DNA from: Peptoclostridium acidaminophilum DSM 3953
Lineage (GTDB): Bacteria > Bacillota > Clostridia > Peptostreptococcales > Peptostreptococcaceae
Length of the DNA stretch: 64,000 nt
NCBI RefSeq assembly: GCF_000597865.1
Contig: NZ_CP007452.1
Coordinates: 441,183 to 505,182, forward strand
Reading direction: 5' to 3'
The notes below the pieces were generated by a model, which saw only the letters and a list, made by a program, of their open reading frames with translations, did not search any database and was not told the DNA's origin. Positions 1 through 64,000 of this stretch are shown here, piece by piece (within the stretch, counting starts at the first letter, position 1; the number at the start of each line of letters is the position of its first letter). A program made the translations under genes and the position numbers.

Positions 1-126
1 TTCAAGAGCCTGTACCTTGCAACGGCTGATATCACCCAGAAATGGTGTACAAAACTGCGAGACTGGCACCTGATTCTGGCCCAGTTAAGCATATATTTTG
101 AAGACAGGATTAACCCGTATTTGTAA
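1..126 (+). CDS. IS256-family transposase, C-terminal fragment
   Basis: Only the last 41 residues are in the window, in frame 1, ending in TAA at 124 to 126. The fragment reads from FKSLYLATADITQKW to FEDRINPYL. The pattern of a tryptophan after a basic stretch, then RDWHLIL, then a closing FEDRI, is the usual end of IS256/MULE-type (DDE) transposases. The protein would cut and rejoin the element's ends during transposition. The catalytic residues lie upstream of the window. Confidence 0.8.
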   Translation, partial: FKSLYLATADITQKWCTKLRDWHLILAQLSIYFEDRINPYL

Positions 127-195
127 AAAAAAAGACCATTAAATGTTGGCACTCTAGTTATTTTCACCAAATGGAAAAATATTTAATTTAAGTAA

Positions 196-235
196 TAAAA
201 AGCCTGGAAGGCTCATATTTAAAAGCTTTCCAGGC
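196..235 (-). terminator. Hairpin resembling a terminator on the minus strand
   Basis: Arms at 202 to 213 and 224 to 235 pair over 12 bases with one mismatch or wobble around a loop of about 10 bases. On the minus strand the second arm is followed by a run of T (196 to 201); on the plus strand no T run follows. It probably insulates the insertion sequence from transcripts entering from its right side. Confidence 0.45.
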
Positions 236-299
236 AACCAACCAATAAAACAATATATCTTTTTTAAGGAATCATACACATAATTATTGACAGACTCCC

Positions 300-589
300 G
301 TATGTTTGAAATTTATATCTACAGCTCAGTGTCTGCTATTCCTTTTGCTACGATGGGCAATAAGGAATGGGGACAGATTGGCAACAACTATATCAAGGGA
401 CTATTTGCCCTAGGACTTCAAGGTTTGTTTTTAATCATTTGCTTAGGCGTTTATGCCGTACTTGTAAAGACGATTTCGATTACAGATATCCATACAAGCA
501 TCTTCATGGTATTAGCCTATGCACTGTTATTAGGACTAACGATGTTAAAAACTGGAACACTTTCAAAAAGCATATTAAATGCACATTAA
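300..589 (+). pseudogene. VirB6/TrbL-like conjugation membrane protein, 5'-truncated
   Basis: An open frame runs to TAA at 589 and encodes the hydrophobic C-terminus of a mating-channel membrane protein. It contains SAIPFATMGNKEWGQIGNNY, then two membrane segments (roughly GLFALGLQGLFLIICLGVYAVL and TSIFMVLAYALLLGLTML) and ends SILNAH. This is the tail of the VirB6/TrbL-like inner-membrane subunit normally found just before PrgI and VirB4 in Firmicutes elements. The codons before 299 come from the insertion sequence, so the possible TTG start at 287 is accidental. Loss of this subunit would be expected to block conjugation unless another copy exists. Confidence 0.75.
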
Positions 590-607
590 ATTTTAGGAGG
601 AAAACGA

Positions 608-880
608 ATGAGAAAATTAAAAAACAAAGAAAAAACGATAAAGATTGGTGCTGTCATAGGCACTGTAGGTGTAATTGGTGGGATTATTTCTACCATTTGC
701 ATGAGAAGAAAAATAAGAAAGATCGATGAGAGGATTCGTAATGCAGATGACTATATTAGCGAGTTCTGTGAATTGCAAATAGAAGCAGATATTGATTTTG
801 ATGAACGTATCAATGCGAATTATGAAGAGATTATCTCGAACCTAGAGCATATTGAATGTCTTGCAAAGAAACTAGATTAA
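608..880 (+). CDS. Small single-pass membrane protein of the transfer operon
   Basis: A 90-residue protein with a basic N-terminus (MRKLKNKEK), one membrane segment at about residues 12 to 31 (IKIGAVIGTVGVIGGIISTI), a basic stop-transfer patch (MRRKIRK) and an acidic, probably helical C-terminal half. The AGGAGG at 595 to 600 supports the ATG at 608. It sits between the broken VirB6-like gene and the PrgI-like gene, so it is probably a minor part of the mating channel. I do not recognise the family. Confidence 0.7.
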   Translation: MRKLKNKEKTIKIGAVIGTVGVIGGIISTICMRRKIRKIDERIRNADDYISEFCELQIEADIDFDERINANYEEIISNLEHIECLAKKLD

Positions 881-890
881 GAGGTGGATT

Positions 891-1277
891 ATGGCTTATG
901 TACAAATTCCAAAAGACTTAAATAAAGTGAAAACGAAAGTTGCCTTCAATCTAACAAAAAGGCAACTCATAGGCTTTTGTGCAGCTGGAGTGGTTGGATT
1001 TCCAACCTATTTTTTATGTAAAGACATATTTCCAAGTGACGTGGCAGTCATACTCATGATTTGTGTCATGCTTCCATTCCTTTTCATAACCTTTTATGAG
1101 AAAGATGGATTGCCCTTTGAGAAGTGCGCAAAGTTTATCTATCAGCACAAGGTCTATCAGTCCCATGAGCGAAGAAAGGAGGTAAATCTTGAAGAAACAA
1201 AAACAACAAGAACAAAGATTGGAACAACAAAAGAAGCAGCTCCAAAAGGACAAAAGGGAGCTAAGAAAAGACGCTAA
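891..1277 (+). CDS. PrgI family conjugation protein (VirB3-like)
   Basis: A 128-residue protein that starts MAYVQIPKDLNKVKTKVAFN, the usual opening of PrgI-family proteins. Two membrane segments follow (about residues 26 to 43 and 50 to 68), then PFEKCAKFIYQHKVYQ and a lysine-rich tail. PrgI proteins lie directly before VirB4 in Gram-positive type IV secretion operons and probably help hold VirB4 at the membrane, as VirB3 does. The 3' end overlaps the VirB4 start by 89 bases, which points to coupled translation. Confidence 0.85.
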   Translation: MAYVQIPKDLNKVKTKVAFNLTKRQLIGFCAAGVVGFPTYFLCKDIFPSDVAVILMICVMLPFLFITFYEKDGLPFEKCAKFIYQHKVYQSHERRKEVNLEETKTTRTKIGTTKEAAPKGQKGAKKRR

Positions 1278-3609
1278 GTTGCCTGTATCTCTTAATTTGC
1301 CTGGTTCATTTTTAAAAAAAGAAGAAAAGCGAATTACAGCAGAAGATACAATTCCCTACTTGAAAATGTTTAGAACTGGAATTTGCCAGATTGATGAAGG
1401 GCATTTCAATAAGTGCATTTCTTTTGAAGATATCAACTATCAACTGGCACTAGAGGAACATCGGGATTTGATTTTTAATCAGTATGCAAATTTCCTTAAT
1501 TCCTTTGATCCATCGGTAGAACTACAACTATCTTATGTGAATCAATTAGGTAGAAACTCGGAACTTGAGAATGCCATCAAAATTCCAAACAAGGGAGATG
1601 ACTATGATGAGGTTCGAAAAGAATTTAGAAAGATGCTTAAAGATCAACTAAATAAAGGCAATAATGGACTGAAAAAGTCCAAGTACATTACCTTTACCGT
1701 TGAAGCAGAAAACCAAAACCAAGCGAAAGCAAAGCTAGAGCGTTTAGAAATTGATATTCTCTCGAATTTCAAGAGTATGGGGGTAAGAGCAGAAAGTCTC
1801 AATGGAGAAGAAAGATTAAAACTTCTCCACGATATGCTAAATCCTGATGATGTGTTTGAGTTTTCCTACAAGGACTTAAAGGCAAAGGAAAGTACCAAGA
1901 GCTACATCGTTCCTGATGTGTTTAACTTCTCTCCTACTCAGTATTTTAAGTTTGGGAAGTATATGGGAGCAATGAGTCACTTTCAGATTCATGCTAGTGA
2001 ACTTTCAGACAGAATGCTTGCAGAACTGCTAAACACAGATGACAACATTTCGATTTCATTTCATATTCATTCGGTTGACCAAAGTGAAGCCATTAAGATG
2101 GTGAAACGCAAGAATACAGACGTTGATCGGATGAAAATGGAGGAACAAAAAAAGGCGGTTCGTGGAGGATATGACATGGATATCATTCCAAGTGATATCA
2201 ATACCTTTGGCACGGATATTAAGATACTCCTGAATGACCTTCAGAATCGTGATGAGAGAATGTTTATCGTCACGATTGTGATTATGAATTTTGCAAGGTC
2301 AATCCAGCAGTTGGATAACACCATAGACCAGATTTCATCCATTGCCAATCGTCATAACTGTAAGATTAAAAGGCTCGACCATTTGCAAGAACAAGGACTG
2401 GCTTCAGTATTGCCACTCGGAACAAATAAGATTGCCATTAATAGAGGGCTAACAAGTTCATCAACGGCAGTCTTTATTCCATTTACAACAGAGGAGCTTT
2501 TTATTAACTCAGAAGATAGCTTGTACTATGGACTGAATGCTCTTAGTCACAACCTCATTATGGCCGACAGGAAGCTTCTGAAAAACCCCAACGGATTAAT
2601 TCTAGGAACACCTGGTTCTGGTAAGTCCTTTAGTGCTAAAAGAGAAATGGCAAATGCCATCTTAGTTACAGATGATGATGTCATTATTTGTGACCCAGAA
2701 GGCGAATATGGCAACCTTGTGAAGCAGTTTAAAGGTGAAGTCATTAAAGTTTCGGCAAAGAGTAAAGACTATCTCAATCCTTTAGATATCAACATGAACT
2801 ATGGTGATGGGGATGCTCCATTAAAAGATAAAGCCAACTTCATAATTTCAATGCTTGAGTTAGTTGTAGGAGGAACAGGACTCACAGCAGAAGAAAAATC
2901 AATTGTTGACCGTTGTTTACCAAAGATTTATGAAAAATATTTTAATGATCCAAAACAAGAGAATATGCCAATCCTACAAGACCTTTACGATATGCTGAAG
3001 AACCAAGAAGAACAGGTGGGAAGAAAACTGGCAACGGAGATGGAAATCTATGTTACTGGTTCACTCAATGTGTTTAATCATCAGAGTAATGTGGATTTGA
3101 ACAAGCAGCTCTTATGTTTTGATATTAAAGAGCTAGGAACACAGCTTAAGAAAATTGGAATGTTGGTTATTCAAGATCAGGTTTGGAATAAGGTCTCACT
3201 GAACAGAGGTAGCAAAGCCACAAGGTACTATATCGATGAGTTCCACTTGCTTTTAAAAGATGAGCAAACAGCTCAGTACTCGGTAGAGATTTGGAAGAGG
3301 TTTCGTAAATGGGGTGGTATTCCAACAGGAATTACCCAAAACGTAAAAGACCTTCTTATGAGTAAAGAAATTGAGAATATATTCGATAATACAGACTTTG
3401 TACTCATGCTCAATCAAGCAAGTGGTGATAGAGAAATCTTGGCAAAGAAGCTTAAGATATCTCCGTATCAGCTGAACTACGTTACTAATTCCAATGCAGG
3501 TGAAGGACTACTAGTCTTTGGCAATACGATTGTTCCATTTGTCGATAAGTTTCCGAAAGATACGATTCTCTACGAGAAAATGACAACAAAGCCTGAAGAA
3601 GTAAAGTAG
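1189..3609 (+). CDS. VirB4/TraE-type conjugation ATPase
   Basis: An 806-residue ATPase that powers assembly and substrate passage of the type IV secretion channel at the inner membrane. A TTG start is chosen because AAAGGAGG lies 6 bases before it. The first part (about 1 to 400) is the VirB4 N-terminal domain; the ATPase part has Walker A GTPGSGKS near residue 473 and Walker B YYIDEFHLLL near 680. Length and motifs fit the family. It is translated from within the end of the PrgI-like gene and is followed 7 bases later by the wall hydrolase. Confidence 0.93.
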   Translation: MKKQKQQEQRLEQQKKQLQKDKRELRKDAKLPVSLNLPGSFLKKEEKRITAEDTIPYLKMFRTGICQIDEGHFNKCISFEDINYQLALEEHRDLIFNQYANFLNSFDPSVELQLSYVNQLGRNSELENAIKIPNKGDDYDEVRKEFRKMLKDQLNKGNNGLKKSKYITFTVEAENQNQAKAKLERLEIDILSNFKSMGVRAESLNGEERLKLLHDMLNPDDVFEFSYKDLKAKESTKSYIVPDVFNFSPTQYFKFGKYMGAMSHFQIHASELSDRMLAELLNTDDNISISFHIHSVDQSEAIKMVKRKNTDVDRMKMEEQKKAVRGGYDMDIIPSDINTFGTDIKILLNDLQNRDERMFIVTIVIMNFARSIQQLDNTIDQISSIANRHNCKIKRLDHLQEQGLASVLPLGTNKIAINRGLTSSSTAVFIPFTTEELFINSEDSLYYGLNALSHNLIMADRKLLKNPNGLILGTPGSGKSFSAKREMANAILVTDDDVIICDPEGEYGNLVKQFKGEVIKVSAKSKDYLNPLDINMNYGDGDAPLKDKANFIISMLELVVGGTGLTAEEKSIVDRCLPKIYEKYFNDPKQENMPILQDLYDMLKNQEEQVGRKLATEMEIYVTGSLNVFNHQSNVDLNKQLLCFDIKELGTQLKKIGMLVIQDQVWNKVSLNRGSKATRYYIDEFHLLLKDEQTAQYSVEIWKRFRKWGGIPTGITQNVKDLLMSKEIENIFDNTDFVLMLNQASGDREILAKKLKISPYQLNYVTNSNAGEGLLVFGNTIVPFVDKFPKDTILYEKMTTKPEEVK

Positions 3610-3616
3610 GTGCTCT

Positions 3617-6382
3617 ATGTCAAACAAACGAAGGAGAGATTTTTCAGAAAAGGCTAGTAGAAAAACAAATGATAATTCACTACTTGAGCGAGAAGAACTT
3701 GAAAGAAGTAAGCTGAAGCATTCTGATGATTACAGCAATAAGCGAGTGGAAGTATCTGAACGTTTTCAAGAGAAGGTAAAGGAACAAAGTAATCGATCTG
3801 CTAAAAGAGAAGCTACGGAAATTGAATCAAGTGGTCGTAGGAAAAGGCATAGAAGTAGTGATGAAGTAAAAGAATCTATAAACGATGAAGTATCTGTATA
3901 TAGCAATCAAGATTATAAAAGTGAATACTCGCCAGATACTGAAAAGAAAGCAGTTAAGAATAAATCAGGTGAGCGAAGAAATGAAACAAATCCTATTGAA
4001 TCTACTCAAAATCAAAAAGAGAAAAAGGCTAAACAAAGAAGCCAGCAAGCAAAGATTCAAAAAGAAAAAGAAGCTCAGTTAGAAACCCAAACAGCTGTCG
4101 TGCAAAAAAGCGAGTATGTGTTAGAAATATATGATCCGCTCTCAAAAGATATGGACAATGATGGGGTCATCGATCGCTACGATAATGATTTTAGGGATTC
4201 GACTATCAGCTATGAGGAAAAAGATAGAAAACTGGTTCAAGAGAAAAACTATAAGAGGAAAAACTATAAACAAGAGTTTCATAGGAGCAGTAAAGCTCAA
4301 GAACCTGTATTGGAGACAAAAAGGACTAAAAATGAGGAGTTGCTGAAAGATTTACCTGATGATAGAAAAATTAAAAACATTCAAAATAAGCAAAGAAAAG
4401 ACCTTTCTAAAGTTCAAGATTCAAAAGGAAATCTGAAAAAGAAAAATTCACTTGCCTTAGCATCCACTGGTGCCGTTTTAGAAACCACAAAAAGGTATTT
4501 AAGAAAAGAAAATGATGATAATGCCGGTGTGGATGCCAGTGAAAAATCCCTTGGAGCAAGTTCAAAGCTCGTTCATGGAATCAAAGACTACCGAATTAAA
4601 AGACAGAATAAAAAAGTTAAGGCAATCAGAAAATATGATGACAAGATTCTACTAAGAAAATCAAAGTTAGAATTTAGAGATGCCACAAAGCTTTCAAAAG
4701 CAGAAGAATCTTATCAGAAAATGAATGCTTATAGGAAATTTCAAAAAAGAAAGCGGATGAAGGCAAGCATCTACAAGCAGAACGATGTCGGAATCAAAGA
4801 TAGAATAAAGAAGGCTTTTATAGGTGCAATCAAAGGTACAAAAGAGCTGATTAAAAAGAAGGCGACAAAAATCGGAGTGATTCTTGTTAGCCTTTTTCTT
4901 TTCCTATCGGTTATTTTAAACGCTGTCTCGCTACTGGGAGGATTAGGCGGAATTTCTAGCATGATTCTTTCCAGTTCCTATTTGACAAGCGATAAGGAGA
5001 TTACAGTATCGGATGAACTTCTACAAGAACTGGAAGCTGATTTAATCATCAAAATACAAAATATCCCAACAAATTATCCAGACTATGACAGTTATCAGTA
5101 TCAAGTGGGTTCGATTGGGCATGACCCTCAAGTCTTAGTCGCTTATTTAACAGCAAAATATGGAGAGTATCGCTTTTCAGAGGTTGAGGGTGAAATCCAT
5201 GAGCTTTTTAAGAGTATGTATCAGCTGAAACTAGAAGAAAGAGTTGAAACTTATACGGTGACTGAAACCAGAACGAGCACAGATCCTGAAACTGGAGAAA
5301 CAACAACAGAGGAAGTTGAGGTGGAAAAGACTAGAAGAATTTTAATCACAACATTAACTTCAAAAAGATTAGAGGATGTACTTGATGGCAGATTAAATGA
5401 AGAACAACAAGAACATTATGAAGTTCTTAATGAGACCAAGGGAAACTTTATGAATCTTCATTCCCCGATTCAAGGAGAATGGAAAAATAAGATTACCAGT
5501 ATGTATGGATACCGAGCAGATCCATTTACAGGAGAAAAGAAGTTCCATACTGCCATCGATATTGCGGATGTTGAAGGGACACCTCTTCTAGCAGTATTTG
5601 ATGGGATCATCACCTATACAGAGCATTCAGATTCTGGATATGGGAATTATGTGGAGCTGACAGATAAAGAAGGCAATATGGCAAGATATGCTCACGCAAG
5701 CTCTATTAGTGCAAGGATTGGTCAAGAGGTTAAAAAAGGAGATGAGATTGCAAAGATGGGAACGACTGGCAACAGTACCGGCTCGCATTTGCACTTTGAG
5801 CTTTACCTAGCCGATGGAACAAGGGTCAATCCATACTTTTATCTTTATTCAGAAGAAGCCTTTAACAGTTACACCAGACCAAGTGTCTCTAGCTTTAATT
5901 CCTTTAACTGGCAAGGTGGAGATGTTCAAGAAACAGTTTGGGGATATCTGGTTACACATGGTTATACGCCAGAAGCAGCAGCCGGAATTATGGGCAACAT
6001 CGAAGCTGAATCTGGTTTTAATACCTCAGCAGTTGAAAGTTCTGTTACAAACCCTGGAGAAGGGATTGGCTTAATCCAGTGGAGTTTTGGCAGAAAAGCA
6101 CAGCTTATTGCATTTGCTCAGTCTCAAGGTAAATCTTGGTCAGATATTGGTGTTCAGATTGCTTTCTTAGATTATGAAATGAATGGAGCAGAAGGAACGG
6201 TATTTCCAGGTGGAGTGAATGGCTTTAAGAATCTTACAAGTATTGAAGAAGCAACAAGTCAATTCTGCTGGCTCTTTGAAAGACCGAATGTGAACTACGC
6301 TCACTACGAGAGAAGAATCAGTGCAGCTCATGCTTACTATGAGATGTATAAAGACTTTGACGCATCGGTGGTGACACCATAG
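3617..6382 (+). CDS. Conjugation cell-wall hydrolase (M23 peptidase plus lysozyme-like)
   Basis: A 921-residue VirB1-like protein that should open the peptidoglycan for the mating channel. The first 400 residues are highly charged and probably disordered, with an acidic repeat DMDNDGVIDRYDNDF near 178 to 192. A membrane segment lies near 420 to 445. Outside the membrane an M23 endopeptidase domain follows (HTAIDI near 644 to 649 and HLHFEL near 723 to 728 give the zinc ligands), then a phage-tail-lysozyme-like domain from about 773 (GYTPEAAAGIMGNIEAESGF). The charged N-terminus stays in the cytoplasm by this topology. It is in the same operon as VirB4. Confidence 0.9.
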   Translation: MSNKRRRDFSEKASRKTNDNSLLEREELERSKLKHSDDYSNKRVEVSERFQEKVKEQSNRSAKREATEIESSGRRKRHRSSDEVKESINDEVSVYSNQDYKSEYSPDTEKKAVKNKSGERRNETNPIESTQNQKEKKAKQRSQQAKIQKEKEAQLETQTAVVQKSEYVLEIYDPLSKDMDNDGVIDRYDNDFRDSTISYEEKDRKLVQEKNYKRKNYKQEFHRSSKAQEPVLETKRTKNEELLKDLPDDRKIKNIQNKQRKDLSKVQDSKGNLKKKNSLALASTGAVLETTKRYLRKENDDNAGVDASEKSLGASSKLVHGIKDYRIKRQNKKVKAIRKYDDKILLRKSKLEFRDATKLSKAEESYQKMNAYRKFQKRKRMKASIYKQNDVGIKDRIKKAFIGAIKGTKELIKKKATKIGVILVSLFLFLSVILNAVSLLGGLGGISSMILSSSYLTSDKEITVSDELLQELEADLIIKIQNIPTNYPDYDSYQYQVGSIGHDPQVLVAYLTAKYGEYRFSEVEGEIHELFKSMYQLKLEERVETYTVTETRTSTDPETGETTTEEVEVEKTRRILITTLTSKRLEDVLDGRLNEEQQEHYEVLNETKGNFMNLHSPIQGEWKNKITSMYGYRADPFTGEKKFHTAIDIADVEGTPLLAVFDGIITYTEHSDSGYGNYVELTDKEGNMARYAHASSISARIGQEVKKGDEIAKMGTTGNSTGSHLHFELYLADGTRVNPYFYLYSEEAFNSYTRPSVSSFNSFNWQGGDVQETVWGYLVTHGYTPEAAAGIMGNIEAESGFNTSAVESSVTNPGEGIGLIQWSFGRKAQLIAFAQSQGKSWSDIGVQIAFLDYEMNGAEGTVFPGGVNGFKNLTSIEEATSQFCWLFERPNVNYAHYERRISAAHAYYEMYKDFDASVVTP

Positions 6383-6393
6383 GAAGGAGAATT

Positions 6394-6630
6394 ATGCGAA
6401 AAGAATTAACACAAACAAGACAAAAAAAGAAAAAATTAATGGAAAAGAGAGCTCTGATTGATGAACAATTGGAGCTTTTATCTTTGAGAGAAGAAGAATT
6501 GGAAAATGAAGAAGTCGTTATCGTTTTCCGTGAAGCAAATATCACCTTAGAGGAACTGATGGAACAGTTTAAACAATTAAAACAAGAAAAGAAGGAGAAA
6601 ACAGTTTATGAAAAAAACATGGAAGTCTAA
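6394..6630 (+). CDS. DUF4315 family coiled-coil protein
   Basis: A 78-residue protein made almost entirely of charged heptad-like sequence (KKKKLMEKRALIDEQLELL) followed by ANITLEELMEQFKQLKQEKK. This is the pattern of DUF4315 proteins, which sit between the wall hydrolase and the DUF4366 protein in Tn1549-like elements. GGAAGGAG at 6382 to 6389 precedes the start. Its end overlaps the next gene by 23 bases. The function is unknown; a structural role in the transfer apparatus is inferred from position. Confidence 0.75.
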   Translation: MRKELTQTRQKKKKLMEKRALIDEQLELLSLREEELENEEVVIVFREANITLEELMEQFKQLKQEKKEKTVYEKNMEV

Positions 6631-8254
6631 AGCAGCAGCAATACTGGGTGCAGCACTCATTATGACAGGAATTGTAGGAGGTATTGTTGGATATCCAATC
6701 GTGGTAGCGGCAGCCAATGAAGTCACATCTGAAGAGGAACTTCAGCATAAAGAAGAACAAACGGATTTATCAGTGGAGGGTATTAAAGTTCTTGAAGATG
6801 AATCTAATGAAATTGATGAACGTCTCAAAAAAATTGAAGAAGTGCTTACTTCAGAACAGGAAACGAACCAAGAACAAAATCAGCAAATTGAAGAGCTGAA
6901 AAAACAAATGGAAGAACTGGCTGAAGAAAACAAGAAGGTTCAAGAGGAACTGAAAGTAGCCGAAGAAGCAACAGCCAAACTTCAAGAACAATTAAAAGAC
7001 CTTGAAGAGCGTGTGGAAGCTCTGGAGAAAGAAACTGAAACGTGCTGCAAAATTGAAATCACAATCAATAGTGAAAATGAGAGCTTGAAAAAAATCGAGG
7101 AACTTACAAAGAAACTAGATGAGATTTCAAAGAAAATAGCTGAAAGCAACAAGGCAGCCGAGTCTCAAAATTCTATCAATGAGGAACAAAGGAAAGAGAT
7201 TGAAAAATTACAGGCTGAAAAGGCGGATCTTCAAAAGCAGATAGATGAACTAAAGAAAACAGCTGAAAATAAAGAAACTTCTAAGGAGCTTGAATCCATT
7301 CAGAAGAAATATGATGAAATGAGCAAGCAGCTGGAGGGATTAAAAAAACTGATGGAAGAAAAGGATAGCCAAAAAAATACGGCTACTTCTACTTCTGAAA
7401 CGGTAAAAAAAGAGGAAACTAAGTCTACTACGACCTCTCCAGTTAAAGATTCAAGTGGGACAACTGGAACAACATCGGGAAATACAGTAGTTTCTAGCAC
7501 ACCAATTAGAGAATCATCGGCTACAACAACAAGTGATAATACAGCTGAAACAGAAGTTCAAATCAGGTATCCAAACAAGCTAACACCAAAAGAAACAGGA
7601 CAAACTTCAACTACAGGAGCCGCAACATCACAAACAGCAGATAGTTATTACGGTGCTTCAAATCAAAATAGCCAAGTGGCAGTGAAGACCGAAAAGTCTG
7701 GTACAGGTGGTGCAAATGCCAGTGTGACTGAGAATGTCGATAATGCGAATGGCGAATATCCAGTTCATCACGGAGATGAATCTAGTGAGCTTTATAGTGC
7801 GGATGCAAGACAATTTGTAACCTTCCAAACCAAATCGGGAAAGAATTTTTATCTCATCATCAACCATGATGAGGAATCGGAGAATGTCTTACTTCTTACC
7901 GAGGTTTCTGAAGCCGATTTAATGCACATGGTGGAAGAAGAGGTTCAAGAACCTGTAAAAGAAGTTGTTAAAGAAGAACCAGAGCAAGTTGAGATCGAAG
8001 AAGAGCCAGTTCAAGAAGTGGAAGAAAAGAGCAACTTTGGAACTTACTTAATTTTGATTTTGGTTATCGGTGGTGTCATAGCAGGTGGATACTACCTGAA
8101 AGTTGTAAAAGGCAAAGAAAAGGAGGAACTGAAAAAACTTGAAGAACCTGATGATTATGTATCTGAAGCAAGCGATGATGACACAGATGAAGAATATGAG
8201 TCAGAGGAAGTAGAAGAAACAAATGACGAAGATGATGAGGACATCATTCTCTAA
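6608..8254 (+). CDS. DUF4366 (CD1107-like) surface coiled-coil protein
   Basis: A 548-residue protein with an N-terminal signal sequence (MKKTWKSKAAAILGAALIM, cleavage likely after VVAAA), a long coiled coil to about residue 255, a Ser/Thr-rich linker to about 370, the conserved core FVTFQTKSGKNFYLIINHD near 399 to 417, an acidic stretch, a membrane segment near 478 to 497 and a very acidic cytoplasmic tail. This is the layout of DUF4366 mobile-element proteins. It is probably displayed outside the membrane as a fibrous part of the mating apparatus. AAGGAGAAAACAG precedes the start inside the DUF4315 gene. Confidence 0.82.
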   Translation: MKKTWKSKAAAILGAALIMTGIVGGIVGYPIVVAAANEVTSEEELQHKEEQTDLSVEGIKVLEDESNEIDERLKKIEEVLTSEQETNQEQNQQIEELKKQMEELAEENKKVQEELKVAEEATAKLQEQLKDLEERVEALEKETETCCKIEITINSENESLKKIEELTKKLDEISKKIAESNKAAESQNSINEEQRKEIEKLQAEKADLQKQIDELKKTAENKETSKELESIQKKYDEMSKQLEGLKKLMEEKDSQKNTATSTSETVKKEETKSTTTSPVKDSSGTTGTTSGNTVVSSTPIRESSATTTSDNTAETEVQIRYPNKLTPKETGQTSTTGAATSQTADSYYGASNQNSQVAVKTEKSGTGGANASVTENVDNANGEYPVHHGDESSELYSADARQFVTFQTKSGKNFYLIINHDEESENVLLLTEVSEADLMHMVEEEVQEPVKEVVKEEPEQVEIEEEPVQEVEEKSNFGTYLILILVIGGVIAGGYYLKVVKGKEKEELKKLEEPDDYVSEASDDDTDEEYESEEVEETNDEDDEDIIL

Positions 8255-8279
8255 CAGAGAAAAATTATGAGGACACAAG

Positions 8280-8310
8280 GGGCAGTCGGAAATGGCTGCT
8301 CTTTGTATTT
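8280..8310 (+). terminator. Hairpin between the DUF4366 gene and topB
   Basis: GGGCAGTC (8280 to 8287) pairs with GGCTGCTC (8294 to 8301), two of eight pairs being wobbles, with a six-base loop and a T-rich run after it. It may lower read-through into the topoisomerase gene, whose ribosome site follows at once. Confidence 0.45.
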
Positions 8311-8324
8311 TACAAGGAGGAACA

Positions 8325-10040
8325 ATGAAATTAATAATTGCAGAAAAACCAAGCGTAGCTTTATCTATTGCAAAAGTTGTTGGAGCGAGTAGTAGAAAAG
8401 ATGGCTATATCCAAGGAAATGGCTACATGGTGAGCTGGTGTGTCGGTCATCTGATTCAAATGGCAAGTCCAGATAAATATGATGAGAAGTATGCTAAATG
8501 GAATTTAGATGATCTGCCAATCTTACCGAAAGATTTCAAGTACGAGGTTTCTAAGAATACGAAAAAGCAATATGGAGTGCTTAAGAAACTACTTCATTTA
8601 AAAGAGGTCGATACAGTTATAAATGCTTGTGATGCAGGGCGTGAAGGTGAACTCATATTTCGCTTAGTTTATGAAGAAGCCAAATGTAAGAAACCTATCA
8701 AAAGGCTTTGGATTTCATCCATGGAAGATGAAGCAATCAGAAAAGGGATTGAGAGTCTTGCCAGTGGCAAAGACTTTGAGAATCTATTTGAAAGTGCAAA
8801 GTCTAGAGCCATCGCCGATTGGCTGGTAGGAATGAACCTGAGTAGGCTTTACTCCTGTCTTTATAATCAAAACTACTCGGTAGGAAGAGTACAAACACCA
8901 ACGCTTTCAATGATTGCTGAAAGAGATAGTGAGATTTCAAGCTTTATCAAAGAACCATATTATGTGGTTGAAATTGTGACCGATGAGTTTTCGCTATCGA
9001 CAGATCGTATTGATTCAAAAGAGATTGCTGAGCAACTCTCAAATCTAGTTCCAGAAGAACTTATCGTTACCGAAGTCATCAATAAAGAGAAGATAACAAA
9101 ACCTGAACCGTTATTTGATTTAACTGCTTTACAAAGAGCAGCGAACAGATATTTTGGGTTTAGTGCAAAACAAACTCTTGATTACCTTCAAAGTCTTTAT
9201 GAAAAGAAGCTTGTGACTTATCCGAGAACAGATAGTCGCTATTTAACTGATGATATGAAAGATACAGTCTCTGAAATGTTAAACACAATGGGGGGAGGCT
9301 TTGAAAGGGATGCTAAAAATATAGATTCTATCTTCAAAAATGAAAAAGTAAGTGACCATCACGCTATTTTGCCAACACTTGCAGCAATGAAGAACGGTCC
9401 TGGTACTCTTCCATCTTCGGAGCAGAAAATCTATGACCTAATACAAGCCAAACTCTTGATGTGTACGAGTTCAAATTTGATTGAAAGCACGACAAAAGTG
9501 ATAGTGGAGTTTGATGGAGTTACATTCTCAGCAAGCGGAAAAACTGTTCTTGAAGAAGGCTTTTTTGGGTTCGTGAAACCTTTTTTGAATAACAAAAAGA
9601 ATGAAACAATTTTGCCTAAACTAAGTGAAGGAGATGTTCTTTCCATCAAAGGAAGCATTGTTAGGCAAAAATTCACGCAACCACCAAAGCATTTCACAGA
9701 AGAAACACTTCTAAAGGCAATGGAGCTTGCAGGGGCAGAGGATATCGAAAAAGGAATTGAAGTTGAACGTAAAGGTCTTGGAACACCGGCAACAAGAGCA
9801 GGTGTTATTGAGAATTTAATTTATAAAGGCTTCATCGAAAGGGATAAGAAAAATCTTCTTGCAACACATAAGGGAATGAGCTTAATTACGATTGTATCTG
9901 AAGAATTTCGTTCTCCGAAAAAAACAGCTGAATGGGAGATGAAGCTCTCAAAGATTGCAGATGGGAAAGAGAGTTCAAAAGATTTTCTAAAGGATATTGA
10001 AAGAGATATTTCAAACCTGGTAAATCACTACCAGAAATAA
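8325..10040 (+). CDS. topB: DNA topoisomerase III (type IA)
   Basis: A 571-residue type IA topoisomerase that breaks and rejoins one DNA strand; in ICEs it probably resolves transfer or replication intermediates. The start is at 8325 because ACAAGGAGGAACA lies directly before it and the Toprim motif begins at once (MKLIIAEKPSVALSIAK). The metal-binding NACDAGREGELIF is near residue 100 and the catalytic tyrosine is in LVTYPRTDSRY near 298. No C-terminal cysteine cluster is present, so the zinc-ribbon tail of chromosomal TopB enzymes is missing. Confidence 0.93.
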   Translation: MKLIIAEKPSVALSIAKVVGASSRKDGYIQGNGYMVSWCVGHLIQMASPDKYDEKYAKWNLDDLPILPKDFKYEVSKNTKKQYGVLKKLLHLKEVDTVINACDAGREGELIFRLVYEEAKCKKPIKRLWISSMEDEAIRKGIESLASGKDFENLFESAKSRAIADWLVGMNLSRLYSCLYNQNYSVGRVQTPTLSMIAERDSEISSFIKEPYYVVEIVTDEFSLSTDRIDSKEIAEQLSNLVPEELIVTEVINKEKITKPEPLFDLTALQRAANRYFGFSAKQTLDYLQSLYEKKLVTYPRTDSRYLTDDMKDTVSEMLNTMGGGFERDAKNIDSIFKNEKVSDHHAILPTLAAMKNGPGTLPSSEQKIYDLIQAKLLMCTSSNLIESTTKVIVEFDGVTFSASGKTVLEEGFFGFVKPFLNNKKNETILPKLSEGDVLSIKGSIVRQKFTQPPKHFTEETLLKAMELAGAEDIEKGIEVERKGLGTPATRAGVIENLIYKGFIERDKKNLLATHKGMSLITIVSEEFRSPKKTAEWEMKLSKIADGKESSKDFLKDIERDISNLVNHYQK

Positions 10041-10059
10041 CTGAACAAAAGAGATTTTG

Positions 10060-10095
10060 GAGGGATGAGTAGAAAAAACTTGTCCCTCTTTTTTT
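10060..10095 (+). terminator. Rho-independent terminator after topB
   Basis: GAGGGA (10060 to 10065) and TCCCTC (10083 to 10088) form the stem, followed by seven T. The hairpin contains the ATG at 10065 that would otherwise look like the start of the next gene. Confidence 0.6.
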
Positions 10096-10106
10096 ATTTG
10101 AAGGAG

Positions 10107-11093
10107 GTGAAAGCAATCGAACAAATAACAGTATTAGAACTCTTTGGAGGGATTGGAGCAATTAGAAAAGCACTCATCAATCAGGAAATACCATATAAGG
10201 TCATTGACTATATCGAGAACGATAAAAATTGTGTGAAAAGCTATAACCAGCTCTATGGAGAAGATTATAAACCCCAGTCAGTAACGGATTATCATCCGCC
10301 AGATGAGAAGATAAATATTCTTATGCATGGTAGTCCGTGTCAAGATTTTAGTCGAATAGGCATGAAGCAAGGCGGAGAGGTTGGTAGTGGTACACGGAGC
10401 AGTCTTCTCTTTGAAACAATACGAATCCTCAAAGAAATGAAAGAAAAACCCACATGGGTCATATGGGAAAATGTAAAGGGAGTCCTAGACAGAAATATGC
10501 GGGATTCCTTTTTTTATTACCTGAAAGAGCTTGAAGATCTTGGTTATCAAAATAAATTTGAGATTTTAAATGCGATGGACTTTGGAGTGGCTCAAAAACG
10601 AGAACGAATCTTTGTCGTGAGTGGTTTAAAGGATAATACATTCCAATTTGAGAATCTTGAGAAACGGCAAGCTCCCAGTATCAAGGAAATACTAGAAACG
10701 GATGTTTCAGAGAAGTACCTCGTGCATCAGCCTTCCATGCTAAAACTCATGGATACAAATAATGACTACCGAAGAGACTTCAAGGCACGAGTTCAAATTA
10801 TTGATGACTTTGCTTACACGATTAGCACTAAGCAAATGAGAATTCCAAATGCTGGTCTAGTTGATTTAGGAAATGGCAAGTATCGCTATTTGACCGAGAA
10901 AGAGTGCTTTTTGCTTATGGGCTTTAGTGATGAGGATTTTAAAAGATTAAGAGATATCTATCCAGAAAAAGAAAAAACAACTTCAAGCATTTTATACAAA
11001 CAAGCAGGTAACAGTATCGTTGTTCCTGTTCTTGAAAGCATCTTAAAAGAAATCGTAAAAGGAGAAGAAAATGAAAGCATTAAACAAGATTAG
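10107..11093 (+). CDS. DNA cytosine-5 methyltransferase of the transfer region
   Basis: A C5 DNA methyltransferase of about 328 residues. Motif I is LELFGGIGAIRKAL, the catalytic cysteine is in GSPCQDFSRIG, motif VI is the WENVKG region, and motif X is QAGNSIVVPVLE. It may protect element DNA from host restriction before or after transfer. The start is uncertain: the ATG at 10065 lies inside a terminator hairpin, and AAGGAGG at 10101 to 10107 suggests a start near 10107 (GTG) or just after. No matching nuclease is next to it, so it looks like a solitary methylase. Confidence 0.82.
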   Translation: MKAIEQITVLELFGGIGAIRKALINQEIPYKVIDYIENDKNCVKSYNQLYGEDYKPQSVTDYHPPDEKINILMHGSPCQDFSRIGMKQGGEVGSGTRSSLLFETIRILKEMKEKPTWVIWENVKGVLDRNMRDSFFYYLKELEDLGYQNKFEILNAMDFGVAQKRERIFVVSGLKDNTFQFENLEKRQAPSIKEILETDVSEKYLVHQPSMLKLMDTNNDYRRDFKARVQIIDDFAYTISTKQMRIPNAGLVDLGNGKYRYLTEKECFLLMGFSDEDFKRLRDIYPEKEKTTSSILYKQAGNSIVVPVLESILKEIVKGEENESIKQD

Positions 11094-11493
11094 CATTTTA
11101 GATTGTGATGAAGCACAACAAGAAAATCATATGAAGGAAATAGAAAAGATATTTAAAAAAATCTATTCCATCAAGAACTATGACTGTCTATATACCGTTG
11201 AATATGTAGATGAGTATCACAGGGATCATCGAGAGAAATATATTACGAATGATGATTTGCAAAGCCTAAACGATATTCTTGAAAGCACAGACTTCAAAAA
11301 TGGTATGGATGTATATGTTAATGAAAAAAGTTTGGTGTTTCTAGTTCATGGTCAAGGCTACACAAGACTTGGAGAATATCATTTAGTTGAGACGAAAGTA
11401 ACAGTACAAGCTTTTGACAACTATGGTTATGAAGTTGACTTGGGAAGTTTCTTTCAAGACAAGAAAAAGGATAGAAATGAACCAAATCTATAA
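11071..11493 (+). CDS. Hypothetical protein of the transfer operon
   Basis: A 140-residue soluble protein, acidic, starting MKALNKISILDCDEAQQENH and containing YDCLYTVEYVDEYHRDHREKY and VYVNEKSLVFLVHGQGYTRLG. AAAAGGAGAAG precedes the ATG, and the gene overlaps the methyltransferase end by 23 bases, so translation is coupled. The alternating short strands suggest a small alpha/beta fold. I do not recognise the family; its place between a methylase and the large helicase suggests a DNA-processing or anti-restriction role. Confidence 0.65.
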   Translation: MKALNKISILDCDEAQQENHMKEIEKIFKKIYSIKNYDCLYTVEYVDEYHRDHREKYITNDDLQSLNDILESTDFKNGMDVYVNEKSLVFLVHGQGYTRLGEYHLVETKVTVQAFDNYGYEVDLGSFFQDKKKDRNEPNL

Positions 11494-11513
11494 AACAACA
11501 GAAGGAGGAAAAC

Positions 11514-14500
11514 GTGAGGATTAATGATTTTCAGCATCAGATAGAACTCATCAAGCAAGAGGTATTGAACGATGATAGGAATTATGTTCAGCTTTTGCAA
11601 ACGATGGGTAATAACTGGCGATATGACTTTATCAACCAGTTAAGCATATACGACAAAAATCCAGGAGCAACAGCTTGTGCCAAGTTTGATTTCTGGAGAC
11701 AGAATTTGAACCGAACGGTAATGATGGGGCAAAAAGGGATTCCAATCATTGAAGATTATGGGTACTACCAGAAGGTAGACCATATTTTTGATGTAGAACA
11801 AACCATATCGAAGAATAAAGAGGTCAACGAAGTCCGTATATGGAAATTTAAAGAAGAAGATCAAGAGATCATTTCTAATATGATTTTAATGGAAGGTCAA
11901 GAAGTGACGGGAGATTTACGAGGAGACTTCAATACGCTCATCAGGTTAAAAAGTGAAAATATATTTAGCTCTTTGATGAATGACCTTAGAATTCAGGAAG
12001 AAGACCAAGGTGCATTTAGAGAGTTTCTAGAACAATCAGCACTTGTAAGTTTTTCGACAAGGTTAGGTATATCAGTTGAGGTTGATTCTATAGCCTTTCA
12101 AAAGGGATTAGAAAGACTAGATGGAATCTCGCTTATGCAAGTGGGCGACGAACTTACAAGACTTAATAAAGAAATTTTGGAAGAACTCATTACAAAAAGT
12201 AATGAGAAAATGAAAAATAGGCTGCTGACAAATGTAAGGGCTGCCGAATATAATAAAAGTAACGATAAAGAAGGAGGATTAGATAATGTATTTCGAAGAG
12301 ATACCAATGATAGACTTAACGAGGACGGACGAGTTCTCAGATCTGGCAACAACGCAGGAGATAGCCGAGAGAATCAAGGAGAAAACACTGAATCAGCTAG
12401 AAGAGAACAAGGACTTCATAGAGAGATATCCCAATCCGATATACGCAGCGATGAGGCTAGAGTTTCTAGCAGAGAGCGAGAATCAGGAACAGTGGGAACT
12501 TCTGACAGACCTATATTACGAGAAGAAATTAGTACCACATCTCATGGAAACACAGGAAAGAGCCATTCAAATGATGAGGGTCGAGAAACCGAGAATGATG
12601 GAAGCTTGGGAATTGACGGAGGAGATGAAGACCGAAAAGCCACAGGAATACGAGGGGCAAATGAACAATCTGATTTCGAGCTTGAAAGAGATCATCATCA
12701 AGGAAGTAGTCGAAGCTTAGAAAATCAAGAAGGAAACGAAGGTGAGGAAGTCAAACAATCGGCTTCTTTTTCTTTTTATTCAAAAGATAATTCCGATGAA
12801 CTGATGCCAAATGAGATTCTAGATAATGTTCCAAAACTTTACGGACAAGAGTCTACTCCACTTTTAGATCAAGTAGTTCATGCAGCCTATGTTATTCCAC
12901 TAAGAAGTAATTGGACATGGTATTTGACTGAATATGATGAAGCGTCTGGTGATGCCTTTGGTTTGGTTGCTTGCATTGAGCCTGAACTTGGGTATTTCAA
13001 TTTGAATGAACTAAAGAGCCTTGGTGCACAAAGATTGATTTTGGAAGACTTTCCAAAAAGTTATAGAGAGCTTTTAGATACAGAACTCTATAAACAACTA
13101 ACGAGTGATGAGCTAGTAAGCGTATTTGGTTCGGAGGTGTTATCCAATAATTTAGAAGCAGAAAATATTGAAGAAACCCAGTTGCCAAAACTATCCTATG
13201 AAGAAACCGATAAGGGCTTAGATGTCTTTTACTCATCTGGAAATACAGAAGATGAAAAGCTAATCGCTCAAATTGATGGTGAAAGTAGCTCATATAACTG
13301 GATAGATGAGTCCTTTGCTAGAAAAGACATTTATCAAGAGGTTTCAAAAGAGTGGTGGAATAATTTTCGGCCGAAATTCTGGCAAAAACAGGATGAGAAA
13401 CTTGCTGAGTATGACCTGGGATTTTACTCGATGGGCAATGGCTATGTGGTAGGCAATAAACTTGAAGAAGATCGAGGGACTGGAGACTATAAAAAGCTTG
13501 CCTTAATTGAAGCGAACAGAAATATTATCTTCTATGAAGAAAATCTGCCTGATGAAATTGTTGGTGAGATTAAATTTGTAGCTTATACAGACAATGATAG
13601 AAGATCTGAGACACAGAGTGATTCCAATATTTTTATAACTCGTGCTCCGATTGATATTAGCAATTTAAATGATGAGCAAAAAGAACAAATCAAAAAGGGA
13701 TTAGAAACTTTATCCTTAGATCAAGTTTTAAGTTATAGCAAAAGTGGGATTCCTTCCTGGCAGATGGAGCAAACTCGTTGGTCGCTTGAAAAAGGAATAT
13801 CTATTGAGCAATCAAATGCTTTAGCGGGTTCAAAGCTAGATGTTGGTGACTTTAATATCCTTCGCTCTTATGTAGAAGCGGGCATTTTCATTGAACAAAT
13901 TAATGAGCTAAACCAAGGCTTTCTGACTACGCTTGAACTCATAGCCAAAGGCAATGAAATGCTTGAGCTTAATAAAACAAATAAAGAAGTTATTGTTGAG
14001 CCAGATAAAACGAATGAGCAAATCGCCCTTGATTTAGAGAACGAGGTGTTGACACCAGATTTAAAGGTTGGACAACTCGTTTATTATGACCATGAAGCGT
14101 ATACAGTAAGGCGAGAAGCTGCTCTTAACCCAATTACAAAGAAGTATGATTTGTGGATTTCACCAGTCGATGAGAAGAACCTAACAGTTCCCATCGTAAG
14201 CTTTGAAAATGAAACAGAACTTTTCGAGAAGATTCAACTCGAAAGGCCAACTTTCTTGATTGGAGATGAAGTTCTCTATAAAGAAAAAGCTTGGACAATC
14301 ACTGGATTTGATTCAATGGGCGATATTAAAACGGTGACAATAAAAGACCATGAAGGATTTCTAGGCGGATTTATTACTGGTTCAGAAGTTGTTATTTATC
14401 GTAAAGAATCAGACCTTGATTCAATTCTAAAACCAATTCATGAAGATGAACTTGTGGCTGATGATGAAGCAGATATCATTACTCCAAAACTAGTTACAAG

Positions 14501-17500
14501 CAACTATCACATGTCTACTGATGTTTTCCAAGAAAATCTGACACCATCCGAAAGGCTTGAGAACAATAAAAAAGCCCTAGAGACCTTGTTCGCACTTGAA
14601 AAAGAAAATCGTAATGCGACACTTAAAGAGCAAGAGGTTCTAAGTCGCTATGTTGGCTGGGGTGGACTGGCAGATACCTTTGATGAAAACAAAACTGGTC
14701 AATGGCAAGCCGTGCGAGAGTTCTTAAAAGAAAACCTGACTTCCAAAGAATACGATAGTGCCAAAGAAAGTACTCTTACAAGCTTCTACACTCCCCCACA
14801 AGTAATTGAAGGGGTTTATTCAGCTCTATCACAAATGGGATTTAAAACAGGGAATGTCTTAGAGCCTAGTATGGGTGTTGGTGCTTTTGTAGGCTGTATT
14901 CCTGATTCGATGAAGGATTCAAAAGTATATGGTGTTGAGTTAGATAGTATTAGTGGCCGTATTGCTAGAAAGCTTTATCCAGAAAGTGATATTCAAATAA
15001 AAGGTTTTGAAGAGACAAATTTCTCAAACAATTTCTTTGATATTGCCATCGGTAATGTTCCCTTTGGAGACTTCAAAGTAAATGACAGAGAGTACGACAA
15101 AAATAATTTTCTAATTCATGACTACTTCTTTGCTAAGACCTTAGACAAGGTTCGAAATGGTGGTGTGATTGCCTTCATTACTTCTAGTGGAACACTTGAT
15201 AAAAAAGATGAGAGTGTTCGAAGGTATCTTGCCGCACGTGCAGAATTTCTAGGAGCAATAAGACTTCCTAATACCACTTTTAAAGGGCAAGCAGGTACAG
15301 AAGTAACCAGCGATATTATCTTCCTAAAGAAAAGAGATAGCATTCGGGATCGGGATGAGCCTTGGATTCACCTAGGAAGCGATGAGAAAGGGCTAAACTA
15401 CAATCAGTATTTTGTGGATAATCCTGAGATGATTCTAGGTGAAATGACTGAGGAAAGTGGGCCCTTTGGTAACAGGGTCGTTTGTATCCCAAATGAAGTG
15501 GATCTGAAACGTCAGTTACAGACTGCAGTAGAGAAAATTGCAAGAGAAAACCACTATGAAGAAATTGAACTTGATGTTGATGAAGAAGTAACGCTACCGG
15601 CAACGGATGATATTAAAAACTTCTCCTATACCATCATTGATGACAAGGTTTACTTTAGGGAAAACTCTATTCTCATTCAAAAAGAAGTGACAGAGAAGAA
15701 TAAAGAAAAAATTGGAGATTATCTAAAAGTCACAGAAGCTCTAAAAGATGTAATCGAGGCACAGACGCAAGGTTCAAGTGATGAAGTTGTTGAAGGCAAG
15801 CAAGTTGTTCTAAATGAAATCTATGATGCCTTTTCTAAAAAACATGGCTATCTGAACTCTTTGTCTAATACCAGAGCCCTAAAAGAAGATAGCAACTTCC
15901 CATTAGTATCCTCAATCGAGGTACTTGATGATGAGGAAAATTTCAAAGCAAAAGGCGATATCTTTAGCAAGAGAACGATTGTCAAAGCACAGAGTATTGA
16001 CCATGTTGATACATCATTGGAAGCCCTGGTTTTGTCTATCTCCCAAAGAGGACGAGTTGATTTTGACTATATGACTGAATTAACTGGCAAGGACAGAGAA
16101 ATACTCATTCAAGAACTGTATGGTGAGATCTATCTGGATATTCAGGAGTTCGATCAGTTTGGTAATAGTAAACCTTTCCAGAACGTGCTTGATGATTCTG
16201 AGTACCACTTTAACTATGTGACAGCAGATGAGTATCTGAGTGGAAATATCAGAGAAAAACTCGGTGTCATCAAAGAGTACGAATCCCATGTTTCAAAGCT
16301 TTTATCCAAGCGTTCCTACTTCCAAGGGGGAGAACGATTTGAGATTGATGAAAAAGAAGCACAAGTACTGGAAAAAGAATATATGGCACTTCAACATCAA
16401 CATCAAAAACTTGAAGAAGTGATGCCTGAGAGGCTCACTGCTTCAGATATCAATGTGCGTTTAGGAGCAACATGGATTCCAACAAAAGATGTAGAGCATT
16501 TCATGTTCGAGACATTAAAAACACCTGGATATAATCGCTGGGATATCAAAGTGAAGTTTTCACCAATGACTAGCGAGTGGAATGTTGAGGGTAAAAGTGT
16601 TGATCGAGGCAATGACCTTGCCGAATTAACCTTTGGTACAAGCCGAGTGAATGCCTACAAGCTCATTGAAGATGCACTGAATCTAAAGGAAACAAAAGTC
16701 TTTGACCAAGTTGTCAACCCTGATGGTTCAAAAAGTTCCGTACTCAATAAAAAAGAAACATTACTGGCTGGGCAGAAGCAAGAACTTCTAAAAGAGGAAT
16801 TTAAGAATTGGATATTTCAAGAACCAGATAGGCGAAATCGGTTAGAGAATATGTATAACGAGCGATTTAACTCAATTCGTAATCGGGAGTATGACGGAAG
16901 TAACCTAACCTTTGAAGGAATGAATTCAAAGATTGATCTAAGAGAACATCAACGTAATGCTATTGCAAGAAGTCTTTATGGTGGGAACACCTTGCTTGCC
17001 CATGTGGTGGGTGCTGGTAAGACATATGAGATGGTGGCTAGTGCGATGGAAAGCAAACGACTTGGGATGTGTAGCAAGTCTTTATTTGTAGTGCCAAATC
17101 ATCTAACTTCGCAAATTGGGCGTGAGTTTATGCAGCTCTATCCTGGAGCAAATATCATGGTGGCCGACAAAAAGGACTTTGAACCAAAGAAAAGAAAAAG
17201 ACTGATCGGCCGCATTGCAACAGGTGAGTATGATGCAGTTATTATCGGTCATTCACAATTCGAAAAGATTCCCATGAGTAAGGAATATCAGGAGAAGCAT
17301 ATCAATGACCAGATCGATGTAATCATCAATTATATCAATGATTACAAGTACGATAGGAATCAAAATTTTACCGTCAAGCAATTAGAAAAGACAAAGAAGA
17401 AACTTCAAACAAGGCTTGAAAAATTGACAGATGATTTTAAGAAAGATGATGTAATTACTTTTGAAGAACTAGGAGTTGATAAGCTCTTTATTGATGAGGC

Positions 17501-19922
17501 TCATAACTATAAGAACCTATTTCTCCATACTAAGATGAGAAATGTGGCAGGTATTGGTCAATCGGAAGCTTTTAAGTCTTCTGATATGTATATGAAGTGT
17601 AGATACATGGATGAGATGACTGGTGGAAAAGGAATCGTCTTTGCCACTGGTACACCAGTTTCAAATTCTATGACAGAACTTTATACCATGCAGAGATACC
17701 TTCAATTTGATGATTTAAAAAAGAATGGCTTAGAACACTTTGATTCATGGGCGGCGAACTTTGGTGAAACAGTCTCTGCTTTTGAGCTTTCACCAGAAGG
17801 TACAGGATACAGGGTGAAGACAAGATTTTCTAAGTTCTTCAATCTTCCAGAACTTATGAGTATGTTCAAAGAAGTGGCAGATATTAAAACAGCAGATATG
17901 CTAAATTTGCCAATACCAGAAGCAAGGTTTGAAGTTCTTAAAACTATGCCATCAGAAGAACAGAAAGAAATCCTTGCAAGTCTATCTGAACGTGCAGACA
18001 AGGTGAGAAATCGAAGCGTTGAGCCTGAAGAAGATAATATGCTCAAAATCACCAGTGATGGAAAAAAACTCGCTTTAGACCAACGACTAATTAACCCTCT
18101 GTTACCAGATAATCCTGATAGCAAGGTAAATGTATGTGTAAAGAATGTCTTTGCCATTTGGGATAAAACTTCTGAGGAACGTTCAACACAGCTCCTGTTC
18201 TCGGATATGTCCACTCCTAAAGGAGATGGAGAGTTTAATATTTATGATGATGTTCGAGAGAAATTGGTTGCACTGGGGATTCCTAAAGGTGAAATAGCCT
18301 TTATTCATGAAGCCAATAGCGACAAACAAAAGGATGAACTCTTTGCCAAAGTTAGAAGTGGCGAAGTTCGTATATTAATGGGTTCTACGCAAAAGATGGG
18401 TGCCGGCACAAATGTTCAAAATAAGCTGATTGCACTTCATGATTTGGACGTTCCTTGGAGACCCTCTGACCTAGAACAAAGGGCAGGAAGAATTGTACGT
18501 CAAGGGAATGAAAACAAGGAAGTCAATATTTTTAGGTATGTTACTGAAAATACCTTTGATAGTTATTTATGGCAGACAATTGAGAACAAACAAAAGTTTA
18601 TTTCGCAGATTATGACATCTAAGACTCCAGTTCGTGTAGCAGAGGACGTTGATGAATCAAGCCTAAGCTATGCAGAAATTAAGGCTCTAGCAACAGGGAA
18701 CCCACTTATTAAAGAAAAAATGGACCTGGACAATGAAGTGACGAAACTGAAAATGCTTGAAGCAAACTACAAATCGAATCAATATCGACTGGAGGATAAA
18801 ATACTAAAGTCCTATCCAAATGAGATTGCAAGGCTTGAGAACTTGATTGAAAACATTAAACAAGACTTAGTGGTAGTAGAACCAAGGGCGTTGGGTGGAG
18901 ATAAGTTCACATCGTTGACACTAGATAATCATCGATATACAGATAAAAAAGACGCTGGAGAAGCCTTATTAGAGTCTGTAAAGTCTGTTGGTATCAGAGA
19001 TAGTAAAGTCATCGGAAAGTATCGTAATTTTGATTTAGAAGCGTCTTATGATAGCTTCCATAACCTATACAAGTTTACCTTGCAAGGCAAAGCCAAACAT
19101 AAAGGAGAATTTGGTGTAAGTGCAGATGGTAATATCCAAAGGCTTGATAATGTCCTAGATAAGATGGGCGAAAGACTTCAGACTTTGCAAGATAAGTTAG
19201 AAGCAACGAAAGATCAGTTAATCACAGCTAAAGTGGAGGCAGAGAAACCTTTTGAAAAAGCAACTGAATTAAAAGAAAAAGTCCTGCGACTTGCAGAACT
19301 GAATCGTATCTTAGATATGGGCGAAGTAGAAGAAAAGGAAAACAAGAATCCACTGATAGAAGATATAAAACGTGTCATCGTCGACTTCTGTAATGAGGAA
19401 TATGACGAGGAAAATAAGTATGAGGAATTTGATGCCTTATACCCTGATTTAAGGCATGTGGGTATTGCTTACACGGAATCAGAAGATGGAAGGCATGAAA
19501 TCCAGTATGAGCTCGATTTAGAAAGTTATTCTTGGTCTCAGCTAGTAGATGGTGAGGTTATAAGTTCAGGTAGCTTTATGGAACAAGGAAATGAAGAAGT
19601 TGCCTTACTAGACCTAAAACGCCATGTAGAGAGCATGACTTTCTCTGATATGGTATTTGTCAATGAGAAAGACCTAGAAGCTAAAATGAGGCTTAGAATC
19701 GATGAGAGTGGCACTTGGTATGATCCACTAGATAAAGATATGGACGATGATGGGGTTATTGATCGTTATGATGCCGATTTTAGAGATAGCAAGGTTGGAG
19801 ATATTGGAGACCTAGAAAACTCACAAGAAAAAACATCAATCTTAAGTCAAATTAGAAGCTATCAATCTAGCGAGAAAAACGATGAGCAATCAGAAAAGAA
19901 GAATCAAGAAAAAGAGAGGTAG
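11514..19922 (+). CDS. Giant N6-methylase-like / SNF2 helicase of the ICE
   Basis: A 2,802-residue protein. In order: an N-terminal domain (about 1 to 230), a disordered linker rich in R, E, S, D and G (about 258 to 410), small beta domains (for example TPDLKVGQLVYYDHEAYTV near 845), an N6-methylase-like domain (LEPSMGVGAFVG near 1117 and NVPFGDF near 1181 in place of NPPF/Y), a SNF2/DEAH helicase (VVGAGKTYEMVA near 1827, LFIDEAHNYKN near 1991, GAGTNVQNK and QRAGRIVRQG near 2297 to 2325) and an acidic C-terminal repeat (DKDMDDDGVIDRYDADF near 2739). Such proteins are common in Firmicutes ICEs and are thought to act in DNA processing or anti-restriction. The altered NVPF motif leaves methylase activity uncertain. 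Another gene is nested in the linker-coding part. Confidence 0.9.
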   Translation: MRINDFQHQIELIKQEVLNDDRNYVQLLQTMGNNWRYDFINQLSIYDKNPGATACAKFDFWRQNLNRTVMMGQKGIPIIEDYGYYQKVDHIFDVEQTISKNKEVNEVRIWKFKEEDQEIISNMILMEGQEVTGDLRGDFNTLIRLKSENIFSSLMNDLRIQEEDQGAFREFLEQSALVSFSTRLGISVEVDSIAFQKGLERLDGISLMQVGDELTRLNKEILEELITKSNEKMKNRLLTNVRAAEYNKSNDKEGGLDNVFRRDTNDRLNEDGRVLRSGNNAGDSRENQGENTESARREQGLHREISQSDIRSDEARVSSRERESGTVGTSDRPILREEISTTSHGNTGKSHSNDEGRETENDGSLGIDGGDEDRKATGIRGANEQSDFELERDHHQGSSRSLENQEGNEGEEVKQSASFSFYSKDNSDELMPNEILDNVPKLYGQESTPLLDQVVHAAYVIPLRSNWTWYLTEYDEASGDAFGLVACIEPELGYFNLNELKSLGAQRLILEDFPKSYRELLDTELYKQLTSDELVSVFGSEVLSNNLEAENIEETQLPKLSYEETDKGLDVFYSSGNTEDEKLIAQIDGESSSYNWIDESFARKDIYQEVSKEWWNNFRPKFWQKQDEKLAEYDLGFYSMGNGYVVGNKLEEDRGTGDYKKLALIEANRNIIFYEENLPDEIVGEIKFVAYTDNDRRSETQSDSNIFITRAPIDISNLNDEQKEQIKKGLETLSLDQVLSYSKSGIPSWQMEQTRWSLEKGISIEQSNALAGSKLDVGDFNILRSYVEAGIFIEQINELNQGFLTTLELIAKGNEMLELNKTNKEVIVEPDKTNEQIALDLENEVLTPDLKVGQLVYYDHEAYTVRREAALNPITKKYDLWISPVDEKNLTVPIVSFENETELFEKIQLERPTFLIGDEVLYKEKAWTITGFDSMGDIKTVTIKDHEGFLGGFITGSEVVIYRKESDLDSILKPIHEDELVADDEADIITPKLVTSNYHMSTDVFQENLTPSERLENNKKALETLFALEKENRNATLKEQEVLSRYVGWGGLADTFDENKTGQWQAVREFLKENLTSKEYDSAKESTLTSFYTPPQVIEGVYSALSQMGFKTGNVLEPSMGVGAFVGCIPDSMKDSKVYGVELDSISGRIARKLYPESDIQIKGFEETNFSNNFFDIAIGNVPFGDFKVNDREYDKNNFLIHDYFFAKTLDKVRNGGVIAFITSSGTLDKKDESVRRYLAARAEFLGAIRLPNTTFKGQAGTEVTSDIIFLKKRDSIRDRDEPWIHLGSDEKGLNYNQYFVDNPEMILGEMTEESGPFGNRVVCIPNEVDLKRQLQTAVEKIARENHYEEIELDVDEEVTLPATDDIKNFSYTIIDDKVYFRENSILIQKEVTEKNKEKIGDYLKVTEALKDVIEAQTQGSSDEVVEGKQVVLNEIYDAFSKKHGYLNSLSNTRALKEDSNFPLVSSIEVLDDEENFKAKGDIFSKRTIVKAQSIDHVDTSLEALVLSISQRGRVDFDYMTELTGKDREILIQELYGEIYLDIQEFDQFGNSKPFQNVLDDSEYHFNYVTADEYLSGNIREKLGVIKEYESHVSKLLSKRSYFQGGERFEIDEKEAQVLEKEYMALQHQHQKLEEVMPERLTASDINVRLGATWIPTKDVEHFMFETLKTPGYNRWDIKVKFSPMTSEWNVEGKSVDRGNDLAELTFGTSRVNAYKLIEDALNLKETKVFDQVVNPDGSKSSVLNKKETLLAGQKQELLKEEFKNWIFQEPDRRNRLENMYNERFNSIRNREYDGSNLTFEGMNSKIDLREHQRNAIARSLYGGNTLLAHVVGAGKTYEMVASAMESKRLGMCSKSLFVVPNHLTSQIGREFMQLYPGANIMVADKKDFEPKKRKRLIGRIATGEYDAVIIGHSQFEKIPMSKEYQEKHINDQIDVIINYINDYKYDRNQNFTVKQLEKTKKKLQTRLEKLTDDFKKDDVITFEELGVDKLFIDEAHNYKNLFLHTKMRNVAGIGQSEAFKSSDMYMKCRYMDEMTGGKGIVFATGTPVSNSMTELYTMQRYLQFDDLKKNGLEHFDSWAANFGETVSAFELSPEGTGYRVKTRFSKFFNLPELMSMFKEVADIKTADMLNLPIPEARFEVLKTMPSEEQKEILASLSERADKVRNRSVEPEEDNMLKITSDGKKLALDQRLINPLLPDNPDSKVNVCVKNVFAIWDKTSEERSTQLLFSDMSTPKGDGEFNIYDDVREKLVALGIPKGEIAFIHEANSDKQKDELFAKVRSGEVRILMGSTQKMGAGTNVQNKLIALHDLDVPWRPSDLEQRAGRIVRQGNENKEVNIFRYVTENTFDSYLWQTIENKQKFISQIMTSKTPVRVAEDVDESSLSYAEIKALATGNPLIKEKMDLDNEVTKLKMLEANYKSNQYRLEDKILKSYPNEIARLENLIENIKQDLVVVEPRALGGDKFTSLTLDNHRYTDKKDAGEALLESVKSVGIRDSKVIGKYRNFDLEASYDSFHNLYKFTLQGKAKHKGEFGVSADGNIQRLDNVLDKMGERLQTLQDKLEATKDQLITAKVEAEKPFEKATELKEKVLRLAELNRILDMGEVEEKENKNPLIEDIKRVIVDFCNEEYDEENKYEEFDALYPDLRHVGIAYTESEDGRHEIQYELDLESYSWSQLVDGEVISSGSFMEQGNEEVALLDLKRHVESMTFSDMVFVNEKDLEAKMRLRIDESGTWYDPLDKDMDDDGVIDRYDADFRDSKVGDIGDLENSQEKTSILSQIRSYQSSEKNDEQSEKKNQEKER
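12286..12720 (+). CDS. Nested gene inside the helicase, TnpV-like protein
   Basis: A 144-codon open frame in the +1 frame of the helicase gene. A perfect AAGGAGG (12271 to 12277) lies 8 bases before its ATG. The product looks like a folded, mostly helical protein: it has Trp, Tyr and Phe (WELLTDLYYEKK, YPNPIYAAMRLEFLA) and ends MNNLISSLKEIIIKEVVEA. The helicase frame over the same bases is low-complexity and disordered, as expected if the nested frame is the constrained one. The C-terminal pattern (HL.ET...A, then EEMK, then MNN....EII..EVV) resembles TnpV-type small transposon proteins, from memory. The function is unknown. Confidence 0.72.
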   Translation: MYFEEIPMIDLTRTDEFSDLATTQEIAERIKEKTLNQLEENKDFIERYPNPIYAAMRLEFLAESENQEQWELLTDLYYEKKLVPHLMETQERAIQMMRVEKPRMMEAWELTEEMKTEKPQEYEGQMNNLISSLKEIIIKEVVEA

Positions 19923-19939
19923 CCAATGTGCTACCTCTT
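19915..19939 (+). terminator. Hairpin at the end of the helicase gene
   Basis: AGAGGTAGC (19915 to 19923) and GCTACCTCT (19930 to 19938) pair perfectly over nine bases and enclose the stop codon in the stem. The T run after it is weak, so it may be a partial terminator or an RNA-stabilising hairpin before the SSB-like gene. Confidence 0.5.
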
Positions 19940-19968
19940 AATCATTTAACACACAGGAGGAATAGAAA

Positions 19969-20634
19969 ATGAATTTTGACGAAACTAAACAAATGATTAA
20001 TCAGATGATGGATGAGAATTATAAGGACTTTATAACAGCCTTGGTTAGTATAGAAAAAGGAATTAACGATAAGCAAGCCTTGGATGTTGTGTACGAGGAC
20101 TTCATGGCAAGTGATAATGCAAGCTTACTTCATGAGGACTTTGATTATTCGATTGAAAACCTAAGAGAACAAGGACAACTCAAACAGCCAGATGCCATTG
20201 AAGTGGATCAAGATGATTTAGTGAATATTGTTGGGAATGTCGTTGGTGAAGTTGAGATTGTAGATCGGGAAAATAAGGATGGTACAGCCTTTAAGGTTGT
20301 CAACTTCTCTGTCGTTTCAAAAGATGACGATGGTAATAAAACTTATACAAACTGCTCTGCATACGGAGAAAAAGGTGAAATACCAAAAGATTTCAAACGT
20401 GGAGACTTTGTAAAGCTGTTTGGTCAGATGAGAACCTCATTTGATGAGAATGGCAAGGAACATTCCAATGTTCGTATCTTATCATCGAAGCTGCTAAAGA
20501 GTCGTGAACAGATGAATGAGAAGGCTGAGAAGCAAGAAAAGAAAACTTCAATCCTAGGAGCAATCAAAGATTATCAGAAGAATGATAAGAGTAACGACTT
20601 AGCAAAGAAAGAAAATAAAGGACAAGAAAGATAA
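19969..20634 (+). CDS. SSB-like OB-fold protein of the ICE
   Basis: A 221-residue protein with a helical N-terminal part (about 1 to 80) and an OB-fold like that of single-stranded DNA-binding proteins (VNIVGNVVGEVEIVDR, then FKVVNFSVVS, TYTNCSAYGEKG, FVKLFGQMRTSFDENGKEH and VRILSSKLL). It would coat single-stranded transfer DNA. The start follows ACAGGAGGAATAGAAA. The basic C-terminus reads KTSILGAIKDYQKN and closely resembles the tail of the large helicase; it is not the acidic DDDIPF-type tail of a housekeeping SSB. Confidence 0.78.
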   Translation: MNFDETKQMINQMMDENYKDFITALVSIEKGINDKQALDVVYEDFMASDNASLLHEDFDYSIENLREQGQLKQPDAIEVDQDDLVNIVGNVVGEVEIVDRENKDGTAFKVVNFSVVSKDDDGNKTYTNCSAYGEKGEIPKDFKRGDFVKLFGQMRTSFDENGKEHSNVRILSSKLLKSREQMNEKAEKQEKKTSILGAIKDYQKNDKSNDLAKKENKGQER

Positions 20635-20642
20635 TGAATTGG

Positions 20643-20675
20643 TCGGTGTGGTCTTCGGACTACACCGGTTTTTTA
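20643..20675 (+). terminator. Rho-independent terminator of the transfer operon
   Basis: GGTGTGGTC (20645 to 20653) and GACTACACC (20658 to 20666) pair around a TTCG tetraloop with one wobble, followed by TTTTTT. It separates the transfer operon from the defence cargo. Confidence 0.85.
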
Positions 20676-20710
20676 TTGCTGAAAAAAGTACGAGAAAACA
20701 GAAATAAATA

Positions 20711-20756
20711 GTGCAAAAACAGTAAAGTGATGATATAATATGTAGGATAACTACAT
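20711..20756 (+). promoter_or_regulatory. Promoter and operator of the defence operon
   Basis: A perfect -10 box TATAAT lies at 20734 to 20739 with a poor -35 (GTGCAA, 20711 to 20716). Directly after it is the inverted repeat ATGTAG-GATAA-CTACAT (20740 to 20756), which would cover the transcription start. It is a likely binding site for the small XRE protein encoded next, in the way controller proteins regulate restriction operons. Confidence 0.55.
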
Positions 20757-20774
20757 CTGTGGATGGAGGGGGAA

Positions 20775-20984
20775 ATGAAAGAACTTAGTTATAAAAAACT
20801 CTTTAAGAAGTTAATCGATGTTGAAATGAAAAATTTCGAACTTATGGAAAAGGCAAATATAAGTAAGAGCACTTTTTATAAGCTTAAAAATAATGAGAAT
20901 GTAACAACCGAAATATTACTGAGAATTTGTAGCGTATTGGAATGTGATATTTCGGAAATTGTAGAATGTGTGGAGGCTGAATAG
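20775..20984 (+). CDS. Small XRE-family regulator of the defence operon
   Basis: A 69-residue helix-turn-helix protein. The recognition region is MEKANISKSTFYKLKNNENVTTEILLRICSVLECDISEI, a Cro/CI-type fold. The ATG at 20775 is preferred to that at 20763 because GGAGGGGG lies just before it. It is the first gene of a run of overlapping genes and stands directly before a methyltransferase, the usual place of a restriction controller protein. A palindrome over the promoter is its likely target. Confidence 0.8.
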   Translation: MKELSYKKLFKKLIDVEMKNFELMEKANISKSTFYKLKNNENVTTEILLRICSVLECDISEIVECVEAE

Positions 20985-22088
20985 GTGCTAATGAGAACCT
21001 TTAGATATATTGATTTGTTTTGTGGTTGTGGGGGATTTTCAAAAGGCTTTTCTGATGCAGGATTTAAGGGAGAACTAGCAATCGATTGTTGGGAAGATGC
21101 CGTTGAAACATATAGAGATAATTTTCCAAATCATAAAACAATAATTGCAGATTTATCTGAATTAGATATTGAAAAAGAAATGAAAAATTTTAATTTAAAT
21201 AAAGATACTATTGACGTTGTCATTGGTGGACCGCCATGTCAAGGATTTTCACTATCGGGGAAAAGAGATATTGATGACCCACGGAATAAATTGTATAAAT
21301 CTTTTGTTAATGCTGTTTTTCAAATTAAGCCAAAAGTTTTTGTGATGGAAAATGTTCCTGGATTAGTAAAATTATTTAAAGGTGTTGTTTGGGAGAGGAT
21401 AATCAAAGAGTTTGAAGAACTTGGTTATAATATTTCATGGAGAATTTTATCGGCAGAACAATTTGGTGTCCCTCAAACTAGAAAAAGAGTGTTTATCGTA
21501 GGTGTTAATCGGGATTTTTTTGGAAATGATAATTTTTTTGAATTTCCTAAAGGAGAACATGGTGAGAAAAAGGATGTTGTAACAACCAAGGATGCTATAA
21601 GTGATCTTGACTTTCTGCCAGATGATGTTATTGGGGATAATTGTATTTTATATAGAAAGCCTGCAGAAACAGCATTTCAAAGAAAAATGAGAAAAAATAG
21701 TGACAAGTTGTTTAACCATGTAATTACTTTGCATACTGAAAAAACAAAAGGCATCATATCATTAGTCCCAGATGGGGGAAATTATAAAAACCTACCAGAG
21801 GAATTGCGGAATACAAGGAAAGTTAACATAGCATGGACTCGAATGAATAGTAACTTACCTTCATTCACCATAGATACAGGTCATAATCATCATTTTCACT
21901 ATTCTGAAAATCGAGTTCCAACAGTTAGAGAGTCTGCTAGGATTCAATCATTTCCAGATACATTTCATTTTAAGGGTGGAAAGACGAGTCAACTTAAGCA
22001 AGTAGGAAATGCAGTACCACCTATGTTAGCTGAACAAATTGCCCTAGAGATAAAAAAGTTTATAGAAAGGAAAGAACAGGATGTATGA
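20985..22088 (+). CDS. DNA cytosine-5 methyltransferase (first of the defence operon)
   Basis: A 367-residue Dcm-type enzyme. Visible motifs are I (YIDLFCGCGGFSKGF), IV with the catalytic cysteine (GGPPCQGFSLSGKR), VI (FVMENVPGLV), VIII (QTRKRVFIVG) and X (QVGNAVPPMLAE). It would methylate cytosine at C5 to protect self DNA. The GTG at 20985 directly follows the regulator's stop and has GGAGG 8 bases upstream; the ATG at 20991 is possible. Its end overlaps the nuclease gene by 8 bases. It differs from the second methyltransferase of this operon, so each may recognise one strand or half of an asymmetric site. Confidence 0.92.
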   Translation: MLMRTFRYIDLFCGCGGFSKGFSDAGFKGELAIDCWEDAVETYRDNFPNHKTIIADLSELDIEKEMKNFNLNKDTIDVVIGGPPCQGFSLSGKRDIDDPRNKLYKSFVNAVFQIKPKVFVMENVPGLVKLFKGVVWERIIKEFEELGYNISWRILSAEQFGVPQTRKRVFIVGVNRDFFGNDNFFEFPKGEHGEKKDVVTTKDAISDLDFLPDDVIGDNCILYRKPAETAFQRKMRKNSDKLFNHVITLHTEKTKGIISLVPDGGNYKNLPEELRNTRKVNIAWTRMNSNLPSFTIDTGHNHHFHYSENRVPTVRESARIQSFPDTFHFKGGKTSQLKQVGNAVPPMLAEQIALEIKKFIERKEQDV

Positions 22089-23484
22089 TCATTCAAAACA
22101 ATACAGATGCACAATAATTCGTGGTAAATCTCAGTCGGAAATTGATGATATGCTTCCTGCATATGCATCAGTTTTAGATAGCATTTGTCCATGTTCAATC
22201 CAAGAATTTCCTTCTTTGTTTAATGAACGTCTTGCTATTTACTTATCTGAAAATAAGAGGAAAAAGAAGACTTTAGATAATCATAGAACTGAGATAGCAG
22301 GGAAACTCTTTGGTATGTACTATGTTCAGGATGAATATGTTTATATATCGGAAAGAACATTGAAATTCATCGAGGACACGGATCAACCTGCCTTCTTCAA
22401 AGATGTATGTTACAAATTTCAAGTTCCTAATGGAATGCAGAAAACAGCGACGGTTCTTACAAGAATTAAGGATAATCTATCTCTTCGTCCAAATGCTTTT
22501 GTTTTAAAAGTATTAGACTATGCTAAAAATGCAGGGATTAGGCTATCGAAAAAAGATATTGGCTATTATGTTCTTAATTCATTAGATGTATTAAGCGGCA
22601 AAGCCAGCCCATTAGAAGTTATCGAATGTATTTTAGAAGATAAGAAAAATGGTATTTCAAGGTTGATTAAAACCGAGGGTAAGGCTAGTTCATATGATTA
22701 TCAACACATAAATGAACAGTTAAATTATTTAGAGCTTGCTAATCTTATTAGAACTGATAGTGATGGAACAATTTCCTTGAATATTTTGGAGCAGAAAACT
22801 ATTGATGTTTTTATCGAAAGCCTTAATTTACCTTTGTTTTTTTCGTTTTCGAATTACGATATTAGCAACAAGCAAAGTGTTTCGGCAATGCATACCGATT
22901 GGGATTTTTATTATTCTAAATTGTCTGATGCTTCAAATGAGTTTTCTACATCTCTTGAATCACTAGGTATATTGACTGAGCCTACCCTTGAACAAAAAGT
23001 AAAAAAAGGTGAATCTACGATAGAACTGGGTGACGAGGGAGAAATATATGTATTCAACTATGAGAAAGATCGAGTTTCCAAAGTTAACAAACGCTTAGCT
23101 AATAAAGTAATTGCATTAGGGAAAACAAAAGGAATTGGATATGATATTCAATCTGTTATAGCTGAACCAGGAGATCGCTTAGAATTTGTGAAATATATTG
23201 AAGTGAAATCCACTAGGAGGGTTACAGCTCCAAATTTACAAGATACCGAGTGGTGTGAATCTATAAATATAACAAGAAATGAATGGGTTGCAGCCCAACA
23301 ACATAAAGAGTTTTATTCAATTTATAGGGTCTATTTTGTTAGAGATAATGTTCTTATCCATGTGATTGAAGATGTCAACCAAAAATATTCGGACGGAAAA
23401 ATATCAGTAACTCCTATGATGTATAGAGTTGACTACGGTTCTGAAGCAATCGATAGAGTCTTGGGGGAAAAATCAAATGCATAA
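22081..23484 (+). CDS. DUF3883-domain restriction nuclease candidate
   Basis: A 467-residue protein. The first 300 residues are mixed helical sequence, perhaps DNA-reading (winged-helix-like stretch around YDYQHINEQLNYLELANLIRTD). The C-terminal part has IGYDIQSVIAEPGDRLEFVKYIEVKSTRR: an Asp, then Glu-x-Lys, as in PD-(D/E)xK nucleases and typical of the DUF3883 domain. It lies between two C5 methyltransferases and overlaps both, so it is probably the restriction enzyme they guard against. DUF3883 domains also occur in other defence proteins, so the exact activity is inferred. Confidence 0.72.
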   Translation: MYDHSKQYRCTIIRGKSQSEIDDMLPAYASVLDSICPCSIQEFPSLFNERLAIYLSENKRKKKTLDNHRTEIAGKLFGMYYVQDEYVYISERTLKFIEDTDQPAFFKDVCYKFQVPNGMQKTATVLTRIKDNLSLRPNAFVLKVLDYAKNAGIRLSKKDIGYYVLNSLDVLSGKASPLEVIECILEDKKNGISRLIKTEGKASSYDYQHINEQLNYLELANLIRTDSDGTISLNILEQKTIDVFIESLNLPLFFSFSNYDISNKQSVSAMHTDWDFYYSKLSDASNEFSTSLESLGILTEPTLEQKVKKGESTIELGDEGEIYVFNYEKDRVSKVNKRLANKVIALGKTKGIGYDIQSVIAEPGDRLEFVKYIEVKSTRRVTAPNLQDTEWCESINITRNEWVAAQQHKEFYSIYRVYFVRDNVLIHVIEDVNQKYSDGKISVTPMMYRVDYGSEAIDRVLGEKSNA

Positions 23485-24439
23485 AGTGGTATCGCTATTT
23501 TGTGGCTGTGGTGGCAATGATCGCGGAATGATTGGCGGTTTTAGATACAACAAAAAATTATATAAAAAGTTACCTTTTGAGATAGTTTATGCTAATGATA
23601 TTGATGAAAAGGCAATAGAGACGTATAAGGAAAATTTTGGAAGCAAAAATGTTTTTTGTAGAGATATTTGCGATATTGAAGCTCAAGATATTCCAGAACA
23701 CGATATTTTAGTTGGAGGGTTTCCCTGCCAGTCGTTTAGTACGGTCAATCCGACCAAAGATCCGTATGATGATCGAGCTAACTTATATAAAGAAATGGTT
23801 AGAGTTGCGGAATTACACAAGCCTAAACTAATTGTTGCTGAGAATGTTAAAGGATTTATGACTTTAAACAAAGGGTCAATTTTCAAACGAGTAAAAGAAG
23901 AAATTGAAAATTTGGGTTATTCGGTGTATAGCTCCTTGCTAAATTCTGCGGACTATGGGATACCTCAAAAACGAGAGAGAGTTATCATGATTTGCGTACA
24001 TGAATCTATTGAAAAAGAATGGGAATTCCCAAAGCCAACAACTCCTAATAGAGATGTTCCTTTAAGCATAGCGGTTCCAAAACTTCGAATTGAGGATGAG
24101 AAATATTATTTTTCTAAACGAGCAGTTGAAGGGATGAAAAATGCGAAGAAGAACATGAAACGAGGATTGTGGCAAGATTTATCTGAACCATGTTTAACAA
24201 TAACTAGTCACCTAGCGAAAGTAAGCCTTAATTCAAGGGATCCTGTTCTACTGGTAGATCCTGACTCAGAGCTTTACAGAAGATTTACACCAAGAGAAGC
24301 CGCTACAATCCAATCATTTCCAAACAGTTTTAAGTTTGTAGGTAGTGAAGGTGATGCTTATCGCCAAATTGGAAATGCCATTCCACCAGTGTTAGCTTGG
24401 CATATATTTGAGGAAGTATCTAAATTCTTAGCAGATTGA
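23477..24439 (+). CDS. DNA cytosine-5 methyltransferase (second of the defence operon)
   Basis: A 320-residue C5 methyltransferase: motif I VVSLFCGCGGNDRGM, catalytic GGFPCQSFSTVNPTK, VAENVKGFM, QKRERVIMI and QIGNAIPPVLAW. The ATG at 23477 is chosen because it makes motif I start near residue 3 and GGGGG lies just upstream; it overlaps the nuclease gene by 8 bases. With the first methyltransferase it makes a two-methylase restriction unit, an arrangement known for asymmetric recognition sites. Confidence 0.92.
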   Translation: MHKVVSLFCGCGGNDRGMIGGFRYNKKLYKKLPFEIVYANDIDEKAIETYKENFGSKNVFCRDICDIEAQDIPEHDILVGGFPCQSFSTVNPTKDPYDDRANLYKEMVRVAELHKPKLIVAENVKGFMTLNKGSIFKRVKEEIENLGYSVYSSLLNSADYGIPQKRERVIMICVHESIEKEWEFPKPTTPNRDVPLSIAVPKLRIEDEKYYFSKRAVEGMKNAKKNMKRGLWQDLSEPCLTITSHLAKVSLNSRDPVLLVDPDSELYRRFTPREAATIQSFPNSFKFVGSEGDAYRQIGNAIPPVLAWHIFEEVSKFLAD

Positions 24440-24474
24440 TAATTATTTAGATTTTTGGGAAGGAGGGAGGTTTT

Positions 24475-25509
24475 TTGATACTAGATGACGTAAAACGAAT
24501 AATACAATCATTTTTTGATGTGGAAACATTAACGGTTGTCGGATCTGGTTTATCAGTATCCGAGGGTATACCAGGAATGAAAGAACTTGCTGAATTACTG
24601 GTTGAGCAAGTACCAAAAGGACTATCTGATTTCGATATATCTAATTGGCATTTGATTTCTGAAGATTTAAAACAAGGAACAGATTTAGAGACTGCGATGC
24701 AGAACAATCCTCCCAATAAAGAGGTTGAGGAACAAATAGTAAAGGTTACTTATAATTTTATATCTGAAAAAGATAGAGATGTTTTTTATGAAATATTACA
24801 AAAACAAAAGGTTTTGCGTTTTTCGAACTATCTTTCTATGTTCCATACTGAATTATATCCGCTAACAGTTATTACAACAAATTATGACTTGTTAATTGAG
24901 TATGCATGTGAAAATTTAAGGGTTGCATATAATGATTCATATGTTGGGAAGATTATTGCTGATTTCAACCCTGAACTTGCTACTCAAGAAATATCAAAAG
25001 CAACTAAAGTAGGAAGTAAATTAGTAAATAATAAAAATGGATTGCGATTATATAAGCCTCATGGCTCGATTAACTGGAAAATAATTGATAATAGATTAAT
25101 TAAAGTCAATCATTTTGATTGTGGTTCCCCTTGTATAATCACGCCAGGAACAAACAAATATTTGAAAGGATACGATGAACCGTATGACTATCATATAGGT
25201 GCGATTGGTGCTGAATTTGATAAAGCAAAGAAGATAGTATTTATAGGTTACGGATTTAATGATGAGCATCTACAAACTCACTTTTCTAGCTTGAAGAATC
25301 GAAATAAACCAATGCTAATAATAACAAGGACACTTTCAGATAAGGCTAAGATGTTTGTAAATGGTAATAAAGAGATAATTGCATTAGAGTATTCTTTAGA
25401 AGACGGTCAATCGGGTACAAAAATCCATTGGGAAAATGAAGTCGAATTTTTTAAAGGATTAAATATGTGGGATTTGAGAGAATTGGTGAAAGAGGTGTTT
25501 AATGAATAA
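24475..25509 (+). CDS. SIR2-like NAD-dependent defence protein
   Basis: A 344-residue SIR2-family protein. The nucleotide fold opens with LTVVGSGLSVSEGIPGM; TTNYDLLIEYA, YKPHGSINWK and VFIGYGFNDEHLQTH follow, the last two being typical of bacterial SIR2-like defence enzymes, many of which break down NAD+ on phage infection. The start is a TTG with AAGGAGG 8 bases before it. It overlaps the HerA gene by 8 bases, and a SIR2-HerA pair is a known two-gene anti-phage system. NADase activity here is inferred. Confidence 0.85.
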   Translation: MILDDVKRIIQSFFDVETLTVVGSGLSVSEGIPGMKELAELLVEQVPKGLSDFDISNWHLISEDLKQGTDLETAMQNNPPNKEVEEQIVKVTYNFISEKDRDVFYEILQKQKVLRFSNYLSMFHTELYPLTVITTNYDLLIEYACENLRVAYNDSYVGKIIADFNPELATQEISKATKVGSKLVNNKNGLRLYKPHGSINWKIIDNRLIKVNHFDCGSPCIITPGTNKYLKGYDEPYDYHIGAIGAEFDKAKKIVFIGYGFNDEHLQTHFSSLKNRNKPMLIITRTLSDKAKMFVNGNKEIIALEYSLEDGQSGTKIHWENEVEFFKGLNMWDLRELVKEVFNE

Positions 25510-27226
25510 AATGCAATTTACTAAAGAAGATTTAATAGGACAAGTTGTATATGTTGATACTAACCAAGTTCTAGTGGAAGTTGAAAATGATGAATCAATT
25601 AACTTACTAAATGTTGGGAGCATTGTATCAATACAAACAACTAGAACGTATGAATTTACTATTGGTTTAATTGATAAAGTTAAGCGTAAAGTTAATGAAC
25701 TTCTTACTGAAGATGAAAATGAAATTAAACTATCTTCAGATTTGGTGCAAGTTTCTTTGATTGGTACATATCTAACTGTAGATGGTGATGTCAAAAATCG
25801 ATTTAAGAGAGGAATCGATACCTTTCCTCAAATTACACATGCTTGCCACATGATTAATGGGGAAAACTTAAAATTGTTTATGAATATCATAAGTAATGAA
25901 ATCAATGTGGATAAACAATTATCAATAGGTAATTTCACGATGGATAAAGGTGCAACAGCAATTTTAGATGGAGATAAATTTTTTCAAAGGCATGCTGCAA
26001 TATTAGGAAGTACTGGCTCTGGAAAAAGTTGGTGTGTTGCTAATTTATTAGAACAAGCAAGCCGATTGAATAACCCTAATATAATTGTTTTTGACATTCA
26101 CGGAGAGTATACGCCTTTATGTGAGCAAGAAAATGGTTATGGACAATCTTATAAGATTGCAGGACCAGGTGACTTAGAAGATGAGTCTGAAAATTTAATA
26201 TTTCTACCATATTGGTTATTGAATAGAGATGAGATGCTATCAATGATTCTTGATAGATCAGATAGTAATGCTCCTAATCAAGCTTCACGTTTTACATTAC
26301 ATATTAGAAATTTGAAAGAAGCAAAGTTGCGAGAGTTGAATAAAGAAAATGTTTTAAGAACATTCACTGTTGATTCTCCTATTCCGTTTGATATTGATTC
26401 TTTGGTAAAGGAATTAAATGAAGATGATACCAGAAAAGGACAAGGGAAAAATGGACCTGTAAAAGGTGAATGGGAAGGAAAACTAACTCGTTTTATTTCT
26501 AGACTAGAGACTAAAATTCTAGATAAGAGATATGGATTTTTATTTCAGCCGAATAAGAAAACAATTGAATATAATTGGCTTTCGGATCTCTTGTGCAGAC
26601 TTATTGGAGATAGTAAAAATAATAGAGGCATAAAAATAATTGATTTTTCGGAAGTTCCATCAGATGTATTGCCTATTGTAACAGGGATTATTGCAAGGAT
26701 GTTGTTCGACGTTCAATTATGGATGGAAGAAGATAAAAGAATACCTTTTGCTTTAATGTGTGATGAAGCTCACTTGTATCTCCCTGTTCAGGATGAAGCG
26801 GATACAGTTCAAAAGCAAGCGTTGGGGAACTTTGAAAGAATAGCAAAGGAAGGGCGAAAATATGGAATATCATTAGTAGCAATAAGCCAAAGACCTTCTG
26901 ATGTAAGCAAAACAATTTTAAGCCAATGCAATAATTTTTTAGTGTTGAGATTATCAAATGATCGAGATAAATCTGTAATTAGGAACCTGTTGCCAGATGC
27001 CTTGAAAGGAATAATAGATCAACTTCCTCTATTAGATGTTGGCGAAGCTATCGCTGTAGGAGATGCGATTTTACTACCTAGTCGTATTCTTCTAAATAAA
27101 CCAAGTTTGACTCCTCGTAGCGCAACTAGAAATTTTTGGATGGAGTGGGATACGAAAGTTGCTGACAATGATGCAATTGTTGAGGCAGTGGAAAACATGA
27201 GATGTCAAACTAAGTCTAATTCCTAA
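25502..27226 (+). CDS. HerA-like DNA translocase ATPase
   Basis: A 574-residue DUF87/HerA ATPase: an N-terminal small beta domain (HAS-like, about 1 to 110), Walker A ILGSTGSGKSW near 166 to 176, VFDIHGEYTPL, Walker B ALMCDEAHLYLP near 417, EGRKYGISLVAISQRPSDVS and NNFLVLRL. HerA proteins form hexameric rings that pump double-stranded DNA. Paired with the SIR2 gene it should form a SIR2-HerA defence complex. It is the last gene of the operon and ends facing the SymE-like gene. Confidence 0.9.
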   Translation: MNKMQFTKEDLIGQVVYVDTNQVLVEVENDESINLLNVGSIVSIQTTRTYEFTIGLIDKVKRKVNELLTEDENEIKLSSDLVQVSLIGTYLTVDGDVKNRFKRGIDTFPQITHACHMINGENLKLFMNIISNEINVDKQLSIGNFTMDKGATAILDGDKFFQRHAAILGSTGSGKSWCVANLLEQASRLNNPNIIVFDIHGEYTPLCEQENGYGQSYKIAGPGDLEDESENLIFLPYWLLNRDEMLSMILDRSDSNAPNQASRFTLHIRNLKEAKLRELNKENVLRTFTVDSPIPFDIDSLVKELNEDDTRKGQGKNGPVKGEWEGKLTRFISRLETKILDKRYGFLFQPNKKTIEYNWLSDLLCRLIGDSKNNRGIKIIDFSEVPSDVLPIVTGIIARMLFDVQLWMEEDKRIPFALMCDEAHLYLPVQDEADTVQKQALGNFERIAKEGRKYGISLVAISQRPSDVSKTILSQCNNFLVLRLSNDRDKSVIRNLLPDALKGIIDQLPLLDVGEAIAVGDAILLPSRILLNKPSLTPRSATRNFWMEWDTKVADNDAIVEAVENMRCQTKSNS

Positions 27227-27251
27227 AAAATTATTTGAGAAATATCAAAAA

Positions 27252-27443
27252 CTAATTTGTACTTTGTATCAAATCTTTATTTTTAGATACTACAATGTTT
27301 TCGTTGGAATAGTTTATGGTTACATGTTCACCAACTTCAAACCCAAGTTCTTTCAACCATTTCCCTTGCAGAACAATGCGAGGGATTTCTTCTTTATGAT
27401 TTGCTCCTGGTGCATAGCTTATTTTAAGTTTTCGTTCTTTCAT
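27252..27443 (-). CDS. SymE-like type I toxin
   Basis: A 63-residue protein with the SymE pattern: KLKISYAPGANHKEEIPRIVLQGKWLKELGFEVGEHVTI and IVVS, an AbrB-like swapped hairpin. SymE proteins are SOS-linked RNA-cleaving or nucleoid-condensing toxins whose translation is blocked by an antisense RNA. GGGAGG (plus-strand 27452 to 27457) lies 8 bases before the ATG and a TATACT -10 box is at 27472 to 27467. In E. coli symE is also next to a restriction locus; the same neighbourhood is seen here. The antisense RNA was not identified. Confidence 0.75.
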   Translation of the reverse strand: MKERKLKISYAPGANHKEEIPRIVLQGKWLKELGFEVGEHVTINYSNENIVVSKNKDLIQSTN

Positions 27444-27612
27444 TTTGAGAACCTCCCACTAAAAACAGTATACTTGAAAGATGAAATGAAATGAAGATTG
27501 AATCGAATTTATGCCTATAAGGTGCGTAAAATATTCAAGTATTTCATTTCCGCTGCCAAGCTTACATCTTATTAAATGCATTAGAATCATAGAAAAGAGG
27601 AAAGATATCGAA

Positions 27613-28944
27613 CTATCTCTCCATCTCTTTTCCCATGTACTGCTCAAAGTTTTTACGAATGATGAACAGGTCATCTATGTTGGTTTTTGAATCAGAATAC
27701 TCTTTCATCAGGGTATTCTTTTTTTCTTGAAGAGAATCTAGTTCAGCTAATATCTCTTTTGTATCGGGTAGTTTCTTATAATTTTTCAGTAGTTCTGTTG
27801 CAGCCACTTTATAAAGTGCAATCTCTCTTGAATATTCGTTTTCAAATTGCTTATCAGTCGGATTTTCTTTGTGATATTTATAAATTTCCTTGAACTGTTT
27901 GACGGTATGGGCATGTTCCATCACCTTTGACAGCTGAGCAGATTTATCATCAATCAATTTAATCTCCTCTTGTAATTCTTGACGTTTATCAGCTCCTTCT
28001 TGGATGAGAACATCTAGTTGTGCAACTGACTTAATGCCTTGCTCTCGGAGAAAAAGAACCGAGTCTGCCATTACCTTTAAGTTGTGTTTCTTAGCCCAGA
28101 ATTCATATCCTTTTGATTCTTTAACCTTTATGTTAGACTCAACATCAATTATCTTTTTAACTCTTGATTTCGGCTTTTCTGAGCGTGTGTTGACAGCTTC
28201 TTGAATCCTTTCTTTAATTTTTTCTTCGGTATAATCTTCGCCGATTGTCTTAGCTCTGGTGAATCTTTCTTTGTCCTTATGTTTAAAAGCAATGTGTTTT
28301 CCTTGCTTGATTTCATAACCTTGCGAACTCATTTTTGATAGGAATTCGTTCCAGTCTTTCGATTGTTTGATGAACCTATCGATGTCAAATTGTAGTTTGC
28401 TTTTCCAAGAAGTTCCTTTTTTATGTTGTTCATTCTCATACCAGCTTTTGCCGTTGGTCTTATATTTTCTTTTATAGGCTTCATAGTATTCGTCAATCAC
28501 ACTGAGGTTATTTTCTTTACATAAAGTATCGCTTTGGAATCTGATTTGGTGATAGCTTCGCTTATTCGATTGATAGCATTTGCCAGTCTTGCTATTCACA
28601 TTATTGAAGATGATATGGTTGTGAATGTGTCCCTTATCTACATGGGTTGAAAGCACATATTGGTATTCGTCTTTCAGTATTTTTTTACAAAGCTCCAGAC
28701 CGATCTCATGAGCTTTATCTGGTGTTGTTTCCCCTGGATAAAATGATTGTATCAGGTGTCTGGCAATGACTGATCCGCTTGTATTTGCGTCTTCCCTAGT
28801 TTTAATAAATGCAGTATGAGCTGAAATAGGGTGGCAAAGGTAGGAAGAAACCAGTAACTTCTCATCCGTTTTATCTGCATTTGTAATGTAGTCAATGGCG
28901 TAATTCAATGTTGATTTTATGGGGTGAATCTTTGTAATAGCCAT
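27613..28944 (-). CDS. MOB relaxase (MobA/VirD2-type)
   Basis: A 443-residue relaxase that nicks oriT and stays covalently on the transferred strand. The N-terminal domain has tyrosines near 15 and 19 (LNYAIDYIT) and the three-histidine metal motif THVDKGHIHNHIIFN (H101, H106, H108 and H110), the HUH signature of MOBP-type relaxases. From about 180 the protein is basic and coiled-coil rich. It is 1 base from mobC on the same strand. It is smaller than the relaxases of many Tn1549-like elements but complete. Confidence 0.92.
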   Translation of the reverse strand: MAITKIHPIKSTLNYAIDYITNADKTDEKLLVSSYLCHPISAHTAFIKTREDANTSGSVIARHLIQSFYPGETTPDKAHEIGLELCKKILKDEYQYVLSTHVDKGHIHNHIIFNNVNSKTGKCYQSNKRSYHQIRFQSDTLCKENNLSVIDEYYEAYKRKYKTNGKSWYENEQHKKGTSWKSKLQFDIDRFIKQSKDWNEFLSKMSSQGYEIKQGKHIAFKHKDKERFTRAKTIGEDYTEEKIKERIQEAVNTRSEKPKSRVKKIIDVESNIKVKESKGYEFWAKKHNLKVMADSVLFLREQGIKSVAQLDVLIQEGADKRQELQEEIKLIDDKSAQLSKVMEHAHTVKQFKEIYKYHKENPTDKQFENEYSREIALYKVAATELLKNYKKLPDTKEILAELDSLQEKKNTLMKEYSDSKTNIDDLFIIRKNFEQYMGKEMER

Positions 28945-28945
28945 T

Positions 28946-29302
28946 TTAGTTGTCCTCGTTTCTTTGTGTTCTATTGAGTAGTAGCGAATGAATCTGCCAC
29001 AGTTCTTTTGAGAACTGCTCTATCTCTCTCCTCATATCATTGATGTCATCTTTATAAATAACTCCCGTAGAATTCACTCGCTTAGCAATTTGATTGATGT
29101 TGTTTGTGGCATTGGCAAGTAGCCCTTGTAATTCATTAAAGGGTTTTAAATCTACGGTATAGATTTCTTTTTCTAATACGCATTTTCTTAAAAAATGGTT
29201 CATGCTTTTACATTTCGCTTGTCTCATCTTTGCTTGAAACAGTTCTTTTTCTTCTTTGGTTAGTTTTATTTCTAATCTTTCTGTTCTTACTCTATTTGCC
29301 AT
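28946..29302 (-). CDS. MobC-like relaxosome accessory protein
   Basis: A 118-residue protein that starts MANRVRTERLEIKLTKEEK, a ribbon-helix-helix-like opening, and contains NHFLRKCVLEKEIY and LANATNNINQIAKRVNSTG, the conserved MobC/BMC core. It binds oriT and helps the relaxase nick. The start at 29302 is supported by an AAGGAGG at plus-strand 29311 to 29317; the longer frame to 29404 would run through the oriT hairpin. It is followed directly by the relaxase gene. Confidence 0.9.
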   Translation of the reverse strand: MANRVRTERLEIKLTKEEKELFQAKMRQAKCKSMNHFLRKCVLEKEIYTVDLKPFNELQGLLANATNNINQIAKRVNSTGVIYKDDINDMRREIEQFSKELWQIHSLLLNRTQRNEDN

Positions 29303-29319
29303 AATGTTATCCTCCTTGG

Positions 29320-29432
29320 AATATTTTCGGGGTCTTAGGGTTCTCCCTAACAAGTTGAAATTGATATAAAAAAGGAGCAGGGTATTTGGTTCCTGCTCCA
29401 TCAATTTTTCGTAAGTGTCCGTACACTTACTG
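29320..29432. other. Candidate origin of transfer (oriT)
   Basis: This non-coding stretch before mobC holds TTAGGG-TTCT-CCCTAA (29335 to 29350) next to GACCCCGAA on the minus strand, and a second perfect repeat GTAAGTGT-CCGT-ACACTTAC (29411 to 29430). A short G/C-rich repeat beside the nick site, placed before mobC and the relaxase, is how MOBP origins are usually built. The exact nick base cannot be fixed from sequence alone. Confidence 0.5.
29361..29399 (-). terminator. Terminator of the leftward regulatory operon
   Basis: GGAGCAGG (29374 to 29381) and CCTGCTCC (29392 to 29399) pair perfectly over eight bases. On the minus strand the hairpin is followed by TTTTTT, so it should stop transcripts from the membrane-protein, ImmA and XRE genes before mobC. 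Confidence 0.65.
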
Positions 29433-29552
29433 TGCTTGCTACAAAAGAATGATTTGTAGATTAGCGTTAAGCGTTATTCAGTTGTTGATACCAAGATTGT
29501 ACCGCTTAGGACAAGAAATGTCAGCGGGTAGATTTAATAATATTTCTATAAA

Positions 29553-30062
29553 TTATTTGTTCTCACCATTCAGATACTTCATTCGTCCCCTATAAACAGG
29601 GATAGCCAAAACCAAAATTATTCCATAGTTGAGGATTGTATTTCCTGTTTGATTTTCAAATAGAGTAATTTGCGTGAATGATTCTTTTACTACTCCAAAG
29701 ACTTTAAAAACAGAAGAAATCAAATCAAGTGCCAGAGGAAATGCGATTGACATTCCTATGATTGAAATAACTAAATTTAACAACGAACTAATCTTTGGAA
29801 GCTTATTGTGAATGACAACAATTAGAATTCCATAGGCTAAGGTTGCAAGAATTCCAACACCAATATCTAGCACATAAACCATCCAGCCAGTCACCATTTT
29901 ACTAATCACTAATTGATGGATATAGTATGCCGATAGACCAAAAACCAGTGCGAAGTCTATAGCATAGGCGGAAATTTTTACTGAGTATTCAGCAATTAAT
30001 TTGAATAATGTAATCGCAGCTACAACTGAGAATGCAATTACCATAAGAAGTATTGCGTACAT
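29553..30062 (-). CDS. Multi-pass membrane protein of the ICE regulatory region
   Basis: A protein of about 169 residues with four to five membrane segments (for example MYAILLMVIAFSVVAAITLF, GWMVYVLDIGVGILATLAYGI and ILNYGIILVLAIPVY). It starts at 30062 because AGGAGG lies directly upstream; the longer frame would overlap the ImmA-like gene. I do not recognise the family. It follows the repressor and protease genes on the same strand and may be an exclusion or immunity factor, but that is a guess from position. Confidence 0.6.
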   Translation of the reverse strand: MYAILLMVIAFSVVAAITLFKLIAEYSVKISAYAIDFALVFGLSAYYIHQLVISKMVTGWMVYVLDIGVGILATLAYGILIVVIHNKLPKISSLLNLVISIIGMSIAFPLALDLISSVFKVFGVVKESFTQITLFENQTGNTILNYGIILVLAIPVYRGRMKYLNGENK

Positions 30063-30070
30063 ATTGCCTC

Positions 30071-30634
30071 CTAGCATTCAGACCAATCATCTTTATCTGG
30101 TCGGTAGTTTTTTAAGAAGTCCCCGCGAGGTCTTTCAACACAACATTCATTTAAATTAAGCAGTCCAAGTTTTACCATTTCAGATATCTTTAAATTTACC
30201 AGATTGATGTCTACTCCCAATTCATAAGAGAGGTCTACATCATCTATTTGTCCACGAAGAAGTGGGATGATATCTTCATCAGCAATGAGCAAATGAGCTG
30301 CGAAAATATTTGCTTCAAGTTCATTCTTTGAGTTATCAACAAAGAGACCATTTTCATGGAATGCTACTCCGCTAATGACTTGGTCACGATGTAACTGATC
30401 ATGTCCTAATTCATGTGCAAGTATTAAATCTTTCTGCCTTCCAACCTCAGTAGAAATGAAAATAAATCTATTGCGTTGTATGACATGGTACATTCCAAGA
30501 AGGTGCTTTGTGTCTTCAAGAGGGCAGACCTTGATGTTCAAAAACCAAATAAGTTCATTGGGGTCCCTCGTCTTGTATTTTTTAATCAAAGATTGAACCT
30601 TTTCATAGATCCAACGATTTGACAAGATATACAC
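30071..30634 (-). CDS. ImmA/IrrE-type metalloprotease
   Basis: A 187-residue zinc protease with HELGH at residues 74 to 78 (ILAHELGHDQLHRD) and NELEANIFAAHLLI, which holds the third ligand region. ImmA proteins cleave the partner repressor after DNA damage or quorum signals and so release the element, as known for ICEBs1. It lies 5 bases after the XRE gene on the same strand, so the two form a repressor and anti-repressor pair. Confidence 0.88.
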   Translation of the reverse strand: MYILSNRWIYEKVQSLIKKYKTRDPNELIWFLNIKVCPLEDTKHLLGMYHVIQRNRFIFISTEVGRQKDLILAHELGHDQLHRDQVISGVAFHENGLFVDNSKNELEANIFAAHLLIADEDIIPLLRGQIDDVDLSYELGVDINLVNLKISEMVKLGLLNLNECCVERPRGDFLKNYRPDKDDWSEC

Positions 30635-30639
30635 CTACT

Positions 30640-31041
30640 TTACTTTTTCTTTTTACGACCATACTTTTTATTCTCTTCTTTTGCTTTCCAATAAGCTTCG
30701 GTTAGTGCTTGAATAGCAGCATCTTTATCATTATCTGAGAGTTCACCGCCGGCAAAGAGGGCAACGAGACCTTCAGTTAAAGCTTGAGCCTTTCTAGCTT
30801 CACCTTGACCGTATTTATTCGCAACTTCAGAAACGAAAATATCATCATTTTCTAAGAGGTAGTTGTAATCACACTGCATTACTTTCGCAATTTTTTCGTA
30901 GGTTTCCATACTCTTAGGGAAGCGTTGACCAGTTTCATAAAAGTACAAAGTCTTTGGACTTATTTCTATTTGCTTTGCGAAATTCTCCCTTGTAATCTTG
31001 TTCTCTGAGCGATATTTTTTTAGTTTTTCTCCAAAATTCAT
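30640..31041 (-). CDS. XRE-family repressor (ImmR-like)
   Basis: A 133-residue repressor with an N-terminal helix-turn-helix (MNFGEKLKKYRSENKITREN, then FAKQIEISPKTLYFYETGQR) and a C-terminal dimerisation part ending in lysines. The start at 31041 is supported by AGGAGG at plus-strand 31051 to 31056. With the ImmA gene it probably keeps the excision and transfer genes off. Two identical palindromes in the adjoining intergenic region are its likely operators. Confidence 0.85.
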   Translation of the reverse strand: MNFGEKLKKYRSENKITRENFAKQIEISPKTLYFYETGQRFPKSMETYEKIAKVMQCDYNYLLENDDIFVSEVANKYGQGEARKAQALTEGLVALFAGGELSDNDKDAAIQALTEAYWKAKEENKKYGRKKKK

Positions 31042-31065
31042 ATTTTTGTTCCTCCTAGTTGGTTT

Positions 31066-31158
31066 CAAAGTACTTATTATTTAATATTTCGGAACTTAAG
31101 TACTTGTTTTTAATCGCAAAATAGTTTATTATATTCATTAATAAGAACTTAAGTACCT
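31066..31158. promoter_or_regulatory. ICE control region: promoter between two repressor operators
   Basis: The palindromic core GAACTTAAGTAC occurs at 31093 to 31104 and again at 31145 to 31156, with a partial copy (AAAGTACTTAT) near 31067. A plus-strand promoter fits between them: TTGTTT (31104 to 31109), 17 bases, TATTAT (31127 to 31132). A repressor bound at the two sites would cover the -35 box and the early transcript region of the rightward gene. Confidence 0.65.
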
Positions 31159-31213
31159 ATATTATATCCTTTTATGTACAAAAATACAAGTTTAAAATCA
31201 AGAGGTGAGAAAA

Positions 31214-31837
31214 TTGAGGAAAACTAAAACACTAAAGCAAATTGAGCGGCTATACCAGGAACAGAGCTTAGATGTACTTACTATTTACGAGCGATCAAAA
31301 GCTCTATTAGAGATCTATCGTAATGTCGTTTGGTCACTTAAGAATACTGCTGATTCCATGATTTATGAGACTCAAGAGACCTATGGGAAAGACTTAGATG
31401 AAGCACTCATTTATCTTTCGACTTTTGCTCCTGAGTTTAAAAGACAAGACTTTGAGAGCGGTGTCAGTCACCTGTTTGAATCAAAGTGGCTAATTGAAAT
31501 TATAGATAAGTCTCTGGTCAAAATTAAGGATTATCCAGAATTTGGAGAAATATATTCAGCTATTTTAATGCAGTGCTATCTTGGAAAAACGAAAACAAAA
31601 GATGCTGCTTGTATGCAGATGTTGAACCTAGAAAGAAGCTGCTACTACCAGCGAAAAAGAGAAGCCATTACTCTTTTAGGCGTTTCCCTATGGGGATTTG
31701 AATTGCCTAGAATAATTCAGGAATTGCATGAAGAGAATCTTAAGGCGATTTATTATGAGGAGATAAAATCTACAATTCCAATTTATACAACCGAGGACCT
31801 GGCTCGAATGGTGGAAAAGAAAATAAAGCCAAAGTAG
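31214..31837 (+). CDS. Putative transcription activator (ArpU/sigma-region-4-like)
   Basis: A 207-residue soluble helical protein. The C-terminal half has AILMQCYLGKTKTKDAACMQMLNLERSCYYQRKREAITLL, split here for length, a helix-turn-helix layout like late activators of phages (ArpU, RinA) and sigma region 4. The TTG at 31214 is preferred because AGAGGTGAG lies just before it. It is the first rightward gene behind the repressor-controlled promoter, so it probably relays release from repression to the excision genes. Confidence 0.6.
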   Translation: MRKTKTLKQIERLYQEQSLDVLTIYERSKALLEIYRNVVWSLKNTADSMIYETQETYGKDLDEALIYLSTFAPEFKRQDFESGVSHLFESKWLIEIIDKSLVKIKDYPEFGEIYSAILMQCYLGKTKTKDAACMQMLNLERSCYYQRKREAITLLGVSLWGFELPRIIQELHEENLKAIYYEEIKSTIPIYTTEDLARMVEKKIKPK

Positions 31838-31849
31838 TTGCAGATTGAA

Positions 31850-31877
31850 TGCCGACTGATATTGGACTAGCTGCCGA
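31850..31877 (+). promoter_or_regulatory. Direct repeats downstream of the activator gene
   Basis: TGCCGA occurs at 31850 to 31855 and 31872 to 31877, spaced 22 bases, about two helical turns, between the activator gene and the sigma-like gene. They may be binding sites for the activator encoded just before. A clear -10 box was not found. Confidence 0.3.
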
Positions 31878-31958
31878 GTACGTTCGAATTGAATGTGTAC
31901 TGAAGTACCTATAGACTGATAACATGGGGTAACCCGAAAACTAAATAAGAAAGGCAAG

Positions 31959-31990
31959 AGACCGAGGAGAAATATCCTGGGTCTTTTTTT
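31959..31990 (+). terminator. Terminator or attenuator before the sigma-like gene
   Basis: AGACCGAGG (31959 to 31967) and CCTGGGTCT (31976 to 31984) pair with one central mismatch, followed by seven T. It lies between the activator and sigma-like genes, so read-through here would control the latter. Confidence 0.7.
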
Positions 31991-32012
31991 ATGCCGTTTT
32001 TTAGGAGGGACT

Positions 32013-32042
32013 ATGTATCAGTGCAGAGCTCCTCCTTTTTGA
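32013..32042 (+). CDS. Leader peptide MYQCRAPPF
   Basis: A nine-codon frame with its own AGGAGGG (32003 to 32009), ATG at 32013 and TGA at 32040. Its Pro-Pro codons (CCTCCT) are exactly the bases that can pair with the ribosome site of the sigma-like gene downstream. A ribosome on these codons would keep them from pairing. This is the layout of a translational attenuator, as known for inducible resistance genes. The gap between ribosome site and start is short. Confidence 0.5.
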   Translation: MYQCRAPPF

Positions 32043-32087
32043 TTTCAAGAACAAAGCAGAAACAAAACTTGAAATTAATTAGGAGGA
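32030..32087 (+). promoter_or_regulatory. Hairpin hiding the sigma-like gene's ribosome site
   Basis: TCCTCC (32030 to 32035) can pair with GGAGGA (32082 to 32087), which is the ribosome-binding site, and ATTTCAAG (32042 to 32049) with CTTGAAAT (32068 to 32075). In this fold the sigma-like gene would not be translated. The upstream GGAGGG (32004 to 32009) can compete for the same TCCTCC. Confidence 0.55.
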
Positions 32088-32091
32088 TACC

Positions 32092-32502
32092 ATGAGTAAA
32101 GAATATTTTATTTTCGTTGAAGGAAAACGAATTGTAGTAAGCAAAGAGGTGTACCAAGCATACTGGCATGAAACAAATAAAGAGAATTATCAAAGGCGGC
32201 TGGATAGAGAAAACCAGTTGCTTTTCTTTTGTGACTTAGATCATGACGGAAATTTTGAGGGAAATCTTATTGACCAAAATGTCGATGTGGAAAAACTCGT
32301 TGAAACTCGCCAAAGAATTGAAGAACTGAATAGAGCATTAGCTTCTCTAACAAATGAAGAAAGGGAAATCATTGATGCCCTTTATTTTCGTGATGAAACA
32401 ACAAGGAATGTTGCCAGTAGCTTTGGACTTCATCAAACCAGCCTAATCAGAAAAAGGAATCAGATTCTAAAGAAACTAAAAATAATTTTAGAAAATTTCT
32501 AA
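32092..32502 (+). CDS. Sigma-70-like regulatory protein of the ICE
   Basis: A 136-residue protein whose C-terminal half is sigma region 4-like: ALASLTNEEREIIDALYFRD, then TTRNVASSFGLHQTSLIRKRNQILKKLK. The N-terminal half (YFIFVEGKRIVVSKEVYQAYW, RRLDRENQLLFFCDLDHDG) is the conserved opening of the sigma-like proteins of Firmicutes ICEs. It probably directs or assists transcription of the recombinase genes that follow. Its leader contains a terminator, a leader peptide and a hairpin over the ribosome site. Confidence 0.82.
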   Translation: MSKEYFIFVEGKRIVVSKEVYQAYWHETNKENYQRRLDRENQLLFFCDLDHDGNFEGNLIDQNVDVEKLVETRQRIEELNRALASLTNEEREIIDALYFRDETTRNVASSFGLHQTSLIRKRNQILKKLKIILENF

Positions 32503-32520
32503 GTTAGGTGTGTTCAAGAG

Positions 32521-32573
32521 GGTCGAATTTTCACTCTAAAGGTGAGGGGGAATTTGATCCTTTTTGCTTTTTT
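32521..32573 (+). terminator. Terminator after the sigma-like gene
   Basis: GGTCGAATT (32521 to 32529) pairs with AATTTGATCC (32551 to 32560) with one bulge, and TCAC with GTGA inside, followed by TTTTTGCTTTTTT. Confidence 0.6.
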
Positions 32574-32649
32574 ACCAAACGACAAGTCGGTAAGTGCAAA
32601 CAAAAAAAGGACTCCTCTCCCATTAGGGACTGATCCTTGAAAACTGAAT

Positions 32650-32922
32650 AGACCATAACGAGACGTTAATCAAAGTGTAGCGTGTATGCATCTTCGCCGA
32701 AACCTTCCTACCACAAGTTGGTAAAAATGAATACCTGTTTGTCCAGACAGAGGAAATAAGGAAGCGAGCGATAAAAGATGACTGAAAAATGGAAGTCGGG
32801 AACTTTCATTCGCAGTGACCACTTTGAGGACAATGATACTTCTACAGTTGAAGCCGGCTCATCTGAACAGGGGCGGAGGTGAGATTCCTATGTAGCTAAC
32901 CCATAGCACTCGTTAATGTCAA
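32650..32922 (+). ncRNA. Candidate structured RNA before the recombinase genes
   Basis: About 270 bases without a reading frame but with several stems. The ends can pair (CCATAACGAG 32653 to 32662 with CTCGTTAATG 32909 to 32918, one bulge). Inside are TACCA-CAAGT-TGGTA (near 32709), CTGT/ACAG (near 32734), an outer GCGA/TCGC with inner GACT/AGTC (32765 to 32813) and CTATG/CATAG (32888 to 32905). This could be a regulatory leader or a stand-alone RNA. It resembles no class I can name. Confidence 0.4.
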
Positions 32923-32968
32923 AAAACTTATTTTAAAAACCAAAACTAATAGAAACGAGGAAAAAGCT

Positions 32969-33142
32969 ATGAGTTGCAAAGTAATGATCGTTGAAAACAA
33001 CGAGACACTAGAACAAGTCATATTAGTTGATTATATAAATGGATTTGAAGTGACATGTGAGATGAATCAAGAAGATTTCCTCAACATTTTACTATCAGAG
33101 TGCACCAAACATTGCATGCTGAGTGAGTACGCACAAATCTAA
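32969..33142 (+). CDS. 57-residue hypothetical protein
   Basis: A short frame, ATG at 32969 and TAA at 33142, with ACGAGG 9 bases upstream. The product starts MSCKVMIVENNETLEQVILV and has four cysteines (C3, C30, C45 and C49), one of them in CTKHC. It lies between the sigma-like gene and the first recombinase, where ICEs often carry small conserved proteins. I do not recognise a family; an excision or regulatory role is possible from position only. Confidence 0.55.
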   Translation: MSCKVMIVENNETLEQVILVDYINGFEVTCEMNQEDFLNILLSECTKHCMLSEYAQI

Positions 33143-33200
33143 TATTAGCCGCTGACATTTTAGGTAAAGGGCGGTAAGATTTAGATGTGGAAGCTTTGAA

Positions 33201-33241
33201 TCCTTAAATAACCATTTGCAGTGAGTAACGATTTAAGGAGG
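33201..33241 (+). promoter_or_regulatory. Hairpin hiding the first recombinase's ribosome site
   Basis: TCCTTAAAT (33201 to 33209) is a perfect nine-base complement of ATTTAAGGA (33231 to 33239). The second arm contains the start of the AAGGAGG ribosome site (33235 to 33241) of the recombinase gene at 33249, so this fold would limit recombinase translation. Confidence 0.6.
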
Positions 33242-33248
33242 AAAAGTA

Positions 33249-34892
33249 ATGAAAAAATTAGCAGTAATGTATCTAAGGCTATCACGAGATGATGGCGAAG
33301 AAATCGAAAGTAATTCCATTTCCAGTCAAAGAGAACTCATAAAAGCCTATGGCAAACAGCATGGGCTAAATATTTCATGTGAGTATGTAGATGATGGTGT
33401 AAGTGGAGCAACCTTCAACAGACCATCATTTAAAAGAATGATGGGGGACCTTGAAAAAGGAAAGATTGAAACGATTGTCGTAAAAGACCTATCTCGATTT
33501 GGTCGTGACTATATCGAAACCGGAAAGTATCTCCAAAAGATTTTTCCAGAGAAAAAGGTTCGTTTTATTTCAATCAATGATAATTATGATTCAATGAATG
33601 CAGATGCAAATGATACCCACCTTGTTTTACCAATAAAGAACTTTATCAATGACAGCTATTGTCGTGATATTTCCATGAAGGTGAAAAGTTCTCAACAGAT
33701 GAAGCGAGAAAAGGGTGAGTTTATAGGTGCGTTTGCTCCTTTTGGTTACAATAAAAATCCTAATGATAAACATCAGCTGATCATTGACCAAGAAGTAAAG
33801 GGAATCATTGAAACCATTTTCAATAAGAAGGTAGATGGCTATTCATCAAGTTCCATTGCGAAGTACCTAAATGAACTCGGAATAGTAACACCTGCTCGTC
33901 ACAGGGAAAAGAAACTTGGTGACAGCGTAGGTTTTGTTGGTAAAGACAAAAAATGGGATGCGAAGATGATTAACAGAATCATCAGCAACCCTGTTTATAT
34001 AGGAACGCTAGAGCAAGGAAAACAAATGAAGCTCAACTACAAAAGTGATAAGCGAATCGATATAAAAAAGGAAGACTGGGTAGTCATTGAAAATGCTCAC
34101 AAGGGTATCATATCTCAAAGCATATTTGCCATCGCAAATGAAATGCTACTTCGAGATGTGAATAGTCGAGGCATACCAGGTCTTTTTAGTGGAATGCTCT
34201 TTTGTAAAGATTGTGGCTCGCAAATGATTAGACGGGTTGTGAAGTATAAAGACAAGACCAATGTTTTTTATATCTGCGGTAGCCACAATGATAGTGGTGA
34301 GTGTTCTAGGCATAGTGTAAAGGAAGATGAGATTAAGGATGTTGTTGAACATCTCCTAAATGATTTCTTACACTACAATGAACGAATTTATCACCATGCT
34401 TTAAGGCAAGATTTTAATTCGATTGAATTTAAAGCTGAGGTAGAAGATCTGCTTCAAGAGAAAAAGAAATACGAAACACTTCGTCAATCCTTATTTATGG
34501 ACTTGGAAGATGATCTCATTACGGAGGAAGAATTCAATCGATTTAGAGCAAGCTATGCTTTGAAGATTAAAGAAATTTCTGTGCAAATAGAAAACAAGAA
34601 TAAAATAATGAACGAGGTTCAAGAGAAAATTCGCAATCGCCAGTGGCTTATTGATTTAGATGAACTAAAGGAAGATGGCAAGCTTGATCGCAAGCGATTA
34701 GTCTATCTGGTCAATCGTATCAAGATAGGTGAAGAGAAGAAAATCTCTGTGGTGTTCAACCATATGGATGAACTGAATGCACTGGAAACACTAATCAAGC
34801 AAGCACAAATAAAGGAGAAATCAAAGGAAGGAAAACTGATTGCCTTCCCTTTAAATCGTGTTAGTAGTGATGAGGTGGTATGTCATGGCTAG
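33249..34892 (+). CDS. Large serine recombinase 1
   Basis: A 547-residue site-specific recombinase. The catalytic domain is at the N-terminus (VMYLRLSRDD, with the nucleophile in SNSISSQRELI; DLSRFGRDYIE), followed by the recombinase domain (PFGYNKNPNDKH), a zinc ribbon (CKDCGSQMIRR and later C residues) and a coiled coil. These enzymes integrate and excise mobile DNA through a phosphoserine link. It is the first of three adjacent recombinase genes; its end and the next start overlap by 8 bases. Confidence 0.93.
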   Translation: MKKLAVMYLRLSRDDGEEIESNSISSQRELIKAYGKQHGLNISCEYVDDGVSGATFNRPSFKRMMGDLEKGKIETIVVKDLSRFGRDYIETGKYLQKIFPEKKVRFISINDNYDSMNADANDTHLVLPIKNFINDSYCRDISMKVKSSQQMKREKGEFIGAFAPFGYNKNPNDKHQLIIDQEVKGIIETIFNKKVDGYSSSSIAKYLNELGIVTPARHREKKLGDSVGFVGKDKKWDAKMINRIISNPVYIGTLEQGKQMKLNYKSDKRIDIKKEDWVVIENAHKGIISQSIFAIANEMLLRDVNSRGIPGLFSGMLFCKDCGSQMIRRVVKYKDKTNVFYICGSHNDSGECSRHSVKEDEIKDVVEHLLNDFLHYNERIYHHALRQDFNSIEFKAEVEDLLQEKKKYETLRQSLFMDLEDDLITEEEFNRFRASYALKIKEISVQIENKNKIMNEVQEKIRNRQWLIDLDELKEDGKLDRKRLVYLVNRIKIGEEKKISVVFNHMDELNALETLIKQAQIKEKSKEGKLIAFPLNRVSSDEVVCHG

Positions 34893-36537
34893 AACATCAA
34901 GACGATACGAAATACAAAAAGAAGAAATATCAAAATCGGTTTATCGTGCTGGCGTTTATGTTAGGCTTTCAAGTGAGAGACACGAAGAATGGAGAGAAAA
35001 ATCTTCTTCTCCCAAAGCACAAGCTTATATATGTGAGGAACACGCAAAAAGCAAAGGTATACAGGTGATTCAAGTCTATGAAGATTATGAGTACTCTGGT
35101 ACAAACTTTGAAAGACCTGCCTATATTCAGATGATGTCAGATGTTCGAAATGGAAAGATTAACTGCATTATTGTGCGTGATTTGTCCAGGCTTGGTCGAG
35201 AGCATATTGAGATGGGACAACTGATAGACAAAGTATTTCCATTTCTGGGCGTGCGATTTATTTCCGTTACCGATAATCTAGATACCATAGATGGACTGGA
35301 TAATAACAAGTCCTTTGAGGTCATGCTTAAAAATATCATCAATGATATGTATGCAAAAGATATTTCATCAAAAATTATTTCAGTCAAACATACAAGAGCA
35401 AAAGAAGGCTACTTCATTGGCTCGGTTCCGCCCTATGGATATAAAATTGAAAAAACACCAAAGGGCCAGAAATTGGTCATCAATGAAGATACAGCTCCCA
35501 TCGTTCGTCAGATATTTGATTGGACGTTTGAAGGTAAAAGCCAATATGAAGTTACACTTGAGCTAAATCGATTAAGAATAGCTACAGCCACTCATTACCA
35601 TAAAACTGGTGAAATTTACCGACCAGAAGATGGTCAAGAATGGAGCAAAGGCACGGTAGCGAAGATGCTAATCAATGAGACCTACACAGGCACACTCATA
35701 CAAGGAAAAAGAAGACAGAGTCTAGTTAAGGGAGAATCGCAGCATTCAACATCGCCAGAAGATTGGATTGTAGTAAAAAACGCTCATGAAGCAATTATAT
35801 CGGATGAAGAGTTTCAGCAAATTCAAAAGATTAGACGTGAACGTAAAGACAATCACTATTTTGCTTCTGAAAGGAATGACTTAGTGAGAGACCCTGAAAA
35901 CCGCTATCTAGGACTTGTATTTCTAAAGGATACTGAAAGAGCCTTGTACCGAAGAACAAGAATTTATGGGAAGAATGAAAAGAGATTACTTTATTGTTTC
36001 CAACCGGATAATTTCACAGGGAAAAGCTTAGAGAAAGTGAATATCTTTATTACTGAAGAAAACTTAGATGCGATGGTGCTTCAAACGATTCAAAGAATCG
36101 CTTCTCAATTGATTTCAGAGAAGAGCTTCTTGGAGAAAATTAAAAATGAATTTTTGAGAAGGAAAGAAGTTGCAGAGACTGGACTTAAAGAGCTTTCAAT
36201 GAAAAAAGATTTATCGGAAGCTACTATTGCTCGCTTATATGAACGCTATGCCACAGGAAGCCTTGATAAAGCGAAATACATCACGTTTAAGGAGGATGAA
36301 TCAAGGAAACATGCAAGTTATTGCTCGGAGATTTCTAGGCTAGAGATGATGATTTCAAACCTCAAAAAAGATGAAAGAAAAAGCAGAAAAGTTGCCAGAA
36401 CGATTTTTCAGGCAAGGAAAGAGACAAAACTTTCTGCTGAAGTTATCAAGGAGTTAATCGAAAGAATTGATGTTATTTCAAAAACTGAGATAGAGATTCA
36501 TTTCTTATATGATTTTAGTGAGAACGGAGGTATCTAA
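34885..36537 (+). CDS. Large serine recombinase 2
   Basis: A 550-residue serine recombinase: GVYVRLSSERHEEWREKSSS, DYEYSGTNFERP, IIVRDLSRLGREHIEMG, then the recombinase domain VPPYGYKIEKTPKGQ. The start at 34885 is chosen because GAGGTGG lies before it. The zinc-ribbon region has lost the usual cysteine pairs (YLGLVFLKDTERALYRRTR in that place), so this copy may be an accessory subunit. Its stop overlaps the next start by one base (TAATG). Confidence 0.9.
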   Translation: MARTSRRYEIQKEEISKSVYRAGVYVRLSSERHEEWREKSSSPKAQAYICEEHAKSKGIQVIQVYEDYEYSGTNFERPAYIQMMSDVRNGKINCIIVRDLSRLGREHIEMGQLIDKVFPFLGVRFISVTDNLDTIDGLDNNKSFEVMLKNIINDMYAKDISSKIISVKHTRAKEGYFIGSVPPYGYKIEKTPKGQKLVINEDTAPIVRQIFDWTFEGKSQYEVTLELNRLRIATATHYHKTGEIYRPEDGQEWSKGTVAKMLINETYTGTLIQGKRRQSLVKGESQHSTSPEDWIVVKNAHEAIISDEEFQQIQKIRRERKDNHYFASERNDLVRDPENRYLGLVFLKDTERALYRRTRIYGKNEKRLLYCFQPDNFTGKSLEKVNIFITEENLDAMVLQTIQRIASQLISEKSFLEKIKNEFLRRKEVAETGLKELSMKKDLSEATIARLYERYATGSLDKAKYITFKEDESRKHASYCSEISRLEMMISNLKKDERKSRKVARTIFQARKETKLSAEVIKELIERIDVISKTEIEIHFLYDFSENGGI

Positions 36538-38024
36538 TGAATAAAGTAGCACTGTACTTCCGTTTATCGGTAGAAGAACAATCTGGTAGAGAAGAAAGTG
36601 AAAGTATCATTTCTCAAAGGAATTATGTTACTTCATTTTTCAAAGCACAAAGTGATTTGAAGGACTTTCCTTATGAAGAATACATTGATGATGGCTTTAG
36701 TGGTTCAAATACCAAGAGACCTGGATTTGAACGGATGATGAATGATGTGAAAGCTAATTTAGTGAAAACTATCATTGTAAAAGATTTATCTCGTTTTATG
36801 CGTGATTACATTGCGATGGGTGATTATCTTGAGAACATCTTCCCTTTCATGGGGGTTCGATTTATTGCCATCAATGACAATTATGACAGTAGTAAAGAAA
36901 AGGGAAATGGAACAGAACTGGATATCCAATTCAAAAACTTACTCTATGATTTCTATGCAAAAGATGCCAGTCAAAAAGTGAGGTCAGTTCAGAACGCTTT
37001 GAAGGCTAAAGGTAAATTTATGGCATGGCAACCACCATTTGGGTATATCAAAGATCCAAATGATAAACATAAAATAATCGTAGATGATGAAGTAGCTCAT
37101 ATAGTAAGGGAAGCCTTTGAATTATCATTAAAAGGAATGTCAACTAGAAAAATTGCTCAGTTGTTTAATGAAAAGAATTACATCACTCCATACAGACGAA
37201 AGAAACAAACCTCGAGGATGGATTACTCTTATAAGACAACAACGACTGAGAACCATAAAGAGCCAATCTGGATGCATGGAACAGTCATTAAAATCCTGGG
37301 TAATGAAAATTACACTGGAACATACTGCTATAACATGGTTCAGAAATCAATTGCTAGTGGTGGAAAGTCAATACCAGTTCCAAGAAAAGATTGGGGGCGT
37401 GTATTTAATAATCATGAAGCAATTATCTCGAGAAAAATGTTTGATCAGGTTCGAGATCAAAATCAAGCCAAGGCTTTTAAGAATGTGGACTATTCTCAAC
37501 TAAAAGAAATCAGATATCCACTAGAAGGATTTATTGTCTGTGAAGAATGTGGTCATATTCTTGCAAGAGAGAGTACGACGAGACATCAAAAGAACGGCAT
37601 AAAAAAGTTTAACTATATGTCTTGTAGAACCTGTAAGGCTAAAAAATTAGAAATAAAACGGATGAAATTGGAACTGATAGAAGAAACGGTTTGGAACTTA
37701 CTGAAAGAGAAAGTTCAATCTGAAGGAAGTAATGAGGAAGAACCACAGTGGAAATCAACGAAGTTAGATCGGATTGCTTTATTAGAATCTGAAAAAGAAG
37801 AAGCCTTCCATCAATACAAGACTGGTAAATTACCTAGAGAAGATTTCATTGCAAAGAAATGCTCGATTGATGTGGATATTGAGATGATAGAAAACGAAGT
37901 AGAAGAACAAGAATATGAAAAGCTAAAGGTTACCGACTCACTCACGAGGGAGATTGTAGAACGATATATTGATAAAGTTATCGTCTCTCATGGTGGTGGA
38001 ATAGAAGTGGTTTTGAAAGTTTAA
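36537..38024 (+). CDS. Large serine recombinase 3
   Basis: A 495-residue serine recombinase: LYFRLSVEEQSG, nucleophile in SESIISQRNYV, IIVKDLSRFMRDYIAMGDY, recombinase domain PPFGYIKDPNDKH and a zinc ribbon with CEECGHILAR and CRTCKAKK. As the gene nearest the element's end it is next to the right attachment site. The three enzymes are translated as a unit and may all be needed for integration and excision. Confidence 0.93.
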   Translation: MNKVALYFRLSVEEQSGREESESIISQRNYVTSFFKAQSDLKDFPYEEYIDDGFSGSNTKRPGFERMMNDVKANLVKTIIVKDLSRFMRDYIAMGDYLENIFPFMGVRFIAINDNYDSSKEKGNGTELDIQFKNLLYDFYAKDASQKVRSVQNALKAKGKFMAWQPPFGYIKDPNDKHKIIVDDEVAHIVREAFELSLKGMSTRKIAQLFNEKNYITPYRRKKQTSRMDYSYKTTTTENHKEPIWMHGTVIKILGNENYTGTYCYNMVQKSIASGGKSIPVPRKDWGRVFNNHEAIISRKMFDQVRDQNQAKAFKNVDYSQLKEIRYPLEGFIVCEECGHILARESTTRHQKNGIKKFNYMSCRTCKAKKLEIKRMKLELIEETVWNLLKEKVQSEGSNEEEPQWKSTKLDRIALLESEKEEAFHQYKTGKLPREDFIAKKCSIDVDIEMIENEVEEQEYEKLKVTDSLTREIVERYIDKVIVSHGGGIEVVLKV

Positions 38025-38033
38025 ATATGGAGA

Positions 38034-38063
38034 AGGGCATTGAATAAATCAGTGCTCTTTTTT
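38034..38063 (+). terminator. Terminator after the recombinase operon
   Basis: AGGGCATTG (38034 to 38042) and CAGTGCTCT (38050 to 38058) pair with two wobbles around a seven-base loop, followed by TTTTTT. It is the last feature of the ICE. Confidence 0.75.
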
Positions 38064-38085
38064 GTAACATTACCTTGACATCAGA
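38064..38085. other. Right attachment site region, ICE-hsdM junction
   Basis: The AT-rich end of the ICE meets the coding sequence of a type I methylase here. The frame reads TTG ACA TCA GAG and then GGTACTGGCGGGATG, that is GTGGM, the middle of the SAM-binding motif. The junction therefore lies within about 15 bases of 38,078. The exact overlap bases need the left junction, which is outside the window. Confidence 0.6.
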
Positions 38086-38977
38086 GGGTACTGGCGGGAT
38101 GCTGTTACAGGCACTTGCTCATGTAAAAGATAAAGGTCAGGATATAAGGACACTTGAACTATACGGGCAAGAAAGAAATCTCACCACATCAGCCATTGCA
38201 AGGATGAATCTGATTATTCACGGATTAGAAGATTTCGATATAGAACGCGGCGATACGCTACGTAATCCGATATTTAGAAACAGAAACCAACTTGCTACTT
38301 TTGACTGTGTTATTGCCAATCCGCCTTTTTCTTTAAAAAAATGGGGCTTGGAAGTTTGGGAGCATGATAAATGGAAGCGCAATGAATACGGTACCCCTCC
38401 TGCTTCATATGGAGATTTTGCATGGGTACAACACATGTTGAAATCAATGGCGCCTGCAACGGGACGTTTGGCTGTTGTTGTTCCGCATGGTGTATTGTTT
38501 AGAAAAGGTAGCGAGCAAACCATTCGTGAAAAGCTGATAGAAAATGACAAGATCGAAGCAATTATAGGTTTAGCAGATAACCTTTTTTATGGTACTAACC
38601 TTGCAGCATGTATTCTTATTCTTAAGCATAGGAAGCAGCCGGATCGCCATCGGAAGGTATTGTTTATTGATGCATCAACGATATATAAACCACAACGAGC
38701 GCAGAACATTTTAGAGGATGAGCATGTTACTCGTATCTTTGAATTATACAATCAATTTAGGGATGTTCCCCATATTGCACGCGTTGTCTCTCATGATGAA
38801 ATCAAGCAAAATGACTGCAATCTAAGTATATCCCTATTTATCAAAAAAGAAGAAACGAAAGCGATACTTACATTAGATGAAGCCATATTAAATTTGCGGA
38901 ATGCTATTAATATGAGCAAAGCTGCTGATGAAGTACTTAATAGGAAATTGGTTGAGATCGGGGTGATAGAGCAATGA
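38078..38977 (+). pseudogene. hsdM: Type I restriction methylase hsdM, 5' end lost to the ICE
   Basis: About 300 residues of HsdM remain, starting inside motif I (EGTGGMLLQALAHV) and including the N6-adenine catalytic motif ANPPFSLKKWG and GRLAVVVPHGVLFRKGSEQTIRE. The intact hsdM just downstream has about 195 more residues before the same motif, so the N-terminal domain is missing here. The cause is insertion of the ICE; the missing part should lie beyond its left end. The stop overlaps the second hsdM start, so the two were one operon. Confidence 0.85.
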
Positions 38978-40470
38978 GCGAAAAAAGACTGACACAAGCT
39001 GAATTGGAATCCCATTTAAAAGCCGCAGCTAATCTGCTGCGTGGAGATATTGATGCAGGGGATTATAAGCAATATATTTTCCCATTGCTTTTCTTTAAGC
39101 GTATCTGCGACGTTTATGACGAGGAGTATAATGAAGCAATGAAGGAATCCGATGGGGATGAAGAGTATGCTGCTGAAATATATGAGCACCGCTTTATAGT
39201 TCGTCCTCAGAACCATTGGAATGAGGTGCGTAAAACCACCACAAATGTTGGAGCAAGGATTAATAAAGCACTTCGCGGGATCGAATTCGATAATAAGGAA
39301 ACCCTGACTGGTATTTTTGGTGATGCCAAGTGGACAAATAAAAAACGCTTGTCCGACGAGACTCTAAAGGAACTCATTGAACAGTTCTCTTTGATGAAGC
39401 TTGACAACACCCACGCGGGACTGGATGAATTGGGAAATGCGTATGAATTTTTAATTAAGTATTTTGCTGATGACAGTGGCCATACTGCTGCGGAATTTTA
39501 TACTAATCGAACTGTCATTGATCTTATGACTTCTCTACTGGATATTAAGCCTGGCGAATCTGTGTACGACCCAACTTGCGGAACTGGCGGAATGTTGATG
39601 GTAACAGCGGCCCGCTTGAAAAAACTTGGAATGGAATATCGGAATTTACGGCTTTATGGACAGGAAATTAATATAATAACATCTTCTGTAGCGAGGATGA
39701 ATATGTACCTCCATGGCATTGAGGATTTCGAGATAGCCCAAGGTGACACTTTGTCTAAACCATATTTTAAAGATAAAGATAAGCTAAAAACATTTGATGT
39801 TGTCTTAGCCAATCCGCCGTATTCAATTAAGCAATGGGATAGGGCGTTGTTTGAAAACGATCCTTACAACAGAAACGAATATGGAGTACCGCCACAAGGA
39901 TGTGCTGATTATGCATTCTTTGCCCACATACTCAAGAGCTTAGATAAGAATACTGGTCGCTGTGCAATCCTCTTTCCTCATGGAGTTTTGTTTAGAGATT
40001 CAGAGAAAGAGATTCGTGCAAACATCATCAAGGCTGATAGGATTGAATGTGTTATAGGCTTGGGACCGAATTTGTTTTACAACTCACCAATGGAAGCCTG
40101 TATTGTTATTTGCAGAATGAAAAAACCAGACAAAACTAAAAATCGCATACTATTTATTAATGCGGTTAATGAAGTGAAACGTGAGCAGGCGCAGAGCTTC
40201 TTAGAGCCGGAGCATATTGAACGAATAGATAGAGCATACAAAGCATTTGAGGATATTGACGGTTTTTCAAAGGTAGTGAAAATTGATGAGATTCGGGATT
40301 GGAATCTTTCAATACCGCTTTATGTACGTAGTAACGGGGACACATCGACTGTGAATGACGCTTCTCTATTACAAGAAAAATATCTTGAATGGCGTCGTCA
40401 TTCAGAGGGGTTATATCAGAAACTCGATGATCTGCTTGCGAAATTGACCGGTCAGGGGGTGAATGCATGA
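38974..40470 (+). CDS. hsdM: Type I restriction-modification methylase subunit
   Basis: A 498-residue HsdM. The N-terminal helical domain (LESHLKAAANLLRGDIDAGD, YIFPLLFFKRICDVYDEEY) is followed by SAM motif VYDPTCGTGGMLM near 198 to 210 and catalytic ANPPYSIKQW. With HsdS it forms the adenine methylase; with HsdR the full restriction complex. It overlaps the broken first hsdM and the hsdS gene by 4 bases each, so translation is coupled. Having two different hsdM genes in one locus is unusual. Confidence 0.93.
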   Translation: MSEKRLTQAELESHLKAAANLLRGDIDAGDYKQYIFPLLFFKRICDVYDEEYNEAMKESDGDEEYAAEIYEHRFIVRPQNHWNEVRKTTTNVGARINKALRGIEFDNKETLTGIFGDAKWTNKKRLSDETLKELIEQFSLMKLDNTHAGLDELGNAYEFLIKYFADDSGHTAAEFYTNRTVIDLMTSLLDIKPGESVYDPTCGTGGMLMVTAARLKKLGMEYRNLRLYGQEINIITSSVARMNMYLHGIEDFEIAQGDTLSKPYFKDKDKLKTFDVVLANPPYSIKQWDRALFENDPYNRNEYGVPPQGCADYAFFAHILKSLDKNTGRCAILFPHGVLFRDSEKEIRANIIKADRIECVIGLGPNLFYNSPMEACIVICRMKKPDKTKNRILFINAVNEVKREQAQSFLEPEHIERIDRAYKAFEDIDGFSKVVKIDEIRDWNLSIPLYVRSNGDTSTVNDASLLQEKYLEWRRHSEGLYQKLDDLLAKLTGQGVNA

Positions 40471-41624
40471 GCTTTTCGGAAATGAGATTTGATCAACTGG
40501 CTGATTGTATAACAACAAAGGTTAAACCGCAAGAGACAAATATAAATGTGTATTACGGGTTAGAACATTTAGAAGCAGATTCACTGAAAATCCGCAATAG
40601 TGGTGCGCCATCAGATGTTATCGGAGAAAAAATACATGCGTTGCCGGGAGATATTATCTTTGGAAAACGTCGAGCTTACCAGCGTAAACTAGGGGTCACA
40701 GATTGTGAATGCATAGCTTCTGCTCACTCAATGGTTCTTAGGGCAAAAGCGGAAACAGTTCTTCCTGAGTTTCTCCCATATTTTATGCAAAGTGACTTGT
40801 TCATGGAGCGGGCTATCATGATTTCAGAGGGTTCTTTATCTCCAACAATTAAGTGGAAAACCCTTGCTAAAGAGAAGTTCATGATTCCTGATAAGGATAC
40901 TCAACGTAAAATTGCCGAGCTAATGCGGGCGTTCGACGAGAGCGTAGAAGCGCATTGCAATACCGTGCTGGCACTTCGTGCTATTTATTCAAGCAGTCGG
41001 ATTGCTTTCACTGATTGTACAACCGTAACGATTAAAGATCTTGCTCGCCCTGATACCGATAAGAGTTTTATAGACGGAGATTGGATAGAGGCTGAATATC
41101 TATCTAAAAAAGGTATTAGGTTGATTCAAACAGGCAACATAGGAATCAATGAATTTATTGATAAAAACGACCAAAAATGGATTTCAGAAGCAACTTTTGA
41201 TTTGCTACGTTGCACTGAAGTTGAGCCAGGAGACATACTCATATGTAGATTGGCCGACCCTGTTGGTAGAGCATGTGTTATTCCTGATCTTGGCACAAAA
41301 ATGATAACTGCTGTTGACTGTACAATATTAAAGATTGATAAGTCAAAATATGATGCGGACTTCATTGCATATTTACTAAATACCGATGAATGGCTTGCTT
41401 TATGTAAAAGATTCTCACGCGGTTCAACACGTCAGCGAATAACCAGAAGCGCACTAGGTGATTTAACGATTCAGGTACCAAGTATTGATGAGCAAAGAGC
41501 ATTTGCAAAGAAGATTGCAATAATAAAGGATGCGTTACTTGCAGAGCAAGCTGCTATCGAGAAAATAAAGGCATTAAAAAAAGAAACTATTACAAAGCTA
41601 ATTTCAGGAGGTGATACACAGTGA
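40467..41624 (+). CDS. hsdS: Type I restriction specificity subunit
   Basis: A 385-residue HsdS with two target-recognition domains separated by a helical spacer. The first has SDVIGEKIHALPGDIIFGKR and IKWKTLAKEKFMIPDKDTQR, the helix EIAELMRAFDESVEAH-like spacer follows, and the second has CTEVEPGDILICRLADPVGR and ITRSALGDLTIQVPSIDEQR. It chooses the bipartite DNA site for methylation and cleavage. It overlaps both neighbours by 4 bases. Confidence 0.9.
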   Translation: MSFSEMRFDQLADCITTKVKPQETNINVYYGLEHLEADSLKIRNSGAPSDVIGEKIHALPGDIIFGKRRAYQRKLGVTDCECIASAHSMVLRAKAETVLPEFLPYFMQSDLFMERAIMISEGSLSPTIKWKTLAKEKFMIPDKDTQRKIAELMRAFDESVEAHCNTVLALRAIYSSSRIAFTDCTTVTIKDLARPDTDKSFIDGDWIEAEYLSKKGIRLIQTGNIGINEFIDKNDQKWISEATFDLLRCTEVEPGDILICRLADPVGRACVIPDLGTKMITAVDCTILKIDKSKYDADFIAYLLNTDEWLALCKRFSRGSTRQRITRSALGDLTIQVPSIDEQRAFAKKIAIIKDALLAEQAAIEKIKALKKETITKLISGGDTQ

Positions 41625-44536
41625 CAATGAACCACAGCGAGCCAAACACCATTGAACCATATGTCATTGAGCAAATCAAAAAAGCTGGATGGACGTATGT
41701 TCCGGCTTCGGGATTGAGCCGGAAGACAGATGAAGTGATCGACGAAAAGCTGCTGAAAGAAGCGCTCATTCGTCTTAATCCCGACATTGCCCGTGAACCG
41801 CAAAACGCTGACGAGGTTATATTTAAAATTAGGGCTGCTGTGCTAAGTCAGCGCAATGACGGATTAATATCCGCAAACGAAACTCTGATGAAACTGATTC
41901 GCGAAGAACCGTCCTTCCAGTTTGGAGAAGATGGAGATCATGTTTCAATCAAAATCATAGACTTCGATGATCCTGACAAAACAAAGAACAGCTATATTGT
42001 TACAAACCAATATACTGTTACAAACGGTACCATTGAAAAACGTCCGGATATCGTTATGCTCATTAACGGGATTCCGGTTGTAGTAGGTGAGATAAAAACA
42101 GCCTTCCGTAATGCCGTAACCTGGTTTGACGGAGCTTACGATATCACTGAGGATTACCAGCAAACTATACCGGATTTGTTTGTGCCGAATGTTATTTGTT
42201 TTTCTACTGAGGGAAAGGCTTATCGCTATGGTGCTGTGGGCACTCCACCCGATAAATGGGCACCGTGGCGTGAGTCCGGTCAAGAAGTTCTTGAAGTAGG
42301 GTTACGTAATTTAGACGCGCCGATTTTGCAGATGTTAAATACAGAAGCTGTATTGGACATTATGCATTTCTTTACCCTGTTCGCTACAGATGGTCGCGGT
42401 CAGAAGACAAAAATCATTTGTCGGGCACAGCAATTCTATGCAGCAAATAAAATGGTTGACCGTGTGAAACGCTCTACGGCAAAGCAGGGCTTAATCTGGC
42501 ACTTCCAAGGGTCAGGCAAATCCTTGTTGATGGCTTTTGTTGCTCTAAAGTTGCGCCAAGATGAGGCTTTGCAAAACCCAACAGTAATCGTTGTCGTTGA
42601 CAGAAAGGATCTTGATACGCAGATTACCGGAACTTTCAAAGCGACAGATATCCCCAATATGGAGCAAATAAAGGATAAGGCTCATTTACAGCAGCTTTTG
42701 GAAGCGGGCACTCGCAAAATATTAGTAACCACCATTCAAAAGTTCGCTGATTTCGATGGTATTGTTGACCGTCGTGACAATATTATCATGCTTGTCGATG
42801 AAGCTCACCGAACACAAGAAGGCGATCTTGCAATCAAAATGAGGACAGCACTTCCTAATGCATTCTTGTTTGGACTCACAGGCACACCTATTAATAGGCG
42901 TGATAGAAACACCTTCACAACCTTCGGTGCTCCTGATGATGAGGGAGGGTATCTCGACAAATACTCCATCGAGGATTCTCTTCGTGACAAGACAACGGTC
43001 CCGCTCCATTTTCAACCTCGTCTGGTTGAAATGAGAATTGACCGGGCCATTATCGATGAAGAGTTCGCTAAAATGGCTGACTCTCTCGACGAAGAAAGCA
43101 TGGAAGAGCTCTCGAAAAGAGCTGGAAAAATGCCAACGATCGTTAGTTCGTCCGAACGTATTTATAAAATCGCTGAGGATATTGCCAAGCATTACACAGA
43201 GAATGTTGAACCGAATGGCTTCAAGGCTATGATTGTATGTTATGACCGTCATTGCTGTGCGGAGTATAAGAGGGCTATGGATACTCTCTTCCCTGCTGAT
43301 GCGACCGATGTCGTAATGACGACAAGCAAGGGAGATCCGGCCGAATATCAGCAATGGGATCGAAAGAAAGAGGATGAAAGTAAACTGCTTGATCGTTTCC
43401 GTGATCCGGATGATCCGCTAAAAATACTTATCGTCACCGCAAAGCTACTCACCGGTTTTGATGCTCCAATCATGCAAGCAATGTATTTAGACAAGCCGAT
43501 GAAAGGACATACGCTGTTACAGGCAATCTGCCGCATCAACCGTCCATATCCAAACAAGCATTTCGGACTCATTATCGATTATATCGGTGTATTTGATGAA
43601 GTTGCTAAAGCTCTAGAGTTCGACGAAAAGCAGGTTGAAAAGGTAGCGACCATTCTCGATGAGCTTCGAGATGAGTTTCCAATCGCTCTTGAAAAGTGTA
43701 TGGAGTATTTCAAAAATGTTGACCGATCGCTTACTGGTTTTGAGGCACTGATAGCAGCCCAAGATTGCCTTCCGAACAATGAAATCCGCGATAAATTTGC
43801 TGTTGACTATAACTACCTGGCACAGCTGTGGGAAACATTGTCACCGGATCCGCTTCTTTCAAGATACAAGGACGATTATAAATGGTTGTCACAGATTTAT
43901 GAATCTATCCAGCCATCAGGCGGAGTGGGTAGACTTATTTGGCATGCACTTGGCGCTAAAACCATAGAGATTGTTAATCAGAATGTGCATATCGATGCGA
44001 TTCGAGATGATCTGGAAACCCTCATATTAGATGAAGAAGTGATCAAGGATCTCCTTGATAATCCTGACGAGACCAAGATCAAAGAGCTTGAGATCAAGAT
44101 ATGCACTCGACTTCGTAAGTACAAGAACAATCCAAAATTTAAGCAACTTGGGGAGCGTTTAGAAGAGCTGAAGCAAAAGTATGAAGAAGGCTTCTTCAAC
44201 AGTCTCGAGTTTTTGAAGGGCTTGCTTGAAATTGCTAAAGATACAGTCGTTGCAGAACGCGATATTGAACCGGAAGATAATCGCAAGCAAGCAAAGGCTG
44301 CATTGACAGAGTTGTTTGAATCAGCAAAGTCAGAAAAGACGCCGATAGCAATCGAGATGTTGGTTACCGAAATCGATAATGTTGTTAACATAGTTCGGTT
44401 TGACAAATGGCAATGGACTAACGCTGGAACACGCGAAGTCAAAAAAGCCTTAAGAACGGCACTGCGTAAACAGGGATTACACAAAGACAACGAGCTGTTT
44501 GATAAAGCCTATAACTATATCCGCGAATACTACTAA
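41621..44536 (+). CDS. hsdR: Type I restriction endonuclease and translocase subunit
   Basis: A 971-residue HsdR. The N-terminal nuclease domain has RPDIVMLINGIPVVVGEIKT with the Glu-x-Lys pair; the motor has Walker A WHFQGSGKSLLMAF near 295, DEAH in MLVDEAHRTQEG near 391, and LFGLTGTPI, with later motifs LIVTAKLLTGFDAP and LLQAICRINRPY. The C-terminal helical part binds the methylase core. The protein pulls DNA past the bound enzyme and cuts when two complexes collide. It is intact and ends just before the shared terminator. Confidence 0.95.
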   Translation: MTMNHSEPNTIEPYVIEQIKKAGWTYVPASGLSRKTDEVIDEKLLKEALIRLNPDIAREPQNADEVIFKIRAAVLSQRNDGLISANETLMKLIREEPSFQFGEDGDHVSIKIIDFDDPDKTKNSYIVTNQYTVTNGTIEKRPDIVMLINGIPVVVGEIKTAFRNAVTWFDGAYDITEDYQQTIPDLFVPNVICFSTEGKAYRYGAVGTPPDKWAPWRESGQEVLEVGLRNLDAPILQMLNTEAVLDIMHFFTLFATDGRGQKTKIICRAQQFYAANKMVDRVKRSTAKQGLIWHFQGSGKSLLMAFVALKLRQDEALQNPTVIVVVDRKDLDTQITGTFKATDIPNMEQIKDKAHLQQLLEAGTRKILVTTIQKFADFDGIVDRRDNIIMLVDEAHRTQEGDLAIKMRTALPNAFLFGLTGTPINRRDRNTFTTFGAPDDEGGYLDKYSIEDSLRDKTTVPLHFQPRLVEMRIDRAIIDEEFAKMADSLDEESMEELSKRAGKMPTIVSSSERIYKIAEDIAKHYTENVEPNGFKAMIVCYDRHCCAEYKRAMDTLFPADATDVVMTTSKGDPAEYQQWDRKKEDESKLLDRFRDPDDPLKILIVTAKLLTGFDAPIMQAMYLDKPMKGHTLLQAICRINRPYPNKHFGLIIDYIGVFDEVAKALEFDEKQVEKVATILDELRDEFPIALEKCMEYFKNVDRSLTGFEALIAAQDCLPNNEIRDKFAVDYNYLAQLWETLSPDPLLSRYKDDYKWLSQIYESIQPSGGVGRLIWHALGAKTIEIVNQNVHIDAIRDDLETLILDEEVIKDLLDNPDETKIKELEIKICTRLRKYKNNPKFKQLGERLEELKQKYEEGFFNSLEFLKGLLEIAKDTVVAERDIEPEDNRKQAKAALTELFESAKSEKTPIAIEMLVTEIDNVVNIVRFDKWQWTNAGTREVKKALRTALRKQGLHKDNELFDKAYNYIREYY

Positions 44537-44550
44537 TCTAAACAGAAAAA

Positions 44551-44594
44551 GAACGCCGATAGGAAGCGATACTTCTTACTGGCGTTCTTTTATA
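44551..44594. terminator. Terminator shared by hsdR and the facing ImmA-like gene
   Basis: GAACGCCGATAGGAAG (44551 to 44566) pairs with CTTCTTACTGGCGTTC (44572 to 44587) over 14 of 16 positions, followed by TTTTATAT. The right half occurs again directly after the IS66 element (47121 to 47144), where it lies over the stop of the leftward ImmA-like gene, so the hairpin served both genes before the insertion. Confidence 0.7.
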
Positions 44595-44595
44595 T
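44572..44595 (+). repeat. 24-bp direct repeat, left copy beside IS66
   Basis: The sequence from CTTCTTACTGG to TTTTATAT directly abuts the left end of IS66 and is identical to the 24 bases from 47121 to 47144 that abut its right end. IS66 elements normally duplicate 8 bases. Confidence 0.85.
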
Positions 44596-44691
44596 GTAAG
44601 CGTAAAAGCGGGCACACCTTGCTAAGCCAGAAAAGCAACAAACAAGCCGCATCCCCTCATATAACAAGGGCTTGCGGCTTCTTAAGCTGAA

Positions 44692-46281
44692 TCACGAGGA
44701 AGTAGGGGTATTCTCTTTTTGTGGCATGCGACAGTCATCTGGCAAAGTAGTTGACCAGGGCAACAAGCTGTCAATGACAATAGCATCGCTCGTGTCTACA
44801 TTAGGTAACTGCTCAAATAGATAAGTCAAATAATTAAAAGGCTTAAGATTATTCTCTTTGGCTGTTTCGATAATACTGTAAATAATCGCACTGCCGCTGG
44901 CACCTCTGGGAGTATTGGAGAATAAGAAGTTTTTCCTGCCGATAACAAAGGACTTAATCGAGCGTTCACTGCGATTGTTATCTATCTCCAGTCGGCCATC
45001 CAATAGAAAATTATTTAGGTTCTCCCATTGATTTAGGCAATACGTAATCGCCTGCCCAAAAGCACTTTTAGGTAGGGTCTGTTGCCGCTGTTTCTTCAGC
45101 CAAACATAGAAATCATCCAGCACCGGCTTACTTAATTTCAGCCTTTTTTCATACCGTTGTTTGTCCGATATATCTTTTATTTGCCGTTCAATGGCAAACA
45201 GTTGATTACAGTAATCCAGTCCCGTACTGGCTGCCACCGGCTTGTTTTTCTGCGTTGCTGGTAGGGCCTTAAGTGCCTCCGTGAATTTCCTTCTTGCGTG
45301 TGCCCAGCAACCAATCAAGGTTACATTGTTTAATTGTCCATAACCACTGTAACCATCGGTCTGCAAATAACCTTTAAAACCAGTCAGGAAATTGGCCGGA
45401 TGTTTGCCAGCTCTGGTAGTCCGGTAATCATAGAGAATAATCGGCGGACCATCTCTCCCGGTACGATACAGCCACATGTAAGATTTGGAATCCGCAGAAC
45501 GTCCAGGTTCTCTCAGTACCTGCAAGGTGGTTTCATCGGCATGCAGGATATCATGTTGAACCAGCTGCTCATGCATCCGGTCGTAAATTCGTTTAAGCCA
45601 CGGATCCGCGGCATTAAGCAGCCAATTGGCCATTGTCTGCCGCGATAAATCTATCCCCAAACGGGAAAACTGCTGTTCCTGCCGATACAATGGCAGGCTG
45701 TTGGTGTACTTCTGATCCATTATGTAAGCCAGCATGGAAGGGGAAGCCAGACTACCCGGTAAAATGGGCCTGGGCATTTGTGCTTTAATAATCGGTGTGG
45801 TTATGTTTTTTTGCTCGCACCGGCGGCAAGCGTAGATGTGTTGGACATGTTTGACTACCAACACCTGGGCCGGAATTATTTTGAGCTCCTGCCTTATTTG
45901 GGTGCTCATCTCATGCAGAGCCCCCTGGCAACAGGGACATATTTGTTCATGTTCTTCCAGGCGGTATTCAATCACTTCCACCGGCAGGTCTTTAAGCAAC
46001 TCTGCTCTCTGCCCGGTCTGCTTTTTCCGCCGCTGATAGGTGATGGTTTCCAGGGTTGGTTCTTCCACCTGGGGGTTGGCAGTATCTTCAGCCTCATTGA
46101 ACAAGTTAAGCTGCTCTGTTTCAGTCTTCTCGCTGGAAGCGCCAAATTGTTTTTGGCGGCTTAAACGAAATTGCTCTTCATACCACCTCAGCTTGGCATT
46201 TAGTTCAGCGATCTGATGCTCCTGCTGCATGATTTTGTCATTTAGTTGTTCAATAGTTCGGGCTGAATTTTGTTGTGTCAT
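44692..46281 (-). CDS. tnpC: IS66 transposase TnpC
   Basis: A 529-residue IS66 transposase. A coiled-coil start (LNDKIMQQEHQIAELNAKLR), the zinc-finger region (CPCCQGALHEM and YACRRCEQ), then the DDE nuclease with ILHADETTLQVL, YLQTDGYSGYGQ, IGCWAHARRKF and the C-terminal RSERSIKSFVIGRKNFLFSN that carries the last acidic residue region. It joins the element's ends to target DNA. It lies after tnpB with a 73-base gap. Confidence 0.95.
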   Translation of the reverse strand: MTQQNSARTIEQLNDKIMQQEHQIAELNAKLRWYEEQFRLSRQKQFGASSEKTETEQLNLFNEAEDTANPQVEEPTLETITYQRRKKQTGQRAELLKDLPVEVIEYRLEEHEQICPCCQGALHEMSTQIRQELKIIPAQVLVVKHVQHIYACRRCEQKNITTPIIKAQMPRPILPGSLASPSMLAYIMDQKYTNSLPLYRQEQQFSRLGIDLSRQTMANWLLNAADPWLKRIYDRMHEQLVQHDILHADETTLQVLREPGRSADSKSYMWLYRTGRDGPPIILYDYRTTRAGKHPANFLTGFKGYLQTDGYSGYGQLNNVTLIGCWAHARRKFTEALKALPATQKNKPVAASTGLDYCNQLFAIERQIKDISDKQRYEKRLKLSKPVLDDFYVWLKKQRQQTLPKSAFGQAITYCLNQWENLNNFLLDGRLEIDNNRSERSIKSFVIGRKNFLFSNTPRGASGSAIIYSIIETAKENNLKPFNYLTYLFEQLPNVDTSDAIVIDSLLPWSTTLPDDCRMPQKENTPTSS

Positions 46282-46354
46282 AATATAATTATACCAGAAA
46301 AATAGCTAATTTTGGGCCTTATAGGGCCAAATTCCCTCAAAAACAGGCGTTTTT

Positions 46355-46708
46355 CTAGAGAATAGTGCGGCCAGTAAATACTTTATGTGCCTGGGGTTGT
46401 TTGAGTTGCAGGCCGTCCAGCAGCCAGCGAAATTCCCGATAGTCAATGCCGATTACATCGCCCTGATCTGCCGGCCACTTAAATTTTCCCCGCTCCAGGC
46501 GTCTGTAATGCAGCCAAAATCCATTATGCTGCCATTGTAAAATCTTGAGCTTGTCCCGTTTGCGATTGCAGAATACAAACAGGCACTGACTGAAGGGGTC
46601 CAACGAGAAGTTTTCTTTGACTAGTACCGCTAGCCCGTCAATCGATCTTCTTAAATCGGTGTTGCCGCTGGCTAAGTAAACCTGCCTGTTTGATACTTCA
46701 CTTATCAT
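46355..46708 (-). CDS. tnpB: IS66 accessory protein TnpB
   Basis: A 117-residue IS66 Orf2 protein with the typical core GNTDLRRSIDGLAVLV, QCLFVFCNRKRDKLKILQW and WLLDGLQLKQPQAH. It is needed with TnpA and TnpC for IS66 transposition, though its biochemical role is unclear. The ATG at 46708 overlaps the end of tnpA, which fits the family's coupled translation. Confidence 0.93.
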   Translation of the reverse strand: MISEVSNRQVYLASGNTDLRRSIDGLAVLVKENFSLDPFSQCLFVFCNRKRDKLKILQWQHNGFWLHYRRLERGKFKWPADQGDVIGIDYREFRWLLDGLQLKQPQAHKVFTGRTIL

Positions 46709-46709
46709 A

Positions 46710-47033
46710 TTATATTGTCTGCAGAACCTGGATAATCTCTCGCAAAAGGCTTTGGTCAAATCCTTTGCGGAGCTCGACTGCTGCTTTCCCTATATGAACA
46801 GTGATCAAGTCACCGACAGGACTTACCTGCTTGCTAAGCTGCAAATCCAGGGGCAGCCATTGCACGGGTGGTTGTGTTTTTTCATCCTTGTCAGTGCGAA
46901 GTTTCTTGCGCCAGTAATAAAACTGATTCTCTCTGATTGTCTGCTCTTTGCACCAAGTTGTTACGCTTTGACCGCTGGCTTCGTATTGGGCTAGACGCTG
47001 TTCCCACAGATTGTCAAGTTCATTGCTGATCAT
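46710..47033 (-). CDS. tnpA: IS66 accessory protein TnpA
   Basis: A 107-residue IS66 Orf1 protein. WEQRLAQYEASGQSVTTWCK and ENQFYYWRKKLR form the helix-turn-helix-like N-terminus; the second half is a short beta region (VGDLITVHIGKAAVELRKGF). It is the first gene of the element, close to the right terminal repeat, and its end abuts tnpB. Confidence 0.92.
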   Translation of the reverse strand: MISNELDNLWEQRLAQYEASGQSVTTWCKEQTIRENQFYYWRKKLRTDKDEKTQPPVQWLPLDLQLSKQVSPVGDLITVHIGKAAVELRKGFDQSLLREIIQVLQTI

Positions 47034-47120
47034 TCCTGAACATCCTCTCGTTTTTATATGTTCAGGTTATTTTCGCATCTTTGTGATTGTATTACCATGT
47101 GCTTAATTTTTGACGCTTAC

Positions 47121-47144
47121 CTTCTTACTGGCGTTCTTTTATAT
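47121..47144 (+). repeat. 24-bp direct repeat, right copy beside IS66
   Basis: Identical to 44572 to 44595. It begins at the first base after the IS66 right end and runs into the stop codon region of the leftward ImmA-like gene. Confidence 0.85.
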
Positions 47145-48119
47145 TTCATCCCGATCAAACAGTAAACCGAAACGGGTTTTATATACAGGCCCTCCGCATT
47201 GCTCGCAATAGCGTGCATCTTTGTCACCGATGTATCCACAAGGAGTTGTCGGGTGACTGATAGGTTCGGCAAAGAGATGTGTTCCACATAACTTGCAGAA
47301 AAGTGCTTCTTCGGCTATGTGGGCGTTTCCGCAGTTTGGACAATAGGCGTAACGACCATCCTTATTGATATCAGGTGTAGGAAGGAACGCAGGTAATTCA
47401 GGCTCGGGATTCCTTTGAATTCTACTGTGGATTCGTAACGTTGATTCGTCTGCACATATTGTCCTGAATTCAAGGAATTTTGTAAACGGAGGAATAATGC
47501 TTAACATTGAATCATGCAGTTTTCGCTTATCGTCAATAAGCTCGCGGATTGCCCGTTCTCGGCTATCTGCTGCCTTTCCTGATAAACCACAGATATCCTG
47601 CAATTCGGCAGAAGCATGGCAACCAATGCGGTAAACAATGAATTTTGGAGCTAAAAGTTCACCGGCAAAAATATGTGCTTCTTGCTCTATCTTATTGTAT
47701 TCCTCGTCGGACAGCGACCATTTAGTTATCGATACTTTCGAACTGGATAGGTGACCTAAAACTATATGACCAAGCTCGTGCGCTACTGTCCAGCGTATGC
47801 GTCCATAAGGTTCAACTTGTTCATTTATTACAATTGAATATTTCCCGGTATCCGGGTCATAAATTGCTAGGCCGTCTTCTCCGTAGATTACGTCATCTAT
47901 GAGAGATTGACGGTCTATTTTTGTTTCTTCAGACAATTCTTCGATTGTCACTATTCTGATTTCAACGTTGTTTGCTTCAGCATAATTGTCAACTAGCTCG
48001 AAGATATCAACAGGAAGCCAGTCAACCCCGTATTTTTTAATAAATTCATGCGCAGCTTCTGTGGCGAAGGCGTAATCAACGCCGCCATCACCTAGTTTCT
48101 TACTACTTTTTGAAGGCAT
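47139..48119 (-). CDS. ImmA/IrrE-like protease with C-terminal zinc ribbons
   Basis: A 326-residue protein. The protease part has HELGH at 114 to 118 (WTVAHELGHIVLGH) and EQEAHIFAGELLAP for the third ligand. The C-terminal third adds two zinc ribbons (CPNCGNAHIAEEALFCKLCG and CGYIGDKDARYCEQCG), which short ImmA proteins lack and which may serve as sensor or docking parts. It overlaps the XRE gene by 17 bases on the same strand, so it should cleave that repressor on induction. Its stop now lies in the IS66-duplicated sequence. Confidence 0.85.
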   Translation of the reverse strand: MPSKSSKKLGDGGVDYAFATEAAHEFIKKYGVDWLPVDIFELVDNYAEANNVEIRIVTIEELSEETKIDRQSLIDDVIYGEDGLAIYDPDTGKYSIVINEQVEPYGRIRWTVAHELGHIVLGHLSSSKVSITKWSLSDEEYNKIEQEAHIFAGELLAPKFIVYRIGCHASAELQDICGLSGKAADSRERAIRELIDDKRKLHDSMLSIIPPFTKFLEFRTICADESTLRIHSRIQRNPEPELPAFLPTPDINKDGRYAYCPNCGNAHIAEEALFCKLCGTHLFAEPISHPTTPCGYIGDKDARYCEQCGGPVYKTRFGLLFDRDEI

Positions 48120-48609
48120 CTGGATACAACGACTCCAATACTTTTCGAATTTTGGTCAGTTCTTCGTCCGGCAGATTTTCTGTTGCACGAAAGATGGCAC
48201 GCAGATCTGAATTTTGAATCAAATCAATAATTGTCTCCCGTTCTGCATCTCCACGAAGAGCTAACTTTACCTTTTTTAATGCTTCTTCACTTACATTGCT
48301 TTGATTATCACGATCGCGGCCAGCTGCGCGTAGCTCCACGTCCATGTCTTCTTTCGCATCAGCGGTAACTGAAAAAGCAATAGCGGCTTTACCAAGTTGT
48401 TCATCAATTTGAATTTTCAAAAGTGTATCTAATGGTATGTCAAGAACAGCGGCAATTTTTGCTAAGGACTCTGCCGACGGTTCACGCAACCCGTTTTCAA
48501 CATAATCAATGAAAGACTTAGACATGCCAGTTTTCTCTGCTAATACTCTTGCGGGTATTTTGTTTTCTTTCCGCAAGTTTTTAATATATTGGCCGAGTTT
48601 CTTTCCCAT
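48103..48609 (-). CDS. XRE-family repressor of the prophage-like element
   Basis: A 168-residue repressor with a clear helix-turn-helix (LGQYIKNLRKENKIPARVLA, EKTGMSKSFIDYVENGLREP) and a helical C-terminal region for dimerisation or protease recognition. It is read leftward from a region with two near-identical palindromes and a strong rightward promoter. Together with the ImmA-like gene it forms the lysogeny switch. Confidence 0.87.
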   Translation of the reverse strand: MGKKLGQYIKNLRKENKIPARVLAEKTGMSKSFIDYVENGLREPSAESLAKIAAVLDIPLDTLLKIQIDEQLGKAAIAFSVTADAKEDMDVELRAAGRDRDNQSNVSEEALKKVKLALRGDAERETIIDLIQNSDLRAIFRATENLPDEELTKIRKVLESLYPDAFKK

Positions 48610-48697
48610 GCGATGACCTCCTTTCTCGGAGATACAACTCCTTGTAGTAATAATAACATAGTTCCCACTTTAAGTAAAGAATATTCATTAAGAAGAC

Positions 48698-48837
48698 TTG
48701 TTTTTAAAATATGTCTGTGCTACAATGAAATTACCACCAATAGTGGTAATTAAAACTCAGTATTATACTGATTGTGTTAGCGATAACCGTGCGTTGCATA
48801 CCGCTTTCGCAGAAATATATTACCACAAGCAGTAATA
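48698..48837 (+). promoter_or_regulatory. Early promoter with repressor operators
   Basis: TTGTTT (48698 to 48703), 17 bases and TACAAT (48721 to 48726) form a good rightward promoter. The operator ATTACCAC-CAATA-GTGGTAAT (48730 to 48750) covers its start point. A second, weaker copy TATTAC-CACAAGCA-GTAATA is at 48818 to 48837. The XRE repressor read leftward from here is the likely binder. Confidence 0.7.
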
Positions 48838-48877
48838 AAAATCAAGGTCTTTATGACAGAAAGGAGGTTAAAAGCCT

Positions 48878-49069
48878 ATGAGTAATACAATTCATTTTCC
48901 CATCGTCGTGCAGTGTCCATGGTGTGAGAAGGGCGAAACTCTTGCGGACAAGCCAGCTGACATTAAGATCTCGTGCCAGTGTCCAAGATGCGGTCGCATC
49001 TATCATGTAGATTTTTCAACATTGAAAGTTGAAAAGGCAGCGGCAATACGAAGAAAAAGAGGAGCTTAA
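48878..49069 (+). CDS. Small zinc-ribbon protein
   Basis: A 63-residue protein with two cysteine pairs (VQCPWCEKGE and CQCPRCGRIYHVDF) that would bind one zinc, and a basic C-terminus (AAAIRRKRGA). AGGAGG lies just before the start. It is the first gene behind the early promoter, the place of a Cro-like or other regulatory protein. I do not recognise a named family. Confidence 0.7.
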   Translation: MSNTIHFPIVVQCPWCEKGETLADKPADIKISCQCPRCGRIYHVDFSTLKVEKAAAIRRKRGA

Positions 49070-49126
49070 CGCGAATCTCATGACAACTGAATAGTAGTTA
49101 CTGACTGAGTCACTTGGGGCTATAAA

Positions 49127-49184
49127 CAGCCACCACTAAGGCCGGAGTAGCGCTGGAAACAGCGGATACTTGCGGCCTTTTTCC
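49127..49184 (+). terminator. Terminator or attenuator before the phage sigma-like gene
   Basis: AAGGCCG (near 49137 to 49143) pairs with CGGCCTT (near 49172 to 49178), followed by TTTTCC. A smaller hairpin (CGCTG/CAGCG) lies in the loop. It stands between the zinc-ribbon gene and the sigma-like gene. Confidence 0.55.
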
Positions 49185-49199
49185 GTTTCATCAAGCATC

Positions 49200-49251
49200 T
49201 TCGATATCTCCTGTTTCCGGCTCTCCGGAAAAACAAAAAGGAGATATCGAA
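49200..49251 (+). promoter_or_regulatory. Hairpin hiding the phage sigma-like gene's ribosome site
   Basis: TTCGATATCTCC (49200 to 49211) is a perfect 12-base complement of GGAGATATCGAA (49240 to 49251), and TTTCCGG/CCGGAAA (49214 to 49220, 49225 to 49231) extends the stem around a CTCT loop. The right arm contains the AAGGAG ribosome site and ends two bases before the ATG at 49254. Confidence 0.7.
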
Positions 49252-49253
49252 CA

Positions 49254-49643
49254 ATGAAATATGATTACCACTTCAACAAAGAAACCATCACTATCGAAGT
49301 TCAAGAGGGCGATTATGACATACTCATCGAGCTTGACCGATTGGAACGCAATGTCAATCAAAAAGAAACCCGCCGACATGCTTCACTGGACGCATTTAAT
49401 CTTGACGGGAATCTATTCCCAGCAAACGTGGATGTCGAAGCCGAATGTATCAAAAACGAGGAATACCAAGTGCTGTATAAAGCCATTGACCAGCTTTTGC
49501 CGCAGCAGCAGGAGCTCATCAAAAAAGTTTTTTTCGAGAAGCGCACCATCGTAAGCATCGCCCGTGAAGAAGGCGTCGGCGAAAGCGCAATACGCGATCG
49601 ACTAAACCGCATTTATAAAAAACTGAAAGAAAATCTGAAATAG
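49254..49643 (+). CDS. Sigma-70-like regulatory protein of the prophage-like element
   Basis: A 129-residue protein with a sigma region 4-like end: LYKAIDQLLPQQQELIKKVF, then TIVSIAREEGVGESAIRDRL. The N-terminal part (YDYHFNKETITIEVQEGDYD, ETRRHASLDAFNLDGNLF) follows the same plan as the sigma-like protein of the ICE. The ATG at 49254 is chosen over the longer frame because AAAAAGGAG lies 10 bases before it, inside a strong hairpin. It probably activates the replication genes downstream. Confidence 0.78.
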   Translation: MKYDYHFNKETITIEVQEGDYDILIELDRLERNVNQKETRRHASLDAFNLDGNLFPANVDVEAECIKNEEYQVLYKAIDQLLPQQQELIKKVFFEKRTIVSIAREEGVGESAIRDRLNRIYKKLKENLK

Positions 49644-49721
49644 ACCCTGCGGATTCGCTTCTGCCGTGAGCTACCTATGGAGAGAACAACAACACCGCTC
49701 TCCAGAAAAGAGGTAAGAGCG

Positions 49722-49928
49722 ATGAAGCATGAGCTAAAAATCAGCATCCGTAGGGCACCGTTTGAAGGTAGTGTTGTTAAAAATCAGACGGTCACCCTAC
49801 GGGAGCGGCTTCTGAAGCGAATGTTTGGCGAAAAGCACAGGGTGATGGTAATCGTCCCCGGCGATAGCGTTGAGCGTGTATCGATTTCAGAGCTGCCGGA
49901 GGAGGGTAACGAAGATGAACGAGCGTGA
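49722..49928 (+). CDS. Small hypothetical phage protein
   Basis: A 68-residue basic protein (MKHELKISIRRAPFEGSVVK, LRERLLKRMFGEKHRVMVIV) ending in an acidic EEGNEDERA. AGAGGTAAG precedes the ATG at 49722. It overlaps the start of the helicase fragment by 14 bases. I do not recognise it; the short strands around HRVMVIVPGDSVERVSI suggest a small beta-rich fold. Confidence 0.55.
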   Translation: MKHELKISIRRAPFEGSVVKNQTVTLRERLLKRMFGEKHRVMVIVPGDSVERVSISELPEEGNEDERA

Positions 49929-50112
49929 CCCCACTCCGAAAATCCCAATGACTATTAAGGCGAAAGCCTACCGCCATCAAATAGAGGCCTTCAATTTCGT
50001 TTGTAAGTGTTTTGGCCTCTTTGCGGAGGGAGGTGCTTCCGATGCCAAAGGTCGAGGTGACCTGCCGGATTTGCGGCAAGCCTTTCCTAAAGCCGGAAAC
50101 CCAAGTCTGTGA
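49915..50112 (+). pseudogene. SNF2-type phage helicase, detached N-terminal fragment
   Basis: The first 40 residues, MNERDPTPKIPMTIKAKAYR, then HQIEAFNFVCKCFGLFAEGG, are the known opening of the phage SNF2 helicase, including the Q-like motif YRHQIEAF. After that the frame reads unrelated sequence because an HNH endonuclease gene begins, and it stops at 50112. The ATG at 49915 has GGAGGG 10 bases upstream. The rest of the helicase restarts at 50461. The fragment may be a short separate peptide. Confidence 0.7.
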
Positions 50113-50461
50113 AAATAATTTCTGCTGTGTAGAGCATTTTCGTCAGTGGAATTCGAAGCGCATGTCGGAATACAACAGCAGCACCAATCCCATGAACCAA
50201 CCCGGCGGCGTAATGGAAGCACGTATCAAACGCAGTCATGCTATGCGGGGTACTGGTGAAGGCAAAGCTTATAGAAAATTACTGGGAAAGCATGAACACC
50301 GCAGGATTGCTGAAGCGATACTTGGCAGGCCGCTTAAAGAAGGCGAGGTTGTCCATCACCTCGACGGGAACAAGCTGAACAATGATCCAGCAAACCTTGA
50401 AATTTTACCCTCACAAGCAGAACATGCAAGGATTCATTTTTCAAAGAAGAAAGCGAGGTGA
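50042..50461 (+). CDS. HNH homing-type endonuclease inserted in the helicase gene
   Basis: A 139-residue protein: a zinc ribbon (CRICGKPFLKPETQVCENNF, then CC), a middle NUMOD-like piece, and the HNH core LKEGEVVHHLDGNKLNNDPANLEIL with both histidines and asparagines. The ATG at 50042 follows GGAGGGAGGTG. It splits a SNF2 helicase gene; GAGGTG occurs on both sides (50030 to 50035 and 50455 to 50460). Such free HNH genes spread by cutting alleles that lack them. Its stop overlaps the next ATG (TGATG), so the helicase body can be translated by re-initiation. Confidence 0.82.
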   Translation: MPKVEVTCRICGKPFLKPETQVCENNFCCVEHFRQWNSKRMSEYNSSTNPMNQPGGVMEARIKRSHAMRGTGEGKAYRKLLGKHEHRRIAEAILGRPLKEGEVVHHLDGNKLNNDPANLEILPSQAEHARIHFSKKKAR

Positions 50462-51817
50462 TGCATATGAACATTTCCAAAGGCTGTGGAGCTGCACTCC
50501 TGATGGAAATGGGTTAACTAAGGCACAGGAAAAAGCCTTACAGCCATCGCTGTGGCGGGAGCGCTGTATGACGAAAATCGCATACGCCGCGTTCTGATTG
50601 TCGCACCGCTATCCATCTTAGGTGTCTGGCAGGAGGAATTCTCCAAGTTTGCGGCCTTTGACTATAACCTTGCGGTGCTGACCGGCTCCGGTGCAAAGAA
50701 AATCGATACCTTAAGACACCTGAATGGCGATGCGCTTCAGGTCGCGGTTATCAACTATGAATCAGCGTGGCGGCTGGAAAAGGAGATTGCTGCGTGGCAT
50801 CCGGAACTGATCATTGCGGATGAAGGGCACAAGATCAAAACCCATAACATAGCGGCAAGTAAAGCCATGCACCGACTTGGGGCCGGAGCGCGGTACCGGC
50901 TGTTATTAACTGGCACGCCGGTGACCAACAAAGCCATCGATGTGTTCAGCCAATACAAGTTTTTAAATCCTGCAATATTCGGTCAAAGCTTCTATGCCTT
51001 CCGGAATCGGTATTTTAACATGGTTGGTTACGGTAACCATACACCGGTACTTAAAAAGTCGATGGAGCGGGAACTGACCGAGCGGATGCATTCCATTGCA
51101 TATCGTGCCACAAAAGCAGAGTGTCTCGATTTACCGGATATAACAGATATCGTTCGCAAGGTCGAGCTGGAGCCGCATGCGATGCGTCTTTATCGAAATC
51201 TTGTCAAGGACAGCTATGCGGAGCTTTCAAAGGGCGAGGTTACGATTACCAACGTTCTGACGAAGCTGTTAAGGCTATCCCAACTAACCGGCGGTTTTTT
51301 AGGCAGTGATGAGAGCGCATCGACTGAACAAGTCAGTACGGCCAAGCTGGAGGTGCTGGAGGATATTATCGATTCAGCTTTGGAAGAAAACCAGAAGCTG
51401 GTTATTATTGCGCGCTTTGTGCCGGAGTTAAACGCCATTTGCAGGCTGCTGGATAAAAAGGGTGTGCGTCACTCGCTCATCATGGGCGGCGTGAAGAACC
51501 GCGACGAACAGGTATCACAATTTCAAAATGATCCCAATGTTCCTGTATTCGTTGGGCAGATCGCAACGGCGGGTCTTGGCATCACACTTACGGCGGCCAG
51601 CACCATGGTGTTTTATTCGCTGGATTATTCCATGAGCAACTTTGAGCAGACAAAAGCCCGGATTCACCGAGCAGGCCAGCGAATGCCCTGCACCTACATT
51701 TATTTAACAGCCACCGGAACAGTAGATGAGAAGGTCTTAAAAGCACTGAAGAACAAGGCTAATCTTGCAAAAATGCTGGTGGACGATTACAGAACGGGAC
51801 TGAATCCATTCCAATAA
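50461..51817 (+). CDS. SNF2-type phage helicase body, Walker A split by 10 nt
   Basis: From ATG 50461 (MHMNISKGCGAALLMEMG) the frame meets TAA at 50515, then continues 10 bases out of step as TGKSLTAIAVAGALYDENRI and on for about 420 codons: VLIVAPLSILGVWQEEF, IIADEGHKIKTHN, LLLTGTPVTNKAI, FVGQIATAGLGITLTAAS, IHRAGQRMPCTYIY. Removing 10 bases restores MGTGKS, an ideal Walker A. So this is either a gene inactivated at its ATP site or one that needs ribosomal bypassing. Everything else is well preserved. The open part alone spans 50552 to 51817. Confidence 0.78.
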
Positions 51818-51833
51818 GAGAGAGGAGATACCT

Positions 51834-52256
51834 ATGTACGATTCAGAGAAAATGTTTGAACTTGCAGATCGCCTGAAAGAACTGCGAGACACGAAAAAGG
51901 AGCTTGAGCAGCAGCTAAAGTCAATTAATACCGAGCTTGACGAAGTGGACTTTAGCTTGGCAACAGCCATGCTGGAATCAGAAACACAAAACTTTACCCG
52001 CTCCGGCGTTATGTTTTGCCTAACCAACACAACCCGCGCATCTGCTGCAGCGGACCGCAAAGATGAGCTTTTTGCAGCCTTGCGCGCTGAAGGTTTTGGC
52101 GGGCTGATCTATGAGACCGTTAATGCCAATTCACTATCTGCTTTCGTAAAAGAGCAGATCGCGGAAAACAACGATACCCTTCCGGACTGGCTAAACGGGC
52201 TGGTAAATGTATTTGAAAAAACCACTGTGGGCGTCCGCAAGGCGACCCGTAAATAA
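51834..52256 (+). CDS. Hypothetical phage replication-region protein
   Basis: A 140-residue protein. The first 55 residues form a coiled coil (LADRLKELRDTKKELEQQLK, SINTELDEVDFSLATAML); the rest has TRSGVMFCLTNTTRASAAAD and KDELFAALRAEGFGGLIYET. AGAGAGGAG precedes the start. It lies between the helicase and a cysteine-containing protein in the replication module. The family is a common phage companion of this helicase, but I know no function. Confidence 0.65.
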   Translation: MYDSEKMFELADRLKELRDTKKELEQQLKSINTELDEVDFSLATAMLESETQNFTRSGVMFCLTNTTRASAAADRKDELFAALRAEGFGGLIYETVNANSLSAFVKEQIAENNDTLPDWLNGLVNVFEKTTVGVRKATRK

Positions 52257-52276
52257 GAAAGCGAGGAAAAAAGACT

Positions 52277-53026
52277 ATGAAAAACAACGAGCTTACCACA
52301 AATAACAGCACCTTTTTGAAGTTGAAGGACTTTGATTTATCTATTGCACTTTCCGATGAGCTGGCAGGCCTTACCGGAAGCTTTGAACGCATCAAAATCC
52401 CTGCCGCAGGCAGTACGGTCTTTGAAATCCCCAGTGAAGATCCGAACAACCCCGAAGCGGTCAAGGAATTTTCAGCAGTGATCCTTTATCATCACCCGCT
52501 CTATGCCTACTACAAAAACAAATACACCGGCGGCTCTAATCCTCCCGATTGTGGTTCCTTTGACGGCATCACCGGTGAGGGAGACCCGGGCGGCAACTGT
52601 AACACCTGTCCATATAACCAGTTTGGCTCCGGTGAAGGCAGCGGAAAAGCCTGCAAGAATCGTCGCCGCATTTATCTGCTGCGTGAGGGCGAAATCTTCC
52701 CGATGCTGTTGTCACTCCCAACCGGTTCCTTGAAGGACTTTACCCGTTACCTGATGCGCCTGCTTTCCAAAGGTAAGAAGTCCAATGCGGTGGTTACGCG
52801 CTTTACATTGAAAAAAGCCACAAATTCAAGTGGCATTGCCTTTTCACAGGCACAGTTCACCGTGGATCGCAACCTGACACCTGAGGAGTATGCCTTGGTA
52901 AATGTGCTATCCGAGCAGGTCAAAGCCTTTAGTACCCGTGTTGGTTATGATGCGGAGCCTTCTGGCGATGGTCTGACACAAAATGTCGATCCCAAAACCG
53001 GAGAGGTTATAGAGCCTCTCGTCTAA
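52277..53026 (+). CDS. Phage protein with a CxxCP metal-binding motif
   Basis: A 249-residue protein. The middle holds DCGSFDGITGEGDPGGNCNT, CPYNQFGSGEGSGKACKNRR and RIYLLREGEIFPMLLSLPTG: four conserved cysteines that could bind zinc or an iron-sulfur cluster. Proteins with this motif are widespread in phage replication modules, often beside the DNA polymerase; a single-strand DNA-binding or recombination role is possible but unproven. It is followed after 64 bases by the polymerase gene. Confidence 0.65.
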   Translation: MKNNELTTNNSTFLKLKDFDLSIALSDELAGLTGSFERIKIPAAGSTVFEIPSEDPNNPEAVKEFSAVILYHHPLYAYYKNKYTGGSNPPDCGSFDGITGEGDPGGNCNTCPYNQFGSGEGSGKACKNRRRIYLLREGEIFPMLLSLPTGSLKDFTRYLMRLLSKGKKSNAVVTRFTLKKATNSSGIAFSQAQFTVDRNLTPEEYALVNVLSEQVKAFSTRVGYDAEPSGDGLTQNVDPKTGEVIEPLV

Positions 53027-53033
53027 CATAAAA

Positions 53034-53076
53034 GCTGCAGGTCGGGCGGGTACTTTTCCGCTCGGCCTCCTGCAGC
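53034..53076 (+). promoter_or_regulatory. GC-rich hairpin upstream of the phage DNA polymerase
   Basis: GCTGCAGG (53034 to 53041) pairs with CCTGCAGC (53069 to 53076), and CGGGCGG with CCGCTCG inside it. No T run follows, so it is not a terminator. It ends just before the AGGAG ribosome site (53081 to 53085) of the polymerase and may set its expression or protect the message. Confidence 0.4.
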
Positions 53077-53090
53077 AGATAGGAGCCAAT

Positions 53091-55016
53091 ATGGAATATA
53101 AATGCATAACAAGGCTGGACGAGATTGCTGCCTATTTGGAAGGTGCTAAGCTCATAGCCTTTGACTTTGAAACCTCACCAACAGAAAAGTATCGACAAGA
53201 TGAGCGCGCGGCTTTGGATGCACATAAAGCCCAGATCACCGGCATGAGCTTTTCAGTAGCGGAGGGTAGTGCCGTATATGTGCCCTTGACTCATAAGGTG
53301 GGTAAAAATGCGGAAAATCCTGATGTCATTCTTCAATATTTAAAAAAAACGTTATTTGAAAACACCCAAGTAACGAAGGTCGCTCATAACCTTGCATTTG
53401 AAGCCATGTTTTTATATGCCCAAGGCATCGTACTCCAGGCCCCATGCTACGATACTATTGCCGCTGCACAATTGACACTGAAATCGAAGTGGGAATTTCG
53501 TGGTCTTTCCGACAGCGGTCTGAAATTACTGGCCACCTCCCTTTTCGGTGCAGAGATGCCGGATTTTCAAACGGTAACCAGCGGCCGCCACTTTGACGAA
53601 CTGGATCCGCAGGAGCAGGAGACAATCCGCTATGCTTGTGCCGACTCGGATTATACGCTGCGACTGTATCATCGCTTTAATGGCTGGTTTGATCGCTTCC
53701 TCCCTTCGCATCGATATATAGCAGAAAAGATTGAAGCGCCGACAGCGGTTTACTGCGGCATCATGAAATATAACGGGATCCCAATGGACAAGGCTACCAT
53801 GCTCAAAAAGCAGGCTAAAGCGGAGGAACAGCTGTCAAGGATGAAAACCGAAATTGATGCTATAACTGGAGGCATTCATATTGGAGCCAATGCTAGCACC
53901 TCCGCCTTTAAACAGTATCTATATAAAGACCTCGGATTACCGGTATTAAAAACAACGGAGAAATATCAGGAGGCTGCCGATGATCAAGCGCTGATTATGC
54001 TTCGCGACTGGTGCCAAGAGAACAAACCGGAGCTGGTACGTTTGTTTGATTTAATTCAAGAGTACCGCAAATGGGGCAAGCTCAAAAGCACCTACATCGA
54101 CGGCTATTTGCAGCACATTAATACTGCCACCGGTAGAATACATCCGGACTTAATGCCGCTGGGAACCGAAACCGGACGCTTTGCAGCAAGAAATCCAAAC
54201 CTTCAAAATTGCCCCAGGAAGGACAATGACCCAGTAGGCGTGCGAAGCTTTATTGTTGCACCGGAGGGTAAGGTGATTCTTTCTCTGGACTTCTCCCAGA
54301 TCGAGCTTCGTGTGGGTGCATTTTACTGCAGGGATGAAAAGATGCTGAAAACCTACCGCACCGGCGGAGATATCCATGCGCAGACCACCTCGGTCATTTA
54401 TAACATTCCGTTTGCTGAGGCAGTAGATAAAAATGCGAAAGGCTATAAGGAACGGCGCACCATCGCAAAAAACTGTAACTTCGGAGTATTTTATGGCTTG
54501 TTTGCCAATGGGCTGCAGCGCACCCTTCAGTTCAAGGCCGGACTTCATACAACAAAAGAAGAATGTGAGACCATCATCAATAACCTCAAGGCCGGATATC
54601 CCGGCTTAGCAAAATGGCAAAACGAGACGAAAACAAGCGCTGCCAATACCTGCTACACCGAAACATGGCTCGGCAGACGAAGGTATCTCATCAGCATGCT
54701 TTCTGAGGATTGGGGTAAGCGCTCCTTTGCACAGCGTTGTGCACTCAATACACCGATTCAAGGCACAGCGGCAGATATTTTGAAGCTGGTCTGTGGTCGC
54801 GTTATCGCCGGACTTCCCGAAAGACCATGGCTGAAGCCGCTCTTACAGATCCACGACGAGTTGATATTTGAGATGCCAAACGATAAGGTGGATGAGGCAG
54901 TGAGATTTATCAAGTCTTGTATGGAAGCAAAGCCCTTCCCTGAGTTTGATGTACCGATTGTCGCAGAAGCAGCGGTCGGCGATAGCTTTGGCAACTTAAA
55001 GGAACTGGAGGTGTAG
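53091..55016 (+). CDS. Phage family A DNA polymerase
   Basis: A 641-residue DNA polymerase I-type enzyme for phage DNA synthesis. The 3'-5' exonuclease has LIAFDFETSP near 20, HNLAFEAMFL near 102 and the YACADSDYTL region near 182. The polymerase has motif A ILSLDFSQIELRVGAF near 398, motif B RRTIAKNCNFGVFYGL near 459 and motif C LQIHDELIFE near 587. There is no 5'-3' exonuclease domain, as usual for phage enzymes of this size. Confidence 0.95.
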   Translation: MEYKCITRLDEIAAYLEGAKLIAFDFETSPTEKYRQDERAALDAHKAQITGMSFSVAEGSAVYVPLTHKVGKNAENPDVILQYLKKTLFENTQVTKVAHNLAFEAMFLYAQGIVLQAPCYDTIAAAQLTLKSKWEFRGLSDSGLKLLATSLFGAEMPDFQTVTSGRHFDELDPQEQETIRYACADSDYTLRLYHRFNGWFDRFLPSHRYIAEKIEAPTAVYCGIMKYNGIPMDKATMLKKQAKAEEQLSRMKTEIDAITGGIHIGANASTSAFKQYLYKDLGLPVLKTTEKYQEAADDQALIMLRDWCQENKPELVRLFDLIQEYRKWGKLKSTYIDGYLQHINTATGRIHPDLMPLGTETGRFAARNPNLQNCPRKDNDPVGVRSFIVAPEGKVILSLDFSQIELRVGAFYCRDEKMLKTYRTGGDIHAQTTSVIYNIPFAEAVDKNAKGYKERRTIAKNCNFGVFYGLFANGLQRTLQFKAGLHTTKEECETIINNLKAGYPGLAKWQNETKTSAANTCYTETWLGRRRYLISMLSEDWGKRSFAQRCALNTPIQGTAADILKLVCGRVIAGLPERPWLKPLLQIHDELIFEMPNDKVDEAVRFIKSCMEAKPFPEFDVPIVAEAAVGDSFGNLKELEV

Positions 55017-55018
55017 CG

Positions 55019-55465
55019 ATGAGCATTAACAAATTCAATGCTGAGGGATATTACGATCCCACAGCCTATGAAGCGTTAACCAATATCGAGCACGAAGCAA
55101 AGAAGCAGCCATTTCGACCGCTGGTGTTTATCTGCTCTCCCTATGCAGGGGACATTGAGAGAAATACCACGAACGCTCGCCGCTACAGCCGATTTGCGGT
55201 ACAGGAAAACTACATACCCCTTGCACCGCATCTTCTGTTTCCTCAGTTTCTTGATGATACCAATCGTAAAGAACGTGACCTCGGTTTGTTCTTCGGCATG
55301 GTTCTGATGAGCAAGTGTACGCGGGTGTGGGTGTTCGGTGATGTAATCACTGCGGGCATGGCAGTGGAAATCGAAAAAGCAAAGCGCCGAAAGCTGGTGC
55401 TTCGTTACTTTGATACGGATTGCAAGGAGGTGTCAGCCGATGAGTTATCCAAAGGAGCTTACTGA
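55019..55465 (+). CDS. DUF4406/DUF7768-like nucleoside-modifying protein
   Basis: A 148-residue protein with the nucleoside deoxyribosyltransferase-like fold: PLVFICSPYAGDIERNTTNA, PLAPHLLFPQFLDD, TRVWVFGDVITAGMAVEIEK. Related phage and bacterial proteins are thought to act on nucleotides or NAD-like substrates, but the reaction is not shown. It starts 2 bases after the polymerase stop and overlaps the primase gene by 26 bases. Confidence 0.75.
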   Translation: MSINKFNAEGYYDPTAYEALTNIEHEAKKQPFRPLVFICSPYAGDIERNTTNARRYSRFAVQENYIPLAPHLLFPQFLDDTNRKERDLGLFFGMVLMSKCTRVWVFGDVITAGMAVEIEKAKRRKLVLRYFDTDCKEVSADELSKGAY

Positions 55466-57986
55466 GCGAAAGCAGTGGATCTGTTGGCGCTTGGTTCCGG
55501 ATAAAACAGGTGGTAAGGATAAAAAGGTGCCCTTCAATCCTACCACCGGCAAGACGGCATCTTCCAACAAGCCGGATACCTGGACAGACTATGTAACAGC
55601 CGCCGACGCACTGGAGCGCTATGGCTATACGGGACTGGGATTCGTTTTTACAGAGGACGATGAGTTCATTGGAGTAGACATCGACCACTGCTGTGACACG
55701 GATACTGGGACATTTAATGAGATCGCAACAGCCATACTTGCCAAGCAGCCGACCTATGCAGAATACTCGCCATCGGGCAAGGGTGTACATCTGTTATTCA
55801 AAGGCACCATGCCCGAAGGTGGCAATAAAAATACCACCACCGGCGTGGAGATGTATGGCAGTCTGCGCTACTTCACCATGACAGGACAGAAGCTCCCTAA
55901 TGCGCCCGATGAAATCGCAGCTGACAATGGCACGCTAAGCTGGATTCATGAAACCTATATCCGGCCGAAAAAGAAACATAAGAAAAAGAGCAAAGCAAAA
56001 AGCAAGTCAAAAACGATCTCCCTTACCGACGAGGAGCTGCTGGAAAGGGCTCTGGAGTCAGGTGACGGCGAAGCCTTCTCCCTACTATGGGAAGGGAAAT
56101 GGCAGGACAGCTTTGCAAGCCAGTCGGAGGCGGATTTATCCCTTTGCTGTAAGCTTGCCTTCTGGTCCGGAAAAGACAAAGAGCAAATGGACAGGCTTTT
56201 TCGGCGGTCCGCTATGTACCGGGACAAATGGGATGAAAAGCATCATGCCAGCGGTGCTACGTATGGCGAGGAAACGCTGAACAAGGCAATCGAAGCGACG
56301 GAAACCACCTACAGCCCCGGTGGTGACGCGGTTATTTTCGAATATGATGGCCGGTATTTCCGCTCCAAGGGTGAAAACATCTACCCCATTACCAACTTTC
56401 TATTTCAGCCGGTCGAGATGATCGTGGCAGAGGAGGAAACACAGCTCACTGCGGATCTTCTTACCATACGCGGTGAAACCTTTCGTTTGACCTTTATGAC
56501 CACTGACTTTGCCAATCAGCAGAAGTTTAAAAGCATACTCAATCGTCGAACCATAGCCCTTGGCTACTTTGGCTCGGATGGCGATCTGGAGCTGCTCAAA
56601 GGCTATATTTCCGAGCTGGATTGGCCTACGAAAACAGGAGTTAAGGCGGTGGGAATCTATAGGCACGAAAAACGTCTGGTCTTTGTTGCTACGGAGGGTG
56701 CAGTGGAGGCGGGAGAGGTTCAGGTTCCAGACTTGGTACAGCTTGAAAAATACAAAAGTATTGATACGGAAATCCTCAAATCCGACCTGCTGAAAAAGGA
56801 GCAGCTTCAAAAGCTCGGCGAGTGGCTCATATCATATAACGAGCCTGCCAAAACAGTGTCAGTGCTTGCGTGGATGGCAGGGTGTTTTATCAAAGAGCAT
56901 TTAAGGCATAACAATGTCAAGTTTCCGCACCTGATGCTGATCGGCGAAGCTGGCAGCGGTAAAAGCAATACATTAGAGCGCGTGATTCTGCCTGTATTTT
57001 CAAGGACAAAGGTCATTGCAGCAGGCCAGACGACCGCCTTTACCCTGATGAAGGACTCGGCTTCTTCAAACCTGATACCCCAGGCACTGGATGAGTTCAA
57101 GCCTTCCAAGCTCGATAAATACAAGCTGGATGCGCTGTATAACCATTTTCGTAACAGCTATGACGGCCATGAAGGCATACGTGGTCGTGCGGATCAAACC
57201 ACCGTCAGCTATGAGCTTTTGGCACCGCTGGTTGTCGCCGGTGAGGAATCGGCAGATGAAGCAGCGGTCAGGGAGCGAAGCATAGAGCTGCTGTTTTCCA
57301 AGAAGGATCTAAGGCCAGCGGAATATCGCGCAAACTTCGCAAGACTGTGCGCAAAGCCTGAGCTTCTTGGAAGCTTCGGACGAAGTCTTCTGGAGATGGC
57401 ATTACAAGCAAGCTTTTCCGAGGTGCAAAAATGGTATGAGGAAGGCCTCGAAAGCTTTGCAAAGGAGCTACCTACCAGAGTAATCAATAATCTGGCTTGC
57501 TGCTACGTAGGACTATGTCTCATTGAAAAGTTGTGTATTTCTATCGGCTTATCTTGGCAGGAGGTGTTTCCGTATAACCGGGAAACCTGTCGAAAGTATC
57601 TGGAGTATGCGGCCAAAGAATATCTGCTGGATGGCAATACCAGCAATAAAAGTGTCGTTGAGCAGACGCTGGAGATCATGTCCCGCATGGGGCTGGATCC
57701 AAAAAGTGAGTACTCAATCTGCGAGGACGGTAAGGTGCTGGCCCTTTGGCTTAATCACGTGTATGACCGTTACACCAAATATCGTAAGGATTATGCCATT
57801 GTTGGAGAAACCTTGACCTACGCACAGTTTAAGAAACAACTGCAGCACTGCGAATTCTTTCTGGAAAGCAATGTTCAAAAGCGACTGGGTACAGAAAACC
57901 GCAAGGTATGGACGCTGGATTACACGCTGCTTAAGGAACGATGCGATGTCAGCGGCTTTGAAATCACAGAAATTGAACCTTTATAA
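55440..57986 (+). CDS. Phage primase-polymerase/helicase
   Basis: An 848-residue two-part replication protein. The N-terminal prim-pol domain has WICWRLVPDKTGGKDKKVPF, then the metal motif FIGVDIDHC near 75 to 83 and EYSPSGKGVHLLFKG. The C-terminal ATPase has LMLIGEAGSGKSNTLERV near 497 to 514 and SNLIPQALDEFKPSKLDKY for Walker B. Such fusions prime and unwind phage DNA, like the NrS-1 type polymerases. The ATG at 55440 has GGAGGTG upstream. An iteron-like region follows directly. Confidence 0.85.
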   Translation: MSYPKELTERKQWICWRLVPDKTGGKDKKVPFNPTTGKTASSNKPDTWTDYVTAADALERYGYTGLGFVFTEDDEFIGVDIDHCCDTDTGTFNEIATAILAKQPTYAEYSPSGKGVHLLFKGTMPEGGNKNTTTGVEMYGSLRYFTMTGQKLPNAPDEIAADNGTLSWIHETYIRPKKKHKKKSKAKSKSKTISLTDEELLERALESGDGEAFSLLWEGKWQDSFASQSEADLSLCCKLAFWSGKDKEQMDRLFRRSAMYRDKWDEKHHASGATYGEETLNKAIEATETTYSPGGDAVIFEYDGRYFRSKGENIYPITNFLFQPVEMIVAEEETQLTADLLTIRGETFRLTFMTTDFANQQKFKSILNRRTIALGYFGSDGDLELLKGYISELDWPTKTGVKAVGIYRHEKRLVFVATEGAVEAGEVQVPDLVQLEKYKSIDTEILKSDLLKKEQLQKLGEWLISYNEPAKTVSVLAWMAGCFIKEHLRHNNVKFPHLMLIGEAGSGKSNTLERVILPVFSRTKVIAAGQTTAFTLMKDSASSNLIPQALDEFKPSKLDKYKLDALYNHFRNSYDGHEGIRGRADQTTVSYELLAPLVVAGEESADEAAVRERSIELLFSKKDLRPAEYRANFARLCAKPELLGSFGRSLLEMALQASFSEVQKWYEEGLESFAKELPTRVINNLACCYVGLCLIEKLCISIGLSWQEVFPYNRETCRKYLEYAAKEYLLDGNTSNKSVVEQTLEIMSRMGLDPKSEYSICEDGKVLALWLNHVYDRYTKYRKDYAIVGETLTYAQFKKQLQHCEFFLESNVQKRLGTENRKVWTLDYTLLKERCDVSGFEITEIEPL

Positions 57987-57987
57987 T

Positions 57988-58126
57988 TTGTAACTTGTAA
58001 CCTCATAACCTAAAAAATTAGAGCTACGCAGGAAACGAGATTTTTTCTTATCGCGTGCGCGCGTGCGTATACACGTAAAAATATGTAGACCTATAGATTT
58101 AGGAGTTACAAGGTTACAAGTTACAG
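57988..58126. other. Candidate phage replication origin
   Basis: Two TTGTAAC units (57988 to 57994, 57995 to 58001) face three GTTACAA/G units (58105 to 58111, 58113 to 58119, 58120 to 58126). The 14-base arms GTAACTTGTAACCT (57990 to 58003) and AGGTTACAAGTTAC (58111 to 58124) are perfect inverted copies. Between them are an A/T stretch and an alternating CGCGTGCGCGCGTGCGTATA block. It lies right after the primase-helicase gene. Confidence 0.5.
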
Positions 58127-58140
58127 GAAGGAGAAAACGG

Positions 58141-58443
58141 ATGTTGGAAAAGGATATCACAAATTTAATACTTCGCTTTTTAAAAACTGTGCCAAACTGT
58201 TTTTGTTGGAAAGAGCATGGCGGGCTCTATGGTACATCAGGGATTCCAGACATCGTTGCCTGCATTAATGGCCGGTTCTATGCATTCGAGGTAAAGACAG
58301 AGGCCGGGAAGGTAACAAAGCTGCAGAGAGCAACAATCAAGAAAATCCAAGCTGCTGGTGGTACGGCTGTGGTCGTGCGCACAGTTGATGAGGTGCGGGC
58401 AGTACTGAAGCAATCGGGGCTTGCCCTCCGCAATGAACAATGA
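58141..58443 (+). CDS. VRR-NUC domain nuclease
   Basis: A 100-residue single-domain PD-(D/E)xK nuclease: FCWKEHGGLYGTSGIPDIVA, then RFYAFEVKTEAGKVTKLQRA. The PD and the Glu-x-Lys (EVK) are both present. Small VRR-NUC proteins occur in many phages next to the primase-helicase and may trim or resolve replication intermediates. The ATG at 58141 follows GGAAGGAG and lies just beyond the candidate origin. Confidence 0.88.
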   Translation: MLEKDITNLILRFLKTVPNCFCWKEHGGLYGTSGIPDIVACINGRFYAFEVKTEAGKVTKLQRATIKKIQAAGGTAVVVRTVDEVRAVLKQSGLALRNEQ

Positions 58444-58551
58444 ATTAGAATATACTGCAGAAGCTGCATTTAAGATATAAGAGCTATGCATACACGAGCA
58501 CACTGCTGCAATGCCTCACTGTGAAATTTAAATTTTACGGAGGTAAAGCGT

Positions 58552-58806
58552 ATGCATCAGAATCAAACAACAATTGATAACTACCACACAGAGGATGAAT
58601 ATACAAAACTGGCAAACGCCATTATCCTGCAAGCGGTCAAGGATTATCGAGATGCTTTAAGAAGGCTGGCAAAGCATCCATATAACAACATGGCACTATC
58701 AGAAAAACAGGAAGTAGAGAGGTTTTTCCGTTCGGACTGGTTTGAAGTGCTGACCAGTATCGATCCGGAAATGCTGATTCGAAAGCTGAATGCGGAGGTG
58801 GCATGA
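58552..58806 (+). CDS. Small phage protein before the late activator
   Basis: An 84-residue helical, acidic protein (YTKLANAIILQAVKDYRDAL, SEKQEVERFFRSDWFEVLTS). GGAGG lies before the ATG. It overlaps the DUF1492 gene by 4 bases (ATGA). The same small gene is often found at this place in Firmicutes prophages; its function is not known. Confidence 0.65.
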   Translation: MHQNQTTIDNYHTEDEYTKLANAIILQAVKDYRDALRRLAKHPYNNMALSEKQEVERFFRSDWFEVLTSIDPEMLIRKLNAEVA

Positions 58807-59222
58807 TGAACGCAAAAAATTATCTTGGGCAAGCGTTTCGGCTGGATCAGCGGATCAACAGTAAACTGGAGCAAGTAGCTTCTCTTAATGAGCTGGCCAC
58901 CAAAGCAACCCACACGCTGACAGGTATGCCTAGGAATCCCAATCGCGCTACGTCAACGATGGCGGATTCGGTTGCTAAAATCATCGACATGCAAGCTGAG
59001 ATCGACCGAGACATTGATCGGCTTATTGATTTGAAACGAGAAATCATAGACATCATCAAAGCGGTGGACAATACGGAATGTCAGACGCTTTTGGAACTGC
59101 GCTACCTGTGTTTTAAATCTTGGGAGCAAATCGCGGTGGACATGGGATATAATGTGCGTCATGTCTATCGTATGCATGACTTAGCCGTCTCTTTGATTAA
59201 GGTTCCTGAAACGAGTCAGTAA
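58803..59222 (+). CDS. DUF1492 / ArpU-like late transcription regulator
   Basis: A 139-residue helical protein with a sigma region 4-like C-terminus: ECQTLLELRYLCFKSWEQIA, VDMGYNVRHVYRMHDLAVSL. DUF1492 proteins are the phage counterpart of late-gene activators. It stands directly before packaging genes, and two TGTCACT direct repeats with a -10 box follow it, the likely target of its action. Confidence 0.8.
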   Translation: MMNAKNYLGQAFRLDQRINSKLEQVASLNELATKATHTLTGMPRNPNRATSTMADSVAKIIDMQAEIDRDIDRLIDLKREIIDIIKAVDNTECQTLLELRYLCFKSWEQIAVDMGYNVRHVYRMHDLAVSLIKVPETSQ

Positions 59223-59223
59223 A

Positions 59224-59265
59224 TGTCACTGTTTGTCACTATAGCCTGCGTGTTATCATTACAAT
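59224..59265 (+). promoter_or_regulatory. Candidate activated late promoter
   Basis: TGTCACT is repeated at 59224 to 59230 and 59234 to 59240, 10 bases apart (one helical turn), and TACAAT (59260 to 59265) follows at a distance of 19 bases. The place of a normal -35 box is taken by the second repeat, as expected for an activator-dependent promoter. Confidence 0.5.
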
Positions 59266-59284
59266 AGAAAAATAGCATGAAGAG

Positions 59285-59318
59285 AAGCCTTCGTGGGAGC
59301 AATCCTGCGGAGGCTTTT
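59285..59318 (+). terminator. Terminator between activator and packaging genes
   Basis: AAGCCTTCG (59285 to 59293) pairs with CGGAGGCTT (59308 to 59316) with one wobble, followed by TTTT. It lies just after the candidate late promoter and could act as an antitermination point. Confidence 0.55.
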
Positions 59319-59343
59319 GTATTTCCTGAAATGAGGTGACAAA

Positions 59344-59700
59344 GTGCCAAGGAAACCAAAGCGTGCATGCCAACAACCCGGCTGTCCAAATCTGACCGAT
59401 GGTCTTTATTGTGAACAGCATCAGCGGGAGGCCAACGCTCGCTATAACAAATATGAACGCGATCCGGAAAGCAACAAGCGCTACGGCCGTAAATGGAAAC
59501 GCATACGAGACCGCTACATCAAAGCTCACCCCTTATGTGAGGAATGTAAGAAGCATGGCAAGTTAGTGCCTGCTGAAGAGGTGCATCACATCCTACCTCT
59601 TTCGCGCGGCGGTTCCAATGCAACGGACAATCTGATGTCGCTGTGTAAGTCCTGTCACTCATCCATTACCGTTCGAGACGGTGACCGGTGGGGGCGGTAA
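59344..59700 (+). CDS. Phage HNH endonuclease, packaging type
   Basis: A 118-residue HNH nuclease: zinc-binding cysteines CQQPGCPNLTDGLYCEQHQR, then CEECKKHGKLV and the core EEVHHILPLSRGGSNATDNL followed by CKSCHSS. Such HNH proteins beside the terminase are needed for cutting or packaging DNA in cos-type phages (for example HK97 gp74). It uses a GTG start with GAGGTGAC before it. The small terminase follows 108 bases later. Confidence 0.88.
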   Translation: MPRKPKRACQQPGCPNLTDGLYCEQHQREANARYNKYERDPESNKRYGRKWKRIRDRYIKAHPLCEECKKHGKLVPAEEVHHILPLSRGGSNATDNLMSLCKSCHSSITVRDGDRWGR

Positions 59701-59808
59701 AATCTCCAAAACTTTTTCAGATGGACAGCGGCGCGGGGCTTCGCGCGTGAAATCGCGGTTTCAAGAGGGGTATATGCCCCGTAATTTTAGGAAAGGTAGG
59801 TGAAGCCT

Positions 59809-60354
59809 ATGGCAAACGGACATGGTGGAGCGCGCCCCGGCTCGGGACAAAAGAAGAAAGCCTTGACCGATAAACTCAAAGAAGGCAACCCAGGCCATCG
59901 TAAATTAACAGTAGTTGAATTTACAGATACCGCTGACTTAAGTGGCATGACGATGCCCGAGCCACGAGAATATCTATCTGCACTGCAGAAAAACGGTAAG
60001 CAGCTCATGGCCGTAGACATCTTTCAAAAGACCTGGACATGGCTCAATGAACGCGGCTGTGCCGTGCATATCCCGACACAGCTTTTGGAGCAGTATGCCA
60101 TGAGTGTTTCCCGTTGGATCCAGTGCGAGGAATGTATCACTGAATTTGGTTTTTTGGCAAAGCATCCGACCACCGGTAATGCAATTCCCTCACCCTATGT
60201 GGCAATGAGTCAAAACTTTATGAAGCAGGCAAACAATCTATGGTTTCAGATTTACCAGACGGTAAAAGAAAATTGCACCACTGATTACCGGGGCGCGAAT
60301 CCGCATGATGACGTGATGGAAAGACTTCTGGCAGCTCGGCGCGGCGGTAAATAA
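59809..60354 (+). CDS. Terminase small subunit (P27 family)
   Basis: A 181-residue protein that recognises phage DNA for packaging. The start MANGHGGARPGSGQKKKALT is the typical opening of P27-type small terminases, followed by a helical core (QTWTWLNERGC-like and LLEQYAMSVSRWIQCEE). The ATG at 59809 has AGGTAGGTG upstream. The large subunit is not next to it; metK and methyltransferase genes come in between. Confidence 0.87.
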   Translation: MANGHGGARPGSGQKKKALTDKLKEGNPGHRKLTVVEFTDTADLSGMTMPEPREYLSALQKNGKQLMAVDIFQKTWTWLNERGCAVHIPTQLLEQYAMSVSRWIQCEECITEFGFLAKHPTTGNAIPSPYVAMSQNFMKQANNLWFQIYQTVKENCTTDYRGANPHDDVMERLLAARRGGK

Positions 60355-60374
60355 CAAGGATTGGAGAGATGAAA

Positions 60375-61538
60375 ATGAAACAATATTTAACGGCAGAAAG
60401 TGTCTGCATGGGACATCCGGATAAGTTATGCGATTTGATAGCAGACAGTATCCTTGATGCTTGCCTTCGTAAAGACCGCTCCTCTCGAGTGGCGTGTGAG
60501 GTCATGGCTACCAAAGGCAAAATTATCGTGGCGGGCGAGATCACCTGCAGCGGTAAGGTGGATATTCGCTTCGTGGTGAAAAGGATTCTGCGGGACGTGG
60601 GCTACAATCCAAACAAATTTTTAATTCTCGTCTTTGTCCATAAACAAAGCACAGATATTGCAACTGGTGTAGATAAGGCGCTGGAAGCTCGAAGCGGTGA
60701 TACCAGTTGGTATGGATCCATCGGTGCCGGGGATCAAGGCACTGTGTACGGTTACGCCACAAACGAAACGCAGGAAATGCTGCCATTACCGGTCGTTTTG
60801 GCCCACAGGATTACACGCCGCTTAGACTCGGTGCGCAAAGAGGGTCTGATCAAAGGCTTGCTGCCGGACGGAAAAGCTCAGGTGACAATTGAGTATGAAA
60901 ACGGCGAAGCAAAGCGCGTGAAGACAATTATTGTTTCTGCTCAGCATATTGCAGACAAATCGACAAAGGATTTGCGAGAGGATATTATTCGTTGGGTGTT
61001 ATGGAACGCCTTTGAGAAGTTCCCCTTTGATAATGATACAGAAATCCTTGTGAACCCTTCTGGCCGTTTTGTGGAGGGCGGGCCTTCAGCAGACACAGGG
61101 CTTACCGGAAGGAAGCTCATGGTTGACACCTATGGTGGCCTTGCTCCTCATGGTGGCGGAGCATTCTCCGGAAAGGATCCAACTAAGGTTGATCGCAGCG
61201 GCGCATATATGGCTCGCTACATCGCCAAGCACATCGTTTGGAGTGATTATGCGAAGTGTTGTGTGGTCAGTATTTCTTATGCCATTGGCAAGGCGGATCC
61301 AGTTGCCTTTGAAGTAGACACACTGGGAACGGGCACTGTACCCGATGCCGTTTTACGCGAAGCCGCACTCAAGGTATTTAATTTAAGACCGGCAGCAATG
61401 ATTGAAAAGCTAAACCTTCGAAACACCATTTATGCGGATACCGCGACCTATGGTCATTTTGGAAAATGGCAGGGCTCGTGGGAGGATGTCAATCAATACA
61501 AGGATTATAGAGAGGCGGTGACAGCGCTTGTTGATTGA
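60375..61538 (+). CDS. metK: Phage-encoded S-adenosylmethionine synthetase
   Basis: A 387-residue MetK that makes SAM from methionine and ATP. Motifs: GHPDKLCD near the start, GSIGAGDQGTVYGYATNE, and GGGAFSGKDPTKVDRS near the middle. Length fits the family. It lies between the small terminase and two DNA methyltransferase genes, so it probably raises the SAM supply for methylating phage DNA. The ATG at 60375 is preferred to that at 60369 for spacing to GGAGA. Its end overlaps the next gene by 11 bases. Confidence 0.92.
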   Translation: MKQYLTAESVCMGHPDKLCDLIADSILDACLRKDRSSRVACEVMATKGKIIVAGEITCSGKVDIRFVVKRILRDVGYNPNKFLILVFVHKQSTDIATGVDKALEARSGDTSWYGSIGAGDQGTVYGYATNETQEMLPLPVVLAHRITRRLDSVRKEGLIKGLLPDGKAQVTIEYENGEAKRVKTIIVSAQHIADKSTKDLREDIIRWVLWNAFEKFPFDNDTEILVNPSGRFVEGGPSADTGLTGRKLMVDTYGGLAPHGGGAFSGKDPTKVDRSGAYMARYIAKHIVWSDYAKCCVVSISYAIGKADPVAFEVDTLGTGTVPDAVLREAALKVFNLRPAAMIEKLNLRNTIYADTATYGHFGKWQGSWEDVNQYKDYREAVTALVD

Positions 61539-62826
61539 AAAAATACCAGTAGCGAAGCTGAATCCGGCTACATATAATCCCCGAAAGGATCTAAAGCCCG
61601 GAGATAAAGAGTACGAAAAGCTAAAGCGTTCCATTTCCGAGTTTGGTTATGTGGAGCCTGTGATCTGGAATAAGCAGACCGGCAATGTGGTCGGCGGCCA
61701 TCAAAGGCTTAAAGTATTATCTGATCTCGGTCAGACGGAAATTGACTGCGTGGTAGTCGAGCTGGATGATACACGTGAAAAAGCGCTGAACCTGGCTTTG
61801 AATAAAATTCAAGGTGACTGGGATGAGACAAAGCTGGCCGCGATTATGGCAGAGTTTGATGCAACCAGCTTTGATGTATCAATCACCGGCTTTGATGCCG
61901 ACGAGGTAGATGTGCTCTTAAACAAGTTTTACTCAAAAGAAGCGGTACAAGACGACTTCGATGTCGATAAAGAAAAAGATGCCATCGAAGCCGTCGGTGA
62001 AACCCGAACGAAACCCGGAGACATTTGGCTATTGGGTAATCATCGCTTGCTTTGTGGCGATAGCACCAGCGAGCAGGACTTTTCCCGTCTGATGGACGGG
62101 GCTCATGCAGCATGTGCTGTGACCTCACCTCCCTATGGTGTGGGCAAGGAATATGAGAAAGCGGGTATCGAGCCTTGGTTTGACACCATGCGACCTGCAA
62201 TCAAGAACATCTGTAAGCACTCGGACATTATCTGTTGGAACATTGGTGATTTATTTGCGACAGGAACGCAGTTCATTGAGCCAACGGAAATGTACAGCAT
62301 CGGAATGTTCAATGACAATGGTTTTCGTCCAATTTGGATTCGCATTTGGAAAAAGCAAGGCATGAACTTCGGCAATGCTCCCTATCATCTGGTGACCAAT
62401 AAGCCGGTGCAGCAGTACGAATATGTGACAGCCTTTGCCGGACAAGAGACAGAGGAATACAACGATCAGGAATATGCTTGGGTATCTGCCTTTGCCGGAC
62501 ACAGTTATAAATTTGTAAAGCGACTTACCAAAGAGGAACGAAAAAAGTGGGGCTATGCCGGTATCTGGGAGATTGCTACGGTACGCGCCAACAAAGAACA
62601 TCCTGCCATGTTTCCGGTGGAGCTGCCTTGGCGGTGCATTAAGATGCACTCGGACAGAGGCGGGATTGTATTGGAACCCTTCGGCGGCTGTGGTACAACC
62701 CTCATTGCCTGCGAGCAAACCGAACGCCGCTGTTATGCGATGGAGATCTCTCCGGTGTACTGCGATTTAATCGTCAAGCGGTGGGAAACCTTTACGGGTG
62801 AAACTGCCTTAAAACTGGAGGTATAG
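61528..62826 (+). CDS. ParB-DNA methyltransferase fusion 1 (TSPPY type)
   Basis: A 432-residue protein. The N-terminal ParB/Srx-like domain has NPRKDLKPGDKEYEKLKRSI and NVVGGHQRLKVLSDLG (the GxxR motif). The methyltransferase domain has the catalytic TSPPYGVGKEYE near 194 and the SAM motif LEPFGGCGTTLIACE near 392; this order is the beta class. TSPPY often marks N4-cytosine methylases, but adenine is possible. The start is TTG, inside the metK end. It is a tandem paralogue of the next gene. Confidence 0.88.
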   Translation: MLIEKIPVAKLNPATYNPRKDLKPGDKEYEKLKRSISEFGYVEPVIWNKQTGNVVGGHQRLKVLSDLGQTEIDCVVVELDDTREKALNLALNKIQGDWDETKLAAIMAEFDATSFDVSITGFDADEVDVLLNKFYSKEAVQDDFDVDKEKDAIEAVGETRTKPGDIWLLGNHRLLCGDSTSEQDFSRLMDGAHAACAVTSPPYGVGKEYEKAGIEPWFDTMRPAIKNICKHSDIICWNIGDLFATGTQFIEPTEMYSIGMFNDNGFRPIWIRIWKKQGMNFGNAPYHLVTNKPVQQYEYVTAFAGQETEEYNDQEYAWVSAFAGHSYKFVKRLTKEERKKWGYAGIWEIATVRANKEHPAMFPVELPWRCIKMHSDRGGIVLEPFGGCGTTLIACEQTERRCYAMEISPVYCDLIVKRWETFTGETALKLEV

Positions 62827-62827
62827 C

Positions 62828-64000
62828 ATGGAAAACACAATGGTTATAAAGCGCATTCCAGCCGGGCAGCTTAAAGCAGCAAAGTATAATCCGAGAAAGG
62901 ATTTAAAGCCTGGGGATTCTGAATACGAAAAGCTCAAACGATCCATTCAGACCTTCGGGTATGTCGAGCCGATTCTTTGGAATCAAAGGACGGGCAATAT
63001 AATCGGAGGTCACCAACGTTACAAAGTCTTGCTTGATTTAGGACATACGGAAATTGACTGTGTTGTCGTAGACATGGACTTGGCAGATGAAAAGGCGCTC
63101 AATGTTGCGCTGAACAAGGTTTCCGGTGACTGGGACATTCCCCTTTTGACCGAGCTGTTAAAAGATATCAATGCCAGCGGCTTTGATGTATCGCTGACCG
63201 GTTTTGATGCTGCGGAGATGGATTCACTGTTTCGGGATAGCGTAATTGCAGGCGTCAAAGAAGACAGTTTTGATGAGCCTTTACCGGAAACGCCGATTTC
63301 CCGCCAAGGAGATATCTGGCTGCTGGGAAGACACAAGCTCATCTGCGGAGATAGCACAAAGCCCGACACATATACAGCCCTGATGGACGACCAACAGGCC
63401 AACCTTGTAGTGACTGATCCGCCATATAACGTGGCTTATGAAGGTACTGCCGGTACCATCCAGAACGACAACATGGACAGCGCCAAGTTCCACGCATTTT
63501 TACTGTCAGCTTTTCGCTGTATGTATGAGAAGCTTGTAGACGGTGGAAGTATTTATGTATTCCACGCAGATCGGGAAACCGTCAACTTTCGAACCGCCTT
63601 TACCGAGGCGGGTTTTTTCTGCCATCAGACCTGTATCTGGATAAAGAATGTGCCGGTGCTTGGCCGCTGCGTTTATCAGTATAACCACGAACCGGTGCTT
63701 ATGGGCTGGAAACCGACAGCAGGACATCAGTGGTATGCAGATCGAAAGCAGCGCACCACCTGGAATTTCGACCGGCCGTCAAAGAGTAAATTTCATCCGA
63801 CTATGAAACCGGTAGCTTTGGTTGCTTATCCGATCGTTAACAGCAGCGTATCCAATAGCATTGTGCTGGACCCCTTCGGCGGCAGTGGTAGCACGCTCAT
63901 TGCCTGTGAGCAGACAGAACGGATTTGTCACACGATCGAGCTTGACGAAAAATACGTCGATGTGATTGTAAAGCGGTATCTGGAGTTTAAAGGCACGGAT
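62828..64000 (+). CDS. ParB-DNA methyltransferase fusion 2 (DPPY type), cut by window end
   Basis: At least 391 residues; the frame is still open at the window end. The ParB-like domain (NPRKDLKPGDSEYEKLKRSI, NIIGGHQRYKVLLDLG) is close to that of the gene before, while the methylase part differs: VVTDPPYNVAYEGTAG near 197 and LDPFGGSGSTLIACEQ near 347. DPPY with this order points to N6-adenine methylation. It starts one base after the first fusion's stop. The two seem to be a duplicated gene with separated specificities. Confidence 0.9.
   Translation, partial: MENTMVIKRIPAGQLKAAKYNPRKDLKPGDSEYEKLKRSIQTFGYVEPILWNQRTGNIIGGHQRYKVLLDLGHTEIDCVVVDMDLADEKALNVALNKVSGDWDIPLLTELLKDINASGFDVSLTGFDAAEMDSLFRDSVIAGVKEDSFDEPLPETPISRQGDIWLLGRHKLICGDSTKPDTYTALMDDQQANLVVTDPPYNVAYEGTAGTIQNDNMDSAKFHAFLLSAFRCMYEKLVDGGSIYVFHADRETVNFRTAFTEAGFFCHQTCIWIKNVPVLGRCVYQYNHEPVLMGWKPTAGHQWYADRKQRTTWNFDRPSKSKFHPTMKPVALVAYPIVNSSVSNSIVLDPFGGSGSTLIACEQTERICHTIELDEKYVDVIVKRYLEFKGTD

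Follow-up and report, generated by a model that had tools for sequence, protein, structure and literature searches.

A probable tnpV gene nested in the +1 frame of ArdC-headed methylase-helicase genes

TnpV is a protein of Tn4451-type and related mobilisable transposons, in which tnpV is an ordinary stand-alone gene; stand-alone copies follow a recombinase gene in Campylobacter coli, for instance, and neighbour an HTH gene in Vescimonas. The polyvalent proteins of conjugative elements frequently carry ArdC-N as an N-terminal 'header' and include a DNA methylase-SWI2/SNF2 dyad (PMC5512222; this and the other papers cited for background are represented by those parts of their text that were available). 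Only a few examples of long overlapping prokaryotic genes are established (PMC9927249). In E. coli, too, a small ORF can lie complete within another gene: nog1 occupies the -2 frame of citC and, according to its authors, is a recent orphan (PMC4683798).

The window analysed here (the whole stretch of 64,000 nucleotides from Peptoclostridium acidaminophilum DSM 3953) holds a tnpV whose predicted product belongs to the same Pfam family, PF14198, as the Tn4451-type proteins, but which lies wholly inside another gene. That host gene resembles the polyvalent proteins in architecture and in its conjugative-element setting (as far as these are described in the available part of PMC5512222), and its core is homologous to the DarB-like antirestriction methylase-helicases of phages. 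In contrast to nog1/citC, the two genes of the pair are on the same strand, the pair is found across the phylum, and the nested gene comes from a known family. The sequence-only reading that singled out this locus knew of no description of such a pair, and literature searches have likewise found none for tnpV nested in a helicase gene: the available portions of PMC3158075, PMC9815147, PMC5633684, PMC11913394, PMC5512222 and PMC12942858 do not mention it, and neither TnpV nor overlap occurs in the main text of PMC5512222. The features referred to below are as follows.

8292-10040, + strand: DNA topoisomerase (named topoisomerase 3 in relatives)
10065-11093, + strand: C5-cytosine DNA methylase
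11502-11508, + strand: Shine-Dalgarno sequence AAGGAGG preceding the GTG start of the host gene
11514-19922, + strand: host ORF, methylase/SNF2-helicase, 2,802 codons, GTG start (from the ORF list)
11514-12250, + strand: ArdC-like N-terminal domain of the host, residues 1-245 (from tblastn to annotated proteins)
12271-12277, + strand: Shine-Dalgarno sequence AAGGAGG of the nested gene, 8 bases before its ATG
12286-12720, + strand: nested gene tnpV, TnpV family protein, ATG start, 144 codons, in the +1 frame of the helicase gene
12286-12720, + strand: the helicase frame over tnpV, a hydrophilic linker (host residues 258-402), stop-free and near non-coding in its evolution
15000-15233, + strand: adenine-methylase-like match in the host (Eco57I, 24.3 bits, cut-off 25.3)
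16929-18506, + strand: SNF2-type helicase part of the host, ResIII followed by Helicase_C (Pfam)

The host protein thus runs from its ArdC-like N-terminus through the linker and the adenine-methylase-like region to the SNF2-type helicase. Helicase_C and ResIII exceed their Pfam cut-offs, Eco57I and SNF2-rel_dom (21.8 bits, cut-off 24.9) fall slightly short of theirs, and homologues of the core are annotated as N-6 DNA methylase or SNF2-related. The N-terminus is similar to proteins annotated as ArdC-like and ssDNA-binding (tblastn, E 2e-5 to 1e-4), although Pfam ArdC gives no match in this segment at E up to 1. Upstream of the host are genes for a TraG-type P-loop protein, an M23/phage-lysozyme-type protein, a CD1107-like protein, the topoisomerase and the cytosine methylase, and a MobA/VirD2-like relaxase is encoded downstream. 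A topoisomerase gene also precedes the host in Streptococcus agalactiae CP138365 and Anaerococcus prevotii pAPRE01, as does a C5-cytosine methylase gene in the S. agalactiae, Aerococcus and Anaerococcus records. Judged by this gene content, the host sits in a conjugative element, with surroundings that look like those of an integrative conjugative element. Shortly after the helicase gene, a cytosine methylase followed by a BpuJI-like restriction endonuclease (20985-23484) is likely to be a restriction-modification pair carried as cargo. Farther along the window are three large serine recombinase genes in tandem (33249-38024), near them an HsdM-type methylase (38974-40470), and, at 53091-61538, genes for a family A DNA polymerase, an NrS-1-polymerase-like protein and an S-adenosylmethionine synthetase, which perhaps belong to a phage or satellite.

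The start of the nested gene reads AAGGAGG (12271-12277), ATTAGATA, ATG (12286), with an in-frame TAG at 12280-12282, a single codon separating this TAG from the ATG. The only other + strand ORF of at least 60 amino acids within the host is one of 60 codons at 16240-16422. The nested protein of the window matches the PF14198 TnpV profile with 38.6 bits (cut-off 27; E 1.2e-9), its residues 48-142 aligning with profile positions 21-111, and the same profile exceeds its cut-off in eight of ten further nested proteins tried, including the Enterococcus faecalis copy (33.2) and the Listeria phage copy (29.0). The S. agalactiae protein (L010, 15.9 bits) and the Anaerococcus protein (L012, 24.9 bits, slightly below) miss the cut-off, but still align with the window protein at 54% and 46%. 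The sequence-only reading had reported a 144-codon +1-frame ORF with AAGGAGG 8 bases before its ATG, had placed it over helicase residues of about 258 to 402, described as a stretch rich in R/E/S/D/G, and had noted a likeness of its C-terminus to TnpV-type proteins. The ORF list and the sequence bear out the coordinates, residue numbers and composition (residues 258-402 are rich in R/E/S/D/G/N), and the likeness to TnpV now rests on a profile match over a curated cut-off.

How far the arrangement extends was followed in four sets of loci. In the first, the ArdC-like N-terminus served as query against 393 genomes of the order and matched in 67 of them; among the matches listed, a TnpV-like +1 ORF was present at the same place in 30 of 30 loci (29 distinct proteins), over host identities falling to 22%. 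The second set comprised 40 regions around other matches of the first (the remaining matches are thus partly covered): all 21 loci in which a single ORF combines an ArdC-like head with a visible core have the nested TnpV, as does L120, which ends before the core, and the other 18 regions hold ArdC-like ORFs with neither a visible core nor a nested TnpV. The third set is the least biased, in the sense that neither the nested ORF nor the host N-terminus was used: with the methylase region alone as query against 199 genomes of the phylum, 18 helicase places were found in 11 genomes, all within open frames of more than 2,000 codons, and 17 of them (including two copies in the window's own genome) carry a nested TnpV. 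The single exception, L154 (G537), lacks a long +1 ORF, and its ArdC-like head is divergent. In the fourth set, PF14198 itself was the query in 299 genomes, and 30 loci among the matches listed divided into 16 nested, 13 stand-alone and one without a profile match.

Loci L001-L173 together yield 119 distinct TnpV sequences, 99 of them nested (every one in the +1 frame) and 20 stand-alone; 21 IMG/VR loci added later contribute four nested (two identical) and 17 stand-alone. In a census of distinct ORFs that have the ArdC-like head and in which a methylase or helicase core is visible, 54 of 55 contain a nested TnpV. (A further 46 'long' ArdC ORFs with TnpV stem from loci that end before the core. 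The ArdC-like ORFs without TnpV, 13 long and 10 short, show no visible core; of these 23, L110 ends at a contig end, one is a piece of L153 and one is on L154. Eight core ORFs lack the head, four of them being downstream pieces of split hosts, L011, L012, L142 and L143.) TnpV is also absent from four intact giant genes without an ArdC-like head, on Vallitalea, L. crispatus, C. jejuni and B. vietnamiensis plasmids; this sets the pair apart from the DarB-like type, although no DarB-named gene is among the four. On the evidence of these searches, nesting is a family-wide arrangement, beyond a single case and more general than first noted.

Named records with the pair are those of Granulicatella seriolae (98% identical), S. 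agalactiae CP138365, Aerococcus tenax, A. prevotii pAPRE01, a Streptococcus suis plasmid record, Cohnella, Monoglobus, Selenomonas, Virgibacillus, Enterococcus wangshanyuanii, E. faecalis and a Listeria phage record. The TnpV query gave no match in phages, the Listeria phage TnpV being reached through its helicase, and single-protein scans of viral contigs returned no relatives. The genome of the window has a second ArdC-headed methylase-helicase gene outside the window (G000:C1:628479-632051; L057, L119), and this bears its own nested TnpV from a different branch of the family. Several hosts are interrupted or shortened. At L185:4142-5650 an ArdC-headed ORF breaks off at about 500 codons; its nested TnpV is intact, and a recombinase-like ORF is found downstream. 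At L121:5139-9251 (G122) the host is missing part of its N-terminus and stops after 1,370 codons, again with an intact nested TnpV. Two parts of the A. prevotii helicase match are separated by a gene for a group II intron reverse transcriptase (L012:15027-16697). Insertion of elements into snf2 genes has been reported (PMC12942858 and PMC9815147, in the parts available).

Selection on the two readings was compared in four alignments (of 13, 6, 5 and 13 sequences), each site being assigned to a class according to what a change there does in both frames. (The estimates come from a simplified script on the idea of OLGenie, as far as that is described in the available part of PMC7531306; OLGenie itself was not the program used.) In the nested frame dN/dS is 0.24, 0.12, 0.13 and 0.14, with 95% intervals within 0.05-0.34. 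In the helicase frame of the overlap it is 0.73, 0.60, 0.87 and 0.74, with wide intervals (0.47-1.10, 0.25-1.60, 0.53-1.55 and 0.51-1.14). Two controls calibrate these values: the helicase frame outside the overlap gives 0.09-0.19, and the non-coding +1 frame of the helicase gene outside the overlap gives 0.50-0.82, which is taken as the neutral level of the estimator. By this measure TnpV is constrained like an ordinary gene, and in the four alignments the linker is indistinguishable from a non-coding +1 frame, its amino acids being close to free in the larger sets. A comparison by clusters gives a nested value, given host change, of 0.06-0.38 in all eight clusters with ratios, and a helicase value of 0.62-1.51 in six of the eight. 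Two single pairs are lower in the helicase frame: the window against Granulicatella (8 differences; helicase 0.20, nested 0.07) and L031 against L029 (helicase 0.25, nested 0.06). With helicase-frame intervals as wide as these over tnpV, the linker may still be under weak constraint.

The proposal made from the window alone, that the nested gene is the constrained one of the two, therefore agrees with overlap-aware dN/dS and with the flanking controls, subject to those wide intervals and the two low single pairs. Either of two observations would have counted against it. Purifying selection was not stronger in the helicase reading than in the nested reading, and the TnpV-like matches with internal stops, five in number, all lie away from the pair (the four of these that fall in loci examined have neither an ArdC-like nor a helicase ORF).

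Freedom of the linker to change its amino acids does not extend to stop codons. The helicase frame has none across tnpV in 65 distinct loci, against about 9.6 per locus expected from the TnpV proteins and each host's own helicase codon usage, and 3.8 when each gene's own codons are shuffled. Correspondingly, third-position T in TnpV codons before AA, AG or GA, which would generate a helicase-frame stop, occurs at 0 of 1,627 positions, compared with 867 of 3,333 elsewhere. The loci entering these two counts had been chosen as open. A check free of that choice took TnpV matches that an ArdC-like ORF either encloses or precedes by no more than 1,500 bases (repeats counted) and found 129 open host frames and no closed one; the 18 helicase places of the third set, which were also found without selection for openness, are likewise all open. 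These comparative counts establish that selection keeps the helicase frame open over tnpV.

They bear on the possibility that three separate products are made (ArdC-like protein, TnpV and helicase) and that the open helicase frame is incidental or serves a downstream restart. Some records look as that would require. RefSeq names TnpV in the Selenomonas record (L145:4799-11325) and starts the helicase after tnpV, so that the protein as annotated lacks its ArdC-like head. Hosts broken beyond the overlap with tnpV intact include Aerococcus, where the ArdC-bearing frame stops about 30 codons past tnpV and the core goes on in another frame; Cohnella and Monoglobus are broken far downstream. In a metagenomic scaffold (L153), a separate ArdC-like ORF (2918-3589) overlaps the start of the helicase ORF (3484-10737) in a different frame. 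This last arrangement, in which it is the helicase ORF that has the nested TnpV, may reflect either an error in sequencing or a genuine split. Among host-frame starts close to where tnpV ends there is also a slight excess of 5-base Shine-Dalgarno matches (8 of 133, all of them GTG or TTG, compared with 58 of 1,760 elsewhere). A match of at least 6 bases was found at none of these 133 starts, which speaks against a separate helicase product, and the absence of host stops from the 65 loci, the avoidance of T, the 129 open frames and the 18 blindly found places open across more than 2,000 codons all count the same way. Production of three separate proteins is accordingly regarded as very improbable.

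Initiation at the nested start bears on a further alternative, namely that a programmed frameshift out of the helicase frame generates an ArdC-TnpV fusion with no internal initiation. An unvarying +1 relation between the frames is what such a mechanism would need. Nevertheless, a nested-frame stop lies close upstream of the chosen start, at a median distance of 7 codons (one codon intervenes in the window) and within 15 codons in 53 of 65 loci, which makes a frameshift fusion unlikely. The nested start is, moreover, enriched in Shine-Dalgarno sequence: matches of at least 6 bases precede 43 of 65 chosen nested starts, against 18 of 2,079 control +1 ATGs in the same genes (the former count uses the best of several starts per nested ORF and is inflated by that). 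Frameshifting is thus left with even less support than separate products. That the nested frame is merely a chance opening in a low-complexity linker, which, given the linker protein, would be only mildly unlikely at any one locus (median probability 0.028), is ruled out for practical purposes by the PF14198 homology, by purifying selection measured against control frames, and by a census in which place and frame are conserved over protein identities of about 20% and lower.

The reading preferred here is that 12286-12720 is, very probably, a genuine protein-coding tnpV nested wholly in the +1 frame of the methylase-helicase gene of an integrative conjugative element. Ribosomes entering at the helicase GTG would read frame 0 through the overlap and produce a flexible hydrophilic linker joining the ArdC-like head to the methylase-helicase body; other ribosomes would start on the same mRNA at the AAGGAGG and ATG of tnpV and produce a compact, mostly helical TnpV. 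What comparison of sequences establishes is the family of the nested protein, its conserved place and frame, an excess of Shine-Dalgarno matches at its start, the action of purifying selection on TnpV, a linker that is only weakly constrained and selection that keeps the helicase frame open. Translation of both frames is only inferred, because there is no ribosome profiling, proteomics or mutant to support it.

Existing annotation rarely does justice to the pair. None of 11 named plasmid or phage records that contain it annotates both readings over the same bases: TnpV is named in three (Cohnella, Monoglobus and Selenomonas), the helicase alone in five (Anaerococcus, S. suis, Virgibacillus, E. 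wangshanyuanii and E. faecalis), neither gene is listed for S. agalactiae and Aerococcus, and the Listeria phage record is unannotated. (This count is soft, because plasmid tables omit pseudogenes.)

The order of events by which the two readings came to share their DNA is a matter of inference. The ArdC-like head and TnpV occur together, and the methylase-helicase core exists without either. The account that is somewhat favoured is that an ardC-like gene, tnpV and a methylase-helicase gene once stood in a row and were fused by read-across, tnpV keeping its own start. 'Overprinting', the term first applied to the locus, usually means a new gene over an old one; here it may have run in the opposite direction, with the linker overlying TnpV. 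The opposite order, in which TnpV was born de novo in a pre-existing linker and the Tn4451-type transposon TnpVs are escapees from the helicase gene, is considered unlikely without being dismissed. Its support comes from the TnpV tree (121 rows, 134 columns, with three fragments, as well as L152, L177 and L178, omitted), on which stand-alone and nested proteins intermix: seven changes of state are needed, at least five of them forced by well supported branches. A thinned tree of 87 rows, from which long-branch rows, near-copies and a few others are also omitted, needs six changes, three of them forced, and weakly rejects a single stand-alone clade (p-AU 0.036). Both the lack of a root and the poor resolution of the trees limit what can be drawn from this. 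In addition, the TnpV model is compact and confident, but the linker is skewed in composition and evolves much like non-coding sequence, which makes the linker look like the younger reading.

AlphaFold predicts the window TnpV as helical and confident from about residue 20 (mean pLDDT 85.8, pTM 0.76), and nested TnpV L181 similarly, with an N-terminal hairpin in addition (pLDDT 88.9, pTM 0.69). Foldseek found no match to the model in PDB and BFVD at E 0.001 or better, the best VIA-align score (Z 5.3, to a PABP domain) is within the range of common helical arrangements, and sequence searches of PDB gave nothing significant. Among solved and viral structures there is, then, no convincing match to the predicted fold, and none that suggests a function for TnpV. 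The acidity of the window protein (pI 4.48) raised the possibility of antirestriction by DNA mimicry; this was dropped as a general role, nested TnpVs ranging from pI 4.44 to 10.10 (58 of 99 below 6). A PADLOC match of one relative was weak (E 0.035) and was set aside. TnpV of Tn4451 is 'postulated to be involved in excision' through its likeness to lambda Xis (PMC3158075, in the part available). That the nested TnpV might assist excision or transfer of the element as a small accessory protein, produced along with the helicase, is offered as a tentative inference that falls short of being probable; the Tn4451 role is itself merely postulated.

A more far-reaching conjecture, held to be no better than doubtful, is that in Bacillota the linker of the ArdC-headed conjugative methylase-helicases is ground shared by two genes, nearly always occupied by tnpV and almost unconstrained in its own reading, and that the TnpVs of drug-resistance transposons have escaped from it repeatedly. 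If that were true, a large and often unannotated family would have a nested gene as its ancestral home, and nesting would possibly ensure that TnpV is always made and moved along with the polyvalent protein. Independently of that conjecture, recurrence of the pair in 54 of 55 ArdC-headed core ORFs means that selection on a dual reading can be measured here with many sequences. Poor annotation makes a probable second product of transfer genes easy to miss, and knock-outs placed in the tnpV stretch of such snf2 genes would hit both readings. Many Gram-positive mobile elements appear to carry, within a giant gene for DNA transfer, a hidden small gene that is the more strictly conserved of the two.
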